This document shows positions 1 through 41,444 of a DNA stretch of 41,444 nt, in pieces. This DNA is from Elusimicrobiota bacterium (lineage in GTDB: Bacteria; Elusimicrobiota; Elusimicrobia; UBA1565; UBA9628), in assembly GCA_016207605.1 (NCBI GenBank), contig JACQPJ010000003.1, positions 1 through 41,444 of the forward strand, read 5' to 3'. Every line of letters begins with the position of its first letter. The stretch's first letter is position 1. Below the pieces are notes generated by a model. The model had not been told where the DNA came from and searched no databases. It was given only the letters and a program-made list of their open reading frames with translations. A program made the translations under genes and the position numbers.

Positions 1-311
1 GCATCAACGGCGCCGAGATCGCGCGTCGCGAGTGGGCGCGCGAGGGCCGCGTGCCCCTGCACACCTACGCCGCCGACGTGGACTACGGCACGGCCGAGGC
101 GGTGACCACGGCCGGCCTCATCGGCGTCAAGGTCTGGATCTTCAAGAAGCAGCACTTCGTCAAGAGCTTCAAGGAGCTCCAGCAGATGGCCAAGAAGGAG
201 GCCGCGTTGGCCGCCGCCGCCATGGCCGTGGAGAGCGGCTCCGGCGCGAGCACCCCCTCGCTGTCGCCGGAGCTGCAGGCCGTCGTCGAGAAGGCCGAGG
301 GAGCCAAGTAA
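1..311 (+). CDS. rpsC: 30S ribosomal protein S3, C-terminal part (cut by window start)
   Basis: The reading frame enters from outside the window (first whole codon at 3) and ends at TAA 309-311. The visible 102 residues begin inside the C-terminal S3 domain: they contain AEIARREW, a REGRVPLHT segment, the DYGTAEA stretch and [10 protein letters not shown], all hallmarks of bacterial S3. After this core come about 50 residues rich in Ala, Lys and Glu, a low-complexity tail like those of many bacterial S3 proteins. S3 sits in the head of the small subunit at the mRNA entry channel and helps unwind mRNA. Upstream rplV would be expected outside the window. rplP begins one base after the stop, so the two genes are surely co-transcribed. 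Identification is firm; the N-terminal KH domain cannot be seen. Confidence 0.95.
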
Positions 312-312
312 G

Positions 313-729
313 ATGCTGATGCCCAAGCGCGTCAAATACCGCAAGCCGCACAGCCATCCCCGCATCAAGGGGCCGGCCAAGCGCGGCGTGACCCTCGCCT
401 TCGGCGAGTTCGGCCTCAAAGCGCTCGAGCCGAAGTGGGTCACCGCCCGCCAGATCGAGGCGACCCGCGTCACCATCAGCCGCCACCTCAAGAAGGGCGG
501 CAAGCTCTGGACCCGGGTGTTCCCGGACAAGGCGGTCACCAAGCACCCGGCGGAGACGCGCATGGGCAAGGGCAAGGGCGCTCCCGACCACTGGGCCGCG
601 GTCGTGCGCCCCGGGCGCGTCCTCTTCGAGGTCGAGGGCTTGACCCGCGCGGAGGCCGAGAAGACCCTCCTCAACGCTTCCTACAAGCTGCCCATCCGCA
701 CCAAGTTCATCGCGCGGGAGCACGTCTAG
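313..729 (+). CDS. rplP: 50S ribosomal protein L16
   Basis: A 138-residue protein of standard L16 length, starting with the classic [13 protein letters not shown] and containing [11 protein letters not shown], a [12 protein letters not shown] block and the [11 protein letters not shown] signature. L16 lies at the base of the central protuberance of the large subunit, near the A-site tRNA elbow and 5S rRNA, and is needed for late 50S assembly. The ATG is one base downstream of the rpsC TAA, so translational coupling is likely. The stop TAG (727-729) is followed directly by ATG 730, which opens a short 18-codon frame leading to rpmC instead of rpmC itself. Confidence 0.97.
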
Positions 730-790
730 ATGCTAATAGATATTCCTCAGCCGCATCTGTGCCGAGCCCGAAGGGTCGAGGCCTAGATGC
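726..790 (+). repeat. 8-bp direct repeat bounding a 57-bp insert between rplP and rpmC
   Basis: The octamer CTAGATGC occurs at 726-733, spanning the rplP stop, and again at 783-790, spanning the rpmC start. Exactly 57 bp separate the two copies when measured start to start. Removing one repeat plus the intervening bases would join the rplP TAG directly to the rpmC ATG, which is the compact spacing seen elsewhere in this operon. The insert begins with a relatively AT-rich stretch (730-746), unlike its surroundings. The arrangement looks like an insertion with target duplication, or a slippage product. That history is inference; the repeat itself is seen directly. Confidence 0.6.
730..786 (+). 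other. 18-codon mini-ORF filling the rplP-rpmC gap
   Basis: ATG 730 follows the rplP TAG without a gap. The frame runs 18 codons ([18 protein letters not shown]) to TAG 784-786, which is followed without a gap by the rpmC ATG. Ribosomes finishing rplP could reinitiate here and then pass to rpmC, so the frame may keep translational coupling across the insert. Its end resembles the last codons of rplO (ARRVD then stop) at the DNA level. There is no evidence that the peptide has a function of its own, and an open frame this short can arise by chance. Confidence 0.35.
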
Positions 791-993
791 CAAAGAAAAC
801 GAAGGACCAGGACCCCGCGACCCTGGCGCCGGCCGAGCTCAAGAACGAGCTGGGCCGGGCCGTCGCCCATCGCGCCCAGCTCGAGTTTCAGCACCGCGTG
901 TCTGCCCTCAAGGACCCGATGGAGCTCGGCCGGGTCCGCCGGCAGATCGCGCGCTTGAAGATGTTCATCCGCCGCAAGGAGGCCGCGAAGTGA
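787..993 (+). CDS. rpmC: 50S ribosomal protein L29
   Basis: A 68-residue protein with the L29 pattern: a helix containing [23 protein letters not shown], then a second helix with the [17 protein letters not shown] signature. L29 lies beside L23 at the polypeptide exit on the large subunit. A short Lys/Asp-rich N-terminus precedes the usual start of the fold. A GAAGGG purine run at 770-775 could act as ribosome binding site, about 11 nt before the ATG. The stop overlaps the GTG start of rpsQ by 4 nt (GTGA), so these two genes are translationally coupled. Confidence 0.93.
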
Positions 994-1283
994 CGAAGCC
1001 CCTCTCCGACGCTCCCGCCGCCGATCGCGGCGCCCGCAAGACCTTGGACGGCGTGGTCGTCTCCGACAAGATGGACAAGACCCGCGTCGTCCGCGTGGCC
1101 CGCTCCGTGCGGCACGCCTTCTACGGCAAGGTCATGACCCGGAGCTCCAAGTTCCACGCCCACGATGAGGCCAACGAATCCCGCGAGGGCGACCTCGTGC
1201 GGATCGCGAGCACGCGCCCCCTCTCCAAGACCAAGCGTTGGCGGGTCGTGCGCGTCCTTAAGGGCGCGGCCAAGGCGGCCTGA
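990..1283 (+). CDS. rpsQ: 30S ribosomal protein S17
   Basis: The start is GTG 990, overlapping the rpmC stop as GTGA. It gives 97 residues, somewhat longer than usual because of about 15 extra N-terminal residues. The OB-fold core is clear: [18 protein letters not shown], a KFHAHDE segment equivalent to the usual Y-x-AHDE, a GD-x-VRI strand and [13 protein letters not shown]17 is a primary binder of the 16S 5' domain. The frame stays open far upstream, but that part overlaps rplP and rpmC and is only GC-driven noise; the GTG gives the correct S17 N-terminus. The next ribosomal gene starts 54 nt downstream. Confidence 0.94.
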
Positions 1284-1284
1284 C

Positions 1285-1341
1285 ATGACCGAGGATAACC
1301 GAGGAAATGGTCGCATCCATCGCCGTGGGAGGCGACCATGA
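1285..1341 (+). other. 18-codon mini-ORF bridging rpsQ and rplN
   Basis: ATG 1285 lies one base after the rpsQ TGA. The frame runs 18 codons ([18 protein letters not shown]) to TGA 1339-1341, which overlaps the rplN ATG as ATGA. Inside it the octamer ACCGAGGA occurs twice (1288-1295 and 1298-1305), and GGGAGG at 1327-1332 can serve as the ribosome binding site of rplN. The frame could keep ribosomes moving across the gap. It has the same length as the rplP-rpmC mini-ORF but an unrelated sequence. A real peptide is not shown. Confidence 0.3.
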
Positions 1342-1706
1342 TCCAGCTGCGAACCATGCTCAACGTGGCCGACAACTCGGGCGCCCGCATCCTGCAGTGC
1401 TTCCACGTCATGGGAGGTTCCTACCGCCGCTACGCCTCGCTGGGCGACGTGATCGTCTGCACGGTCAAGGACGCGCTCCCCAACGGAGCGATCAAGAAGG
1501 GCCAGGTGGTCAAGGCCGTCGTGGTGCGCGTCAAGCGCAACCTGCGCCGTCCCGACGGCTCCTACGTCAGCTTCGACGACAACGCCGCCTGTCTGATCGA
1601 CGACAAGAACGAGCCCAAGGGCACCCGTGTCTTCGGACCCGTGGCGCGCGAGTTGCGCGACCGCGAGTTCCTCAAGATTCTGTCCTTGGCCCCGGAGGTC
1701 GTATGA
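1338..1706 (+). CDS. rplN: 50S ribosomal protein L14
   Basis: A 122-residue protein, exactly the usual L14 length, beginning [17 protein letters not shown] and carrying the [23 protein letters not shown] and [14 protein letters not shown] blocks of the family. L14 sits at the subunit interface and takes part in an intersubunit bridge; it is also the docking site of the silencing factor RsfS. A GGGAGG ribosome binding site lies 5 nt before the ATG. The stop overlaps the rplX start as ATGA. Confidence 0.97.
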
Positions 1707-2035
1707 AGCTCAAGATTCGCAGGAAGGACCGCGTGATGGTGATCTCGGGCCGCGACAAAGGCAGGGTTGGGGAGGTTCTCCGGGTGATCGCCGGGGACGC
1801 GTTCTCGTCCGCGCGCGTGCTCGTCTCGAAAATCAACATCGTGACCCGCCATCAGCGCGCGACCCAGACCGACGTCGGAGGCTTGGTCAAGAAGGAGGCC
1901 CCCCTTCCCATTTCGAAGGTGATGTTGGTGGACCCCAAGACCAGCAAACCCACGCGCACGCGGACCAAAACCCTCCCCGACGGGAGCAAGGTCCGCGTGG
2001 CCGTCAAGTCCGGCGAGACGATCGCCGCCGCTTAA
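1703..2035 (+). CDS. rplX: 50S ribosomal protein L24
   Basis: ATG 1703 overlaps the rplN stop and gives 110 residues, matching bacterial L24. The N-terminal KOW motif is clear: [23 protein letters not shown]. The family segments [14 protein letters not shown] and [20 protein letters not shown] follow. L24 is one of the two assembly initiators of the large subunit and contacts the 5' end of 23S rRNA near the exit tunnel. In the region before ATG 1703 the same frame is an overlap artefact with rplN. The gene ends TAA 2033-2035, 12 nt before rplE. Confidence 0.96.
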
Positions 2036-2047
2036 GAAGGATGAATC

Positions 2048-2746
2048 ATGGCTGAAAAAGTTCTCGACGATAAGGCCAAGGCCAAGGCCGCCGCCGCCAA
2101 AAAGGCGGGGCTGGAGAAGCAGGCCTCCAAGGCCGCCGGCCCGGCGTTCGAGGTCAACGCCGCGGGGCGCGAGCTCCCGCATTCCGCGCCGCGCCTCAAG
2201 GCGCGCTACAAGGACGCGGTGGTCCCCGCTCTGATGGAGCGCCACGGCCTGCGCAATCCTCATCAGGTTCCGCGGCTGGGCAAGATCGTCGTCAACGTCG
2301 GCGTGTCCGAGGCTCGCGACAACATCCAGATGCTCGACGCCGCCCGCGAGGAGCTGGCCCTGATCACGGGGCAGTGGCCGCAGGTGCGCCGCGCCGCCAA
2401 GTCCATCTCCAACTTCAAGCTGCGCGAGGGCATGCCCATCGGCGTGCGCGTGACGCTGCGCGGCGACCACATGTGGGAGTTCTTGGACCGCCTCATCACC
2501 GTGGCCATCCCGCGCATCCGGGACTTCCGTGGCCTGGAGCCGCGCGGCTTCGACGGCTCGGGCAACTTCAACCTCGGCCTCAAGGAGCAGATGATCTTTC
2601 CAGAGCTCAAGGCCGAGCGCGTGCTCCGCCAGCGGGGCATGAACATCTCGTTCGTGATCGACGGGGGCCGCGACGCCCTCAGCCTCGACCTGCTGCGCGA
2701 GCTGGGGATGCCGTTCAAGCAGGCCGCCGCGGCGGGGAGGAACTGA
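2048..2746 (+). CDS. rplE: 50S ribosomal protein L5 with a basic N-terminal extension
   Basis: A 232-residue protein whose residues from about 49 onward match L5: [31 protein letters not shown], the [22 protein letters not shown] block and [17 protein letters not shown]5 usually has about 180 residues and starts near RLKxRYK. Here some 48 extra residues rich in Ala and Lys precede the core. No alternative start codon exists near the usual N-terminus, and AGAAGG at 2034-2039 lies 8 nt before ATG 2048, so the extension appears genuine. L5 binds 5S rRNA with L18 in the central protuberance and contacts P-site tRNA. What the added tail does is unknown; extra rRNA contact is one possibility. Confidence 0.95.
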
Positions 2747-2748
2747 CC

Positions 2749-2934
2749 ATGGCGACCACCGCTTGGCGCGCGAAAATGACGAAGACTCCCAAGTTCTCGA
2801 CGCGGCACCGCAATCGCTGCCAGATCTGCGGCCGGCCGCGGGCGTACTACCGCGACTTCGGCCTGTGCCGCCTGTGCCTGCGCAAGATGGCGCACGGCGG
2901 CCTGCTGCCGGGCGTGAAAAAATCCTCCTGGTAA
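2749..2934 (+). CDS. rpsN: 30S ribosomal protein S14, zinc-binding type (type Z)
   Basis: ATG 2749 opens a 61-residue protein, the standard length for the short zinc-binding S14. Four cysteines (C24, C27, C40, C43) form the CxxC-x12-CxxC zinc ribbon, within [21 protein letters not shown]. The sequence ends with the usual [10 protein letters not shown]14 lies in the head of the small subunit near S3 and S10. The longer frame upstream overlaps rplE and is not real. The start is 2 nt after the rplE stop, and the purine-rich rplE 3' end GGGGAGGAAC (about 2734-2743) supplies the ribosome binding site. Confidence 0.96.
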
Positions 2935-2941
2935 GGCGACT

Positions 2942-3337
2942 ATGGACCCTATCTCCGACCTCCTCACGCGCATCCGCAACTCCAACCTCCGCCAAAAGGA
3001 CCGGCTGGACGTGCCCATGTCCAAGCTGAAGCTCGAGCTCGTCCGCGTGCTCAAGGACGAGGGCTTCATCGCCAACTTCAAGTCCCTCTACAATGGGGGC
3101 AACAAGCGCGGCACCATCCGCGTCTTCCTTAAATACTCCCCAGCCCGCGAGGCCGTCATCCGGGGCATCCAGCGCGTGTCCAAGCCGGGCCTGCGCGTGT
3201 ACAGCTCCTACGACGACGTCCCCCGCGCCCGCGGCGGCTTCGCCGTGACGATCCTCTCCACCTCGAAGGGCGTCATGACCGACCGCCAGGCCAAGGAAAA
3301 GAAGGTCGGCGGAGAGATCCTCTGCCAGGTCTGGTAA
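2942..3337 (+). CDS. rpsH: 30S ribosomal protein S8
   Basis: A 131-residue protein matching S8 in length and motifs: MDPISDLLTRIRNSN at the start, VPMSKLKLELVRVLKDEGFI, and near the end GGFAVTILSTSKGVMTDRQA followed by GGEILCQVW. S8 binds the central domain of 16S rRNA and is needed for 30S platform assembly. In Escherichia coli it also represses translation of the spc operon by binding near rplE; no matching target could be recognised here by eye. It starts 7 nt after rpsN and ends 5 nt before rplF. Confidence 0.97.
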   Translation: MDPISDLLTRIRNSNLRQKDRLDVPMSKLKLELVRVLKDEGFIANFKSLYNGGNKRGTIRVFLKYSPAREAVIRGIQRVSKPGLRVYSSYDDVPRARGGFAVTILSTSKGVMTDRQAKEKKVGGEILCQVW

Positions 3338-3342
3338 GCGTC

Positions 3343-3909
3343 ATGTCTAGAATCGGCAAGCAGCCCGTCGTCATCCCCAGCGGAGTCCAGGTCAAGCTGG
3401 ACTCCGGCGCGGTCACCGCCAAGGGTCCCAAAGGGGAGCTCCGCGAGCCTCTGCACCCCTACGTCAAAGCCGAGATCAAGGATGGGCGCGTTCTGCTGAC
3501 CGCCGACGTCGCCGCGGCCCGCGACGCCGCCGCGGTCTGGGGCATGACGCGCGCGCGGGTCAACAACGCCCTCCAGGGCGTGGCCTCCGGCTACGCGAAG
3601 GCGCTCGAGGTGCACGGCCTCGGCTTTCGGGCCGAGGTCGCCGGACAGACGCTGACCCTGGCGCTGGGGCGCTCGCACCCGGTCGTCTTCGCCGTTCCCA
3701 AGGGCGTTTCGGTCGCCGTTGACGCCAAGCGGACCCTGATCACCGTGTCCGGCCCGGACAAGGACCTCGTCGGAGAGACCGCCGCGAAAATTCGCGGCCT
3801 GCGCAAGCCCGAACCGTACAAGGGCACGGGCATCCGCTATCAGGGCGAGTACGTCCGCAGGAAGGCCGGCAAGACGGCCGCGGGCGCGGGCGCCGGAGGA
3901 AAGAAATAG
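3343..3909 (+). CDS. rplF: 50S ribosomal protein L6
   Basis: A 188-residue protein with two L6 domains: N-terminal [17 protein letters not shown] and GPKGEL, and a C-terminal domain with [17 protein letters not shown] and the [19 protein letters not shown] signature with RRKAGK. L6 lies near the sarcin-ricin loop and the factor-binding site and matters for late 50S assembly. A short Ala/Gly/Lys tail of about 12 residues follows the usual end. The stop TAG is 2 nt before the rplR ATG. Confidence 0.97.
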
Positions 3910-3911
3910 CC

Positions 3912-4274
3912 ATGAAGGACAAGTGGACCCGTTTTCAGCACCGCCGGGCCGCCACGCGCCGGCACCTGTTCGCGCACCGCGGCGAGCGGCCGCGCCTGTC
4001 GGTGCACCGCAGCCTTAAGTACATCTACGCCCAGGTGATCGACGACGCCAAGGGCGTCACGCTCGCCGCCGCCTCCTCCCTGGACAAGGATCTGCGCGGG
4101 GCGGCCAAATCGGCCAAGAACCTCGCGGCCGCCAAGAAGGTGGGCGAGGCGATCGCGGCCAAGGCCCGCAAAGCCGGCGTCACCAAGGTCATGTTCGACC
4201 GCGGCGCCTACGTCTATCACGGCCGGGTCAAGGCCCTGGCCGACGCCGCCCGAGCGGCCGGACTTGAGTTCTGA
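3912..4274 (+). CDS. rplR: 50S ribosomal protein L18
   Basis: A 120-residue protein, normal for L18. It has an [19 protein letters not shown] segment, YIYAQVIDD, the [17 protein letters not shown] helix and the [27 protein letters not shown]-terminus typical of bacterial L18. L18 binds 5S rRNA together with L5 and anchors it in the central protuberance. The ribosome binding site GGAGGAAAG lies at the very end of rplF. The stop TGA 4272-4274 is immediately followed by the GGAG used by rpsE. Confidence 0.97.
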
Positions 4275-4287
4275 GGAGATGCGCGCG

Positions 4288-4878
4288 ATGACCGAGACCC
4301 AGACGACCCCCGCCGAGACGGTCCCCCAGCAGCCCGTCGTTCCGCCGCCGCCTGCCCCGATGGAGCGCGGCGAGCGTCGCGGTCCGCGCGGCTTGCGCCG
4401 CCGCGACAACCCCCGCGAGGAGGGCGGCTTCAAGGAGACCGTCGTCGCCATCAACCGCGTCGCCAAGGTCGTCAAGGGCGGCAAGCGCTTCTCTTTCTCC
4501 GCCCTGGTCGTGGTCGGCGACGGCGCGGGCCAGGTCGGTTTCGGGCTGGGCAAGGCCAAGGAAGTTCAGGCCGCGATCCTCAAGGGCAACGCCCAGGCGC
4601 GCAAGAGCCTGATCAAGTTCCCGCTGGTCCACGACACGATCCCGCACGAGATCATCGCCAAGTTCCGCTCCGGGAAGGTCTGGATGAAGCCCGCCGCCCC
4701 CGGCACCGGCGTCATCGCGGGCGGCGGCGTGCGCGCGGTCCTTGAAGCCGCGGGCATCAAGAACGTCCTGACCAAAAACCTGGGCTCCTCCAACCCCTTC
4801 AACGCCGTCGGCGCGACGTTCGAGGCCCTCCAGAGCCTGCGCACGCGCGAGGACGTCGCCAAGCTCCGCGGCAAGTGA
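4288..4878 (+). CDS. rpsE: 30S ribosomal protein S5 with a proline/arginine-rich N-terminal extension
   Basis: ATG 4288 was chosen because AGGAG (4274-4278) lies 9 nt upstream. The in-frame TTG 4264 lies inside rplR, and ATG 4279 abuts the purine run. The product has 196 residues. The S5 double-stranded-RNA-binding domain begins around residue 42 ([20 protein letters not shown]), followed by [20 protein letters not shown]. The C-terminal domain carries [19 protein letters not shown] and a [13 protein letters not shown] block. S5 lines the mRNA entry tunnel and affects decoding accuracy. About 40 residues rich in Pro, Glu and Arg precede the core, longer than the usual short S5 N-terminus. The expected next gene, rpmD, is missing: rplO starts 10 nt after the stop. 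Confidence 0.95.
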
Positions 4879-4888
4879 GAGCGCCCCC

Positions 4889-5374
4889 ATGAACCCGGTG
4901 AACGACATGAACAGCGTGACGCTTTCCAATCTCAAGCCGGCCCCCGGCTCCCGCCGCCGTCCCGTCCGCTTGGGCATGGGCGAAGGCTCCGGCACCGGCC
5001 AGACCGCCACTCGCGGGCAAAAGGGCCAGCGCTCGCGCTCGGGCGACGGCAAGCTCGTCGGCTTCGAGGGCGGCCAGACGCCGCTCCTGCGCCGCATCCC
5101 CAAGCGCGGCTTCACCAACGGTCCCTTCAAGGTCGTCTATCAGGTGGTGGACTTGGCCTCCATCGACCGCGTCTTCAAGAACAAGAACGAGGTGTCCCTC
5201 GAGGACTTGCGCATCCACCGTCTCGTCAAGGGGCGAAGGCTCGTCAAGGTCCTGGGGGACGGCGAGCTCCAGCGCGCCCTTCGGATCAGCGCCCATGCGT
5301 TCTCGCGCGGCGCCAAAGAGAAGATCGAGAAGGCCGGCGGCCGGGCGGAGATTCTGGCCCGAAGGGTCGACTAG
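4889..5374 (+). CDS. rplO: 50S ribosomal protein L15
   Basis: A 161-residue protein, near the usual L15 length. It contains LSNLKPAPGSRRR, the glycine-rich GMGEGSGTGQTATRGQKGQRSRSG region and GFEGGQTPLLRRIPKRGF, all diagnostic of L15. L15 threads through domains of 23S rRNA and joins late in 50S assembly. The start could be ATG 4889 or the in-frame ATG 4907, which matches the usual family start better; neither has a strong ribosome binding site. L30 (rpmD), normally just upstream, is absent. The last codons (ARRVD, stop) double as the ribosome binding region of secY. Confidence 0.95.
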   Translation: MNPVNDMNSVTLSNLKPAPGSRRRPVRLGMGEGSGTGQTATRGQKGQRSRSGDGKLVGFEGGQTPLLRRIPKRGFTNGPFKVVYQVVDLASIDRVFKNKNEVSLEDLRIHRLVKGRRLVKVLGDGELQRALRISAHAFSRGAKEKIEKAGGRAEILARRVD

Positions 5375-5379
5375 GCATG
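5357..5379 (+). repeat. secY leader segment sharing 14 nt with the rpmC leader
   Basis: GCCCGAAGGGTCGA at 5357-5370 is identical to 766-779. In both places it is followed, with small length differences, by CTAG and then the ATGCC that opens the next gene (secY here, rpmC there). The GAAGGG inside it is a plausible ribosome binding site, about 10 nt before the secY ATG. The shared block is seen directly. Whether it reflects copying of one junction into the other or coincidence in a GC-rich genome is not settled. Confidence 0.45.
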
Positions 5380-6717
5380 CCCGGATTCACGGAACTCTTC
5401 GACGTCCCTGACCTGCGCCGCCGGATCGGCTTCACCCTCGGCGCTCTGGCCGTCTTCCGGGTGGGCGCTTCCGTGCCCATCCCGGGCGTCAACGGCGACG
5501 CCATCCGCGCGATTTTCAACGCCCAGTCCGGAGGCCTGCTCGGCTTCCTGAACACTTTCTCGGGCGGAGCGCTCGGGCACTTCTCCATCTTTTCGATGGG
5601 CGTCATGCCCTACATCAACGCGTCCATCATCGTCAGTCTCCTCCAGGGCGCGCACGTTTTTCCCGTTCTCGACCGCCTGGCCAAGGAGGGGGAGCTGGGC
5701 CGGCGCAAGCTCAACTCCTACACGCGCTACCTGACCCTGGCCCTGGCCGTCTTCCAGTCCTTCGGTCTGACCCTGGCCATCACCAAGATGCCCACGCCGG
5801 GCAACGTGCCGGTGGTCATCAGCCCCGACGCGTGGTTCTACTGCGTCACCGTGCTGACGCTCACGGCCGGCACGATCTTCGTGATGTGGCTTGGCGAGCA
5901 GATGACCGAGCAGGGCATCGGCAACGGCGTCTCCCTCATCATCTTCGCGGGCATCGTCGAGCGCCTGCCCGCGGCGACCATGAACCTCTTCGAGCTGGTG
6001 CGCCTGGAGGAGATGGGACTGCTCACGGCCTTGGCCATCGTGGCCGCCCTGGCCGCCGTGACCCTGAGCGTCGTCTGGGTCGAGACCGCCCAGCGCAAGA
6101 TCCCGGTCCAGTACGCCAAGCGCGTCGTGGGCCGGCGCATGTACGGGGGCACGCAGAGCTACCTCCCGCTCAAGGTGGACCAGAGCGGCGTCATTGCCGT
6201 CATCTTCGCGGTCTCGCTGATTCAGGTGCCGCTGACGGCCTCGATGTTCTACTCGCAGTCCGAATGGGCCCAGAAGGTGCAGGAAGTCATCAACCAGGGG
6301 AATTGGATCTACGACCTCCTGTACGCGGGTTTGATCATCTTCTTCTGCTATTTCTACAACTCGGTGTCGATCAATCCCGACGACCTGGCCGAGAACATGA
6401 AGAAGTCGGGCGGCTTCATCCCCGGCATCCGCCCGGGAGCGCCCACGGCCAAGCACATCGAGTGGGTCCTCGAGCGCATCACGCTCGGCGGCGCGCTCTT
6501 CGTCGCCGCGATCGCCGTCCTGCCCGACGTGCTGCGGCGCAACTTCAGCGTTCCCTTCTTCTTCGGCGGAACCTCCCTGCTCATCGCGGTCGGCGTGGCC
6601 CTCGACACCATGGGACAGGTCGAGGCGCACCTCATCATGCGCCACTACGAGGGCTTTCTTAAGAAAGGACGCATCCAAGGGCGCTGGTTCAACATCGGGC
6701 AGGGAGGCACGGCGTGA
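5377..6717 (+). CDS. secY: Sec translocase channel subunit SecY
   Basis: A 446-residue integral membrane protein of normal SecY length with about ten hydrophobic segments. Family landmarks are RRRIGFTLGALAVFRVGASVPIPGVN in the first helix region, a plug-like GLLGFLNTFSGGAL, FSMGVMPYINASI, the GEQMTEQGIGNGVSLIIFAGI block, IPVQYAKRVVGRRMYGG in the cytosolic loop that contacts SecA and ribosomes, and NPDDLAENMKKSGGFIPGIRPG. It forms the inner-membrane pore for secretory and membrane proteins, with SecE and SecG encoded elsewhere. Its position after rplO is the usual spc arrangement. The stop overlaps the adk GTG start as GTGA. Confidence 0.98.
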   Translation: MPGFTELFDVPDLRRRIGFTLGALAVFRVGASVPIPGVNGDAIRAIFNAQSGGLLGFLNTFSGGALGHFSIFSMGVMPYINASIIVSLLQGAHVFPVLDRLAKEGELGRRKLNSYTRYLTLALAVFQSFGLTLAITKMPTPGNVPVVISPDAWFYCVTVLTLTAGTIFVMWLGEQMTEQGIGNGVSLIIFAGIVERLPAATMNLFELVRLEEMGLLTALAIVAALAAVTLSVVWVETAQRKIPVQYAKRVVGRRMYGGTQSYLPLKVDQSGVIAVIFAVSLIQVPLTASMFYSQSEWAQKVQEVINQGNWIYDLLYAGLIIFFCYFYNSVSINPDDLAENMKKSGGFIPGIRPGAPTAKHIEWVLERITLGGALFVAAIAVLPDVLRRNFSVPFFFGGTSLLIAVGVALDTMGQVEAHLIMRHYEGFLKKGRIQGRWFNIGQGGTA

Positions 6718-7373
6718 TCGTCGTCCTCCTCGGCGCGCCGGGTTCGGGCAAGGGCACGCAGTCCAAGCGCCTGGCCGGCAAGTACGGCTTCCAGCACCTG
6801 GCGACGGGGGATCTCTTTCGCGCCGAGATGGCCGAGGGCACGCCGCTCGGCCTCAAGGCGCAGGGCTACGTCAACGCCGGCCGCCTGGTCCCCGACGGCG
6901 TCGTCACCGAGATGGTGGCCGCGCGCCTCAAGCCGGGAGCGCGCTTCCTGCTCGACGGATTCCCGCGCAACATCGACCAGGCCCGCGCTCTGGGCCGGCT
7001 CCTGGCCGCCTCGGGTTCCGCCGTGGATCTGGTCTGCTCCCTCGTCCTGCCCAAGGCCGAGGCCGTGCGCCGCATGACCTCCCGCCGCGTCTGCGCCTCC
7101 TGCGGCGAGGTCTACAACGTCCTCAGCCGGCCGCCCAAGGCCGAGGGCGTCTGCGACCGCTGCGGCGGCAAGGTCGTCCAGCGCGCCGACGACGCCGAGG
7201 CGACGGCCGTCAAGCGCTTATCGGTCTTCGAGGACCTCACCGCGCCCCTGGCCGTCTACTACAAGGCCGAGGGCGTTTTCCACGAGATCGACGCGGCGCG
7301 CTCGCCCGACGAGGTCGAGGCCGCGCTCTCGGCCGTCCTCTCGTCCGCGCGCGGAGGGCGCCGTCCATGCTGA
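6714..7373 (+). CDS. adk: Adenylate kinase with zinc-binding lid
   Basis: GTG 6714 overlaps the secY stop and gives 219 residues, the long bacterial type. It catalyses ATP + AMP to 2 ADP in the cytoplasm. The P-loop GAPGSGKGTQ is at residues 7-16, followed by ATGDLFR in the AMP-binding part and the FLLDGFPRNIDQA block. The lid domain carries a four-cysteine zinc site (C127, C130, C147, C150), as in many Gram-positive and thermophilic enzymes. The downstream R-x-x-x-F-E-type segment KRLSVFEDLTAPLAVYY completes the core. The 3' end overlaps map by 7 nt. The secY-adk-map-infA order is the classic one. Confidence 0.97.
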   Translation: MIVVLLGAPGSGKGTQSKRLAGKYGFQHLATGDLFRAEMAEGTPLGLKAQGYVNAGRLVPDGVVTEMVAARLKPGARFLLDGFPRNIDQARALGRLLAASGSAVDLVCSLVLPKAEAVRRMTSRRVCASCGEVYNVLSRPPKAEGVCDRCGGKVVQRADDAEATAVKRLSVFEDLTAPLAVYYKAEGVFHEIDAARSPDEVEAALSAVLSSARGGRRPC

Positions 7374-8149
7374 CGAGCAAAGCCGCCGAGGTCAAGAGTC
7401 CCGCGGAGATCGCGCTCATGCGCCGCGCGGGCGGCGTGGTCGGCGACGTCCTCGCCGCGCTCGCGGCGCGCGTCGCCCCGGGCCTGACCACGGGCGAGAT
7501 CGACCGCCAGGCGCGCGCGGAGCTCAAGGCTCGTGGAGTCAAGCCCGCGTTCCTCCACTACCACGGCTTTCCCGCGGTGATCTGCGTCTCGGTCAACCAT
7601 GAGGTCGTCCATGGCATTCCCTCCGACGCCCGCGTTCTTAGGGAAGGCGATCTCGTCGGCCTGGATTTCGGCTGCGTGGTCGACGGCTGGTACGCCGACG
7701 CGGCGGTGACCGTGGGCGTGGGCCGCGTCTGCGAGGAGGCCGCGCGCCTCCTGCGCGTGACCCGGGAGTCCCTGGAGCGCGGCATCGCCGCGGCGAGGGC
7801 CGGCGCGCGCCTGGGAGATATTGGCGCCGCGGTCCAGGGGCACGCCGAAGCCGCCGGCTGCTCGGTGGTGCGCGAATTCGTGGGGCACGGCATCGGCCGC
7901 GCCCTCCACGAGGATCCGCCCGTGCCCAACTACGGCCGGCCCGGGTCGGGACTCCGGCTCAAGGCCGGCATGACCCTGGCCATCGAGCCCATGGTCAACC
8001 TCGGCGGCCCCGAGGTCGAGACCCTGGCCGACGGCTGGACCGCGGTCACCAAGGACCGCCGGCTCTCGGCGCATTTCGAGCATACCGTCGCGGTCACGGA
8101 GCGGGAGGCTGAAATCCTGACCCTGCCCGCCGGGCAAAAACTCTCATGA
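7367..8149 (+). CDS. map: Methionine aminopeptidase, type I
   Basis: A 260-residue protein, the compact type I size. It removes the initiator methionine from nascent proteins. The five metal ligands of the pita-bread fold are visible: D100 in GLDFG, D111 in WYADAAV, H174 in GHGIG, E207 in AIEPM and E238 in FEHT. The substrate-pocket histidine is expected in [24 protein letters not shown], which is well conserved. ATG 7367 overlaps adk by 7 nt. The stop overlaps infA as ATGA, giving tight coupling along secY-adk-map-infA. Confidence 0.97.
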
Positions 8150-8361
8150 CGAAGGAAGAAAAGATCGAAGTCGAAGGCAGCATCCTGGAGGCGCTTCCCA
8201 ACGCGATGTTCCGCGTGCAGATCGCCCCGGGCAAGGTCGTCCTGGCCCACATTTCCGGCAAGATGCGCATGCACTACATCAAAATCCTGCCCGGAGACCG
8301 GGTCCGCATCGAGCTGTCCCCCTACGATTTGACGCGGGGGCGCATCATCTATCGGGAGTAG
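8146..8361 (+). CDS. infA: Translation initiation factor IF-1
   Basis: A 71-residue single OB-fold protein, the standard IF-1 size. It contains [46 protein letters not shown] and [14 protein letters not shown], nearly invariant in bacterial IF-1. It binds the A site of the 30S subunit during initiation and assists IF-2 and IF-3. It overlaps map by 4 nt and lies 12 nt upstream of rpmJ, the usual infA-rpmJ-rpsM-rpsK order. Confidence 0.98.
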
Positions 8362-8373
8362 GACGAGGCCACC

Positions 8374-8487
8374 ATGAAAGTGCGAGCAAGCGTCAAGCCC
8401 ATATGCCAGAAATGCCGGATCGTCAAGCGCGACGGCGTCGTGCGCGTGCTGTGCTCCAACCCGAAGCACAAGCAGCGGCAGGGCTGA
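8374..8487 (+). CDS. rpmJ: 50S ribosomal protein L36, zinc type
   Basis: A 37-residue protein starting [14 protein letters not shown]. The zinc ligands C11, C14, C27 and H32 are all present (CxxC-x12-C-x4-H), so this is the zinc-binding form. The C-terminal NPKHKQRQG is typical. L36 is the smallest large-subunit protein and lies near the base of the L7/L12 stalk region. It is found by position and sequence, between infA and rpsM. Confidence 0.97.
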
Positions 8488-8518
8488 GAACGCATCGGGA
8501 CGAGGAAAGGAGAGAGAT

Positions 8519-8914
8519 ATGGCGCGTGTGTCCGGAGTGGATCTTCCCAAGGGCAAGCGGATCGACGTGGCGTTGCGGCTGATCTACGGCGTGGGCAAGA
8601 CCCGCGCCGGCGAGGTCCTCGCCAAGCTCAGCGGCATGGTCAAGCCGGAAACCCGGGTCAAGGACTTGAGCGAGCAGCAGATCGGCCTCATCAACACGCT
8701 GCTGACCAAGGAGTACCGGGTCGAGGGCGAGCTGCGCCGGGAGATCCAGGCGAACATGCAGCGCTTGACGGAAATCGGCTCCTACCGCGGCCACCGGCAC
8801 CGACGCAGCCTCCCCGCGCGCGGCCAGCGCACGCGCACCAACGCGCGCACCCGCCGCGGCCGCCGCAAGACCGTGGGCGTGGGCAAGGCCGCCTCGCCGA
8901 CCGGGAAGGCGTGA
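8519..8914 (+). CDS. rpsM: 30S ribosomal protein S13
   Basis: A 131-residue protein with the family start MARVSGVDLPKGKRIDVALRLIYGVG, the LTKEYRVEGELRREIQANMQRL segment and the C-terminal GSYRGHRHRRSLPARGQRTRTNARTRRG signature, followed by a basic tail. S13 in the 30S head contacts tRNA and forms intersubunit bridges. A strong ribosome binding site AAAGGAGA (8507-8514) precedes the ATG by 4 nt. The 31-nt gap upstream is the first appreciable spacer after infA and could hold a control site, but no clear promoter is seen. Confidence 0.97.
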   Translation: MARVSGVDLPKGKRIDVALRLIYGVGKTRAGEVLAKLSGMVKPETRVKDLSEQQIGLINTLLTKEYRVEGELRREIQANMQRLTEIGSYRGHRHRRSLPARGQRTRTNARTRRGRRKTVGVGKAASPTGKA

Positions 8915-8941
8915 CGAACCGTTTTGACAGGAGATTGAATC

Positions 8942-9361
8942 ATGGCTGACGAGAAGACCGCCCCCGCCGCAAAGGCCGCGCCTTCGGCCGCGCCCCGCAA
9001 GCGGGCCTGGAAGTCGCTGACCTTCGCCAAGGTCCACATCCAGTGTTCCTTCAACAACACCGTCGTGACGCTGACCGATGACCGCGGCGACGTTCTCGCC
9101 TGGGCGACCGCGGGCGGCTCGGGCTTTCGCGGCACGAAGAAGGGGACGCCCTTCGCGGCCGGCGTGACCGCCGGCAAGGTGGCCAAGCGCGCCATGGAGA
9201 TGGGGGTCAAGCAGGTCGCCGTCTTCATCAAGGGTCCCGGGCCCGGCCGCGAGACCGCGGTGCGTTCGCTCGGCTCGGCGGGTCTCCTTGTCGTCAGCCT
9301 CAAGGACGTCACGCCCTTGCCTCACAACGGCTGCCGTCCGCCCAAGGCCAGGAGGGTTTAA
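8942..9361 (+). CDS. rpsK: 30S ribosomal protein S11
   Basis: A 139-residue protein. The core includes AKVHIQCSFNNTVVTLTD, WATAGGSGFRGTKKGTPFAA, VFIKGPGPGRETAVRSLGSAGL and the C-terminal DVTPLPHNGCRPPKARRV, an almost perfect S11 signature. About 20 Ala/Lys/Pro-rich residues precede the core. S11 forms the platform of the 30S subunit beside the mRNA exit site. A ribosome binding site AGGAG lies near 8930, about 8 nt before ATG 8942. Confidence 0.97.
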   Translation: MADEKTAPAAKAAPSAAPRKRAWKSLTFAKVHIQCSFNNTVVTLTDDRGDVLAWATAGGSGFRGTKKGTPFAAGVTAGKVAKRAMEMGVKQVAVFIKGPGPGRETAVRSLGSAGLLVVSLKDVTPLPHNGCRPPKARRV

Positions 9362-9364
9362 GAG

Positions 9365-9991
9365 ATGTCGCGCTACACCGACGCCGTCTGCAAGCTGTGC
9401 CGCCGGGAGCAGCAGAAGCTGTTCCTGAAGGGCGACAAGTGCTACACCAAGTGCGTCTTCGAGAAGAAGCCCGGCACGCCCGGCATGGCCAAGCCGCAGC
9501 GCGGTAAGCCCTCCGCCTACGCCATCCGCCTGCGCGAGAAGCAGAAGCTGCGCCGGATGATCCAGATGAACGAGCGCCCCTTCGAACGCCGCGTCGCCGA
9601 GGCGTCCAAGGCCCGCGAGGCCTCGGGAGACCACTTGCTGCGCTCTCTCGAGCTTCGGCTCGACAACGTCGTCCGCCGCATGGGCGTGGCCACTTCGCTG
9701 CGCACCGCGCGCCAGTTCGTCAAGCACGGGCACGTTCGGGTGTCGGGCCGGCTGGTCAACATCCCGTCCTACGCGGTCAAGGCGGGGGACGTCGTGGCCC
9801 TCAGCCCGAAGCTGAAGGAGAACGTCAACGTCAAGCTCAGTCTCGACACGGCCAAGAAGCTCAGCAACCGCCCGAGCTTCCTGGAGTTCGACGAGGGCGT
9901 CCTGTCCGCCAAGGTGCTCCGCCCGCCCGAGCGCGGCGAGATGTCCTTCCCGATCAACGACCAGCTCATCATCGAGTACTATTCGCGCTGA
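9365..9991 (+). CDS. rpsD: 30S ribosomal protein S4, zinc type
   Basis: A 208-residue protein of normal size. The N-terminus has four cysteines (C9, C12, C26, C30) in a CxxC-x13-CxxxC zinc site, so this is the C+ form of S4. Further landmarks are RLREKQKLRRMIQMNERPFERR and the S4 RNA-binding domain with LELRLDNVVRRMGVATSLRTARQFVKHGHVRVSGRLVNIPSY. S4 nucleates 30S assembly by binding the 16S 5' domain. In Escherichia coli it also represses the alpha operon. It starts 3 nt after rpsK. Confidence 0.98.
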   Translation: MSRYTDAVCKLCRREQQKLFLKGDKCYTKCVFEKKPGTPGMAKPQRGKPSAYAIRLREKQKLRRMIQMNERPFERRVAEASKAREASGDHLLRSLELRLDNVVRRMGVATSLRTARQFVKHGHVRVSGRLVNIPSYAVKAGDVVALSPKLKENVNVKLSLDTAKKLSNRPSFLEFDEGVLSAKVLRPPERGEMSFPINDQLIIEYYSR

Positions 9992-10021
9992 CCTCTCAGA
10001 GGAACCCGGAGAACACAGACC

Positions 10022-11035
10022 ATGGCCTACAAGGAACTGATCCTGCCGCAGAAGCTGTCCGTGGACGAGAAGACCCTGTCCGACGTCTACGCCAAGTTCG
10101 TCGCCGAGCCCTACGAGCGCGGCTACGGGCACACCGTGGGCAACGCCCTGCGCCGCGTGCTGCTCTCCAGCCTGGAGGGGGCCGCGGTGACCGCCGTGCG
10201 CGTCGAGAAGGCCGCGCACGAGTACCAGGCCTTGTCCGGGGTCAAGGAGGACGTCATGACCATCCTCCTCAACCTCAAGAAGCTGCGCCTGAAGCTGTTC
10301 TCCAACGGCCCTGAGACGCTCTACCTCAAGGCCGGCAAGGAGGGCCGCGTGAGCGCGTCCCAGATCGAGGGCAACGCCAACGTCGAGATCGTCAACAAGG
10401 ACCTGGTCCTGGCCCACCTCGAGGCCGGCGGCAAGCTGGAGATGGAGATCGAGGTCTCCAAGGGCCGCGGCTACGTTCCAGCCGAGGAGCTGCGCCAGCA
10501 GAACCAGTGGGCGGCGGGCTTCCTGCCGGTCGACGCCCTGTTCTCGCCGGTCGTCAAGGTCCACTACGACGTGGAGAACGCGCGCGTCGGCCAGGTGACC
10601 GACTACGACCGCCTGATCCTCGAAATCTGGACCGACGGCTCCCTCAACCCGGCCGAGGCGCTCATCCAGTCCTCCAAGCTGCTGCGCGAGTCGCTCAACA
10701 TCTTCATCCCGGAGGAGGAGCAGGCCGAGCCGGCGTCGGCGGCGGGCGGCTTCGAGGGCGACGGCGGCCCGGGCGACGCCGTGATGGCCGGCGCGGCACT
10801 CGACCCCAAGCTGCGCGACATCCTCGGCCAGCCCATCGAGATGATCGAGCTGTCCTCGCGCGCCTCCAACTGCCTCAAGGTGGCCCGCATCCGCACCATC
10901 GGCGAGCTCGTCTCCAAGCGGGACGAGGAGCTTCTCGCCGTCAAGAACTTCGGCAGGAAGTCCTTGGACGAGATCAAGGACCGCCTCAAGGACATGGGCC
11001 TGTCCCTGGGCATGCAGGTCGGCCAGCCCGCCTAA
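10022..11035 (+). CDS. rpoA: RNA polymerase alpha subunit
   Basis: A 337-residue protein. The N-terminal dimerisation domain (about 1-235) has SDVYAKFVAEPYERGYGHTVGNALRRVLLSSLEGAAV. The C-terminal DNA- and activator-binding domain (about 262-330) has IELSSRASNCLKVARIRTIGELV and KNFGRKSLDEIKDRL, with the Arg, Asn and Cys used for UP-element contact conserved. A Glu/Ala/Gly-rich linker joins them. The 30-nt spacer after rpsD contains the perfect palindrome CCTCTcAGAGG (9992-10002), whose role is unknown, and a GGAG motif upstream of the start. Confidence 0.98.
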   Translation: MAYKELILPQKLSVDEKTLSDVYAKFVAEPYERGYGHTVGNALRRVLLSSLEGAAVTAVRVEKAAHEYQALSGVKEDVMTILLNLKKLRLKLFSNGPETLYLKAGKEGRVSASQIEGNANVEIVNKDLVLAHLEAGGKLEMEIEVSKGRGYVPAEELRQQNQWAAGFLPVDALFSPVVKVHYDVENARVGQVTDYDRLILEIWTDGSLNPAEALIQSSKLLRESLNIFIPEEEQAEPASAAGGFEGDGGPGDAVMAGAALDPKLRDILGQPIEMIELSSRASNCLKVARIRTIGELVSKRDEELLAVKNFGRKSLDEIKDRLKDMGLSLGMQVGQPA

Positions 11036-11045
11036 GGAGTCTCCC

Positions 11046-11390
11046 ATGGCCACCAAAACGCTGGGCCGGCGCAAGCTCGGGGTGACGAGTTCGCACCGGC
11101 GCGCGCTGCTGCGCAACATGGCGACGAGCCTGTTCAAGCACGAGCGCATCGAGACCACGGTCGCCAAGGCCAAGGAGCTGCGTCCCTTCGCCGAGAAGCT
11201 CATCACCCATGCCAAGAAGGGCGAGCATTTCATGGTGCGGCCCCAGATTCAGGACAAGGACGCCTACCACAAGCTCTTCGACGTCCTGGCGCCGCGCTAC
11301 GCCCAGCGTCCGGGCGGCTACACGCGCATCCTGCGCCTGGAGCCCCGTCTGGGCGACAACGCCAAGCGCGGCCTGATCATGCTCGTCTAG
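11046..11390 (+). CDS. rplQ: 50S ribosomal protein L17
   Basis: A 114-residue protein with [47 protein letters not shown] and a C-terminal [26 protein letters not shown], the complete bacterial L17 pattern. L17 lies near the polypeptide exit. A TAAGGAG ribosome binding site sits 6 nt before the ATG. It closes the alpha operon in most bacteria, but here mreB begins only 10 nt after the stop and no hairpin terminator is visible between them. Confidence 0.97.
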
Positions 11391-11400
11391 GGGCAGCGGC

Positions 11401-12450
11401 ATGCTCGATTTCCTCTTCGGTCTGTTCTCCAACGACATGGGCATCGATCTAGGCACGGCCAACACCCTGGTCTACGTCAAGGGCCAGGGGATCGTGCTGA
11501 GGGAGCCCTCGGTCGTGGCCATCGACCGGGAGTCGCGCCGCGTGCTGGCCATCGGCGCCGAGGCCAAGCGCATGCTGGGGCGCACGCCCTCGTCGATCAT
11601 CGCCGTGCGGCCGCTCAAGAACGGAGTCATCGCCGACTTCGAGGTGACGCAGGAGATGATCAAGTACTTCATCCGCAAGGTGCACAACCGCCGTTCCCTT
11701 CTGCATCCGCGGGTCGTCATCGGCATCCCCTCCGGCATCACCGAGGTGGAGCGCCGCGCCGTCCAGGAGTCGGCCGAGCAGGCCGGCGCCCGGCAGGTCT
11801 ACCTCATCGAGGAGCCCATGGCCGCCGCCATCGGCGCGGATCTGCCGATCTCCGAGCCGCACGGGAACTTCATCGTGGACATCGGCGGCGGCACCACGGA
11901 GGCCGCCGTCATCTCGCTGGGAGGCTTGGTCGTCTCCAAGTCGCTCGACATCGCGGGCGACGAGATGGACGAGGCCGTCATGATTCACTTTCGACGCAAG
12001 TACAACCTCCTGATCGGGGAGACCACCGCCGAGGAGGTCAAGATTCAGATCGGCTCGGTCTTCCCGCTCAAGGAGGAGAAGACCATGGAGGTCAAGGGCC
12101 GGGACCAGGCCACGGGCCTGCCCAAGACGGTCCTCATCACGTCGGAGGAGGTTCGCCAGGCTCTGATGGAGCCCGTGCAGCTCATCCTCGACGTCATCAA
12201 GAACACGCTGGAGGAGACTCCGGCGGAATTGGCTGCGGATTTAGTGGACCGCGGGATCATGCTCGCGGGGGGAGGGTCGCTGCTGAGGGGTCTTCCGGAC
12301 CTCATCCGGCAGGAGACCGAACTCCCGGTGCATCGGGCCGCGGACCCATTGAGCTGCGTCGCGCTCGGGACGGGGAAGTTCCTCGAGGAGCTGGACAACA
12401 TCATGGACCGGCGCCCCGACTTCGTCACGTCCTATCGTTACCGCTCGTAA
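11401..12450 (+). CDS. mreB: Rod-shape determining actin homologue MreB
   Basis: A 349-residue protein of normal length with the actin-fold ATPase motifs: phosphate 1 [13 protein letters not shown] (14-26), connecting and phosphate 2 motifs with [18 protein letters not shown], and the adenosine motif with [16 protein letters not shown]. The N-terminus [14 protein letters not shown] is hydrophobic, as in Gram-negative MreB proteins that bind membrane through an amphipathic helix. It polymerises on the inner membrane and steers lateral wall synthesis with MreC, MreD, RodA and PBP2, all encoded directly downstream. The 10-nt gap after rplQ suggests co-transcription with the ribosomal operon. Confidence 0.98.
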
Positions 12451-12483
12451 GAGCGGACCGCGCCTCCGTCGGGCCGGACGTTC

Positions 12484-13347
12484 ATGCAACGCGAAACGCG
12501 GATTGCGCACTACGTCGCCGCCGCACTGTCCGTTCTCTGCCTGACGCTGCTGTCCTTGCCGCTGTCGCCGCCCGCTCGGTCCGTCAAGGCCGCGGTCGGC
12601 TACGCGCTCGACCCGCTCGCTTACCAGGGGGAGAAAAGCTGGCGGCGCCTGGCCGGAGCGCCGGCCCGCGTCCGAGGGCTCATCGCGGCTGACGTCGAGA
12701 ACCAGCGTCTGCGCGGGGAGCTGCGCCGCGATGCCTGGCTCAAGACCGCGGTGCTGGCCTTGTCGCTCGAGAACGAGCGCCTGCGGACCGACCTGGGGCT
12801 GACGCCGCCGCGCGCCCGCGCGCCCCTGTGGACCCACGTCATGCGGCGCGATCCCGACCATTGGCACCGCAGCCTCGCCGTGGACGCCGGTTCCGACCGC
12901 GGGGTGTCGCCCGGGGACGCCGTTCTCGGGCCCCAGGACGGCAAGCTGGTGGCGGTCGGCCGGGTCGTGGACGTGCGCCCGGAGGTCTCGACCGTCCTTC
13001 TGCTGACCGACAAGGGCTCCTTTGTCGCGGCGTACCTGTCCTCCGGCACGCTGGAAGGCCTGGTGCAGGGCGGGGACGGCCCGCGGCTGCGCATGAACTA
13101 CTTGAGCGCGGAGGCCGGCCTCGTCCCCGGCGACCTGGTCTATACCTCGCCCACAAGCGCCGTGTTCCCGCCCGACGTCCTCATCGGCCGCGTCTCGCGC
13201 GTCCACCCGCGCGATCCCTTCCTGACGTTCCAGTCGGTCGAGATCGTTCCGGCGGCCGACGCCTCGTCCCTGCAGACCTTGGTCGTGCTGCGCCGCGGCG
13301 GGCTCGCCGGCGGCGGCTCCCCGGACGGCGCGGAGGCGGCGCCGTGA
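12484..13347 (+). CDS. mreC: Rod-shape determining protein MreC
   Basis: A 287-residue protein. One N-terminal membrane segment (about 9-28), then a helix with ENQRLRGELRRDAWLKTAVLALSLENERLR that should form the dimerising coiled coil, then the two beta-barrel domains with a DRGVSPGDAVLGPQDGKLVAVGRVVDV block. A TSPTSAVFPPDVLIGRVSRV segment is typical of MreC. It bridges MreB and the periplasmic wall synthases and activates PBP2. The 33-nt space after mreB holds no recognisable signal. The stop overlaps the mreD GTG as GTGA. Confidence 0.93.
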   Translation: MQRETRIAHYVAAALSVLCLTLLSLPLSPPARSVKAAVGYALDPLAYQGEKSWRRLAGAPARVRGLIAADVENQRLRGELRRDAWLKTAVLALSLENERLRTDLGLTPPRARAPLWTHVMRRDPDHWHRSLAVDAGSDRGVSPGDAVLGPQDGKLVAVGRVVDVRPEVSTVLLLTDKGSFVAAYLSSGTLEGLVQGGDGPRLRMNYLSAEAGLVPGDLVYTSPTSAVFPPDVLIGRVSRVHPRDPFLTFQSVEIVPAADASSLQTLVVLRRGGLAGGGSPDGAEAAP

Positions 13348-13814
13348 GGATTTTGCGCGGAGTCGCCGTCTTCTTCGGGGCCATGCTCCTCCAGTGGTGG
13401 TGGAGCTCCCATCTGGGCCGTCCCGGCGCGTCCCCGCAGTTCCTGCTCGCGCTGACGATCCTCCTGGCGGCCCGCCGCGGCCCCGTGCTGGCGATGCTGG
13501 CCGGCTTCGGCTGGGGCCTCTATCTCGACCTCGCCCGCGCCGAGCTCTTCGGCGCCGGCGCGCTCACGCTGGTTCTCGCGGCCTACGCGGCGAGCCTGGC
13601 GCGCCGCCAGATCGACCTTCGCGCCGCCGCGCCTCTGGCGCTGCTGACCTGCCTGCTCAGCGCCGCCGCGCTCCTCCTGGAGGGCGCGCTGGGCCTCGTG
13701 TTCGTCTCGCGCTTCCAGTGGGCCGGCTGGCTGGCGCTTCTGGTCGTTCCCATCCTCAACGCCGCCGTCGCCGCGGTCCTGGCCGCGGCCTGGGATGCCG
13801 GAGGGCCGCGGTGA
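13344..13814 (+). CDS. mreD: Rod-shape determining membrane protein MreD
   Basis: GTG 13344 overlaps the mreC stop and gives 156 residues, normal for MreD. The protein is almost wholly hydrophobic with four to five membrane segments. It contains the family-like GFGWGLYLDLARAELFGAGALTLVLAAYAASLARR, in which a G-x-x-x-D feature followed by a G-rich helix recalls the MreD substrate-binding-like fold. Sequence conservation in this family is weak, so the call rests partly on position between mreC and mrdA. The frame extends upstream through mreC, but only this part is coding. The stop overlaps the mrdA GTG. Confidence 0.88.
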   Translation: MRILRGVAVFFGAMLLQWWWSSHLGRPGASPQFLLALTILLAARRGPVLAMLAGFGWGLYLDLARAELFGAGALTLVLAAYAASLARRQIDLRAAAPLALLTCLLSAAALLLEGALGLVFVSRFQWAGWLALLVVPILNAAVAAVLAAAWDAGGPR

Positions 13815-15589
13815 GGTCCGGCGTCGAGCGCCGCGGGCGGTTGGAGGCCCTGTGGCTGGTGATCGCCGCGGGCGGCGCGGCCCTGGGACTGCGCCTGGCG
13901 CAGATGCAGATCCTGGACGCGGCCAGCTACCGCGAGGCCGCCGAGCGCAACCGCTCGCAGATGATCTATCAGACCGCGCCGCGCGGGCGCATCTACGACC
14001 GCCACGGCGAGCTTCTCGCGACGAGCGCGCCCGCCTTCTCCCTCGTTTTCCTGCCGCATCGCGGCCGCACCGGTTTGGCCGCCCTGGCCGGCGAGCTGGC
14101 CCGCCAACTCGGCCGGGACCCGGAGGAGATCCTGAAGACCCTCCAGGAGGCCGCGCGCGAGGAGAGCGCCGTGACGCTGGCCGACAACCTGCCCGCGCCC
14201 GTGTTCTTCCGCCTCTCGGAGCTCAAGGCCCTCTATCCCGGGGTGGACCTCATCCTGGAGGCGCGCCGCTACTACCCGTTCGGGCGCTTCTCCAGCCATT
14301 TCCTCGGCTACATGGGTCGGATGAACCGTCGGGAATGGCGCGCCCTGCGCTCCCAGGGCTACCGTCTGGACTCCCGGGTCGGCAAGCTCGGCTTGGAGAA
14401 GATTTTCGAGGGCGAGCTGCGCGGGCGCGACGGCGGCCTGCGCATGGAGGTGGACGCGCAGGGACGACTGAAGCGGATCCTGGGCACGCTGCCCTGGCGT
14501 CCGGGCGGCGACTTGCGCCTCACGTTGGACGCCCGCGTTCAGGCGGCGGCCGACGAGGCCCTGCGCGCGACCGGGACGGGGCGCGGCGCGGCGGTGGCCA
14601 TCGACCCGCGCAACGGGGACCTGCTCGCCCTGAGCTCCCAGCCCGATTTCGATCCCAACGCCCTGCTGTCGGCCGCCGCAGCGTCCGCCCGCGTCGGCGC
14701 CCTGCCTGAGTTCGACAACGCGATCTCGGGGACCTATCCTCCGGGCTCCACGTTCAAGCCCATCGTGGGCCTGGCCGCTCTCAACGAGCGGCGCGTGCGG
14801 CCTCAGGAATCGTTCTATTGCCCCGGGTCCTTTCGCCTGGGAGTCCGCACCTTCCTCTGCTGGGAGCACAAGGGACATGGGAGCGTCTCCTGGCTGGAGG
14901 GCCTGGCGAAGTCGTGCGACGTCTACTTCTACAACGCGGGCTTGCGCGCCGGCGGCGCGCTCATCGAGAGGTACTCCCGAGCTTTCGGCCTGGGCTCCCG
15001 GGTCGGCCTGGGCGGCTTTTCCACGGAGAGGCCGGGGAATCTCTTCGGGCCGCAGGCGCGGGGCCTGGCCGGCCGCGGCTGGCACAGGGGCGACACGCTC
15101 AACTTGTCCATCGGGCAGGGGGAGCTCCTGGTCACGCCGCTGCAGATGGCGGTCGTGGCGGCGTCCCTCGCCAACCGCGGCACGGTCTGGCGGCCCCGCT
15201 ACACGAGCCGGGTCGTCTACGCCGACGGCCGTCCCGACTACGTCCAGGGGCCGGAGATTCTCGGCCGCGTCCAGGCCGACGGCTCCGCCTGGGACCAAGT
15301 TCAGCGGGCCCTGGAGCTGGCGGTCTCCTCCGGCACGGGCATGGGCGCGCGCGTGCCCGGGCTGAGCGTCGCGGGCAAGACGGGGACCGCCCAGAATCCC
15401 TTCGGGGAGGACCACGCCTGGTTCATCGCCTACGCGGCCCGCCCCGGCGAGCCGGCCGCCATCGCCGTCGCCGTCCTGGTGGAGAACGGCGGGCACGGCG
15501 GGGCGGTCGCGGCGCCGGTGGCTCGCCGGATGATCGAGGCGCGCTTCGGACGTCCCGGTCCCTTCCCGTCTGGCGGGGGGGCCGGATGA
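13811..15589 (+). CDS. mrdA: Penicillin-binding protein 2 (elongasome transpeptidase)
   Basis: GTG 13811 gives 592 residues. One N-terminal membrane segment (about 11-33) is followed by the pedestal domain with APRGRIYDRHGELLATSAPAFSL, the hallmark of class B PBPs. The transpeptidase domain has all three motifs: S313-T-F-K316 in PPGSTFKP (catalytic serine), S368-C-D370 and K523-T-G525 in AGKTGTAQ. It cross-links peptidoglycan during side-wall growth, acting with RodA. The sequence SCD replaces the more general SxN, as is common in PBP2. Both ends overlap neighbours by 4 nt (mreD before, rodA after). Confidence 0.97.
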   Translation: MRSGVERRGRLEALWLVIAAGGAALGLRLAQMQILDAASYREAAERNRSQMIYQTAPRGRIYDRHGELLATSAPAFSLVFLPHRGRTGLAALAGELARQLGRDPEEILKTLQEAAREESAVTLADNLPAPVFFRLSELKALYPGVDLILEARRYYPFGRFSSHFLGYMGRMNRREWRALRSQGYRLDSRVGKLGLEKIFEGELRGRDGGLRMEVDAQGRLKRILGTLPWRPGGDLRLTLDARVQAAADEALRATGTGRGAAVAIDPRNGDLLALSSQPDFDPNALLSAAAASARVGALPEFDNAISGTYPPGSTFKPIVGLAALNERRVRPQESFYCPGSFRLGVRTFLCWEHKGHGSVSWLEGLAKSCDVYFYNAGLRAGGALIERYSRAFGLGSRVGLGGFSTERPGNLFGPQARGLAGRGWHRGDTLNLSIGQGELLVTPLQMAVVAASLANRGTVWRPRYTSRVVYADGRPDYVQGPEILGRVQADGSAWDQVQRALELAVSSGTGMGARVPGLSVAGKTGTAQNPFGEDHAWFIAYAARPGEPAAIAVAVLVENGGHGGAVAAPVARRMIEARFGRPGPFPSGGGAG

Positions 15590-16929
15590 CGCTGATCCGC
15601 ACGTCTCCCGGGCGCGCGGGCCGGGTGGACTGGGCGTTGGTCGCCGCGGCCGGCGGGCTGCTGGTCATCGGCTCCCTGGCGATGCTGTCCGCGGCGAGCA
15701 CCACGCCCTACTATTCCTCCGTCTTCCGGACGCACTTCGTCGCCCTGGGGATCGGCGCGGCGGCCTTCACGCTCATGCTCGCCTTCAATTATCAGATCTT
15801 CCAGGATCAGTCTCGGGCGCTTTACGCGCTGGCGCTGGTCCTGATGGTCGTCACGCTTCTCTTTGGGCACGTCTCGCGGGGCCATCGCTCCTGGCTGCGC
15901 GTGATGGGCTTTGGATTCCAGCCCGGCGAGCTGGCGCGCATGCTGCTGATCCTCGTTCTGGCCGACGTCCTGGACCGCCGCGCGCGCCGCATCGAGAGCC
16001 TCTCGACCCTGCTCACGGTCCTGGCCGTCGCGGCGCCCATCCTGATCCTCATCCTCCGGCAGCCCGACTTGTCCACGACGCTGTCCTTCGTCCCGGCGCT
16101 GATGGGGATGCTCTTCTGCGCCGGAGCCGACGTGCCGCAGATGCTCGCCGTGTTCGGCTGCGGCGCGGCCGCCTTTGGGATGCCCCTCCTCTACACGTTC
16201 TGCAGCGCCCGCTTCCCGGACGCCGCGCCCCACAGCCTGCCGGCGCTCGTCCTGGCGACGTCGAAGTCCGGCTGGGCGGCGCTGTGGACGATCCTCCTCT
16301 TCGCCGCGGCGGGAGCGCTGGCCTGGCGCCTGGCGACCTGGCTGCGCCTGCAGGTCAAGCCCCTTGCCTTCGTCGTCGCCCCTCTTCTGCTCTCCGCCTC
16401 CCTGCTCTCGGGCCTGGCCATCTACGGCCGGCTCAAGGGCTACCAGCGCGACCGCTTCGTGGCCTGGGTCGCGCCGGAGACGGACGTCCAGGGCGCGGCC
16501 TACAACGTCATCCAGTCGCGCATCGCCGTCGGGTCCGGGGGGCTCTGGGGCCGGGGCTTGTTCTCGGGCACGCAGTCCCAGCTCGGATTCCTGCCCGAGC
16601 GCCACACGGACTTCATCTTCGCCGGCGTGGGCGAGGAGATGGGGTTTGTCGGCTGCTCCCTGGTCCTCGGGCTCTACATGCTGCTGCTGTGGCGCATCGT
16701 CGCGGCGGCGCGCCTGGCGCGCGACCGCTACGGCTACCTGGTCTGCGCCGGGCTGGCCTCCATGCTGGCCTGTCACCTGGCGCTCAACGTCGGCATGTGC
16801 GTCGGCCTCCTGCCCGTGGCCGGGCTGCCCCTGCCGCTCGTCTCCTACGGCGGGACGAACCTGGTGGTCACGCTGGGCGCCCTGGGCATCGTCGCCAACA
16901 TCTACGCGCGCCGCTACGCTTTACTTTAA
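15586..16929 (+). CDS. rodA: Peptidoglycan glycosyltransferase RodA (SEDS family)
   Basis: ATG 15586 overlaps mrdA as ATGA and gives 447 residues with about ten membrane segments. SEDS landmarks are a first helix running to MLSAAST, SRGHRSWLRVMGFGFQPGELARMLLILVLAD with the conserved QP-x-E, LRQPDLSTTLSF with the catalytic aspartate region, a QSRIAVGSGGLWGRGLFSGTQSQLGFLPERHTDFIFAGVGEEMGF block, and GLPLPLVSYGGTNLVVTL. It polymerises lipid II into glycan strands with PBP2. The protein is longer than the usual 370 to 420 residues because of an inserted hydrophobic stretch before the GRLKGYQRDRF region. Confidence 0.97.
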   Translation: MTLIRTSPGRAGRVDWALVAAAGGLLVIGSLAMLSAASTTPYYSSVFRTHFVALGIGAAAFTLMLAFNYQIFQDQSRALYALALVLMVVTLLFGHVSRGHRSWLRVMGFGFQPGELARMLLILVLADVLDRRARRIESLSTLLTVLAVAAPILILILRQPDLSTTLSFVPALMGMLFCAGADVPQMLAVFGCGAAAFGMPLLYTFCSARFPDAAPHSLPALVLATSKSGWAALWTILLFAAAGALAWRLATWLRLQVKPLAFVVAPLLLSASLLSGLAIYGRLKGYQRDRFVAWVAPETDVQGAAYNVIQSRIAVGSGGLWGRGLFSGTQSQLGFLPERHTDFIFAGVGEEMGFVGCSLVLGLYMLLLWRIVAAARLARDRYGYLVCAGLASMLACHLALNVGMCVGLLPVAGLPLPLVSYGGTNLVVTLGALGIVANIYARRYALL

Positions 16930-16940
16930 TGGAGGACACC

Positions 16941-18734
16941 GTGTCCCAAGACAACCAACCCATTCCCGCCGCTCCGGACGGGCCCAACCGCCCCGAGCAT
17001 CCCCGCGAGCCGGACCACGCGGCGTCGGCCGCCGATCTGTACCCGCGCGCGGACGGCCCGGTGGAGGCCGACCGCGACGTGCCCCAGCCGGAGGAGCCCC
17101 GCGAGGGCGACGCCTCCGATCCCGGGGGACGCTGGCGCCGGCGCCGGACGCACGGCGGGAGCGCGCCGCAGCCCCGGAGGGACGGCGCACGCCGAGAGCC
17201 CGGCCACCGCGACGAGCGCGGACACCGCGAGGAGCGCCGCGGGGGGGAGAGCCGCGGCGCGGGGCAGGAGCGCACCAACGAGACGCGCGGCGCCCGGCCC
17301 CCGGTCAAGCGGGAAGTCCTGGCCAATACCTCCTTTGAAGAGACGCGCATCGCCATCATCGAAAACGGACGGCTGGCCGAGCTGCACTGGGAGCGCAAAA
17401 GCGCCCAGAACATCGTGGGCAACATCTACAAGGGCACGGTGGAGAACGTCCTGCCCGGCATCTCATCGGCCTTCGTCTCCATCGGCTTCGAGAAGAACGC
17501 CTACCTCTACATCTCCGACGTGCTGGGGGAGAAGGGCGCGCCCATCGACCAGACCTTGAAGAAGGGGCAGTCCGTCATGGTCCAGGTGGCCAAGGAGGCC
17601 ATCTCCACCAAGGGCCCCAAGGTCACGATGGACGTCACGCTGCCCGGCCGCTACCTGGTCTTCACGCCCAATCAGCAGTACGTCGGCATCTCCAAGCACA
17701 TCTCCGACCCCGAGGAGCGCCGCCGCCTGGAGGCGATCGTGGACCGGCTCGTCGCCGGCCACCTGGGCGGCAAGGGCGTGGTCGTGCGCACCGAGGCCGA
17801 GGGCGCCAGCGAGGCGGACCTCGAGCGCGAGGTGAAATACCTTCTCAACCTTTGGCAGCAGATCCGCAAGCGCTTCGAGGAGAAGCCCGCGCCGGCGCTC
17901 CTGCACCAGGACCTGGGGCTGGCCCTCCAGATCGCCCGGGACATCCTCTCCGAGCAGGTGTACGTGTACATGCTCGACAGCAAGGAGACGCACAAGGAGG
18001 TCCTCGATTTCGTGGAGGGCTTCGCGCCGGAGCTCAAGGACCGCGTGCGCCTCTACGAGGCCAAGACGCCGATCTTCCAGGCCTTCAACCTGGAGAAAGG
18101 AATCGCCGGCATCCGGGAGACCAAGGTGCCCCTGCCCAACGGCGGCTCCATCGTGATCCAGGAGGCCGAATCGCTGTGCGCCATCGACGTCAACACGGGG
18201 CGCTTCACGGGCTCGAAGTCCCAGGAGGAGACCGTCACCCAGACCAACGTGGAGGCCGCGCAGGAGGTGGCCCGCCAGATCCGCCTGCGCAACATCGGCG
18301 GCATCATCGTGGTGGACTTCATCGACATGCGCAAGGCCTCCAACCGCGCCAAGGTCATGGAGGCCTTCGCCTCGGCCTGCCGGTCCGACCGCGCCAAAAT
18401 CCGCCTGCTGCCCATCACGCGCCTGGGCCTCATCGAACTCACGCGCGAGCGCAAGCGCATGTCCACGGCGAGCCTGCTCACCGCGGAGTGTCCGCAGTGC
18501 CGCGGCTCCGGGCGCGTGCTCTCCGCCGAGACCCTGCGCATCAAGATCCAGCGCGAGATCTTCGAGATGACGGGCGGACGCCCGGGGGGCTCCGTTCGGG
18601 TGAGCCTCCATCCGTCCGTCGCCGAGGCCTTCCGCGCCCAGCAGACGGTCATCGAGAAGAACGTCCAGCGCTCGATCAAGATCCAGAGCGACTCCCAGCT
18701 CGCCTGGGAAGACTATCGGGTCGTGCTCGAATGA
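16941..18734 (+). CDS. rng: Ribonuclease E/G family endoribonuclease with long basic N-terminus
   Basis: GTG 16941 is preferred because GGAGG (16931-16935) lies 5 nt upstream. The in-frame ATG 16929, overlapping the rodA stop, is the alternative. The product has 597 residues. Residues 1-120 are low complexity, rich in Pro, then Arg, Gly and Glu. The S1 domain follows (NIYKGTVENVLPGISSAFVSIGFEKNAYL). The DNase I-like catalytic domain has D416 in CAIDVNTGR and D459 in IVVDFIDM, spaced 43 residues apart as in RNase E (D303/D346). C517 and C520 in CPQC form the zinc link. No RNase E-type C-terminal scaffold is present, so it is closer to RNase G. It should mature rRNA and degrade mRNA. Confidence 0.95.
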   Translation: MSQDNQPIPAAPDGPNRPEHPREPDHAASAADLYPRADGPVEADRDVPQPEEPREGDASDPGGRWRRRRTHGGSAPQPRRDGARREPGHRDERGHREERRGGESRGAGQERTNETRGARPPVKREVLANTSFEETRIAIIENGRLAELHWERKSAQNIVGNIYKGTVENVLPGISSAFVSIGFEKNAYLYISDVLGEKGAPIDQTLKKGQSVMVQVAKEAISTKGPKVTMDVTLPGRYLVFTPNQQYVGISKHISDPEERRRLEAIVDRLVAGHLGGKGVVVRTEAEGASEADLEREVKYLLNLWQQIRKRFEEKPAPALLHQDLGLALQIARDILSEQVYVYMLDSKETHKEVLDFVEGFAPELKDRVRLYEAKTPIFQAFNLEKGIAGIRETKVPLPNGGSIVIQEAESLCAIDVNTGRFTGSKSQEETVTQTNVEAAQEVARQIRLRNIGGIIVVDFIDMRKASNRAKVMEAFASACRSDRAKIRLLPITRLGLIELTRERKRMSTASLLTAECPQCRGSGRVLSAETLRIKIQREIFEMTGGRPGGSVRVSLHPSVAEAFRAQQTVIEKNVQRSIKIQSDSQLAWEDYRVVLE

Positions 18735-20182
18735 ACATGAAGCGCTTCCTGCTCCCCGCGGCGTTCCTTGTTCTGTCCGCCGCCGCTGCCCGGCTCGCGG
18801 CCGAGGAGGCGGCCGTGGTCGTCTCCGGCAAGCCCGTCGCCTCCGCCGCCGTCTACCGGGCCGGCGGGGAGGCCTATCTCGACGCCCGCAGCGTCGGGCG
18901 CGCCCTCGGCGGCCAGGTGTACTGGTATCCGGTCTCGGGCCGGGTCCGCCTCAGCCTGCGCGGCCGCGCCATGCAGTTCGTCGCGGACTCCGCGCGCGCG
19001 GAGTCGGGCGGGGAATCCTTCGTCCTCCCCGCGCCGGTCAAGGTGCGGGCGTCCCGCGCGTTCCTGCCCGTCTCCTTCCTGGTCTCCAAGCCCTTTGGGC
19101 GCTGGAGCGGAACCGACGCCCAGTGGGACGACCGCACGGGCACGCTCGAGATCGACCGCCGCGGGGACGTCGGCCCGGTCCACGTCTTCTCCTACGACGG
19201 GCACACCCGCGTCGTGCTGGAGCTGGCGCCTGGCGTCGCCTATCGGGCCGCCCCGCGGGGGGCGGGGGCCGTCGAGGCGACGCTGCCCCTCGGGACGATC
19301 GAGAGCGCGGACCGCGCCGAGGTGGACGACGGCGTGGTCGCCTCCTACCAGCTCAAGCAGGAGACCCGGCAGGCCCGCTTGATCATCCAGTTCGCCGCGA
19401 AGGGCGCGCATTGGCGCGCCGCCGAGCTGTCCGACCCGCGCGGCCTGGCCATCGACGTGTACGCGCCCGGAGTCCCGGAGCTCCCGCCGCCCTCTCCCCA
19501 GAAGCGGCGCGTCGTGGTCGTGGACGCAGGGCACGGCGGTCAGGACCCGGGCGCGACGGGCCGGCGCGGCACCCGGGAGAAGGACGTCAACCTCGCCGTC
19601 GCCCTGGAGCTGTCCCGCGTCCTGCGCCGGCGGGGCGACTTCGAGGTCGTGCTCACCCGGGACCAGGACGCCTTCGTCCCCCTGTCCGACCGCTCCGACA
19701 AGGCCAACGCGCTCAACGCCGACCTCTTCGTGTCCCTGCACTGCAACGCCGCCTCCAGCGCGCGCAAGAGCGGCTTCGAGGTGTACTCGGTCTCCGAGAC
19801 CGCCTCCGACCCCGAGGCCGAGCGCCTGGCCCAGGCCGAGAACGCGGCCCTCAAGCTGGAGGGCAAGGACCCTCAGGACGAGACGGCCAAGCTCATTCTC
19901 CTGGCCATGACCAAGACGGAGATGCTCAACGAGTCCGCGCCCTTCGCCGTGCTGGTGGAGCGCGCCCTCGACCGCTACACGGACCTGGAGAATCGCGGAG
20001 CCAAGCAGGCCGCCTTCTACGTCCTGCGCGGCACGCACGCCCCCGCGATCCTGGTGGAGATGGGCTTCGTGAGCCACCGCGACGACGAGGCCAAGCTCAA
20101 CTCCCGCGCTTTCCGGCGCCGGATGGCGGAAGGCATCGCGGCGGGCGTCGCCGACTATGCCCGCTCGAAGGGGTGGCTGTGA
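18731..20182 (+). CDS. Exported N-acetylmuramoyl-L-alanine amidase (Amidase_3)
   Basis: ATG 18731 overlaps the rng stop and gives 483 residues. A signal peptide is visible (KRFLLPAAFLVLSAAAARLAAEE, cleavage likely near residue 20). Next comes a domain like the copper-amine-oxidase N-terminal stalk (about 30-135), then an AMIN-like beta domain (about 145-235). The catalytic Amidase_3 domain (about 260-480) has zinc ligands H268 in DAGHGGQDPGATG, E283 in REKDVN and H337 in SLHCNAA, with catalytic E443 in ILVEMGFVS. It cuts the bond between muramic acid and the stem peptide, probably for cell separation or wall remodelling. It belongs to the AmiA/B/C family, but which one it equals cannot be said. 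Confidence 0.94.
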   Translation: MNMKRFLLPAAFLVLSAAAARLAAEEAAVVVSGKPVASAAVYRAGGEAYLDARSVGRALGGQVYWYPVSGRVRLSLRGRAMQFVADSARAESGGESFVLPAPVKVRASRAFLPVSFLVSKPFGRWSGTDAQWDDRTGTLEIDRRGDVGPVHVFSYDGHTRVVLELAPGVAYRAAPRGAGAVEATLPLGTIESADRAEVDDGVVASYQLKQETRQARLIIQFAAKGAHWRAAELSDPRGLAIDVYAPGVPELPPPSPQKRRVVVVDAGHGGQDPGATGRRGTREKDVNLAVALELSRVLRRRGDFEVVLTRDQDAFVPLSDRSDKANALNADLFVSLHCNAASSARKSGFEVYSVSETASDPEAERLAQAENAALKLEGKDPQDETAKLILLAMTKTEMLNESAPFAVLVERALDRYTDLENRGAKQAAFYVLRGTHAPAILVEMGFVSHRDDEAKLNSRAFRRRMAEGIAAGVADYARSKGWL

Positions 20183-20994
20183 GCCGGCCCGGCGCCGCGG
20201 CGCCCATCGGCGTGTTCGACTCCGGCCTGGGAGGGCTGACCGTGCTCCGCGCCCTGGCGCGGCGCATGCCCGAGGAGTCCCTGATCTATTTCGGCGACAC
20301 CGCTCACGTGCCCTACGGCTCCAAGTCGCCCGAGGCCATCGCGCGCTTCTCCGCGGAGGTCGCGCGCTTCCTGGCCGGGCGGGGCATCAAGCTGCTGGTC
20401 GTCGCCTGCAACACCTCCTCGGCCTGGGCTTTGCCCGCGCTCCGCCGCGCGGCAAGGGTCCCCGTGGTCGGCGTCATCGCGCCCGGCGCCCGCGCGGCGC
20501 GGGCCGTCTCGCGCCGCGGGCGCATCGGCGTGATCGGCACGGAGGCCACCGTGCGCTCCGGGGCCTACCCGCGCGCGCTTCGGGCCCTGGGCGGCGGCGT
20601 CCGCGTCGTCTCCCGAGCCTGCCCCATGCTCGTGCCGCTCGTGGAGGAGGGCTGGTGGGACGGCCCGGTGGCGGAGGCCGTCGTGCGCCGCTACCTCGCT
20701 CCGCTGCGCCGCTCCCGCGTGGACGCCGTCATCCTGGGCTGCACGCATTACCCCTATCTCAAGCCCGTGATCGCCCGCGCGCTGGGTCCGCGGGTGCGGC
20801 TCGTGGACTCCGCCGCGGAGACCGCGGCCGAGACCGAACGGGTCCTGGACCGCCTGCGCCTGCGCGTCCCGCGGGGGCGCCGCGGCCGGCGCGAATTTTA
20901 CGCTTCGGACTCCCCGGAGCGTTTCCGGCGCTTGGCGCGCCGCATGTTCGGGCGAGGAGTGACGCGGGTGCGGCTGCATCCGTTCGACGCATGA
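20179..20994 (+). CDS. murI: Glutamate racemase
   Basis: GTG 20179 overlaps the amidase stop as GTGA and gives 271 residues, normal for MurI. It converts L- to D-glutamate for peptidoglycan precursors. Motifs: GVFDSGLGGLTVLRAL with the catalytic-site Asp-Ser, FGDTAHVPYGSKSPEAI, VVACNTSSAWALP with C77, and GCTHYPYLKPVI with C188. These two cysteines are the acid/base pair. The neighbouring amidase and upstream rod genes fit a wall-related cluster. The stop lies only 13 nt before rho. Confidence 0.97.
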   Translation: MSRPGAAAPIGVFDSGLGGLTVLRALARRMPEESLIYFGDTAHVPYGSKSPEAIARFSAEVARFLAGRGIKLLVVACNTSSAWALPALRRAARVPVVGVIAPGARAARAVSRRGRIGVIGTEATVRSGAYPRALRALGGGVRVVSRACPMLVPLVEEGWWDGPVAEAVVRRYLAPLRRSRVDAVILGCTHYPYLKPVIARALGPRVRLVDSAAETAAETERVLDRLRLRVPRGRRGRREFYASDSPERFRRLARRMFGRGVTRVRLHPFDA

Positions 20995-21007
20995 CCGAGG
21001 TAACGAG

Positions 21008-22108
21008 ATGATGAACGAAGAGACTCACGGCGGATCGTCGGGCCAGGCCCCGCAGGGCGGCGGCCAATACCGTCACCAGCAGGGCTACGGCGGCGGCCGG
21101 CGCCGGCGCCGCCGCTACCGCGGCGGCGGGGGAGGCGGTGGCCAGGGCCAGCACGGCGGCCACCAGGGCGGCGGCCACTACCAGAACCGCGACCGCAGCG
21201 GCGGCGGCCCGCGGCCGCCCCAGGCCCCGCAGGCGCCCCAGCGCAGCGAGGCCGAGAAGCTCTTCATGTCGCGCACGCCGGTGGACCCGCACGAGTGGAT
21301 CCGGCTCGAGAAGGGCTCCACCGACCCCTCGATGCGCGCCATGGACCTCCTGGCCCCCATCGGCAAGGGCACCCGCGGCCTCATCGTCGCGCCGCCCAAG
21401 GCGGGCAAGACCACGTTCCTTAAGCAAATCTCCAACGCGGTCTGCGCCGTGGACCCCAAGGTCCGCCAGTACTGCCTGCTCATCGACGAGCGCCCCGAGG
21501 AGGTGACCGACTTCAAGCGCTCGGTCCCCGCCGAGGTCTGGGCCTCCTCGTCGGATCAGTCCTACGACAAGCACAAGCGCGTCGCCGAGGATCTCATGCG
21601 TCTGGCCGTCGAGAAGGCGGGCCAGGGCGAGGACGTCTTCATCCTGCTCGACTCGCTGACCCGCCTGGCGCGCGTGCACAACCAGTTCGCCACCGGCAAC
21701 CGCACCATGTCCGGCGGCCTGGACTCGCGCGCGATGGAGACGCCGCGCCGCTTCTTCGGCGCGGCGCGCAAGCTGGAGGAGGGGGGCTCGCTCACCATCC
21801 TGGCCACCATCCTGGTCGACACCGGCTCGAAGATGGACGACATCATCTTCCAGGAGTTCAAGGGCACGGGCAACATGGAGCTGGTGCTCTACCGCCAGGC
21901 GGCCGATATGCGCATCTTCCCCGCGCTCAAGGTCCGCGACTCCGGCACCCGCAAGGAGGAGAAGCTCTTCCCGAAGGAGTATTTGGAAGGCGTCTACAAG
22001 CTGCGCCGGCACTTGGCCGGCCTGGGCGACCTGGAGTCCCTCCGCGCGCTCGTCGAGCTGATGCGCGCGCACAAGACCAACGAGAAGCTGCTCGCGGCGT
22101 TGAGGTGA
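21008..22108 (+). CDS. rho: Transcription termination factor Rho lacking the N-terminal OB fold
   Basis: A 366-residue Rho. From about residue 97 it matches the Rho ATPase core: a WIRLEKG linker segment, then DLLAPIGKGTRGLIVAPPKAGKTT (Walker A 129-136), LLIDERPEEVTDFKRSV, the Q-loop region LLDSLTRLARVHN, the RRFFGAARKLEEGGSLT block, the R-loop DTGSKMDDIIFQEFKGTGNMEL and the SGTRKEE segment. Rho of Escherichia coli has 419 residues and carries a helical Rho_N and a cold-shock-like OB fold (primary RNA site) ahead of the core. Here residues 1-80 are Gly/Arg/Gln/His-rich low complexity with a run of six Arg (31-36). murI ends 13 nt upstream, leaving no room for more. The ribosome binding site is a weak GAGG; ATG 21008 and ATG 21011 are both possible. 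Loss of the primary RNA site must alter how it loads on RNA. Confidence 0.95.
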   Translation: MMNEETHGGSSGQAPQGGGQYRHQQGYGGGRRRRRRYRGGGGGGGQGQHGGHQGGGHYQNRDRSGGGPRPPQAPQAPQRSEAEKLFMSRTPVDPHEWIRLEKGSTDPSMRAMDLLAPIGKGTRGLIVAPPKAGKTTFLKQISNAVCAVDPKVRQYCLLIDERPEEVTDFKRSVPAEVWASSSDQSYDKHKRVAEDLMRLAVEKAGQGEDVFILLDSLTRLARVHNQFATGNRTMSGGLDSRAMETPRRFFGAARKLEEGGSLTILATILVDTGSKMDDIIFQEFKGTGNMELVLYRQAADMRIFPALKVRDSGTRKEEKLFPKEYLEGVYKLRRHLAGLGDLESLRALVELMRAHKTNEKLLAALR

Positions 22109-22112
22109 GACC

Positions 22113-22496
22113 ATGACCAAGCAAGCCATCGCGACGCAAAAAGCCCCCGCGGCCGTCGGTCCCTACTCCCAAGCCGTGCGCGCCGGAAGTTTTCTCTTTA
22201 TTTCCGGCCAGATCGCCCTCAAGCCCGGCGCGGCGGCGGTCTCCGGCGGCGTCCCCGAGCAGACCGAGCAGTGCCTGCGCAACCTCCGCGAGGTCCTCGC
22301 CGCCGCCGGCCTGGAGCTCCAGGACGTGGTCAAGACCACGGTCTTCATGACCGACCTAGCCCAGTTCGCCGCCATGAACGAGGTCTACGCCTGCCACTTT
22401 CCGGCTCCGTTTCCCGCCCGCGCCGCCGTCCAGGCCGCCGCCCTCCCCAAGGGCGCCGCCGTCGAGATCGAGGCCATCGCCCTATGGGAAAAATAG
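22113..22496 (+). CDS. ridA: RidA/YjgF family enamine/imine deaminase
   Basis: A 127-residue protein of standard RidA size. Landmarks are a QKAPAAVGPYSQAVRAGSFLFISGQI N-terminus, TEQCLRNLREVLAAAGLELQDVVKTTVFMTDLAQFAAMNEVY, a PFPARAAVQAAALPKGA segment with the conserved arginine that binds substrate carboxylate, and VEIEAIA with the conserved glutamate. RidA hydrolyses reactive 2-aminoacrylate-type enamines released by PLP enzymes. It starts 4 nt after rho and its 3' end overlaps the next gene by 13 nt. Confidence 0.96.
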   Translation: MTKQAIATQKAPAAVGPYSQAVRAGSFLFISGQIALKPGAAAVSGGVPEQTEQCLRNLREVLAAAGLELQDVVKTTVFMTDLAQFAAMNEVYACHFPAPFPARAAVQAAALPKGAAVEIEAIALWEK

Positions 22497-23380
22497 CTCG
22501 CGCGTCCGTCGCCGTTCTTCTTTTCACCCGCTCCATCGCGGCCGGCGGCTTCACCACGGGGCCCACGTATCCTTTGGAGATCGCGGATATCCACTCCGTG
22601 ATCGCTTACGGCGGCTCGGACGCGGCCTCCCAGGTGTTCCCGGCGCTTGCCCACAGTTCCCTGGATGGAATCGCTCTTCTGCCCCCGACGCTGCCGTCGG
22701 TACCGTCGCCCTCCGGATTTCTAAATCTTTATACGGGTCTTGCCCGGCGGCTTGCGGCGGCAAAGGGGGAGCTTGTCGCTATCCATGCGCGGAACGACCT
22801 GCTTCTCAGGCCAAGGACGCCGGCTCTCGAGTTTGATGACGCGGCGCACGTCTTGCCGATCGACACGGCCCACTGGAGCGGAAAGTCAACCGTCCATCGG
22901 ATCGCGGGAGACCTCGAGGGACTGCAGCGGCATATCACCGCGCTGTTGGCGGAGCGCCGAGGCTTGGCCGCGGACGCGCGTCTGCGCGAGGCTTACGACT
23001 CCCGGCCCGCTCAGGATTTGGCCGTCCCCGCCGGCGTCTCTTTTGGCGTCGTCGTCCAGATGCTCCATAAGGCGAGAGGCTGGGGCTCCGTAGAGCGCAG
23101 CCCCAGCGAGACCCAGATGGAAGCGGAGTTGACCGCGCGCTTGCTGGCCGAGGATTCTCATCTGGCTCAGGCTGCAGACGACGCCGAGAGGTTTGCTTTG
23201 GCTTATCTTCTGTCCCGCCTGCTGCGCGCCTCCAACGGCAACGGGCTGGCGTCGGAGCTGCAGCGAATCCTGCCGCAATTGAAAAGAAGGGAACTCAGGC
23301 TTTTAAAGGCCGCTTATGAGGGACAGCAGAACCCGTCGCCAAAGATCGCGGGCTATCTAGACAAGCTGATCGGGGATTAG
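22484..23380 (+). CDS. Exported protein of unknown function
   Basis: ATG 22484, inside the end of ridA, opens a 298-residue frame. The N-terminus (MGKIARASVAVLLFTRSIAAGG) looks like a signal peptide with a short hydrophobic core and possible cleavage near residue 21. No family is recognised. Residues 20-100 are mixed, and the later half is helical and rich in Ala, Leu, Arg and Glu. No catalytic motif or repeat stands out. Codon third positions include clearly more A and T than in the ribosomal genes, especially around 22550-22800. The overlap with ridA suggests read-through transcription. The next gene has its own promoter, so this is probably the last gene of the long operon. Confidence 0.7.
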   Translation: MGKIARASVAVLLFTRSIAAGGFTTGPTYPLEIADIHSVIAYGGSDAASQVFPALAHSSLDGIALLPPTLPSVPSPSGFLNLYTGLARRLAAAKGELVAIHARNDLLLRPRTPALEFDDAAHVLPIDTAHWSGKSTVHRIAGDLEGLQRHITALLAERRGLAADARLREAYDSRPAQDLAVPAGVSFGVVVQMLHKARGWGSVERSPSETQMEAELTARLLAEDSHLAQAADDAERFALAYLLSRLLRASNGNGLASELQRILPQLKRRELRLLKAAYEGQQNPSPKIAGYLDKLIGD

Positions 23381-23385
23381 GGGTA

Positions 23386-23414
23386 TTGATTATTTTCGAC
23401 GCTTCCCGTATACT
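23386..23414 (+). promoter_or_regulatory. sigma70-type promoter for the 199-residue exported protein
   Basis: TTGATT (23386-23391) and TATACT (23409-23414) are separated by exactly 17 nt and match the sigma70 -35 (4 of 6) and -10 (5 of 6) consensus. They lie in a short AT-rich island in an otherwise GC-rich region, directly after a stop codon and 27 nt before ATG 23442. This is the best promoter by eye in the window and marks the start of a new transcription unit. Confidence 0.75.
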
Positions 23415-23441
23415 CCCGGCGTTGCCGCCGCGAGGACATCG

Positions 23442-24041
23442 ATGAGACGGATCCTTCTAGGTTTGGTCCTGGCCGTTTCGGCCGGACCGGCCGTTCGCGC
23501 CGAGGATTTTTCGGATGCCGTTCGCGACGCCTCCCTGGCGCTCCGGCAGGGTCTTCCCAGGCCCATGCGGCCGGGGCGCTACGAGATCGGGGCCTCCTTC
23601 GTTTCGGAGACCCCCGACGCGCTCCAGGCTCTCGGCCTGGACGGGTCGTGGATGAGGGGGTTCACGCTCGACGCGTTCTCGATCGGCCCGGACGGCTATT
23701 CCGTCGCGCTTGCCTGCACGGCCGCGGAAGACGCGCGCGCCTACCCCGTCTATCCCGGCAGGCACGGCTGGCTGCTTCGGCTCGCGGAGCAAGGCGACGG
23801 TTATGTCCTGGTCATGAGGCGTCCGCCGAGCCGGGAGAACGGCGGCTCGTGGAGCCCGGACGCCTGGGTGAGCGTCCGTTTCAAGCTTCGCCGCGGCGAC
23901 CGAGCCGTGGACCCGGGCTCGGTCGCCGTCGAGGGCCGGGTTCGCCGCGTCGAGTTCGACGAGAGGAACGCGGGCGGCCGGGGACTCGTGGTCGGCGACG
24001 TGGTCTACGACGAGGCCCTCAAATTCGCGCGCCGCCTCTGA
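23442..24041 (+). CDS. Exported protein of unknown function
   Basis: A 199-residue protein with a clear signal peptide (MRRILLGLVLAVSAGPAVRA, cleavage likely after residue 20, before ED). The mature part is predicted mostly beta, with aromatic and Arg-rich strands such as GYSVALACTAAEDARAYPVYPG and SWSPDAWVSVRFKLRRGD. One Cys is present. No family is recognised. It has its own promoter and lies 3 nt before the GmhA-like gene, so it may be the first gene of the surface-sugar operon; that link is inference. It is likely periplasmic or secreted, because no lipobox is seen. Confidence 0.75.
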   Translation: MRRILLGLVLAVSAGPAVRAEDFSDAVRDASLALRQGLPRPMRPGRYEIGASFVSETPDALQALGLDGSWMRGFTLDAFSIGPDGYSVALACTAAEDARAYPVYPGRHGWLLRLAEQGDGYVLVMRRPPSRENGGSWSPDAWVSVRFKLRRGDRAVDPGSVAVEGRVRRVEFDERNAGGRGLVVGDVVYDEALKFARRL

Positions 24042-24044
24042 GCG

Positions 24045-24674
24045 ATGGCGGCTAAAGCGGCGGTGCGCGGCACGAGGCCGGGGGCCTATCACGCGACGGG
24101 CCCGGGGGGCTTGGGGGCCGCGGATTTCGCGCGCTGGTACCGCCGCCGGGCCCTGGAGCAATGGGAGCGCCTGGACCTGCGCGCGCTGGAGCGGCTCGCG
24201 CGGCTCATCGAGGGGGCCCAGGCGGGCGGCGGCTTCATCTGGGTCTGCGGGGACGGCGGCTCGGCCGCGACGGCGGCGCACGTGGGCTGCGACTTCGGCA
24301 AGACCGCGGCCAAGCCCGGGGCCAAGCCGCTCAAGTGCGTTTCGCTGGCCGACAACGCCGCCTTTTTAACGGCCGTCGGCAATGACTTGTCGTTCGAGCG
24401 GATTTTCTCGCGTCAGTTGGAGAATGTCGCCGCCAAGGGCGACGTCGTCCTCCTGATCAGCGGCAGCGGCAACTCGCCCAACCTGCTGGCGGCGGCCAAG
24501 CTCGCGCGCCGGCGCGGGGCCAAGGTCGCGGGACTGCTGGGCTTCGACGGGGGGCGGCTCAAGGCGCTCTGCGACGAGCACCTGCTGGTTCCCTGCGACC
24601 AGTACGGGATCGTCGAGGATCTGCACATGTCCGTCGCCCACATCCTCACCTTCTACCTCAAGCAGACGCGGTGA
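24045..24674 (+). CDS. SIS-domain phosphosugar isomerase, GmhA-like
   Basis: A 209-residue protein with one SIS domain. The sugar-phosphate loop is CGDGGSAATAAH, followed by LTAVGNDLSFERIFSRQLENVAAKGDVVLLISGSGNSPNLLAA and GLLGFDGGRLKALCD, matching sedoheptulose-7-phosphate isomerase (GmhA) and its relatives. An HVGCD segment stands where GmhA has H-x3-E, and VEDLHMSVAH stands in the C-terminal helix where GmhA has Q-E-x-H-x4-H, so some catalytic side chains differ. GmhA makes D-glycero-D-manno-heptose 7-phosphate; the kinase and nucleotidyltransferase of the same pathway follow at 26394 and 27383. The stop overlaps the next gene as GTGA. Confidence 0.8.
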   Translation: MAAKAAVRGTRPGAYHATGPGGLGAADFARWYRRRALEQWERLDLRALERLARLIEGAQAGGGFIWVCGDGGSAATAAHVGCDFGKTAAKPGAKPLKCVSLADNAAFLTAVGNDLSFERIFSRQLENVAAKGDVVLLISGSGNSPNLLAAAKLARRRGAKVAGLLGFDGGRLKALCDEHLLVPCDQYGIVEDLHMSVAHILTFYLKQTR

Positions 24675-25390
24675 CGCCCCGCATCGCCGTCGTCGTCCCG
24701 GTCTTCAACGAGAAGGGCAAGATCGGCCGCGCCGTGGCCAAGGTGCCGCGGGACGTCGTTTCCGAGGTGGTGGTCGTCTCCGATGCCTCCGACGACGGCT
24801 CCGACGGCGAGGCCGCCGCCGCGGGCGCGACCGTCCTGCGGCACGCCCATACCCTGGGCGTGGGCGCGGCGATCCGGACCGGACTCCGGTACGGCCTGGA
24901 GAAGGGCTACGACGTGCTCGTGGTGATGGCCGGCAACGACAAGGACGCCCCCTCCGAGATTCCTCGGCTGGCCGCGCCGATCCTGGAGGGCCGCGCCGAC
25001 TACGTCCAGGGCTCGCGCTACGCGGTCGGCGGGCGCTTCGGGACGATGCCGCTGCACCGTCTCCTTCTGACGCGCGCCTACCCCTGGCTGGTGCGCCTGG
25101 TCACGGGCTTCCCGATCACCGACGCGACCAACGGCTTTAGGGCGCTGTCGCCCGCCTTGCTCAAGGACCCGCGCGTGAACATGGACCAAGGCTGGCTCAA
25201 TCGCGGCGAGCTCGAGTACTATCTTCAGTTGAAGGCCCTCTCGCTGGGCTGGCGCGTGGTCGAGATCCCGGTCTCCAAGATTTACCCGGACCTTTCGGCC
25301 TACCGCAACTACACCAAGATCAAGCCCGTGTACGACTGGCTGCGCAACCTCCGCCCGATCCTGCGCTTGATGCTGGGGAGCCTCGATTGA
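24671..25390 (+). CDS. Family 2 glycosyltransferase (cytosolic)
   Basis: GTG 24671 overlaps the isomerase stop and gives 239 residues. It has the GT-A fold pattern of family GT2: IAVVVPVFNEKGKIGRAV, a VVVVSDASDDGS nucleotide-binding aspartate motif (34-44), LGVGAAIRTGLRYGLEKGYD, and a GNDKDAP stretch (88-94) in the place of the usual DxD. No membrane helix is evident; it resembles the dolichyl-phosphate mannose synthase subgroup. It probably transfers a nucleotide sugar to a lipid carrier or glycan, but donor and acceptor cannot be read from sequence. It overlaps the next gene as TTGA. Confidence 0.88.
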   Translation: MTPRIAVVVPVFNEKGKIGRAVAKVPRDVVSEVVVVSDASDDGSDGEAAAAGATVLRHAHTLGVGAAIRTGLRYGLEKGYDVLVVMAGNDKDAPSEIPRLAAPILEGRADYVQGSRYAVGGRFGTMPLHRLLLTRAYPWLVRLVTGFPITDATNGFRALSPALLKDPRVNMDQGWLNRGELEYYLQLKALSLGWRVVEIPVSKIYPDLSAYRNYTKIKPVYDWLRNLRPILRLMLGSLD

Positions 25391-26397
25391 GGACGCTGAC
25401 CCTCGCCCAGGTCGGCTGCGGCTACTGGGGTCCCAACCTCCTGCGCGTGTTCTCCGGCCTTCCCGGCGCGCGCATGAAATGGCTCTGCGACAGGAAGCCG
25501 GGCCGCCTGGATTGGGCTCGGCAACGGCATCCGGCCCTGCGGCTGACCCGGGACTTTGACGAGATCCTGGACGACCCCGAGGTGGACGCCGTCGTCGTCG
25601 CCACGGAGGTCGTCGCGCATCACGCGCTGGCCGCGGCCGCCCTCCGGGCGGGCAAGCACGTCTTCGTCGAGAAGCCCTTGGCGCACTCCGCCCGCCTGGC
25701 CGCCGAACTCGCGCGGCTGGCCGCCCGCCGCCGGCGCGTCCTCGCCGTCGGGCACGTGTTTCTCTACCATCCCGCCTTCCGGGTCCTGCGCGCCCAACTC
25801 GTCCCGGGCAAGCTCGGCCGCCTGCGCTACGTGGACATGGTCCGCGTCAACCCCGGCCCGCCCCGGCCCCGCCACGACGTGATCTGGGACATGGCCCCGC
25901 ATGACGCGGCCATGGCCCTGGACTTGGCGGCGTCCCCGCCCGTCTCCGTGCGCGCCTCGGGACTGCGCTGGCGGCTTCCGGTGGATGAGGCGGCCTTTTT
26001 CGAGATCCGCTTCAAGAGCGGCGTCCTGGCGCGCGTCCACGTCTCCTGGCTGTCGAGCCGCCGCGTCCGCCGCGTGGAGGCCTACGCCGAGAACGGCGCC
26101 GCCTTCTATGACGATTCCGAGCCGGTCGAGAAGCTCAAGATCGTCCTGCCGGGGGAGGACACGCGCGTGCGCGCCAAGGCGGGGGAGTCCGCGACCCTCT
26201 ACTACGGCCCCGGGCGCACGATCATCCCCGCCCTGTCCAAGGATGAGCCGCTCGCCTTGGAGTGCGCGGACTTCCTCGCCGCGATCCGTCGCGGCCGCGC
26301 GCCCTGTTCCGGCGCGGAGATCGGCGTCCAAGTCGTGCGCGTGCTGGCCGCCGCGGCCCTCTCCGCCGCGGCCGGGGGCAAGGAGATCCGTCTATGA
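25387..26397 (+). CDS. Gfo/Idh/MocA family NAD(P)-dependent sugar dehydrogenase
   Basis: TTG 25387 is the only start that gives the full Rossmann fold. It overlaps the previous stop as TTGA and gives 336 residues. The dinucleotide motif QVGCGYWGPNLLR is at 8-20, VDAVVVATEVVAHHALAAAALRAGKHVFVEKPLAHS (EKP at 95-97) is the family signature, and the C-terminal GFO_IDH_MocA domain follows. Proteins with this GYWGPN start are often found with a WbpD-like acetyltransferase and a DegT aminotransferase in pathways to 2,3-diamino sugars, where they oxidise C3 of a UDP-sugar. Both partners are in this locus (29265, 32728). The exact substrate is inference. Confidence 0.9.
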   Translation: MRTLTLAQVGCGYWGPNLLRVFSGLPGARMKWLCDRKPGRLDWARQRHPALRLTRDFDEILDDPEVDAVVVATEVVAHHALAAAALRAGKHVFVEKPLAHSARLAAELARLAARRRRVLAVGHVFLYHPAFRVLRAQLVPGKLGRLRYVDMVRVNPGPPRPRHDVIWDMAPHDAAMALDLAASPPVSVRASGLRWRLPVDEAAFFEIRFKSGVLARVHVSWLSSRRVRRVEAYAENGAAFYDDSEPVEKLKIVLPGEDTRVRAKAGESATLYYGPGRTIIPALSKDEPLALECADFLAAIRRGRAPCSGAEIGVQVVRVLAAAALSAAAGGKEIRL

Positions 26398-27386
26398 TCA
26401 TCTCGCAGACGCCGCTGCGCGTGAGCCTCGCCGGGGGCGGCACCGACCTGCCCGCCTACTGCGAGACGAGCGAGGGCCGCGTGCTCTCGCTGGCCGTGGA
26501 CAAGTACGTCCACGTCATCGTCTCGGAGCGCTTCGACGATCAGATCCACGTCAACTACGCGCGGCGCAAGGAGGTCGTCTCCTCCGTCGCCGAGGTCCAG
26601 CATCCGCTCGCGCGCGAGGCCATGAGGCTGGCCGGCATGAGCGCCGGCTTCGAGGTGACCACGCTGGCCGACATCCCCTCGGAGGGCTCGGGGCTGGGCT
26701 CCTCCTCGTCGCTGACCGTGGGGCTGCTCAACGCCTTCCACGCCTTCATGGGGCGCCAAGCCGACGCCGAGACCCTCGCGCGCCAGGCCTGCGAGATCGA
26801 GCTCGGCCGCCTCAAGAAGCCCATCGGCCGCCAGGACCAGTACATCGCGGCCTATGGCGGCGTGCGCTTCCTGCGCTTCGGCCGCGCCGGCCGCGTGGAC
26901 GTCGAGTCCGCGGACGCCGATCCCGCCGCGCTGCGCCGGCTCGAGGACGGGCTCCTGCTCTACTTCACCGGCAAGACGCGCTCGGCCGATGGGCTCCTGG
27001 CCGAGCAGAGCCTGCGCATGCGCGAGAACCGCGCGCCCCTGGACGCCATCCGCGCCCTCGCCGACCGCGCGCGCGCGGCCCTGGCGCGCGGCGACGTCGA
27101 CGAGATCGGCCGCGCGCTCGACGCCAACTGGCGCCTCAAGCGCGCGCTGGCCGAGGGCGTCAGCGACCCCGGCATCGACGCCTTCTACGCCCGGGCCAAG
27201 CGCCACGGGGCCCTGGGCGGCAAGATCACGGGCGCCGGTGGCGGCGGCTTCTTCGTGCTCTACGCGCCCGAACTCAAGCGCGCGCGCCTGCGCGCGGCCC
27301 TGCGCGGCCGGCGCGAGGTGCCCATCGCCATCGAGTCCGACGGCTCCAAGATCATCTTCAATCAAAGGCGCCGCGTCTGGAAATGA
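26394..27386 (+). CDS. hddA: GHMP kinase, D-glycero-alpha-D-manno-heptose-7-phosphate kinase type
   Basis: ATG 26394 overlaps the dehydrogenase stop as ATGA and gives 330 residues, the HddA size. GHMP motifs: PLRVSLAGGGTDLPAYC (7-23), the ATP-binding GSGLGSSSSL (98-107) and the C-terminal KITGAGGGGFFVL. An IGRQDQYIAAYGG segment is typical of the heptose kinase branch. It phosphorylates the anomeric position of heptose 7-phosphate to the 1,7-bisphosphate. GmhA-like and HddC-like genes flank it, which supports the heptose role. The phosphatase GmhB needed between the kinase and nucleotidyltransferase steps is not in this window. Confidence 0.87.
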   Translation: MIISQTPLRVSLAGGGTDLPAYCETSEGRVLSLAVDKYVHVIVSERFDDQIHVNYARRKEVVSSVAEVQHPLAREAMRLAGMSAGFEVTTLADIPSEGSGLGSSSSLTVGLLNAFHAFMGRQADAETLARQACEIELGRLKKPIGRQDQYIAAYGGVRFLRFGRAGRVDVESADADPAALRRLEDGLLLYFTGKTRSADGLLAEQSLRMRENRAPLDAIRALADRARAALARGDVDEIGRALDANWRLKRALAEGVSDPGIDAFYARAKRHGALGGKITGAGGGGFFVLYAPELKRARLRAALRGRREVPIAIESDGSKIIFNQRRRVWK

Positions 27387-28090
27387 CTTCTCCGCCGGCC
27401 AAGGCCTTCCTGCTCGCCGCGGGCCTGGGCACGCGGCTCAAGCCCCTGACCGACGCGACGCCCAAATGCCTGGTCCCGGTCGGCGGTCGGCCGCTTCTGC
27501 ACTGGTGGCTGGAGCTTTGCGCGCGTTTGGGGGTGCGCGAGGTCCTGCTCAACACCCACCACCTCCCCGGGCCGGTGCGCGCCTTCGTCGCCGGCCGCTC
27601 CGGACCTCCGGCCGTGCGCCTTTTCCACGAGGAGGCGCTCCTCGGCTCAGCCGGCACGCTCGCGGCCAATAAGGGCTTCGTCGCGGGAGAGCCCGACTTC
27701 TGGATTTTTTACGCGGATACGTTGATCGGCGGCGATTTGACCCCTCTGGCCGACCTGCATCGCCGCCGAAAGGCCGATCTGACGTTTGGGTTGTTTCACA
27801 GCTCGTCTCCCTCGGAGGGCGGCGTCGTCGAATTGGCTTCCGATGGGGGTATTCTTTCCTTCGAGGAAAAACCAAAACGTCCGCGGTCGGATCTCGCCGC
27901 GGCCGGCGCCTACGTCGCGGGCCCGCGCCTGCTCTCGCTCCTGCCGCCGTCGGGCGATCTCTCGCTCGACGTTTACCCCCGCCTGCTCGACAACGCCGCG
28001 GGCCTGGTCCTCGGTCCCGTTCTGGACCTGGGCACGCCCGAGCGCTACTCCCGGGCCCAAAAGGAGTTCTCCCGCTTTGGCTTTGTCTGA
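27383..28090 (+). CDS. hddC: Sugar-1-phosphate nucleotidyltransferase, HddC-like
   Basis: ATG 27383 overlaps hddA as ATGA and gives 235 residues. The nucleotide-binding signature LAAGLGTRLKPLTDATPKCLVPVGGRPLL (11-39) includes the catalytic Arg and Lys. EEALLGSAGTL and FWIFYADTLIGGDLTPL, with a metal-binding aspartate, follow. It belongs to the NTP_transferase family. By context it should activate heptose 1-phosphate, with GTP in the HddC pathway. Closely related proteins act on mannose or glucose 1-phosphate, so the substrate is not certain. The 3' end overlaps the next gene by 14 nt. Confidence 0.82.
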   Translation: MTSPPAKAFLLAAGLGTRLKPLTDATPKCLVPVGGRPLLHWWLELCARLGVREVLLNTHHLPGPVRAFVAGRSGPPAVRLFHEEALLGSAGTLAANKGFVAGEPDFWIFYADTLIGGDLTPLADLHRRRKADLTFGLFHSSSPSEGGVVELASDGGILSFEEKPKRPRSDLAAAGAYVAGPRLLSLLPPSGDLSLDVYPRLLDNAAGLVLGPVLDLGTPERYSRAQKEFSRFGFV

Positions 28091-29255
28091 CGGCGTCTGC
28101 GTCCCCTGCCGCGACGGGCGCCGCCTTCTGGCGGCGGCCTTGGTCCTGCGCGTCGCCTGGGCGTGCTGGTCGGGGCGCCTGCTCGGCTACCGCGACGACG
28201 GCCTCTACGACGACGGGGTCTTCCTGGAGGGCGCGCGGGCCTTCCTCGGCCTCAACCCCTTTCCCATCGCCCATCCGCCCGGCTATTCGCTGTTTCTGGC
28301 TCCGTTCATCGCCCTGGGCGGCCCCGTCCTCGCGCTGTGGGCCCAGCTCCTGCTTTCCGCGGCCGTCCCCGTCCTGGTCTATCGCCTCGCCTTGACCCTG
28401 CGCCGCGAGCGCGCCGAGGCGCTGGCGGCGGGATGGCTGGCCGTCCTCCATCCCATGCTCGTCTATTTCTCCGCGCGGGTCATGAGCGAGATGCTATTCT
28501 CAGTTTTGGTCTGCGTCTTTTTTCTGTTTTGGCTCAAGGCATGGTCCAATGGCCGTTCCCGAGACGCCGCGCTCGCCGGTTTCCTGGGCGGCGCGGCGAC
28601 GCTGACCCGGGGCGTGATGCTTCCTTTCGGCGGCGTCCTGGCCCTCGCCGCCTTCCTGAGCCGGCGGGAGCAGCCGCGCTGGGCCGCCCTGGTCGCGGCC
28701 TGCGGCGCGGCCTGGTTTTTGGCGCTCGTCCCCTGGACGGCGCGCAATTGGGCCGTGTACCGGCGCTTCATTCCCGTCTCCGTCCAGGGGGGCTGGAACC
28801 TCTACGAGGGCCAGACCGTGGACCCGGAGGGGATCCGCTTCGAGCGCGCCTCCGCCATGGGCGAGGAGGCCCGCGCGCTGGGTTTGAGCGATCCGTTCGC
28901 GGTGGACGCGCACTTCGCCCAAAAAGCAAAAGCTTGGATCCAGGGCGAGCCTCTGGAATTCCTGCGCCTGTGCGCGCGCAAGGCCGTCCGCTTCTGGCGT
29001 CCCGCCCCGGAGGCTCCGCATGGCCTGGCCGTGCGGCTGGGCGCGGGCGCCTTCGCCGTCCTGGTCTTCGCCGCCGCCCTGCTGGGCCTGCGCCCCGTCC
29101 TGGCCGCGCCCGGCGCCTGGTTCCTGCTGGCCTGGGTTCTCCATCTCAACCTTCTTCACTCGGTCTTCGCCAGCAACCTGCGCTACCGCCTGCCCGTCGA
29201 GCCGGTCCTCCTGATCCTCGCCGGCGCCGGTTTAGGCCGTTTTTTAAAGAGGTAG
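28077..29255 (+). CDS. GT-C fold membrane glycosyltransferase (GT39/PMT-like)
   Basis: TTG 28077 is preferred because AAGGAG (28061-28066) lies 10 nt upstream; TTG 28083 is the alternative. The product has 392 residues with about eight hydrophobic segments. The first periplasmic loop has YRDDGLYDDGVFLEGARAFLG followed by HPPGYSLFLAPF, matching the acidic catalytic loop of ArnT/PMT-type GT-C enzymes. The region RGVMLPFGGVLALAAFL and the PWTARNWAVYRRFIPVS block are typical of the family. It should use a polyprenyl-phosphate sugar as donor on the outer face of the inner membrane. It starts inside the previous gene, so it is co-transcribed with it. Confidence 0.82.
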   Translation: MALSDGVCVPCRDGRRLLAAALVLRVAWACWSGRLLGYRDDGLYDDGVFLEGARAFLGLNPFPIAHPPGYSLFLAPFIALGGPVLALWAQLLLSAAVPVLVYRLALTLRRERAEALAAGWLAVLHPMLVYFSARVMSEMLFSVLVCVFFLFWLKAWSNGRSRDAALAGFLGGAATLTRGVMLPFGGVLALAAFLSRREQPRWAALVAACGAAWFLALVPWTARNWAVYRRFIPVSVQGGWNLYEGQTVDPEGIRFERASAMGEEARALGLSDPFAVDAHFAQKAKAWIQGEPLEFLRLCARKAVRFWRPAPEAPHGLAVRLGAGAFAVLVFAAALLGLRPVLAAPGAWFLLAWVLHLNLLHSVFASNLRYRLPVEPVLLILAGAGLGRFLKR

Positions 29256-29258
29256 AAT
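29253..29258 (+). promoter_or_regulatory. -10 element directly before the acetyltransferase start
   Basis: TAGAAT overlaps the stop of the previous gene and ends 6 nt before GTG 29265. Such close spacing would place the transcription start at or next to the initiation codon, giving a leaderless mRNA. No good -35 is seen, although a T-rich run lies just upstream. GAGG at 29249-29252 could instead act as a ribosome binding site, 12 nt away. Confidence 0.4.
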
Positions 29259-29264
29259 CGCCTC

Positions 29265-29738
29265 GTGGACGCCCCCTTCTCGCGCATCGCGCCCGACGTT
29301 AAGCTCGGCCGCGACGTGCGCATCGCCGGCTGGGCCAACCTCTACGGCTGCTCCATCGGCGACGAGACGCGCTTGGGCTCCTTCGTCGAGGTCCAGAAGG
29401 GCGCGTCCGTAGGCGCGCGCGTCAAGCTCTCCTCCCACAGCTTCGTCTGCGAGGGCGTGACCATCGAGGACGAGTGCTTCATCGGCCATGGCGTGATGTT
29501 CGTCAACGACAAGCGCCCGGTCGCGGCCAGGAACGGCCGCCCCACCGGCGACCAGGACTGGACTCCCCAGCGCACCTTGGTAAGGAAAGGGGCTTCGATC
29601 GGCTCCGGCGCCGTGATCCTGGGCGGTGTCGTCATCGGCTCCGGCGCTTTGGTCGGCGCCGGCGCCGTCGTCACCAAGGACGTCCCCCCCGGCGCGACCG
29701 TCGCCGGCGTCCCCGCCCGCGCCCTTCCCCGCCGCTGA
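29265..29738 (+). CDS. Left-handed beta-helix N-acetyltransferase, WbpD/FdtC-like
   Basis: GTG 29265 gives 157 residues made of hexapeptide repeats (for example [30 protein letters not shown]). The family core [46 protein letters not shown] and a C-terminal [22 protein letters not shown] then [22 protein letters not shown] match UDP-3-amino-sugar N-acetyltransferases such as WbpD and WlbB. It would acetylate the amino group put on C3 by the DegT aminotransferase at 32728, with acetyl-CoA. The active-site histidine region (SSHS) is present, but the exact catalytic residue was not assigned. The enzyme should act as a trimer. Confidence 0.87.
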
Positions 29739-29826
29739 CCGCTCCTCCGCGGCTGGGCCCTTCGACCCAGACCCTCCTAGGCCCAAAGACCCTTACGTTT
29801 CCGACACGTTTGGGGCAAAATAGGAC
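29739..29826 (+). other. 88-nt intergenic segment with inverted repeats and a possible -10
   Basis: This is the longest gap in the window. CTGGG (29753-29757) pairs with CCCAG (29766-29770), and TGGGCC (29754-29759) can alternatively pair with GGCCCA (29780-29785), so two exclusive hairpins are possible. No U-run follows, so this is not a standard terminator. ACGTTT is repeated directly (29795-29800 and 29806-29811). CAAAAT (29816-29821) ends 5 nt before ATG 29827 and may be a -10 element for the next gene. The GGTC/GACC-rich middle recalls the GAAGGGTCGA blocks at 766 and 5357. Confidence 0.4.
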
Positions 29827-32709
29827 ATGCGCTTTGCGTCGGCTGCCGCCGTCTGGTTTGCCTTTTCCGCTGCGGCCCAGCCTCCCGTTCCTCCCGCGGA
29901 GATCAAAATCCAAGCCGGCCGCTGCGGCGGCCCCGGCCATACGAATCCACCCAGGCCGTTGGAGGGGCCTCCCCATGACCTGCGGAGCAAGCTCATGCCC
30001 GCGGACGTGCGCGAGGCGTTCGGCCGCGCGGGCTACCGCGCGGATCAAAAGGCGCACCGGCTGATCGCCCCCGGAGGGCGGGCCGTGTCCGCGCCGGAGT
30101 ACGAGCGCCTGCTCGCGCCCTTCGACGCCTCCAAGGAGCATCTGCCCTCGATGATCTGGGGTGACTTCATCGTCAGGGGCTACCGCCTGGATGAAAAAAC
30201 GTGCCGTCTCGTCTCTCCGGGAGAAAAGGAACCTCTTCTGGAACTTGCGGTCGTGATCGCGAGAAAAGAATATGCGGCCCTGTCCACTACGATGGCCCTC
30301 GAGCGCTTGGTCCTGCGCCTGCGCAAGCTCGATCCTTCGCAGCCTCTCCCCCTTGACGTTCTCAATGAGATCAAGGTCTTCGGCCGGACGGGCATGCCCC
30401 TCCCGCCTTCCCTGCTTCGCGCTTTGAAGCTGCGGCCCGGCGCCGGCGGTCTCCTCGATTCCACTGGAAAGTCCTATCGCGCCATGCAGAGCGCTTGGGA
30501 AGGAGAGCGCGATCGTCCGGGCACGGTGTCCGTGCCCCTGCCGCCGCCGCCCGGCCTGCCCGCGCGGGCGTACGCGGCGTATGCCGCCGCGGTGCTGGCC
30601 GGCGTCGCGCCGCGGGCGCCTCTGCCCGTGCCCGCTGTGCCGGAACTCTTCCCCCCGAGGACATACCCGGCCCGCGTCGCGTCGTGGGAACGGCGCCTGG
30701 GCGACCGGATTTCCGCGAAGGCCCAGTCGCTATTCCGGCTCACGCCGTCCGGCCGGGAGCTGCTGGGCCGTTTTCGCGATACCCGCGGAAATCTGGATTT
30801 GCCGCCCATCACGATCTTGAAGTACGTCCAGAGGCCGGACGACAAAGGCTACGGAGACTCGTTTGCCGTTTACAGCTCGGCCAATCGCTCGATCATTTTC
30901 AATCACTGGGCGCTTGTCAACGGGGTGCTGCTTCCGCTGGAGCCGGCCAAGAGCCGCGCGGCCTTGGCTCGTGAGCTGTCAAATCCCGAGAGGCTGGCGC
31001 GCTACCTGGAGAGGAATCCGGCGAAACTCGATGAACTGGTCGGCCGCGTGGACGACGCCCTGTATCACGAGCTCACGCATGCCTGGCAGGACCGTCGTCT
31101 GCGTCTGATGCGGGAGAGCCGGCGCGAGAACGCGCCTGGCGTCACGAGACGTTTTGAATACGAAGCTTTTTTCGGGCAGTTCCTCTACCTGCATGAGAAG
31201 CTCGCGCTCGATCCCGGGCGCGCCGTCAAGAGCCAATACTTCAACGGCTATGTGGAGGCGCTTAAAACGCCGGCCGCGTTCCAGGAAAAGATCTCCAACT
31301 TTTACGCCAGTCATTTTCTCGGCTCCGACGATTTCCCGGTGCTCCGAGAGACCCAGGCGATGCGCCGGTCGGTCGCTTCCGGCCGCCCCGCTCGCGGATT
31401 TTACGACCAGATGCGCCGCTATCTTAGGAACGCGGGTTTGAATGAGGGCGACGCGGCCATGAAGGAAGCGGAGCAGGACGTTGATCCGCGGCTGAAGCAG
31501 TACGTCCAAGACGTCTTTCCCCGCCTGCGCAAGGAAGCGATCAAGGACTACCCCGAGCGCCTGAAGGCGGCGGGACGGCCGGACGCGGCCTTGCGGCTTT
31601 TGGTGGACTTGACCGGTCTGTCTGACGCGAACTCCGCCCAACGCCGCGCCGAGCTGGCGACGGCCGCCGCCGCGTTCCTGGCGCGGCCCGACAACGGCCT
31701 GTCGGCGAGCGGGCGTTTCGACGCGGAAATCTGCGTTTACGGGGTCCATCGGGCCGCCGGCAAGCCGGCGCCGCCCGGGTTGCCGCGCCTTCTCGCGCGC
31801 GACGGCGCCTCGGAGGTTGACCGCATCTTGGGCATCGCTCGACGCGACCCGTCCATCCGCGCGCAGGCGTTGGACTCGCTCTATTTCCACGCCGAGTTCC
31901 TGTCGTCGGACGACACCCGGCGCGTGAAGATCGCCGGCGCGCTGGAGCAAAACCGGCCGGATCGCGCCTTGGACGTGCTCATGGGCAGCAAGGGCGCGAC
32001 GGCGGAGCGCTTGGCGGAATTAGCACGCAAATCCGCGGCGTTCCTGGCGGGTCCCGGAACGCGTCTTCCGGCTCAAGCCAAAGGGCGCAGCTACGGCGCG
32101 CTCAACGCAGCGCTGCGATGGGAGGGGAAGTCCTTCCCGCCGCCGCCGCTGCGGGCGGCTTATGCCCGCGACGCGGCGGCCGTGGTGAAGCAGTTCGTGG
32201 ACAAGCCGGAGAGCGATCGGGAGACTCGCCTGCGGAGCCTTGAGAACGTCCGTTCCTGGGCCGAATTGATGCCTGCGGATCATCCGCTGCGCATCCGCGT
32301 CGCCGAAGCGTTCGACGCGGCGCGGCGCCCGGACCGGGCGTTGCTGACGATCGGCCCATTGCCTCCGGAGTCCCGGACGACGGCCGCGGCGTTCCGGGAC
32401 CGCGCGGCGCGCAAGGCGGCGGATTTTCTTCTGACGGCCGGACCCGCGGACGACATTCACGAGCGCATGATCCTCCAGGCTGCGATCGAGGGTGAGTCCC
32501 GTCGTTCGGGGAGGCCATTTCCGGCGAAAGCGTCCCGGGAGGCGTTGAGGCGCGACATACGCCAGTTCGCGCGATTTTGCCTGAGCCAGGCCTCGCGCCG
32601 GCCAGGGGAGCGGGGAGAGTTGATCGCGGATGCCGGATCTTGGCTGCACTATCTGCCGGCGAACGACCCGACGCGCCGGCTCGTCGCCGAGGCGGAGCGG
32701 GGCCGGTGA
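29827..32709 (+). CDS. Large exported protein with an HExxH metallopeptidase-like motif
   Basis: A 960-residue protein. The first 17 residues (MRFASAAAVWFAFSAAA) look like a signal peptide, cut before QPPVPP. The N-terminal third has a Pro-rich stretch around residues 235-275. H414-E-L-T-H418 in YHELTHAWQ is an HExxH zinc-binding motif, followed by acidic residues E444 and E446 in RRFEYEAFF, at a distance and in a setting that fit a gluzincin (third ligand Glu in an ExxxxF-type helix). The C-terminal half (about 560-955) is helical and Ala/Arg-rich, with loosely repeated segments around DxRxRVA and RPDRAL (for example near 709 and 835), like degenerate helical repeats. No family is recognised for the whole protein. 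Codon use is less GC-biased than in the ribosomal genes. It may be a periplasmic or secreted protease; that is inference from the motif. Confidence 0.75.
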   Translation: MRFASAAAVWFAFSAAAQPPVPPAEIKIQAGRCGGPGHTNPPRPLEGPPHDLRSKLMPADVREAFGRAGYRADQKAHRLIAPGGRAVSAPEYERLLAPFDASKEHLPSMIWGDFIVRGYRLDEKTCRLVSPGEKEPLLELAVVIARKEYAALSTTMALERLVLRLRKLDPSQPLPLDVLNEIKVFGRTGMPLPPSLLRALKLRPGAGGLLDSTGKSYRAMQSAWEGERDRPGTVSVPLPPPPGLPARAYAAYAAAVLAGVAPRAPLPVPAVPELFPPRTYPARVASWERRLGDRISAKAQSLFRLTPSGRELLGRFRDTRGNLDLPPITILKYVQRPDDKGYGDSFAVYSSANRSIIFNHWALVNGVLLPLEPAKSRAALARELSNPERLARYLERNPAKLDELVGRVDDALYHELTHAWQDRRLRLMRESRRENAPGVTRRFEYEAFFGQFLYLHEKLALDPGRAVKSQYFNGYVEALKTPAAFQEKISNFYASHFLGSDDFPVLRETQAMRRSVASGRPARGFYDQMRRYLRNAGLNEGDAAMKEAEQDVDPRLKQYVQDVFPRLRKEAIKDYPERLKAAGRPDAALRLLVDLTGLSDANSAQRRAELATAAAAFLARPDNGLSASGRFDAEICVYGVHRAAGKPAPPGLPRLLARDGASEVDRILGIARRDPSIRAQALDSLYFHAEFLSSDDTRRVKIAGALEQNRPDRALDVLMGSKGATAERLAELARKSAAFLAGPGTRLPAQAKGRSYGALNAALRWEGKSFPPPPLRAAYARDAAAVVKQFVDKPESDRETRLRSLENVRSWAELMPADHPLRIRVAEAFDAARRPDRALLTIGPLPPESRTTAAAFRDRAARKAADFLLTAGPADDIHERMILQAAIEGESRRSGRPFPAKASREALRRDIRQFARFCLSQASRRPGERGELIADAGSWLHYLPANDPTRRLVAEAERGR

Positions 32710-32711
32710 AA

Positions 32712-32720
32712 TGATAGACT
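32712..32720 (+). promoter_or_regulatory. Extended -10 element before the aminotransferase start
   Basis: TGATAGACT contains an extended -10 (TGn followed by TAGACT, 32715-32720). The hexamer ends 7 nt before GTG 32728. No -35 match is visible in the coding sequence upstream, which an extended -10 would not strictly need. The placement implies a leaderless or near-leaderless transcript. Confidence 0.4.
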
Positions 32721-32727
32721 GCGGGGC

Positions 32728-33855
32728 GTGAAGGCCGTTGCGGCGCAGGACGTCATACCGCTCGTCGATCTCAAGGCGCAGTACCGGGCCTTGAAGCCCG
32801 AGATGGACCGGGCCATTTTAGAGGCCGTCGAGGACGGGCGCTACGTCCTGGGGCCGGCGGTGGCGCGCTTCGAGGAGGCCTTCTCCCGCTATCTGGGGGT
32901 CAAGCACTTCCTCTGCTGTCAGTCCGGGACCTCGGCGATCGCCTTGATGCTGCAGGCGGCGGGGGTGGGGCCGGGCGACGAGGTGGTGACCACCCCGCTC
33001 ACTTTTTTTGCCACGACCGAGGGCATCCTGCAGACGGGGGCCGAGGCGGTCTACGCGGACGTGGACCCGGGGACGCTCAACCTCGACTCCGCCGCGGTCG
33101 AGCGGGCGGTCACGCCCAAGACCAAGGCGATCCTGGCCGTCCACCTCTACGGTCAGCCCGCGGACATGGACGCGCTGGGGGAGATCGCCGCGCGCCGCGG
33201 CGTTCTCCTCTTTGAGGACGCGGCGCAGGCCGCGGGCGCGGCCTCTCAAGGCCGCAAGGCGGGCGCGTTGGGGCGCGCGGCCTCCTTCAGTTTCTATCCC
33301 GGCAAGAACCTGGGGGCCTACGGGGATGCCGGAGGCATCGCGACCGACGACGACGCGATCGCCCTGGACGTGCGGCGGCGGCGGGATCATGGTTGTGATA
33401 TCAAGAATCGCCACCTCATCCTGGCCGGCAACGCGCGTCTGGAGAGCATCCAGGGCGCGGTGCTGGGCGTCAAGCTTCCGCATTTGGACGCGTGGAACGC
33501 GGCGCGGCGGCGGCACGTCGAGGCCTACCGGCGCGCGCTGGCCGGCATTCCGGGGTTGTCCTTCATCGCGGAGCGGCCGGGCATGGCCTCCAACCATCAC
33601 CTCTTCGTCGTGCGCCACGCGCGCCGCGACGCCCTCCTCGAGCATCTTCGAGGGCAAGGGATCCAGGCGGACGTTCACTACCCCGTGCCGAGCCATCTCC
33701 AGGAGGCGCTGGGCCCCCGCAAGGGGCGGCCGGGCCAGTTCCCCGCCGCGGAAAAGGCCGCGGCCGAGGTCCTCTCCCTGCCGTTGTTTCCGGAGCTTTC
33801 CGAGGCGCAGCTCACCCGCGCCGCCGCGGCCGTGCGCGCCTTCGCGGGCGCATGA
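32728..33855 (+). CDS. DegT/DnrJ/EryC1/StrS family PLP-dependent sugar aminotransferase
   Basis: GTG 32728 gives 375 residues, normal for the family. It opens with IPLVDLKAQYRALKPEMD. GRYVLGPAVARFEEAFSRYLGVKH and the CQSGTSAIALMLQAAGVGPGDEVVTTPLTFFAT block follow, then ILAVHLYGQPADMD and FEDAAQAAGA. The PLP lysine is K193 in SFYPGKNLGAYGDAGG. Such enzymes transaminate 3-keto or 4-keto nucleotide sugars with glutamate. With the Gfo/Idh dehydrogenase (25387) and WbpD-like acetyltransferase (29265) it completes a WbpB/WbpE/WbpD-like route to a 3-acetamido sugar. The stop overlaps the next gene as ATGA. Confidence 0.93.
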   Translation: MKAVAAQDVIPLVDLKAQYRALKPEMDRAILEAVEDGRYVLGPAVARFEEAFSRYLGVKHFLCCQSGTSAIALMLQAAGVGPGDEVVTTPLTFFATTEGILQTGAEAVYADVDPGTLNLDSAAVERAVTPKTKAILAVHLYGQPADMDALGEIAARRGVLLFEDAAQAAGAASQGRKAGALGRAASFSFYPGKNLGAYGDAGGIATDDDAIALDVRRRRDHGCDIKNRHLILAGNARLESIQGAVLGVKLPHLDAWNAARRRHVEAYRRALAGIPGLSFIAERPGMASNHHLFVVRHARRDALLEHLRGQGIQADVHYPVPSHLQEALGPRKGRPGQFPAAEKAAAEVLSLPLFPELSEAQLTRAAAAVRAFAGA

Positions 33856-35510
33856 AGCGCGGCGGCGGCTGCGCCGTCGCCGCGGGCTGGCCCGCCGCGC
33901 TCGCCCTCTGCGCCCTGGCCCTCCTGCCGCGCCTGCTCGCGCTCGGCTGGGGCCTCCCTCAGGTCTACAACGCCGACGAGCCGCACGTCGTCAACACCGC
34001 CGTCTCCCTGGCCGGCTCCCTGCGGCCGCACTCCTTCAAGTACCCGACGCTGTGGCCGACGGTCCTGGCCGCGGCCTACGGGCTCTGGTTCGTATTCTGG
34101 TCGTGCTTCGGCCTTCTGCGCGACGCCGTAGACTTCGCCGCGCTCTACGCCTTCCGCCCCACGGGCTTCTATCTCATCGCGCGGGCTCTCTCGGCGGCGG
34201 CCCAACTGGCCGGGCTGTGGGTCCTGGCCGCCTACGAGTGCCGGGAGGATCGCCGCCGCTGGCCCTGGGCGGCGGCCCTCCTCGCGGCGTCTCCCGTCCT
34301 CGTCGAGCTGGCCCACGCGGCCAAGCCCGACTCGCTCCTGTTCCTGCTCTGCGCCGGGGCCTGGGCCTGCGCCCTGCGCTTTGCGGAGGACGGCCGGCGC
34401 GGGCTCCTCTGGGCGGCCGGGATCCTGTCGGGCCTGGCCTGCTCGGCGCAGTACACGGCCGCGCCCGCGGCGCTGGTCGTGCCTTTGGCCTGGGCCCTGG
34501 GCCCGGGCGGCCCGGCGCCGTTCTCCTGGCTGATCCAGTCCTGCGGCCTGGCGGCGCTGGGCTTCTTTCTGGGCACGCCGTTCGCCGCGCTCGATCCTGC
34601 CCGCTTCCTCGCGGGCTGGAGCGACTACGCCGAGTTGGGGGACCTGCGCCCCCACGACGCCGCCGCGACCGCGCGGCTCGTGCTGGGCAACCTCGTCTCC
34701 TTCGCCGGCGGCCCCGTCGGCGGGGCCGCCGCCCTGCTGGGGCTCGTCGTCGCGGCCCGGAGGAACGTACGCCGCGCCGCGCTCCTGTTCGTCCCGGTGG
34801 GGGCGTACTCGGTCCTGCTCTCGGCCAGCTTCGACGGCGGCGTGCCGCGCTATATGCTCGGCGCCTACCCGGCGCTTGCCCTGCTGGCGGGCGAGGGGCT
34901 GGCTCTTCTTGGCGGGGAGAGCCGGGTCCGGCGGGCCCTGGCCGCGGCTTTGGCGCTGGCTCCCGGCTTCTGGCTTTCGGCGCGGTTCGACGCGGAGCTC
35001 CTGCGCCCGGACACCCGCGCGCAGGCCGCGGAGTGGCTGGCGCGCCGCGCGCCTCCGGGCGCGGTCCTCCTCCTGGACCAGCCCCACGCCTCCCCCGCGG
35101 CCCTCATGGAGCGCGATCAGTGCGCGGACTTGGCCGCCCGCGCGGCCCGCCGCGGCTCGCCGCGCGCGGCGCTCTACCGCGCTATGGCGGCGCGCCATCC
35201 GGGCGGCGGCTGGAGGATCTACCGCATCCGGCGCTCGGCGGCCGACCTGTGGTCGGCGCCGCGCCACGCGGCCGATTCCCAGGCCGACGGCGACTTCCTG
35301 GACGTGCGCCCGGGATTGGACTCCGCGCGCGCCGCGCGCGTGGACTGGATCGTGGCCTCCAGCTACGGCGCCGACCCGCGGCGCTCGCCCGAGCTGGCGG
35401 CCTTCTTCGAGGAGCTGTCCCGCCAGGCCAAGCTGGAGCGGGAGTTCCCCTCCGGCCCCGGCGCCGCGGCCGGGCCTTGGCTGCGCGTCTACCGCCTGCG
35501 CCATAATTGA
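33852..35510 (+). CDS. GT-C fold membrane glycosyltransferase
   Basis: ATG 33852 overlaps the aminotransferase stop and gives 552 residues with about ten hydrophobic segments in the first 380 residues, then a soluble C-terminal domain. The first outer loop carries VYNADEPHVVNTA with D42-E43, the acidic pair of the GT39/ArnT/GT83 active site. SFKYPTLWP a little later is also typical. The family is often annotated as glycosyltransferase family 39. Like the proteins at 28077 and 36277 it should use polyprenyl-phosphate sugars. Acceptor and donor are unknown. Confidence 0.82.
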   Translation: MKRGGGCAVAAGWPAALALCALALLPRLLALGWGLPQVYNADEPHVVNTAVSLAGSLRPHSFKYPTLWPTVLAAAYGLWFVFWSCFGLLRDAVDFAALYAFRPTGFYLIARALSAAAQLAGLWVLAAYECREDRRRWPWAAALLAASPVLVELAHAAKPDSLLFLLCAGAWACALRFAEDGRRGLLWAAGILSGLACSAQYTAAPAALVVPLAWALGPGGPAPFSWLIQSCGLAALGFFLGTPFAALDPARFLAGWSDYAELGDLRPHDAAATARLVLGNLVSFAGGPVGGAAALLGLVVAARRNVRRAALLFVPVGAYSVLLSASFDGGVPRYMLGAYPALALLAGEGLALLGGESRVRRALAAALALAPGFWLSARFDAELLRPDTRAQAAEWLARRAPPGAVLLLDQPHASPAALMERDQCADLAARAARRGSPRAALYRAMAARHPGGGWRIYRIRRSAADLWSAPRHAADSQADGDFLDVRPGLDSARAARVDWIVASSYGADPRRSPELAAFFEELSRQAKLEREFPSGPGAAAGPWLRVYRLRHN

Positions 35511-35513
35511 TCC

Positions 35514-35519
35514 TATAAT
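35514..35519 (+). promoter_or_regulatory. Consensus TATAAT 8 nt before a start codon
   Basis: A perfect -10 hexamer TATAAT lies in the 17-nt gap between two glycosyltransferase genes and ends 8 nt before ATG 35528. There is no ribosome binding site in the intervening CCGACCGG, and no recognisable -35 about 17 nt upstream. The layout fits a promoter for a leaderless mRNA. Confidence 0.5.
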
Positions 35520-35527
35520 CCGACCGG

Positions 35528-36280
35528 ATGCAGCGGCCCAAGGTGATCGTGGTCATGCCGGCCTACAACGCCGAGAAGACCCTGGAGCGTACCGTCGGCG
35601 ACATCCCGCCCGGGGCCGTGGACGAGGTGATCCTGGTCGACGACTGCTCCAAGGACGGGACCGCGGCGCTGGCGCGCAAGCTCGGGCTGGCCGTCATCCA
35701 GCATGAGCGCAACAAGGGCTACGGCGGCAACCAGAAGAGCTGCTACGCCGAGGCTCTCAAGCGCGGGGCGGACGTCGTGGTCATGGTCCATCCCGATTAC
35801 CAATACGACGCGCGCCTGGTGCCGATCATGGCGGACCTGATCTCCCACGACATCTGCGATATGGTCTGCGGCAACCGCATCCGCACGCGCCGGGAAGCGC
35901 TGGAGGGGGGCATGCCCGCCTACAAGTACGTCTTCAACCGGCTCCTGACCGTCTTCGAGAACCTCGTCACGGGCCAGAACCTGGGCGACTGGCACTCGGG
36001 GCTGAGAGCGTACTCGCGGGAATGCCTGGAAACGGTGCCGTGGGAACGCAACTCGGATGACTTCGTCTTCGACCAGCAGTTCCTGATCCAGGCCGCCCAT
36101 TTCGGGCTGCGGCTGGGCGACGTGCCGGTGGCCGCGCGCTACTTCCCGGAGGCCTCCTCGATCAACTTCCGGCGCTCCTGCGTCTACGGCCTGTCCGCCC
36201 TCGCCTGCCTGGGCCGCTTCTGGCTCCAGCGCCTGGGTCTGGCGCGTTTCGACCTCTTTACGCCCAAGCGGGCGCGATGA
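35528..36280 (+). CDS. Family 2 glycosyltransferase (DPM1-like)
   Basis: A 250-residue protein. It has [30 protein letters not shown] (35-45, nucleotide-binding aspartates D38 and D39), [35 protein letters not shown] with the D-x-D-like motif at 90-94, and a C-terminal [19 protein letters not shown] that is common in this GT2 subgroup. No membrane helix is evident before the C-terminus. It may make a polyprenyl-phosphate sugar for the GT-C enzymes next door; that is inference. It overlaps the next gene as ATGA. Confidence 0.9.
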
Positions 36281-38205
36281 GCGGGCTCCTGGGCGCGGGC
36301 CTGACCGCCGTCCTGGCCCTGGCCGCGGCGTCGGACTCCCTCCTGCCCACCCTGGGGTCCGGCCTGCTCCCGCTGCTCCTGCTTGCGCTCTCGGCGCTGG
36401 CGGCCGCGGGAGCGGGGCGCCGGCTGGTCGCGGCCCTGGGCGCGGGTGATTGGAACGAGGAGGAGCGCACGGTCGCGGGAGCCGCGCTCGGCCTTGGCCT
36501 GCTGGCCCTGGGGACCTTCGCGCTCGCGGCCTTGGGCCTGCTCCGACCCTGGGCCGGCTCGGCCCTGCTCGGCGGCCTGTGGCTCGCCGCTTGGCCGCAG
36601 GCGAGGCCGGCGTTGGGCGCGCTCCGGTCGGCCCTGGTCCGCGCCGGCCGCAGGCCCTGGCTTTGCGCCCTCGTCGGCCTGCCCCTGCTCGCGGCGCTGT
36701 GGGCCTGCCTCGTGCCGCCGCACCAGTATGACGCCTTGGTCTACCATCTCGCCTTGCCCCAGGCCTACCTGCGCGAGGGCCGGCTGTTCGCGCCGCCCGG
36801 CTTGGTGTACGCGCACTTCCCGCAGAACGGAGAGATGCTCTACGCGCTGGCCCTGCTGTTGGGCTCCGACCTGCTCGCGCAGATGTTCACCTGGCTGGCC
36901 GCGGCGCTTTCCATCGCTTGGATTCTGACCTTCGGCCGTCGGCTGACGTTCGCGGCGCCGTGGGCCGCCGTTCTGATCGCGACGCACACGGCCGTCCTGC
37001 TCCTTTCCTCCACGGCCTACGTCGAGCCGTTCGTCATGCTCTGGATCACGGCCGCGGTCCTGACCTTCGAGGCCTCGGGCGAGGGCAAGGAGCGCGGGCC
37101 GTTGGTTTTATCCGCGGTTTTCATGGGCCTGGCGCTCGGAACCAAGTACTATGCCGGCCTGGCCGCCGCGATCCTCGCCTTGCGCCTGCTGGCGCGCGGC
37201 CGGGTTCGGGCGGGGATCCTGTTCACGGCGGTCGTCACCGCGGTCTTTTCGCCCTGGCTGGTTAAAAATTGGATTCTCGCGGGCAATCCGGTGTTCCCGT
37301 TCCTGTACAAGTTCTTTCCAGCCACGTCGGTCGGCTGGACCGCGGACCTGGCCTCCGGCTATTTCCAGGTCCTCACCGAGTACGGTCACGGCCGGGGCTT
37401 CTGGCGGGGCCTCGTCTCCCTGCCGGTCCTGCTGCTGCGCAACCCCCTGCGCTTCGGCGGCGGCATGGACGTGCTGGGCGACCTGGGCTGGGACCTGACG
37501 CTGTGGCTGTGGCCTATGGGCCTATGGGCGGCTCGGCGGCGGCGCGGCCCTCGCGGCCTTGCCCTGTTCACGGGGCTTTACGCCGCCGGGTGGTTTGCGA
37601 CCGGCGTCGTCCTGCGCTTCCTCACGGCGGCCGCGCCGCTGCTGGCGCTGACGGGCGCGGCGGGAGCCGCCGACTGGCGGGACCGCGCCTCGCGGCCGGC
37701 CCGGATTCTCGCGGCCGCGGCCGCCGCGGTCCTGCTCGCCGCGCACCTGCTCCTGGCGCTCTACGCGCACGGCGTGTTCGGCTCGGAACGGGCCCTCCTC
37801 GCGCTGGAGAGCCGGGAGGAGTTCCTGTCCCGGCGCCTGGACTACTACCCCTGCGCGGCCTTCGCCCGGGGAGGTCTGGAGGGAAATGCTAAAATCCTCG
37901 TCGTGGGAGAGCAGCGCGGCTACTACGTGCCGCGCTCCCACCGGCCCAGCACCGTGCACGCCCCCAATCTCCACGTCCGCCTCGCCGGCGAGGCGGCCTC
38001 GCCGGACGACTTGGCCCGCGCCCTGCGCGGGGAGGGGTTCACGCATCTTTTGTTCGTTCCCCGCGAGATGCGGCGCCTGGGGGCGGGCCTGGGGGCGTTC
38101 AGCGCGAGAGGATCGGCCAACTGGCAGGGCCTCGAGCCGCGGCTCAAGACCGTCTTCGCCGGCCCGGCCTGCCTCCTGGCCGCGCTCGGGGCCCCGAATG
38201 AGTGA
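36277..38205 (+). CDS. GT-C fold membrane glycosyltransferase-like protein
   Basis: ATG 36277 gives 642 residues with about twelve hydrophobic segments. The outer loop [26 protein letters not shown] (147-172), followed by [17 protein letters not shown], matches the acidic loop of ArnT-like GT-C proteins, with D152 and H157. [22 protein letters not shown] is another motif of this group. The last 140 residues form a soluble domain with [15 protein letters not shown] and a [15 protein letters not shown] segment, often seen at the end of such proteins. Function in surface-glycan or protein glycosylation is likely. It overlaps the next gene by 8 nt. Confidence 0.8.
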
Positions 38206-39229
38206 GCCGGGGCTCTGCGCCGTCAGCTTCGCCGCGGCCGCGGCGATCTCCTTCGCGCTGACGCCGCTCGTGCGCGGCCTCTCGTTGCGCTTCGGCGTCC
38301 TGGACGCGCCCGACTCGGCCGTCAAGACCCACGTCCGGCCCACGCCGGTCTTCGGCGGCATCGCCATCTGGGCGGGCTTCATGGGCGCGGTCCTGCTCCT
38401 GCGCCTGCTGACGAGCTTCCCCTCCGGCACGCTCTACAACCTGCGCGCGCTGGTGCTGGGCGGCACGCTCGTCTTCGGGCTCGGCCTGGCCGACGACATG
38501 CGCCGGCCGCAAGGCCTCGACTACAAGCCCAAGTTCCTGGTCCAATTCCTGGCCACGGCTCTGCTCGTCCTCTACGGCCTGCGCGTGCGCTTCATCCATC
38601 CCGGCTGGGTCGCGGCGGCGGTGACCGTGATCTGGGCCGTCGGCGTCACCAACGCCTTCAACATCGTCGACATCATGGACGGCCTGGCCGCCAGCCAGGC
38701 GGCCGTCGCCGCCCTGGGCTTCCTGCTCGTGTCCCTGCCGTCCGAGGAGCACTACGTCAACTTCGCCTCCGCGGCCGTGGCCGGGGCGGCCCTCGGCTTC
38801 CTGCCCTGGAACCTGTCCCGGCGCTGGAAGGTGTTCATGGGCGACTGCGGGAGCCTGACGCTGGGTTTCCTTCTGGCGGGAATCTCGCTGGGCGCGCGCT
38901 ATTCGGACGTTAACAACGCCGGGGTCTTCGCGCCGCTGCTGATCCTGTTCGTGCCCGTCTTCGACACCCTCTTCGTCAGCATCCTGCGGCTCAACCGCGG
39001 CCTCTCGCCCTTTCTCGGCTCCAAGGACCACTTCGCCCTGCGTCTGGAGCGCCTGGGCGTGACGCGGGCCCAGGCGGTGGTCCTGGCCGCGGCTGCGGCC
39101 GCCTTCCTGAGCTTCTGCGCCTTCCTCGCCACGCAGTTCGACCTGAGGGGCGCGCTGGCGCTCTACGCCCTGGTCGTCGCGGTGATGCTTTGGGCGGGGC
39201 GGCGCCTGGCGCTCGTCTCGATGGGATGA
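38198..39229 (+). CDS. Polyprenyl-phosphate sugar-1-phosphate transferase (WecA/TagO/MraY family)
   Basis: ATG 38198 overlaps the previous gene by 8 nt and gives 343 residues with about ten membrane segments. The family motifs are present: TPVFGGIAI, the metal-binding GLADDMRRP, NAFNIVDIMDGLA with the catalytic Asn/Asp set, FMGDCGSLTLGF, and the C-terminal loop with PFLGSKDHFALRLERLG. Such enzymes transfer a sugar 1-phosphate (often GlcNAc or a relative) from UDP to undecaprenyl phosphate, the first membrane step of O-antigen, teichoic acid or capsule synthesis. It is not MraY itself, because that belongs to the mur cluster. It probably starts glycan assembly for this locus. Confidence 0.92.
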   Translation: MSEPGLCAVSFAAAAAISFALTPLVRGLSLRFGVLDAPDSAVKTHVRPTPVFGGIAIWAGFMGAVLLLRLLTSFPSGTLYNLRALVLGGTLVFGLGLADDMRRPQGLDYKPKFLVQFLATALLVLYGLRVRFIHPGWVAAAVTVIWAVGVTNAFNIVDIMDGLAASQAAVAALGFLLVSLPSEEHYVNFASAAVAGAALGFLPWNLSRRWKVFMGDCGSLTLGFLLAGISLGARYSDVNNAGVFAPLLILFVPVFDTLFVSILRLNRGLSPFLGSKDHFALRLERLGVTRAQAVVLAAAAAAFLSFCAFLATQFDLRGALALYALVVAVMLWAGRRLALVSMG

Positions 39230-40590
39230 AGACGGACGTCCTGATCCTGGGCGGCGGGCTGGCGGGGCTCTCCGCGGCGCATCACCTGGGCGGCCTGGGC
39301 GTCTCCTCGCGCCTGGTCTTGGAGGCGCGTCAGACCCCGGGCGGCACCGCCGGCTCTGTGCGGCGGGGCGGCTTCACCTTCGACTACACCGGCCACCTCC
39401 TCCATCTCCACGATCCCTGCGGCAAGCGCCTGATCCTGGACCTGCTGGACGGCAACGTCGCCCTCCATGAGCGGCGGGCGCGGGTCTTCTCCCGCGGCGT
39501 CTTGACCCCCTACCCCTTCCAGGCCAACACCCGGGGACTGCCCCCCGCCGTCGTCCTGGACTGCGTCGCCGGCTTCCTGGAGACCGTTCACCGTCCGCGC
39601 CGCCTGCCGCGCCGGCCCGACTTCTTGTCCTGGTCCCGCGCGACCTTCGGCGAGGGGATCACGCGGCATTTCATGAGGCCCTACAACGAGAAGCTTTGGC
39701 GCGCGAGCCTCTCGCGCCTGACGACGGAGTGGCAGGGCCGCTTCGTCCCCAAGCCCTCGCCCGCCGAGGTCCTGCTCGGCGCCCTGGGAGGCGGCGACGC
39801 CCACTTCGGCTACAACGCCTCCTTCCGCTATCCCGTGCGGGGCGGCATCCAGGCCCTCCCGGACGCTCTCGCCGCGCGCCTGGAGCCCGGCGTCCTGCGG
39901 CTGGGCGCCGCCGTCGAGGCGGTGGACCTGCGCGAGAAGGCGGTTCTCGCGCGCGACCTGGGCGAGGTGCGCTACGAGCGGCTGGTCAATACTCTCCCTC
40001 TGGCGCGCTTTCTTGATTTGGCCCGGCCTTTGCCGCTCGCCGTGCGCGAGGCGCGCGGGCGCCTGCGTTGGAACACGGTCTGGAACCTCAACCTGGGCGT
40101 GGCCAGGCCCGACGTTTCGGACGCCCATTGGATCTACTTCCCGGAGAGGCGCTTCCCATTTTACCGCGTCGGCGTCTCCAGCCATTTCTCGCCCCGCCTC
40201 GCGCCGGCCGGGCATTCGGCGCTCTACGTCGAGGCCGCCCGTCCCGGCGGGGTTGCCGTGGACCGTCCCCGCCTGGAGGCGGCCATCCTCCGGGGCCTGC
40301 GCGAGGCCGGGATCCTCAAGCGCGGCGATCAGCTTTCGGCTAAGATATGGATGCCGATCGAGTTTGGCTATGTCGTTTACGACTTCGCTCGCACTCAGGC
40401 CGTGACGGCGATCTTCCGCCACCTCGCCAAGCTCGGCGTCGAGTCGATCGGCCGCTACGGCGCCTGGAAATACTCGTTCATGGAGGAGAGCATCCTCGAC
40501 GGCAAGCGCTGCGCCGAGCGCCTGGCCGGCCGCGCCGTCCCGCGGCCCGAGCCGGTCCCCGGCGCCGAGGAGCTCAAACCGCTCAAATGA
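39226..40590 (+). CDS. FAD-dependent oxidoreductase (amine oxidase/UGM-like)
   Basis: ATG 39226 overlaps the previous stop as ATGA and gives 454 residues. The dinucleotide-binding motif DVLILGGGLAGLSAAHHL is at 4-21, followed by an acidic residue in VLEARQTPGGTAG. FTFDYTGHLLHL, TPYPFQANTRGLP, a RPYNEKLWRASLSRLTTEWQGRFVPKPS block and the C-terminal SIGRYGAWKYSFMEESILDGKRCAERL are shared with FAD enzymes of polysaccharide loci related to UDP-galactopyranose mutase and protoporphyrinogen oxidase. It may rearrange or oxidise a nucleotide or lipid-linked sugar. A furanose-forming role is a guess based on the family. Confidence 0.82.
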   Translation: MKTDVLILGGGLAGLSAAHHLGGLGVSSRLVLEARQTPGGTAGSVRRGGFTFDYTGHLLHLHDPCGKRLILDLLDGNVALHERRARVFSRGVLTPYPFQANTRGLPPAVVLDCVAGFLETVHRPRRLPRRPDFLSWSRATFGEGITRHFMRPYNEKLWRASLSRLTTEWQGRFVPKPSPAEVLLGALGGGDAHFGYNASFRYPVRGGIQALPDALAARLEPGVLRLGAAVEAVDLREKAVLARDLGEVRYERLVNTLPLARFLDLARPLPLAVREARGRLRWNTVWNLNLGVARPDVSDAHWIYFPERRFPFYRVGVSSHFSPRLAPAGHSALYVEAARPGGVAVDRPRLEAAILRGLREAGILKRGDQLSAKIWMPIEFGYVVYDFARTQAVTAIFRHLAKLGVESIGRYGAWKYSFMEESILDGKRCAERLAGRAVPRPEPVPGAEELKPLK

Positions 40591-41375
40591 TCAAGCTTGA
40601 CCGAGCCTTGTGCGTCTTCGACCTCGAAGCGACGGGAGTCGACCCGCTCAACGACCGGATCGTGGACGTCTGCGTCCTGCGCCGCGAGCCGGACGGGCAG
40701 GAGACCGTCTTCTCCGAGCTGGTGGACCCCGGCGTCCCCATCCCGCCGGAGGCCGCGTCCGTGCACGGGATCACGGACGCCATGGTCGCGGGCAGGCCCT
40801 CGTTCAAGGACCTGGCGCCCCGGCTCCTGGCGGCCCTCGCCGGAGCGGACCTTTCCGGCTTCAACGCCGTCAAGTACGACGTGCCCCTCCTGGCCGCCGA
40901 GTTCAAGCGCGTCGGCGTCGACTGGCCTGCGGCCGACGTCCGCGTGGTGGACTCCTTCGTCCTGTTCTCCCGCAAGCAGCCCCGCGACCTCGGCGCCGCC
41001 TACGCGTTCTACTGCGGCAAGAGCCTCGCGGGCGCGCACCGCGCCGAGGCCGACACCCGCGCGGCCGCCGAGGTGCTCTGGGCCCAGCTCGATCGCTATC
41101 CCGACCTGCCCCGGGACGTGCCCGGCCTGCAGGCCTGGTGCGCCCAGCGCAAGCCCAACGACTCGCGCGTCGACGAGGAGGGAAAGTTCGCCTGGCGCCA
41201 CGGCGAGGCCGTCTTCGCCTTCGGCAACAAGCACAAGGGCAAGACCCTGCGCGAGGTGGCGCGCGCCGACCCGGGCTATCTGACGTGGATGGCGGAGAAA
41301 GGGAGCTTCCGGCCCGACGTCGCCGCCATTTGCCGCGAGGCGCTCAAGGGCAATTTCCCGCGTAAGGACCCGTGA
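40587..41375 (+). CDS. DEDDh 3'-5' exonuclease (DnaQ-like) with C-terminal DUF3820-like domain
   Basis: ATG 40587 overlaps the FAD gene as ATGA and gives 262 residues. Exonuclease motifs: D12-L-E14 in VFDLEATG (Exo I), D98 in FNAVKYDVPLL (Exo II) and H151-x4-D156 in AHRAEAD (Exo III), so the DEDDh set is complete. A second domain from about residue 205 has FAFGNKHKGKTLREVARADPGYLTWM, resembling the small DUF3820 (QSregVF) domain, which is known to follow DnaQ-like exonucleases. It should remove nucleotides from DNA or RNA 3' ends. It has no evident link to the glycan genes, although it is in the same tight array. Confidence 0.9.
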   Translation: MIKLDRALCVFDLEATGVDPLNDRIVDVCVLRREPDGQETVFSELVDPGVPIPPEAASVHGITDAMVAGRPSFKDLAPRLLAALAGADLSGFNAVKYDVPLLAAEFKRVGVDWPAADVRVVDSFVLFSRKQPRDLGAAYAFYCGKSLAGAHRAEADTRAAAEVLWAQLDRYPDLPRDVPGLQAWCAQRKPNDSRVDEEGKFAWRHGEAVFAFGNKHKGKTLREVARADPGYLTWMAEKGSFRPDVAAICREALKGNFPRKDP

Positions 41376-41384
41376 CACAATAAT

Positions 41385-41444
41385 ATGGACGATTTGGCAG
41401 AGGCGATTTTGGAGCGAGCCAAGGAGCGAGGAGCGAGCATGCCC
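41385..41444 (+). CDS. Start of a further gene, cut by window end
   Basis: ATG 41385 opens a frame that remains open for 20 codons to the window edge (MDDLAEAILERAKERGASMP). It follows the exonuclease stop by 9 nt, in an AT-rich CACAATAAT stretch that may include a -10-like element; no ribosome binding site is visible. The octamer GGAGCGAG occurs three times within it (41411-41418, 41423-41430, 41430-41437). The helix-forming start is plausible for a real protein, but no family can be named. Confidence 0.4.
   Translation, partial: MDDLAEAILERAKERGASMP

Follow-up and report, generated by a model that had tools for sequence, protein, structure and literature searches.

The primary RNA site is commonly treated as a defining part of the transcription termination factor Rho, and the roles of the residues of its motor are well established (E. 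coli numbering is used for them here). The N-terminal domain of E. coli Rho comprises residues 1-120 according to the available part of PMC11829017. Disordered inserts are widespread in Rho proteins (PMC10284900), and the accessible text of PMC4167861 reports that, in Rho of M. tuberculosis, an Arg/Asp/Asn/Gly-rich N-terminal subdomain binds RNA on its own. Canonical Rho is already known; the conserved clade of Rho paralogs compared here, which is without the OB fold of the primary RNA site and keeps the motor residues, appears from its sequences to be newly described. No description of an OB-less Rho paralog was found in the literature searched, which left out most subscription papers.

The gene under study, termed rho2, lies in a 41,444-nucleotide stretch of an Elusimicrobiota genome (contig JACQPJ010000003.1 of assembly GCA_016207605.1), hereafter the window. 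The features of the locus are listed in Table 1. Neither Rfam nor tRNA scanning of the window gave a match.

Table 1. Coordinates of the features at the rho2 locus, numbered along the window.
Feature	Coordinates	Strand	Evidence or remark
RNase E/G family gene	16284..18734	+	PF10150; conserved neighbour; true start probably downstream
N-acetylmuramoyl-L-alanine amidase gene	18731..20182	+	PF01520; conserved neighbour
murI (glutamate racemase)	20179..20994	+	PF01177; upstream neighbour
GAGGT, ribosome-binding-like	20997..21001	+	By eye; 6 nt upstream of the rho2 ATG
rho2, OB-less Rho paralog, 366 aa	21008..22108	+	ORF, ATG start, domain and alignment searches
Disordered Gly/Gln/Arg/His-rich tail, residues 1-80	21008..21247	+	Composition; pLDDT; no secondary structure
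Arg6 run, residues 31-36	21098..21115	+	Sequence; similar Arg clusters in same-genus relatives
Distal connector and Rho RecA-type motor, residues 77-366	21236..22105	+	Aligned to E. coli Rho 124-417; model, PDB matches
Walker A / P-loop GLIVAPPKAGKT, residues 124-135	21377..21412	+	Lys184 equivalent in 101/101 OB-less sequences
Q-loop (secondary RNA site), residues 229-239	21692..21724	+	Gly287, Gly288 equivalents in 101/101
R-loop DTGSKM (secondary RNA site), residues 271-276	21818..21835	+	Lys326 equivalent Lys/Arg in 96/101
Arginine finger R315 (E. coli R366)	21950..21952	+	Kept in 101/101
ridA-type gene	22113..22496	+	PF01042; conserved downstream neighbour

The rho2 protein and the second Rho of the genome

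Local alignment paired rho2 residues 77-366 with residues 124-417 of E. coli Rho at 46% identity, which makes E. coli residues 1-123 the part that is absent from rho2. Compared with the other Rho of the same genome, the homology started at residue 85 (residue 168 of the other protein). The conserved core had been placed from about residue 97 in an earlier note on this DNA; its start lies upstream of that by either alignment. PF00006 at residues 109-312 was the sole Pfam family above the cut-off, and neither PF07497 (Rho_RNA_bind) nor PF07498 (Rho_N) gave a Pfam match at E<=10. The NCBIfam Rho model NF006886 was matched at 361 bits (cut-off 315) over profile positions 123-412 only, and the full-length equivalog TIGR00767 at 342.5 bits, below its cut-off of 509.45. 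Among the features of Rho, rho2 thus has those of the motor (Walker A Lys, catalytic Glu, Walker B Asp, arginine finger, Q- and R-loops) and is without the Rho_N helix bundle and the OB/cold-shock primary RNA site. In an alignment of 37 members (A1), all 37 matched PF00006, and Rho_N and Rho_RNA_bind were not among the best 25 of the 48 families that matched it.

An AlphaFold2 model built with a 37-sequence alignment showed pLDDT mostly above 87 over residues 81-366, with the exception of residues 221-240 around the Q-loop. Residues 1-80 had block-mean pLDDT values of 40-66 and were without secondary structure. Upon comparison of the model with the PDB, all 50 matches listed were Rho, with 267-293 columns aligned. 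As the earlier note had proposed, the first 80 or so residues are dominated by Gly, Arg, Gln and His and include six consecutive Arg (residues 31-36); over residues 1-85, the composition is mainly Gly, Gln, Arg, Pro and His. The term RGG-like suits this segment only loosely: by eye it contains a single RGG triplet in addition to the Arg6 run. We found no excess similarity of the tail to the N-terminal domain of E. coli Rho, as 156 of 500 shuffled tails scored as high, nor to the other Rho of the genome (453/500).

The two parts of the gene were further compared in 12 pairs of relatives. Within the tail (745 codons), differences at codon positions 1, 2 and 3 numbered 105, 94 and 277, and this bias towards the third position argues that the tail is translated as protein. 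The tail carried 146 nonsynonymous and 190 synonymous changes, a faster change than in the core, where 955 synonymous changes far exceeded the 224 nonsynonymous ones and pointed to purifying selection on rho2. Since 13 nt separate the end of murI (20994) from the rho2 ATG, a normal N-terminus cannot be hidden upstream, as had been suggested.

The genome (1.44 Mb, 60 contigs, 75% complete) encodes a second Rho on contig C48 (locus L002), a protein of 456 aa with Rho_N, Rho_RNA_bind and PF00006, and its motor shares 48% identity with that of rho2. A search for a second, full-length rho had been proposed, and this is the gene it found. rho2 is consequently a paralog rather than an altered version of an only terminator, and the possibility that it is the sole Rho of the cell is ruled out. 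The short paralog was present in 17 of 18 same-genus genomes (G005 was without it, and in G009 it was seen as two contig-end fragments), which indicates a conserved gene rather than a chance occurrence. Canonical Rho was found in 16 of the 18, with none found in G001 (73% complete) or G009 (70%), and 15 of the 18 had both. A canonical Rho coexisted with the OB-less copy in 11/11 further genomes searched, and the OB-region motif was recognized by eye in all 11 canonical sequences. The canonical Rho genes of some Elusimicrobiota (L131, L132 and L167) lie in open frames of 612-755 codons in which 364-506 residues precede the P-loop, and these proteins may carry long N-terminal extensions.

OB-less relatives across bacteria

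A contig scan with the window protein revealed at least 80 loci, and OB-less Rho was found in at least three phyla, namely Elusimicrobiota, Omnitrophota (9 OB-less loci among those read) and, in marine Gammaproteobacteria, genomes of Colwellia, Shewanella, Marinobacter, Marinomonas, Microbulbifer, Halomonas/Vreelandella and other members. Three of the loci (L115, L116 and L127) were found to have an OB region instead. L093 was unreadable by patterns, the tail of L058 has unread letters and L062 is incomplete. In the Elusimicrobiota sample, 37 of 247 genomes carried the short paralog by score (at least 327 bits, plus G549 at 325.7, whose sequence was read), part of them by score alone; these comprised 25/25 genomes of family f1, 4/4 of family f2 and 8 others, and some members of families f5, f6 and f9 (G057, G049, G052) had canonical Rho only. 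In the phylum sample around the Omnitrophota reference genome, 34 of 117 genomes carried the OB-less form by score and frame length, including one copy with in-frame stops (G624) and two contig-end fragments (G658, G587). The reference genome alone was positive among 274 in the class sample of Colwellia psychrerythraea, so OB-less Rho is rare in that gammaproteobacterial class.

An OB-less rho was also seen on plasmid pB of Spartinivicinus ruber (L159:5947-6906), near holin, terminase and minor capsid genes, and this plasmid looks like a phage-plasmid. The pB copy was the one annotated OB-less copy inspected, and it is labelled plainly as transcription termination factor Rho; a protein of different function can, it seems, be masked by automatic annotation.

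To compare the OB region across these proteins, an HMM was trained on 23 canonical Rho sequences, with E. coli Rho, L115, L116, L127 and L164 held out. It found 28/28 OB-bearing sequences (27 distinct, as L045 and L179 are identical), the five held-out ones at E 1.3e-14 or better, and none of the 101 OB-less sequences at E<1e-3, the best value being E 5.8. One OB-less Rho each from Elusimicrobiota, Omnitrophota and Gammaproteobacteria matched PF00006 and generic AAA-type P-loop families, with no Rho_N or Rho_RNA_bind at E<=0.01. The absence of the OB fold that had been claimed for rho2 was borne out by the Pfam searches, by this model and by the unstructured residues 1-80 of the AlphaFold2 prediction, and a remote OB fold in the tail is ruled out by the same three lines. 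Close relatives, when aligned, shared the OB-less architecture; no OB fold was found in residues 1-96 or in relatives at this locus, and no frameshift or assembly error was seen to have removed it.

A tree was computed from 128 cores over 294 retained columns, which begin about 48 residues before the P-loop, and it contained a branch that splits the 101 OB-less from the 27 OB-bearing Rhos with an SH-aLRT value of 99. This was a quick tree with SH-aLRT values only, without bootstrap and midpoint-rooted, and the program warned of long branches meeting at that very split; on it, the OB-less Rhos of the three phyla form one clade with rho2 inside. The OB-less sequences of Elusimicrobiota needed two changes on the tree, as the f7 pair L044/L163 stood apart. 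The sequences were gathered by similarity to the window protein, and other lineages may be missing. Left out were L011, L014 and L025 (truncated or without a start), L093, L179 (identical to L045), L050-L069 (many from genomes already included), L134-L144 (second copies of included loci), and L046 and L156-L158 (distant ATPases). A further 12 loci were missed by the patterns: L161 and L162 are OB-less, eight (L148, L153, L168, L172, L173, L175, L177, L178) are OB-bearing, L166 is a fragment and L170 has no Rho.

We found the motor to be kept throughout, as had been stated for rho2: the equivalents of K184, E211, R212, D233, D265, S266, R269, G337, N340, R353 and R366, the catalytic residues included, were unchanged in 101/101 OB-less sequences, and R-loop position 326 was Lys or Arg in 96 and Gln in 5. 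F232, P235 and K224, which are conserved in OB-bearing Rhos, differed in most OB-less members, so a partner surface may have changed. Positions 202-204, 221, 224 and 235 of E. coli Rho were compared as ones that we take to be NusG-related, and we draw nothing from them about NusG. The P-loop was mostly PPGSGKT or PPGCGKT in the OB-less Rhos of Omnitrophota and Gammaproteobacteria (L070-L126), and position 181 (Lys in E. coli) was Gly in 56/101 OB-less sequences.

The tails, in turn, varied. Of 97 sequences given, 96 were long enough to be measured (41 Elusimicrobiota, 9 Omnitrophota, 46 Gammaproteobacteria; L043 was too short), and the starts of L074, L092 and L126 are uncertain, so that upstream residues were possibly counted in. 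All 96 tails had a net positive charge, with medians of +8 in Elusimicrobiota, +6 in Omnitrophota and +4 in Gammaproteobacteria. Only the tails of Elusimicrobiota were Gly-rich (median Gly 0.33, against 0.03 in Omnitrophota and 0.00 in Gammaproteobacteria), and the 46 gammaproteobacterial tails were 18-38 aa long, rich in Lys and Arg and almost without Gly. Tail length ranged from near zero (L043) to 135 residues; within family f5, L043 and L160 were practically without a basic tail, and L161 had just a short stretch before the conserved part. Given these members, a long tail does not generally stand in for the OB fold, and an RGG tail as the general OB replacement is ruled out for the clade by the variation in length. 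The claim of a Gly/Arg segment in place of the OB fold accordingly suits just a part of the clade: most members of the window's taxonomic order that were read have a long Gly/Arg-rich tail, and members elsewhere have short basic or near-absent tails. The long tail looks like a lineage-specific elaboration on an OB-less motor, as judged from these sequences.

The gene neighbourhood was compared in 20 relatives. Within the order of the window's genome, a same-strand run reads RNase E/G, amidase, murI, (DUF5677-like), rho2, ridA, and 16/20 relatives had RNase E/G, amidase and rho2 in the gene order of the window. The loci of G010 and G044 were cut by a contig end or by the fetched range, with murI visible; G034 had no murI or ridA match, and none of the genes of the run was found in the 8-12 kb fetched for G051 and G048, which lie outside the order. 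A DUF5677-like gene between murI and rho2, absent from the window, was observed in 11/20 relatives (e.g. L004, L037). In the RNase E/G family protein of the window, the catalytic domain starts at ORF residue 452 and is likewise preceded by a long Arg/Glu/Gly-rich stretch, and the region ahead of the gene (313-15589) holds, by eye, ribosomal-protein, secY, adk, map, rpoA and mreB-type genes. No convincing neighbour was shared by the Omnitrophota loci or by most of the gammaproteobacterial loci, whose neighbours in common were scattered (several of L079-L113 stood outside the comparison). A DEAD-box-helicase-like gene, recognized by eye, lay downstream on the opposite strand within about 1.7 kb in six gammaproteobacterial loci, five of which are L095, L107, L119, L124 and L125.

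A possible role for the motor without a primary RNA site

On balance, we lean slightly towards reading rho2 as a putative hexameric RNA translocase whose channel would be loaded directly, independently of rut recognition; in the window's lineage the tail would be a non-specific tether. On this reading, OB-less subunits would assemble into a Rho-like ring of six, single-stranded RNA would enter the central Q-loop/R-loop channel directly, and the ring would move along it using ATP; C-rich rut sites would not be recognized. The six basic disordered tails of each ring in the window's lineage may serve as a sequence-unspecific RNA tether or as a condensate-forming segment. As these proteins have no domain to hold rut RNA, their targeting to transcripts would depend on the tail, on a protein such as NusG or on RNA that other enzymes have already bound. 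In E. coli, according to the available part of PMC4150792, primary-site mutants of Rho, unlike secondary-site ones, keep termination at many genes with the help of NusG. The inter-domain connector, of which rho2 keeps just the distal part, is proposed in the accessible text of PMC5449661 to allow ring closure. The available part of PMC11829017 describes that polymerase-recruited Rho still captures RNA by its primary site and that the N-terminal domain is the target of the regulators Rof and YihE; on this ground, termination may be beyond a Rho that has lost this domain.

The main alternative, which we consider unlikely, is that OB-less Rho is not a terminator but an RNA-decay motor, which would supply RNase E/G with RNA or clear RNA for it. 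Rho is reportedly a component of the degradosome in Rhodobacter capsulatus. The position of rho2 downstream of the RNase E/G gene in 16/20 relatives and the helicase-like gene near rho in six gammaproteobacterial loci are consistent with such a motor. However, the RNase E/G gene is part of a cell-shape and cell-wall run, with the amidase gene and murI intervening, so its proximity to rho2 may be inherited synteny, and the Omnitrophota loci and most of the gammaproteobacterial loci compared have no convincing neighbour in common. Rho induction is mentioned in the available part of PMC6582626.

It is quite improbable that OB-less subunits instead join canonical Rho in mixed rings, where they would adjust how many primary RNA sites a hexamer has, or would poison it. 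The coexistence with canonical Rho in 11/11 genomes speaks for this, as do the R353 and R366 equivalents kept in 101/101 OB-less and 27/27 OB-bearing sequences. Nevertheless, the two motors differ at about half of their residues (48% identity in the window's genome), and the OB-less clade groups across phyla, with the host Rhos apart; diverged motors and such grouping, in our view, fit independent rings better.

There is little to recommend the idea of a decoy or selfish Rho that moves horizontally and benefits mobile DNA by disturbing host termination or taking its place, although the pB copy lies beside phage genes and the distribution in Gammaproteobacteria is patchy (one genome of the 274 in the class sample). 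Among 473 plasmid records that matched a gammaproteobacterial query, the pB copy alone exceeded 60% identity, and a scan of viral contigs for six peptide patterns taken from that copy revealed one IMG/VR contig, whose copy is identical to that of pB. The 18 matching records of a phage collection were all below 60% identity, with none covering 80% of the query (11 were unannotated among the 15 of 18 listed). The presence in all f1 and f2 genomes, at a conserved locus where examined, is housekeeping-like. Finally, a frameshift, misassembly or truncated pseudogene of a normal Rho has a negligible chance of explaining rho2 despite the incomplete draft genome, as the architecture is repeated in independent genomes and phyla with conserved context and coding-type substitutions, a normal Rho is encoded elsewhere, and the 13 nt to murI together with the same architecture in relatives rule out an artefact or a hidden N-terminus.

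The direct-loading translocase could also be seen more broadly, as one example of a widespread, unrecognized class of Rho-derived hexameric RNA motors that act without rut recognition and outside termination (e.g. in RNA decay or ribonucleoprotein remodelling), with tails tuning RNA capture or condensation; we regard this extension as doubtful. The OB-less clade offers a natural test of the motor alone, namely of ring loading without rut RNA, of whether NusG or a basic tail is enough, and of use in RNA decay.

Comparison with known Rho proteins and related ATPases

FliI and the type III secretion ATPases share the RecA-type ATPase superfamily with rho2. An identity as a FliI-type ATPase is ruled out, as this family scored 76.5 bits against 361 for Rho, and the Rho Q- and R-loops are present in rho2.

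The NCBIfam model NF041509 (paralog_Rho2, 'Rho, short form'; a 360-position profile) likewise names a second, shorter Rho as a paralog. In contrast to its members, rho2 reached 295.4 bits against a cut-off of 628 and matched profile positions 69-359 only, so that membership is ruled out on score; the cut-off was exceeded in 0/10 genomes. The canonical Rhos of relatives matched this profile from position 12-18, which suggests that it includes the OB region. The Rhos at L115 (Limisphaerales), L116 (Verrucomicrobiota) and L127 (bacterium) are about 380-407 aa long and have the OB region, with Rho_N not evident by eye; these are perhaps the short form of NF041509.

The Rhos with disordered regions of Actinobacteria and Bacteroidota resemble rho2 in having Arg/Gly/Gln/Asn-type disorder on the N-terminal side. 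In those proteins, according to PMC10284900 and the available part of PMC4167861, the disordered region is an insert that separates the helix bundle from the OB fold without the loss of either, whereas rho2 has neither. Canonical Rho, as in E. coli (NF006886/TIGR00767), has the motor fold, Walker A and B, catalytic Glu, arginine finger and Q- and R-loops in common with rho2. In contrast to rho2, it has the N-terminal domain with Rho_N and the OB/cold-shock primary RNA site, it lies on the other side of the tree, and the two proteins coexist in the same genomes.
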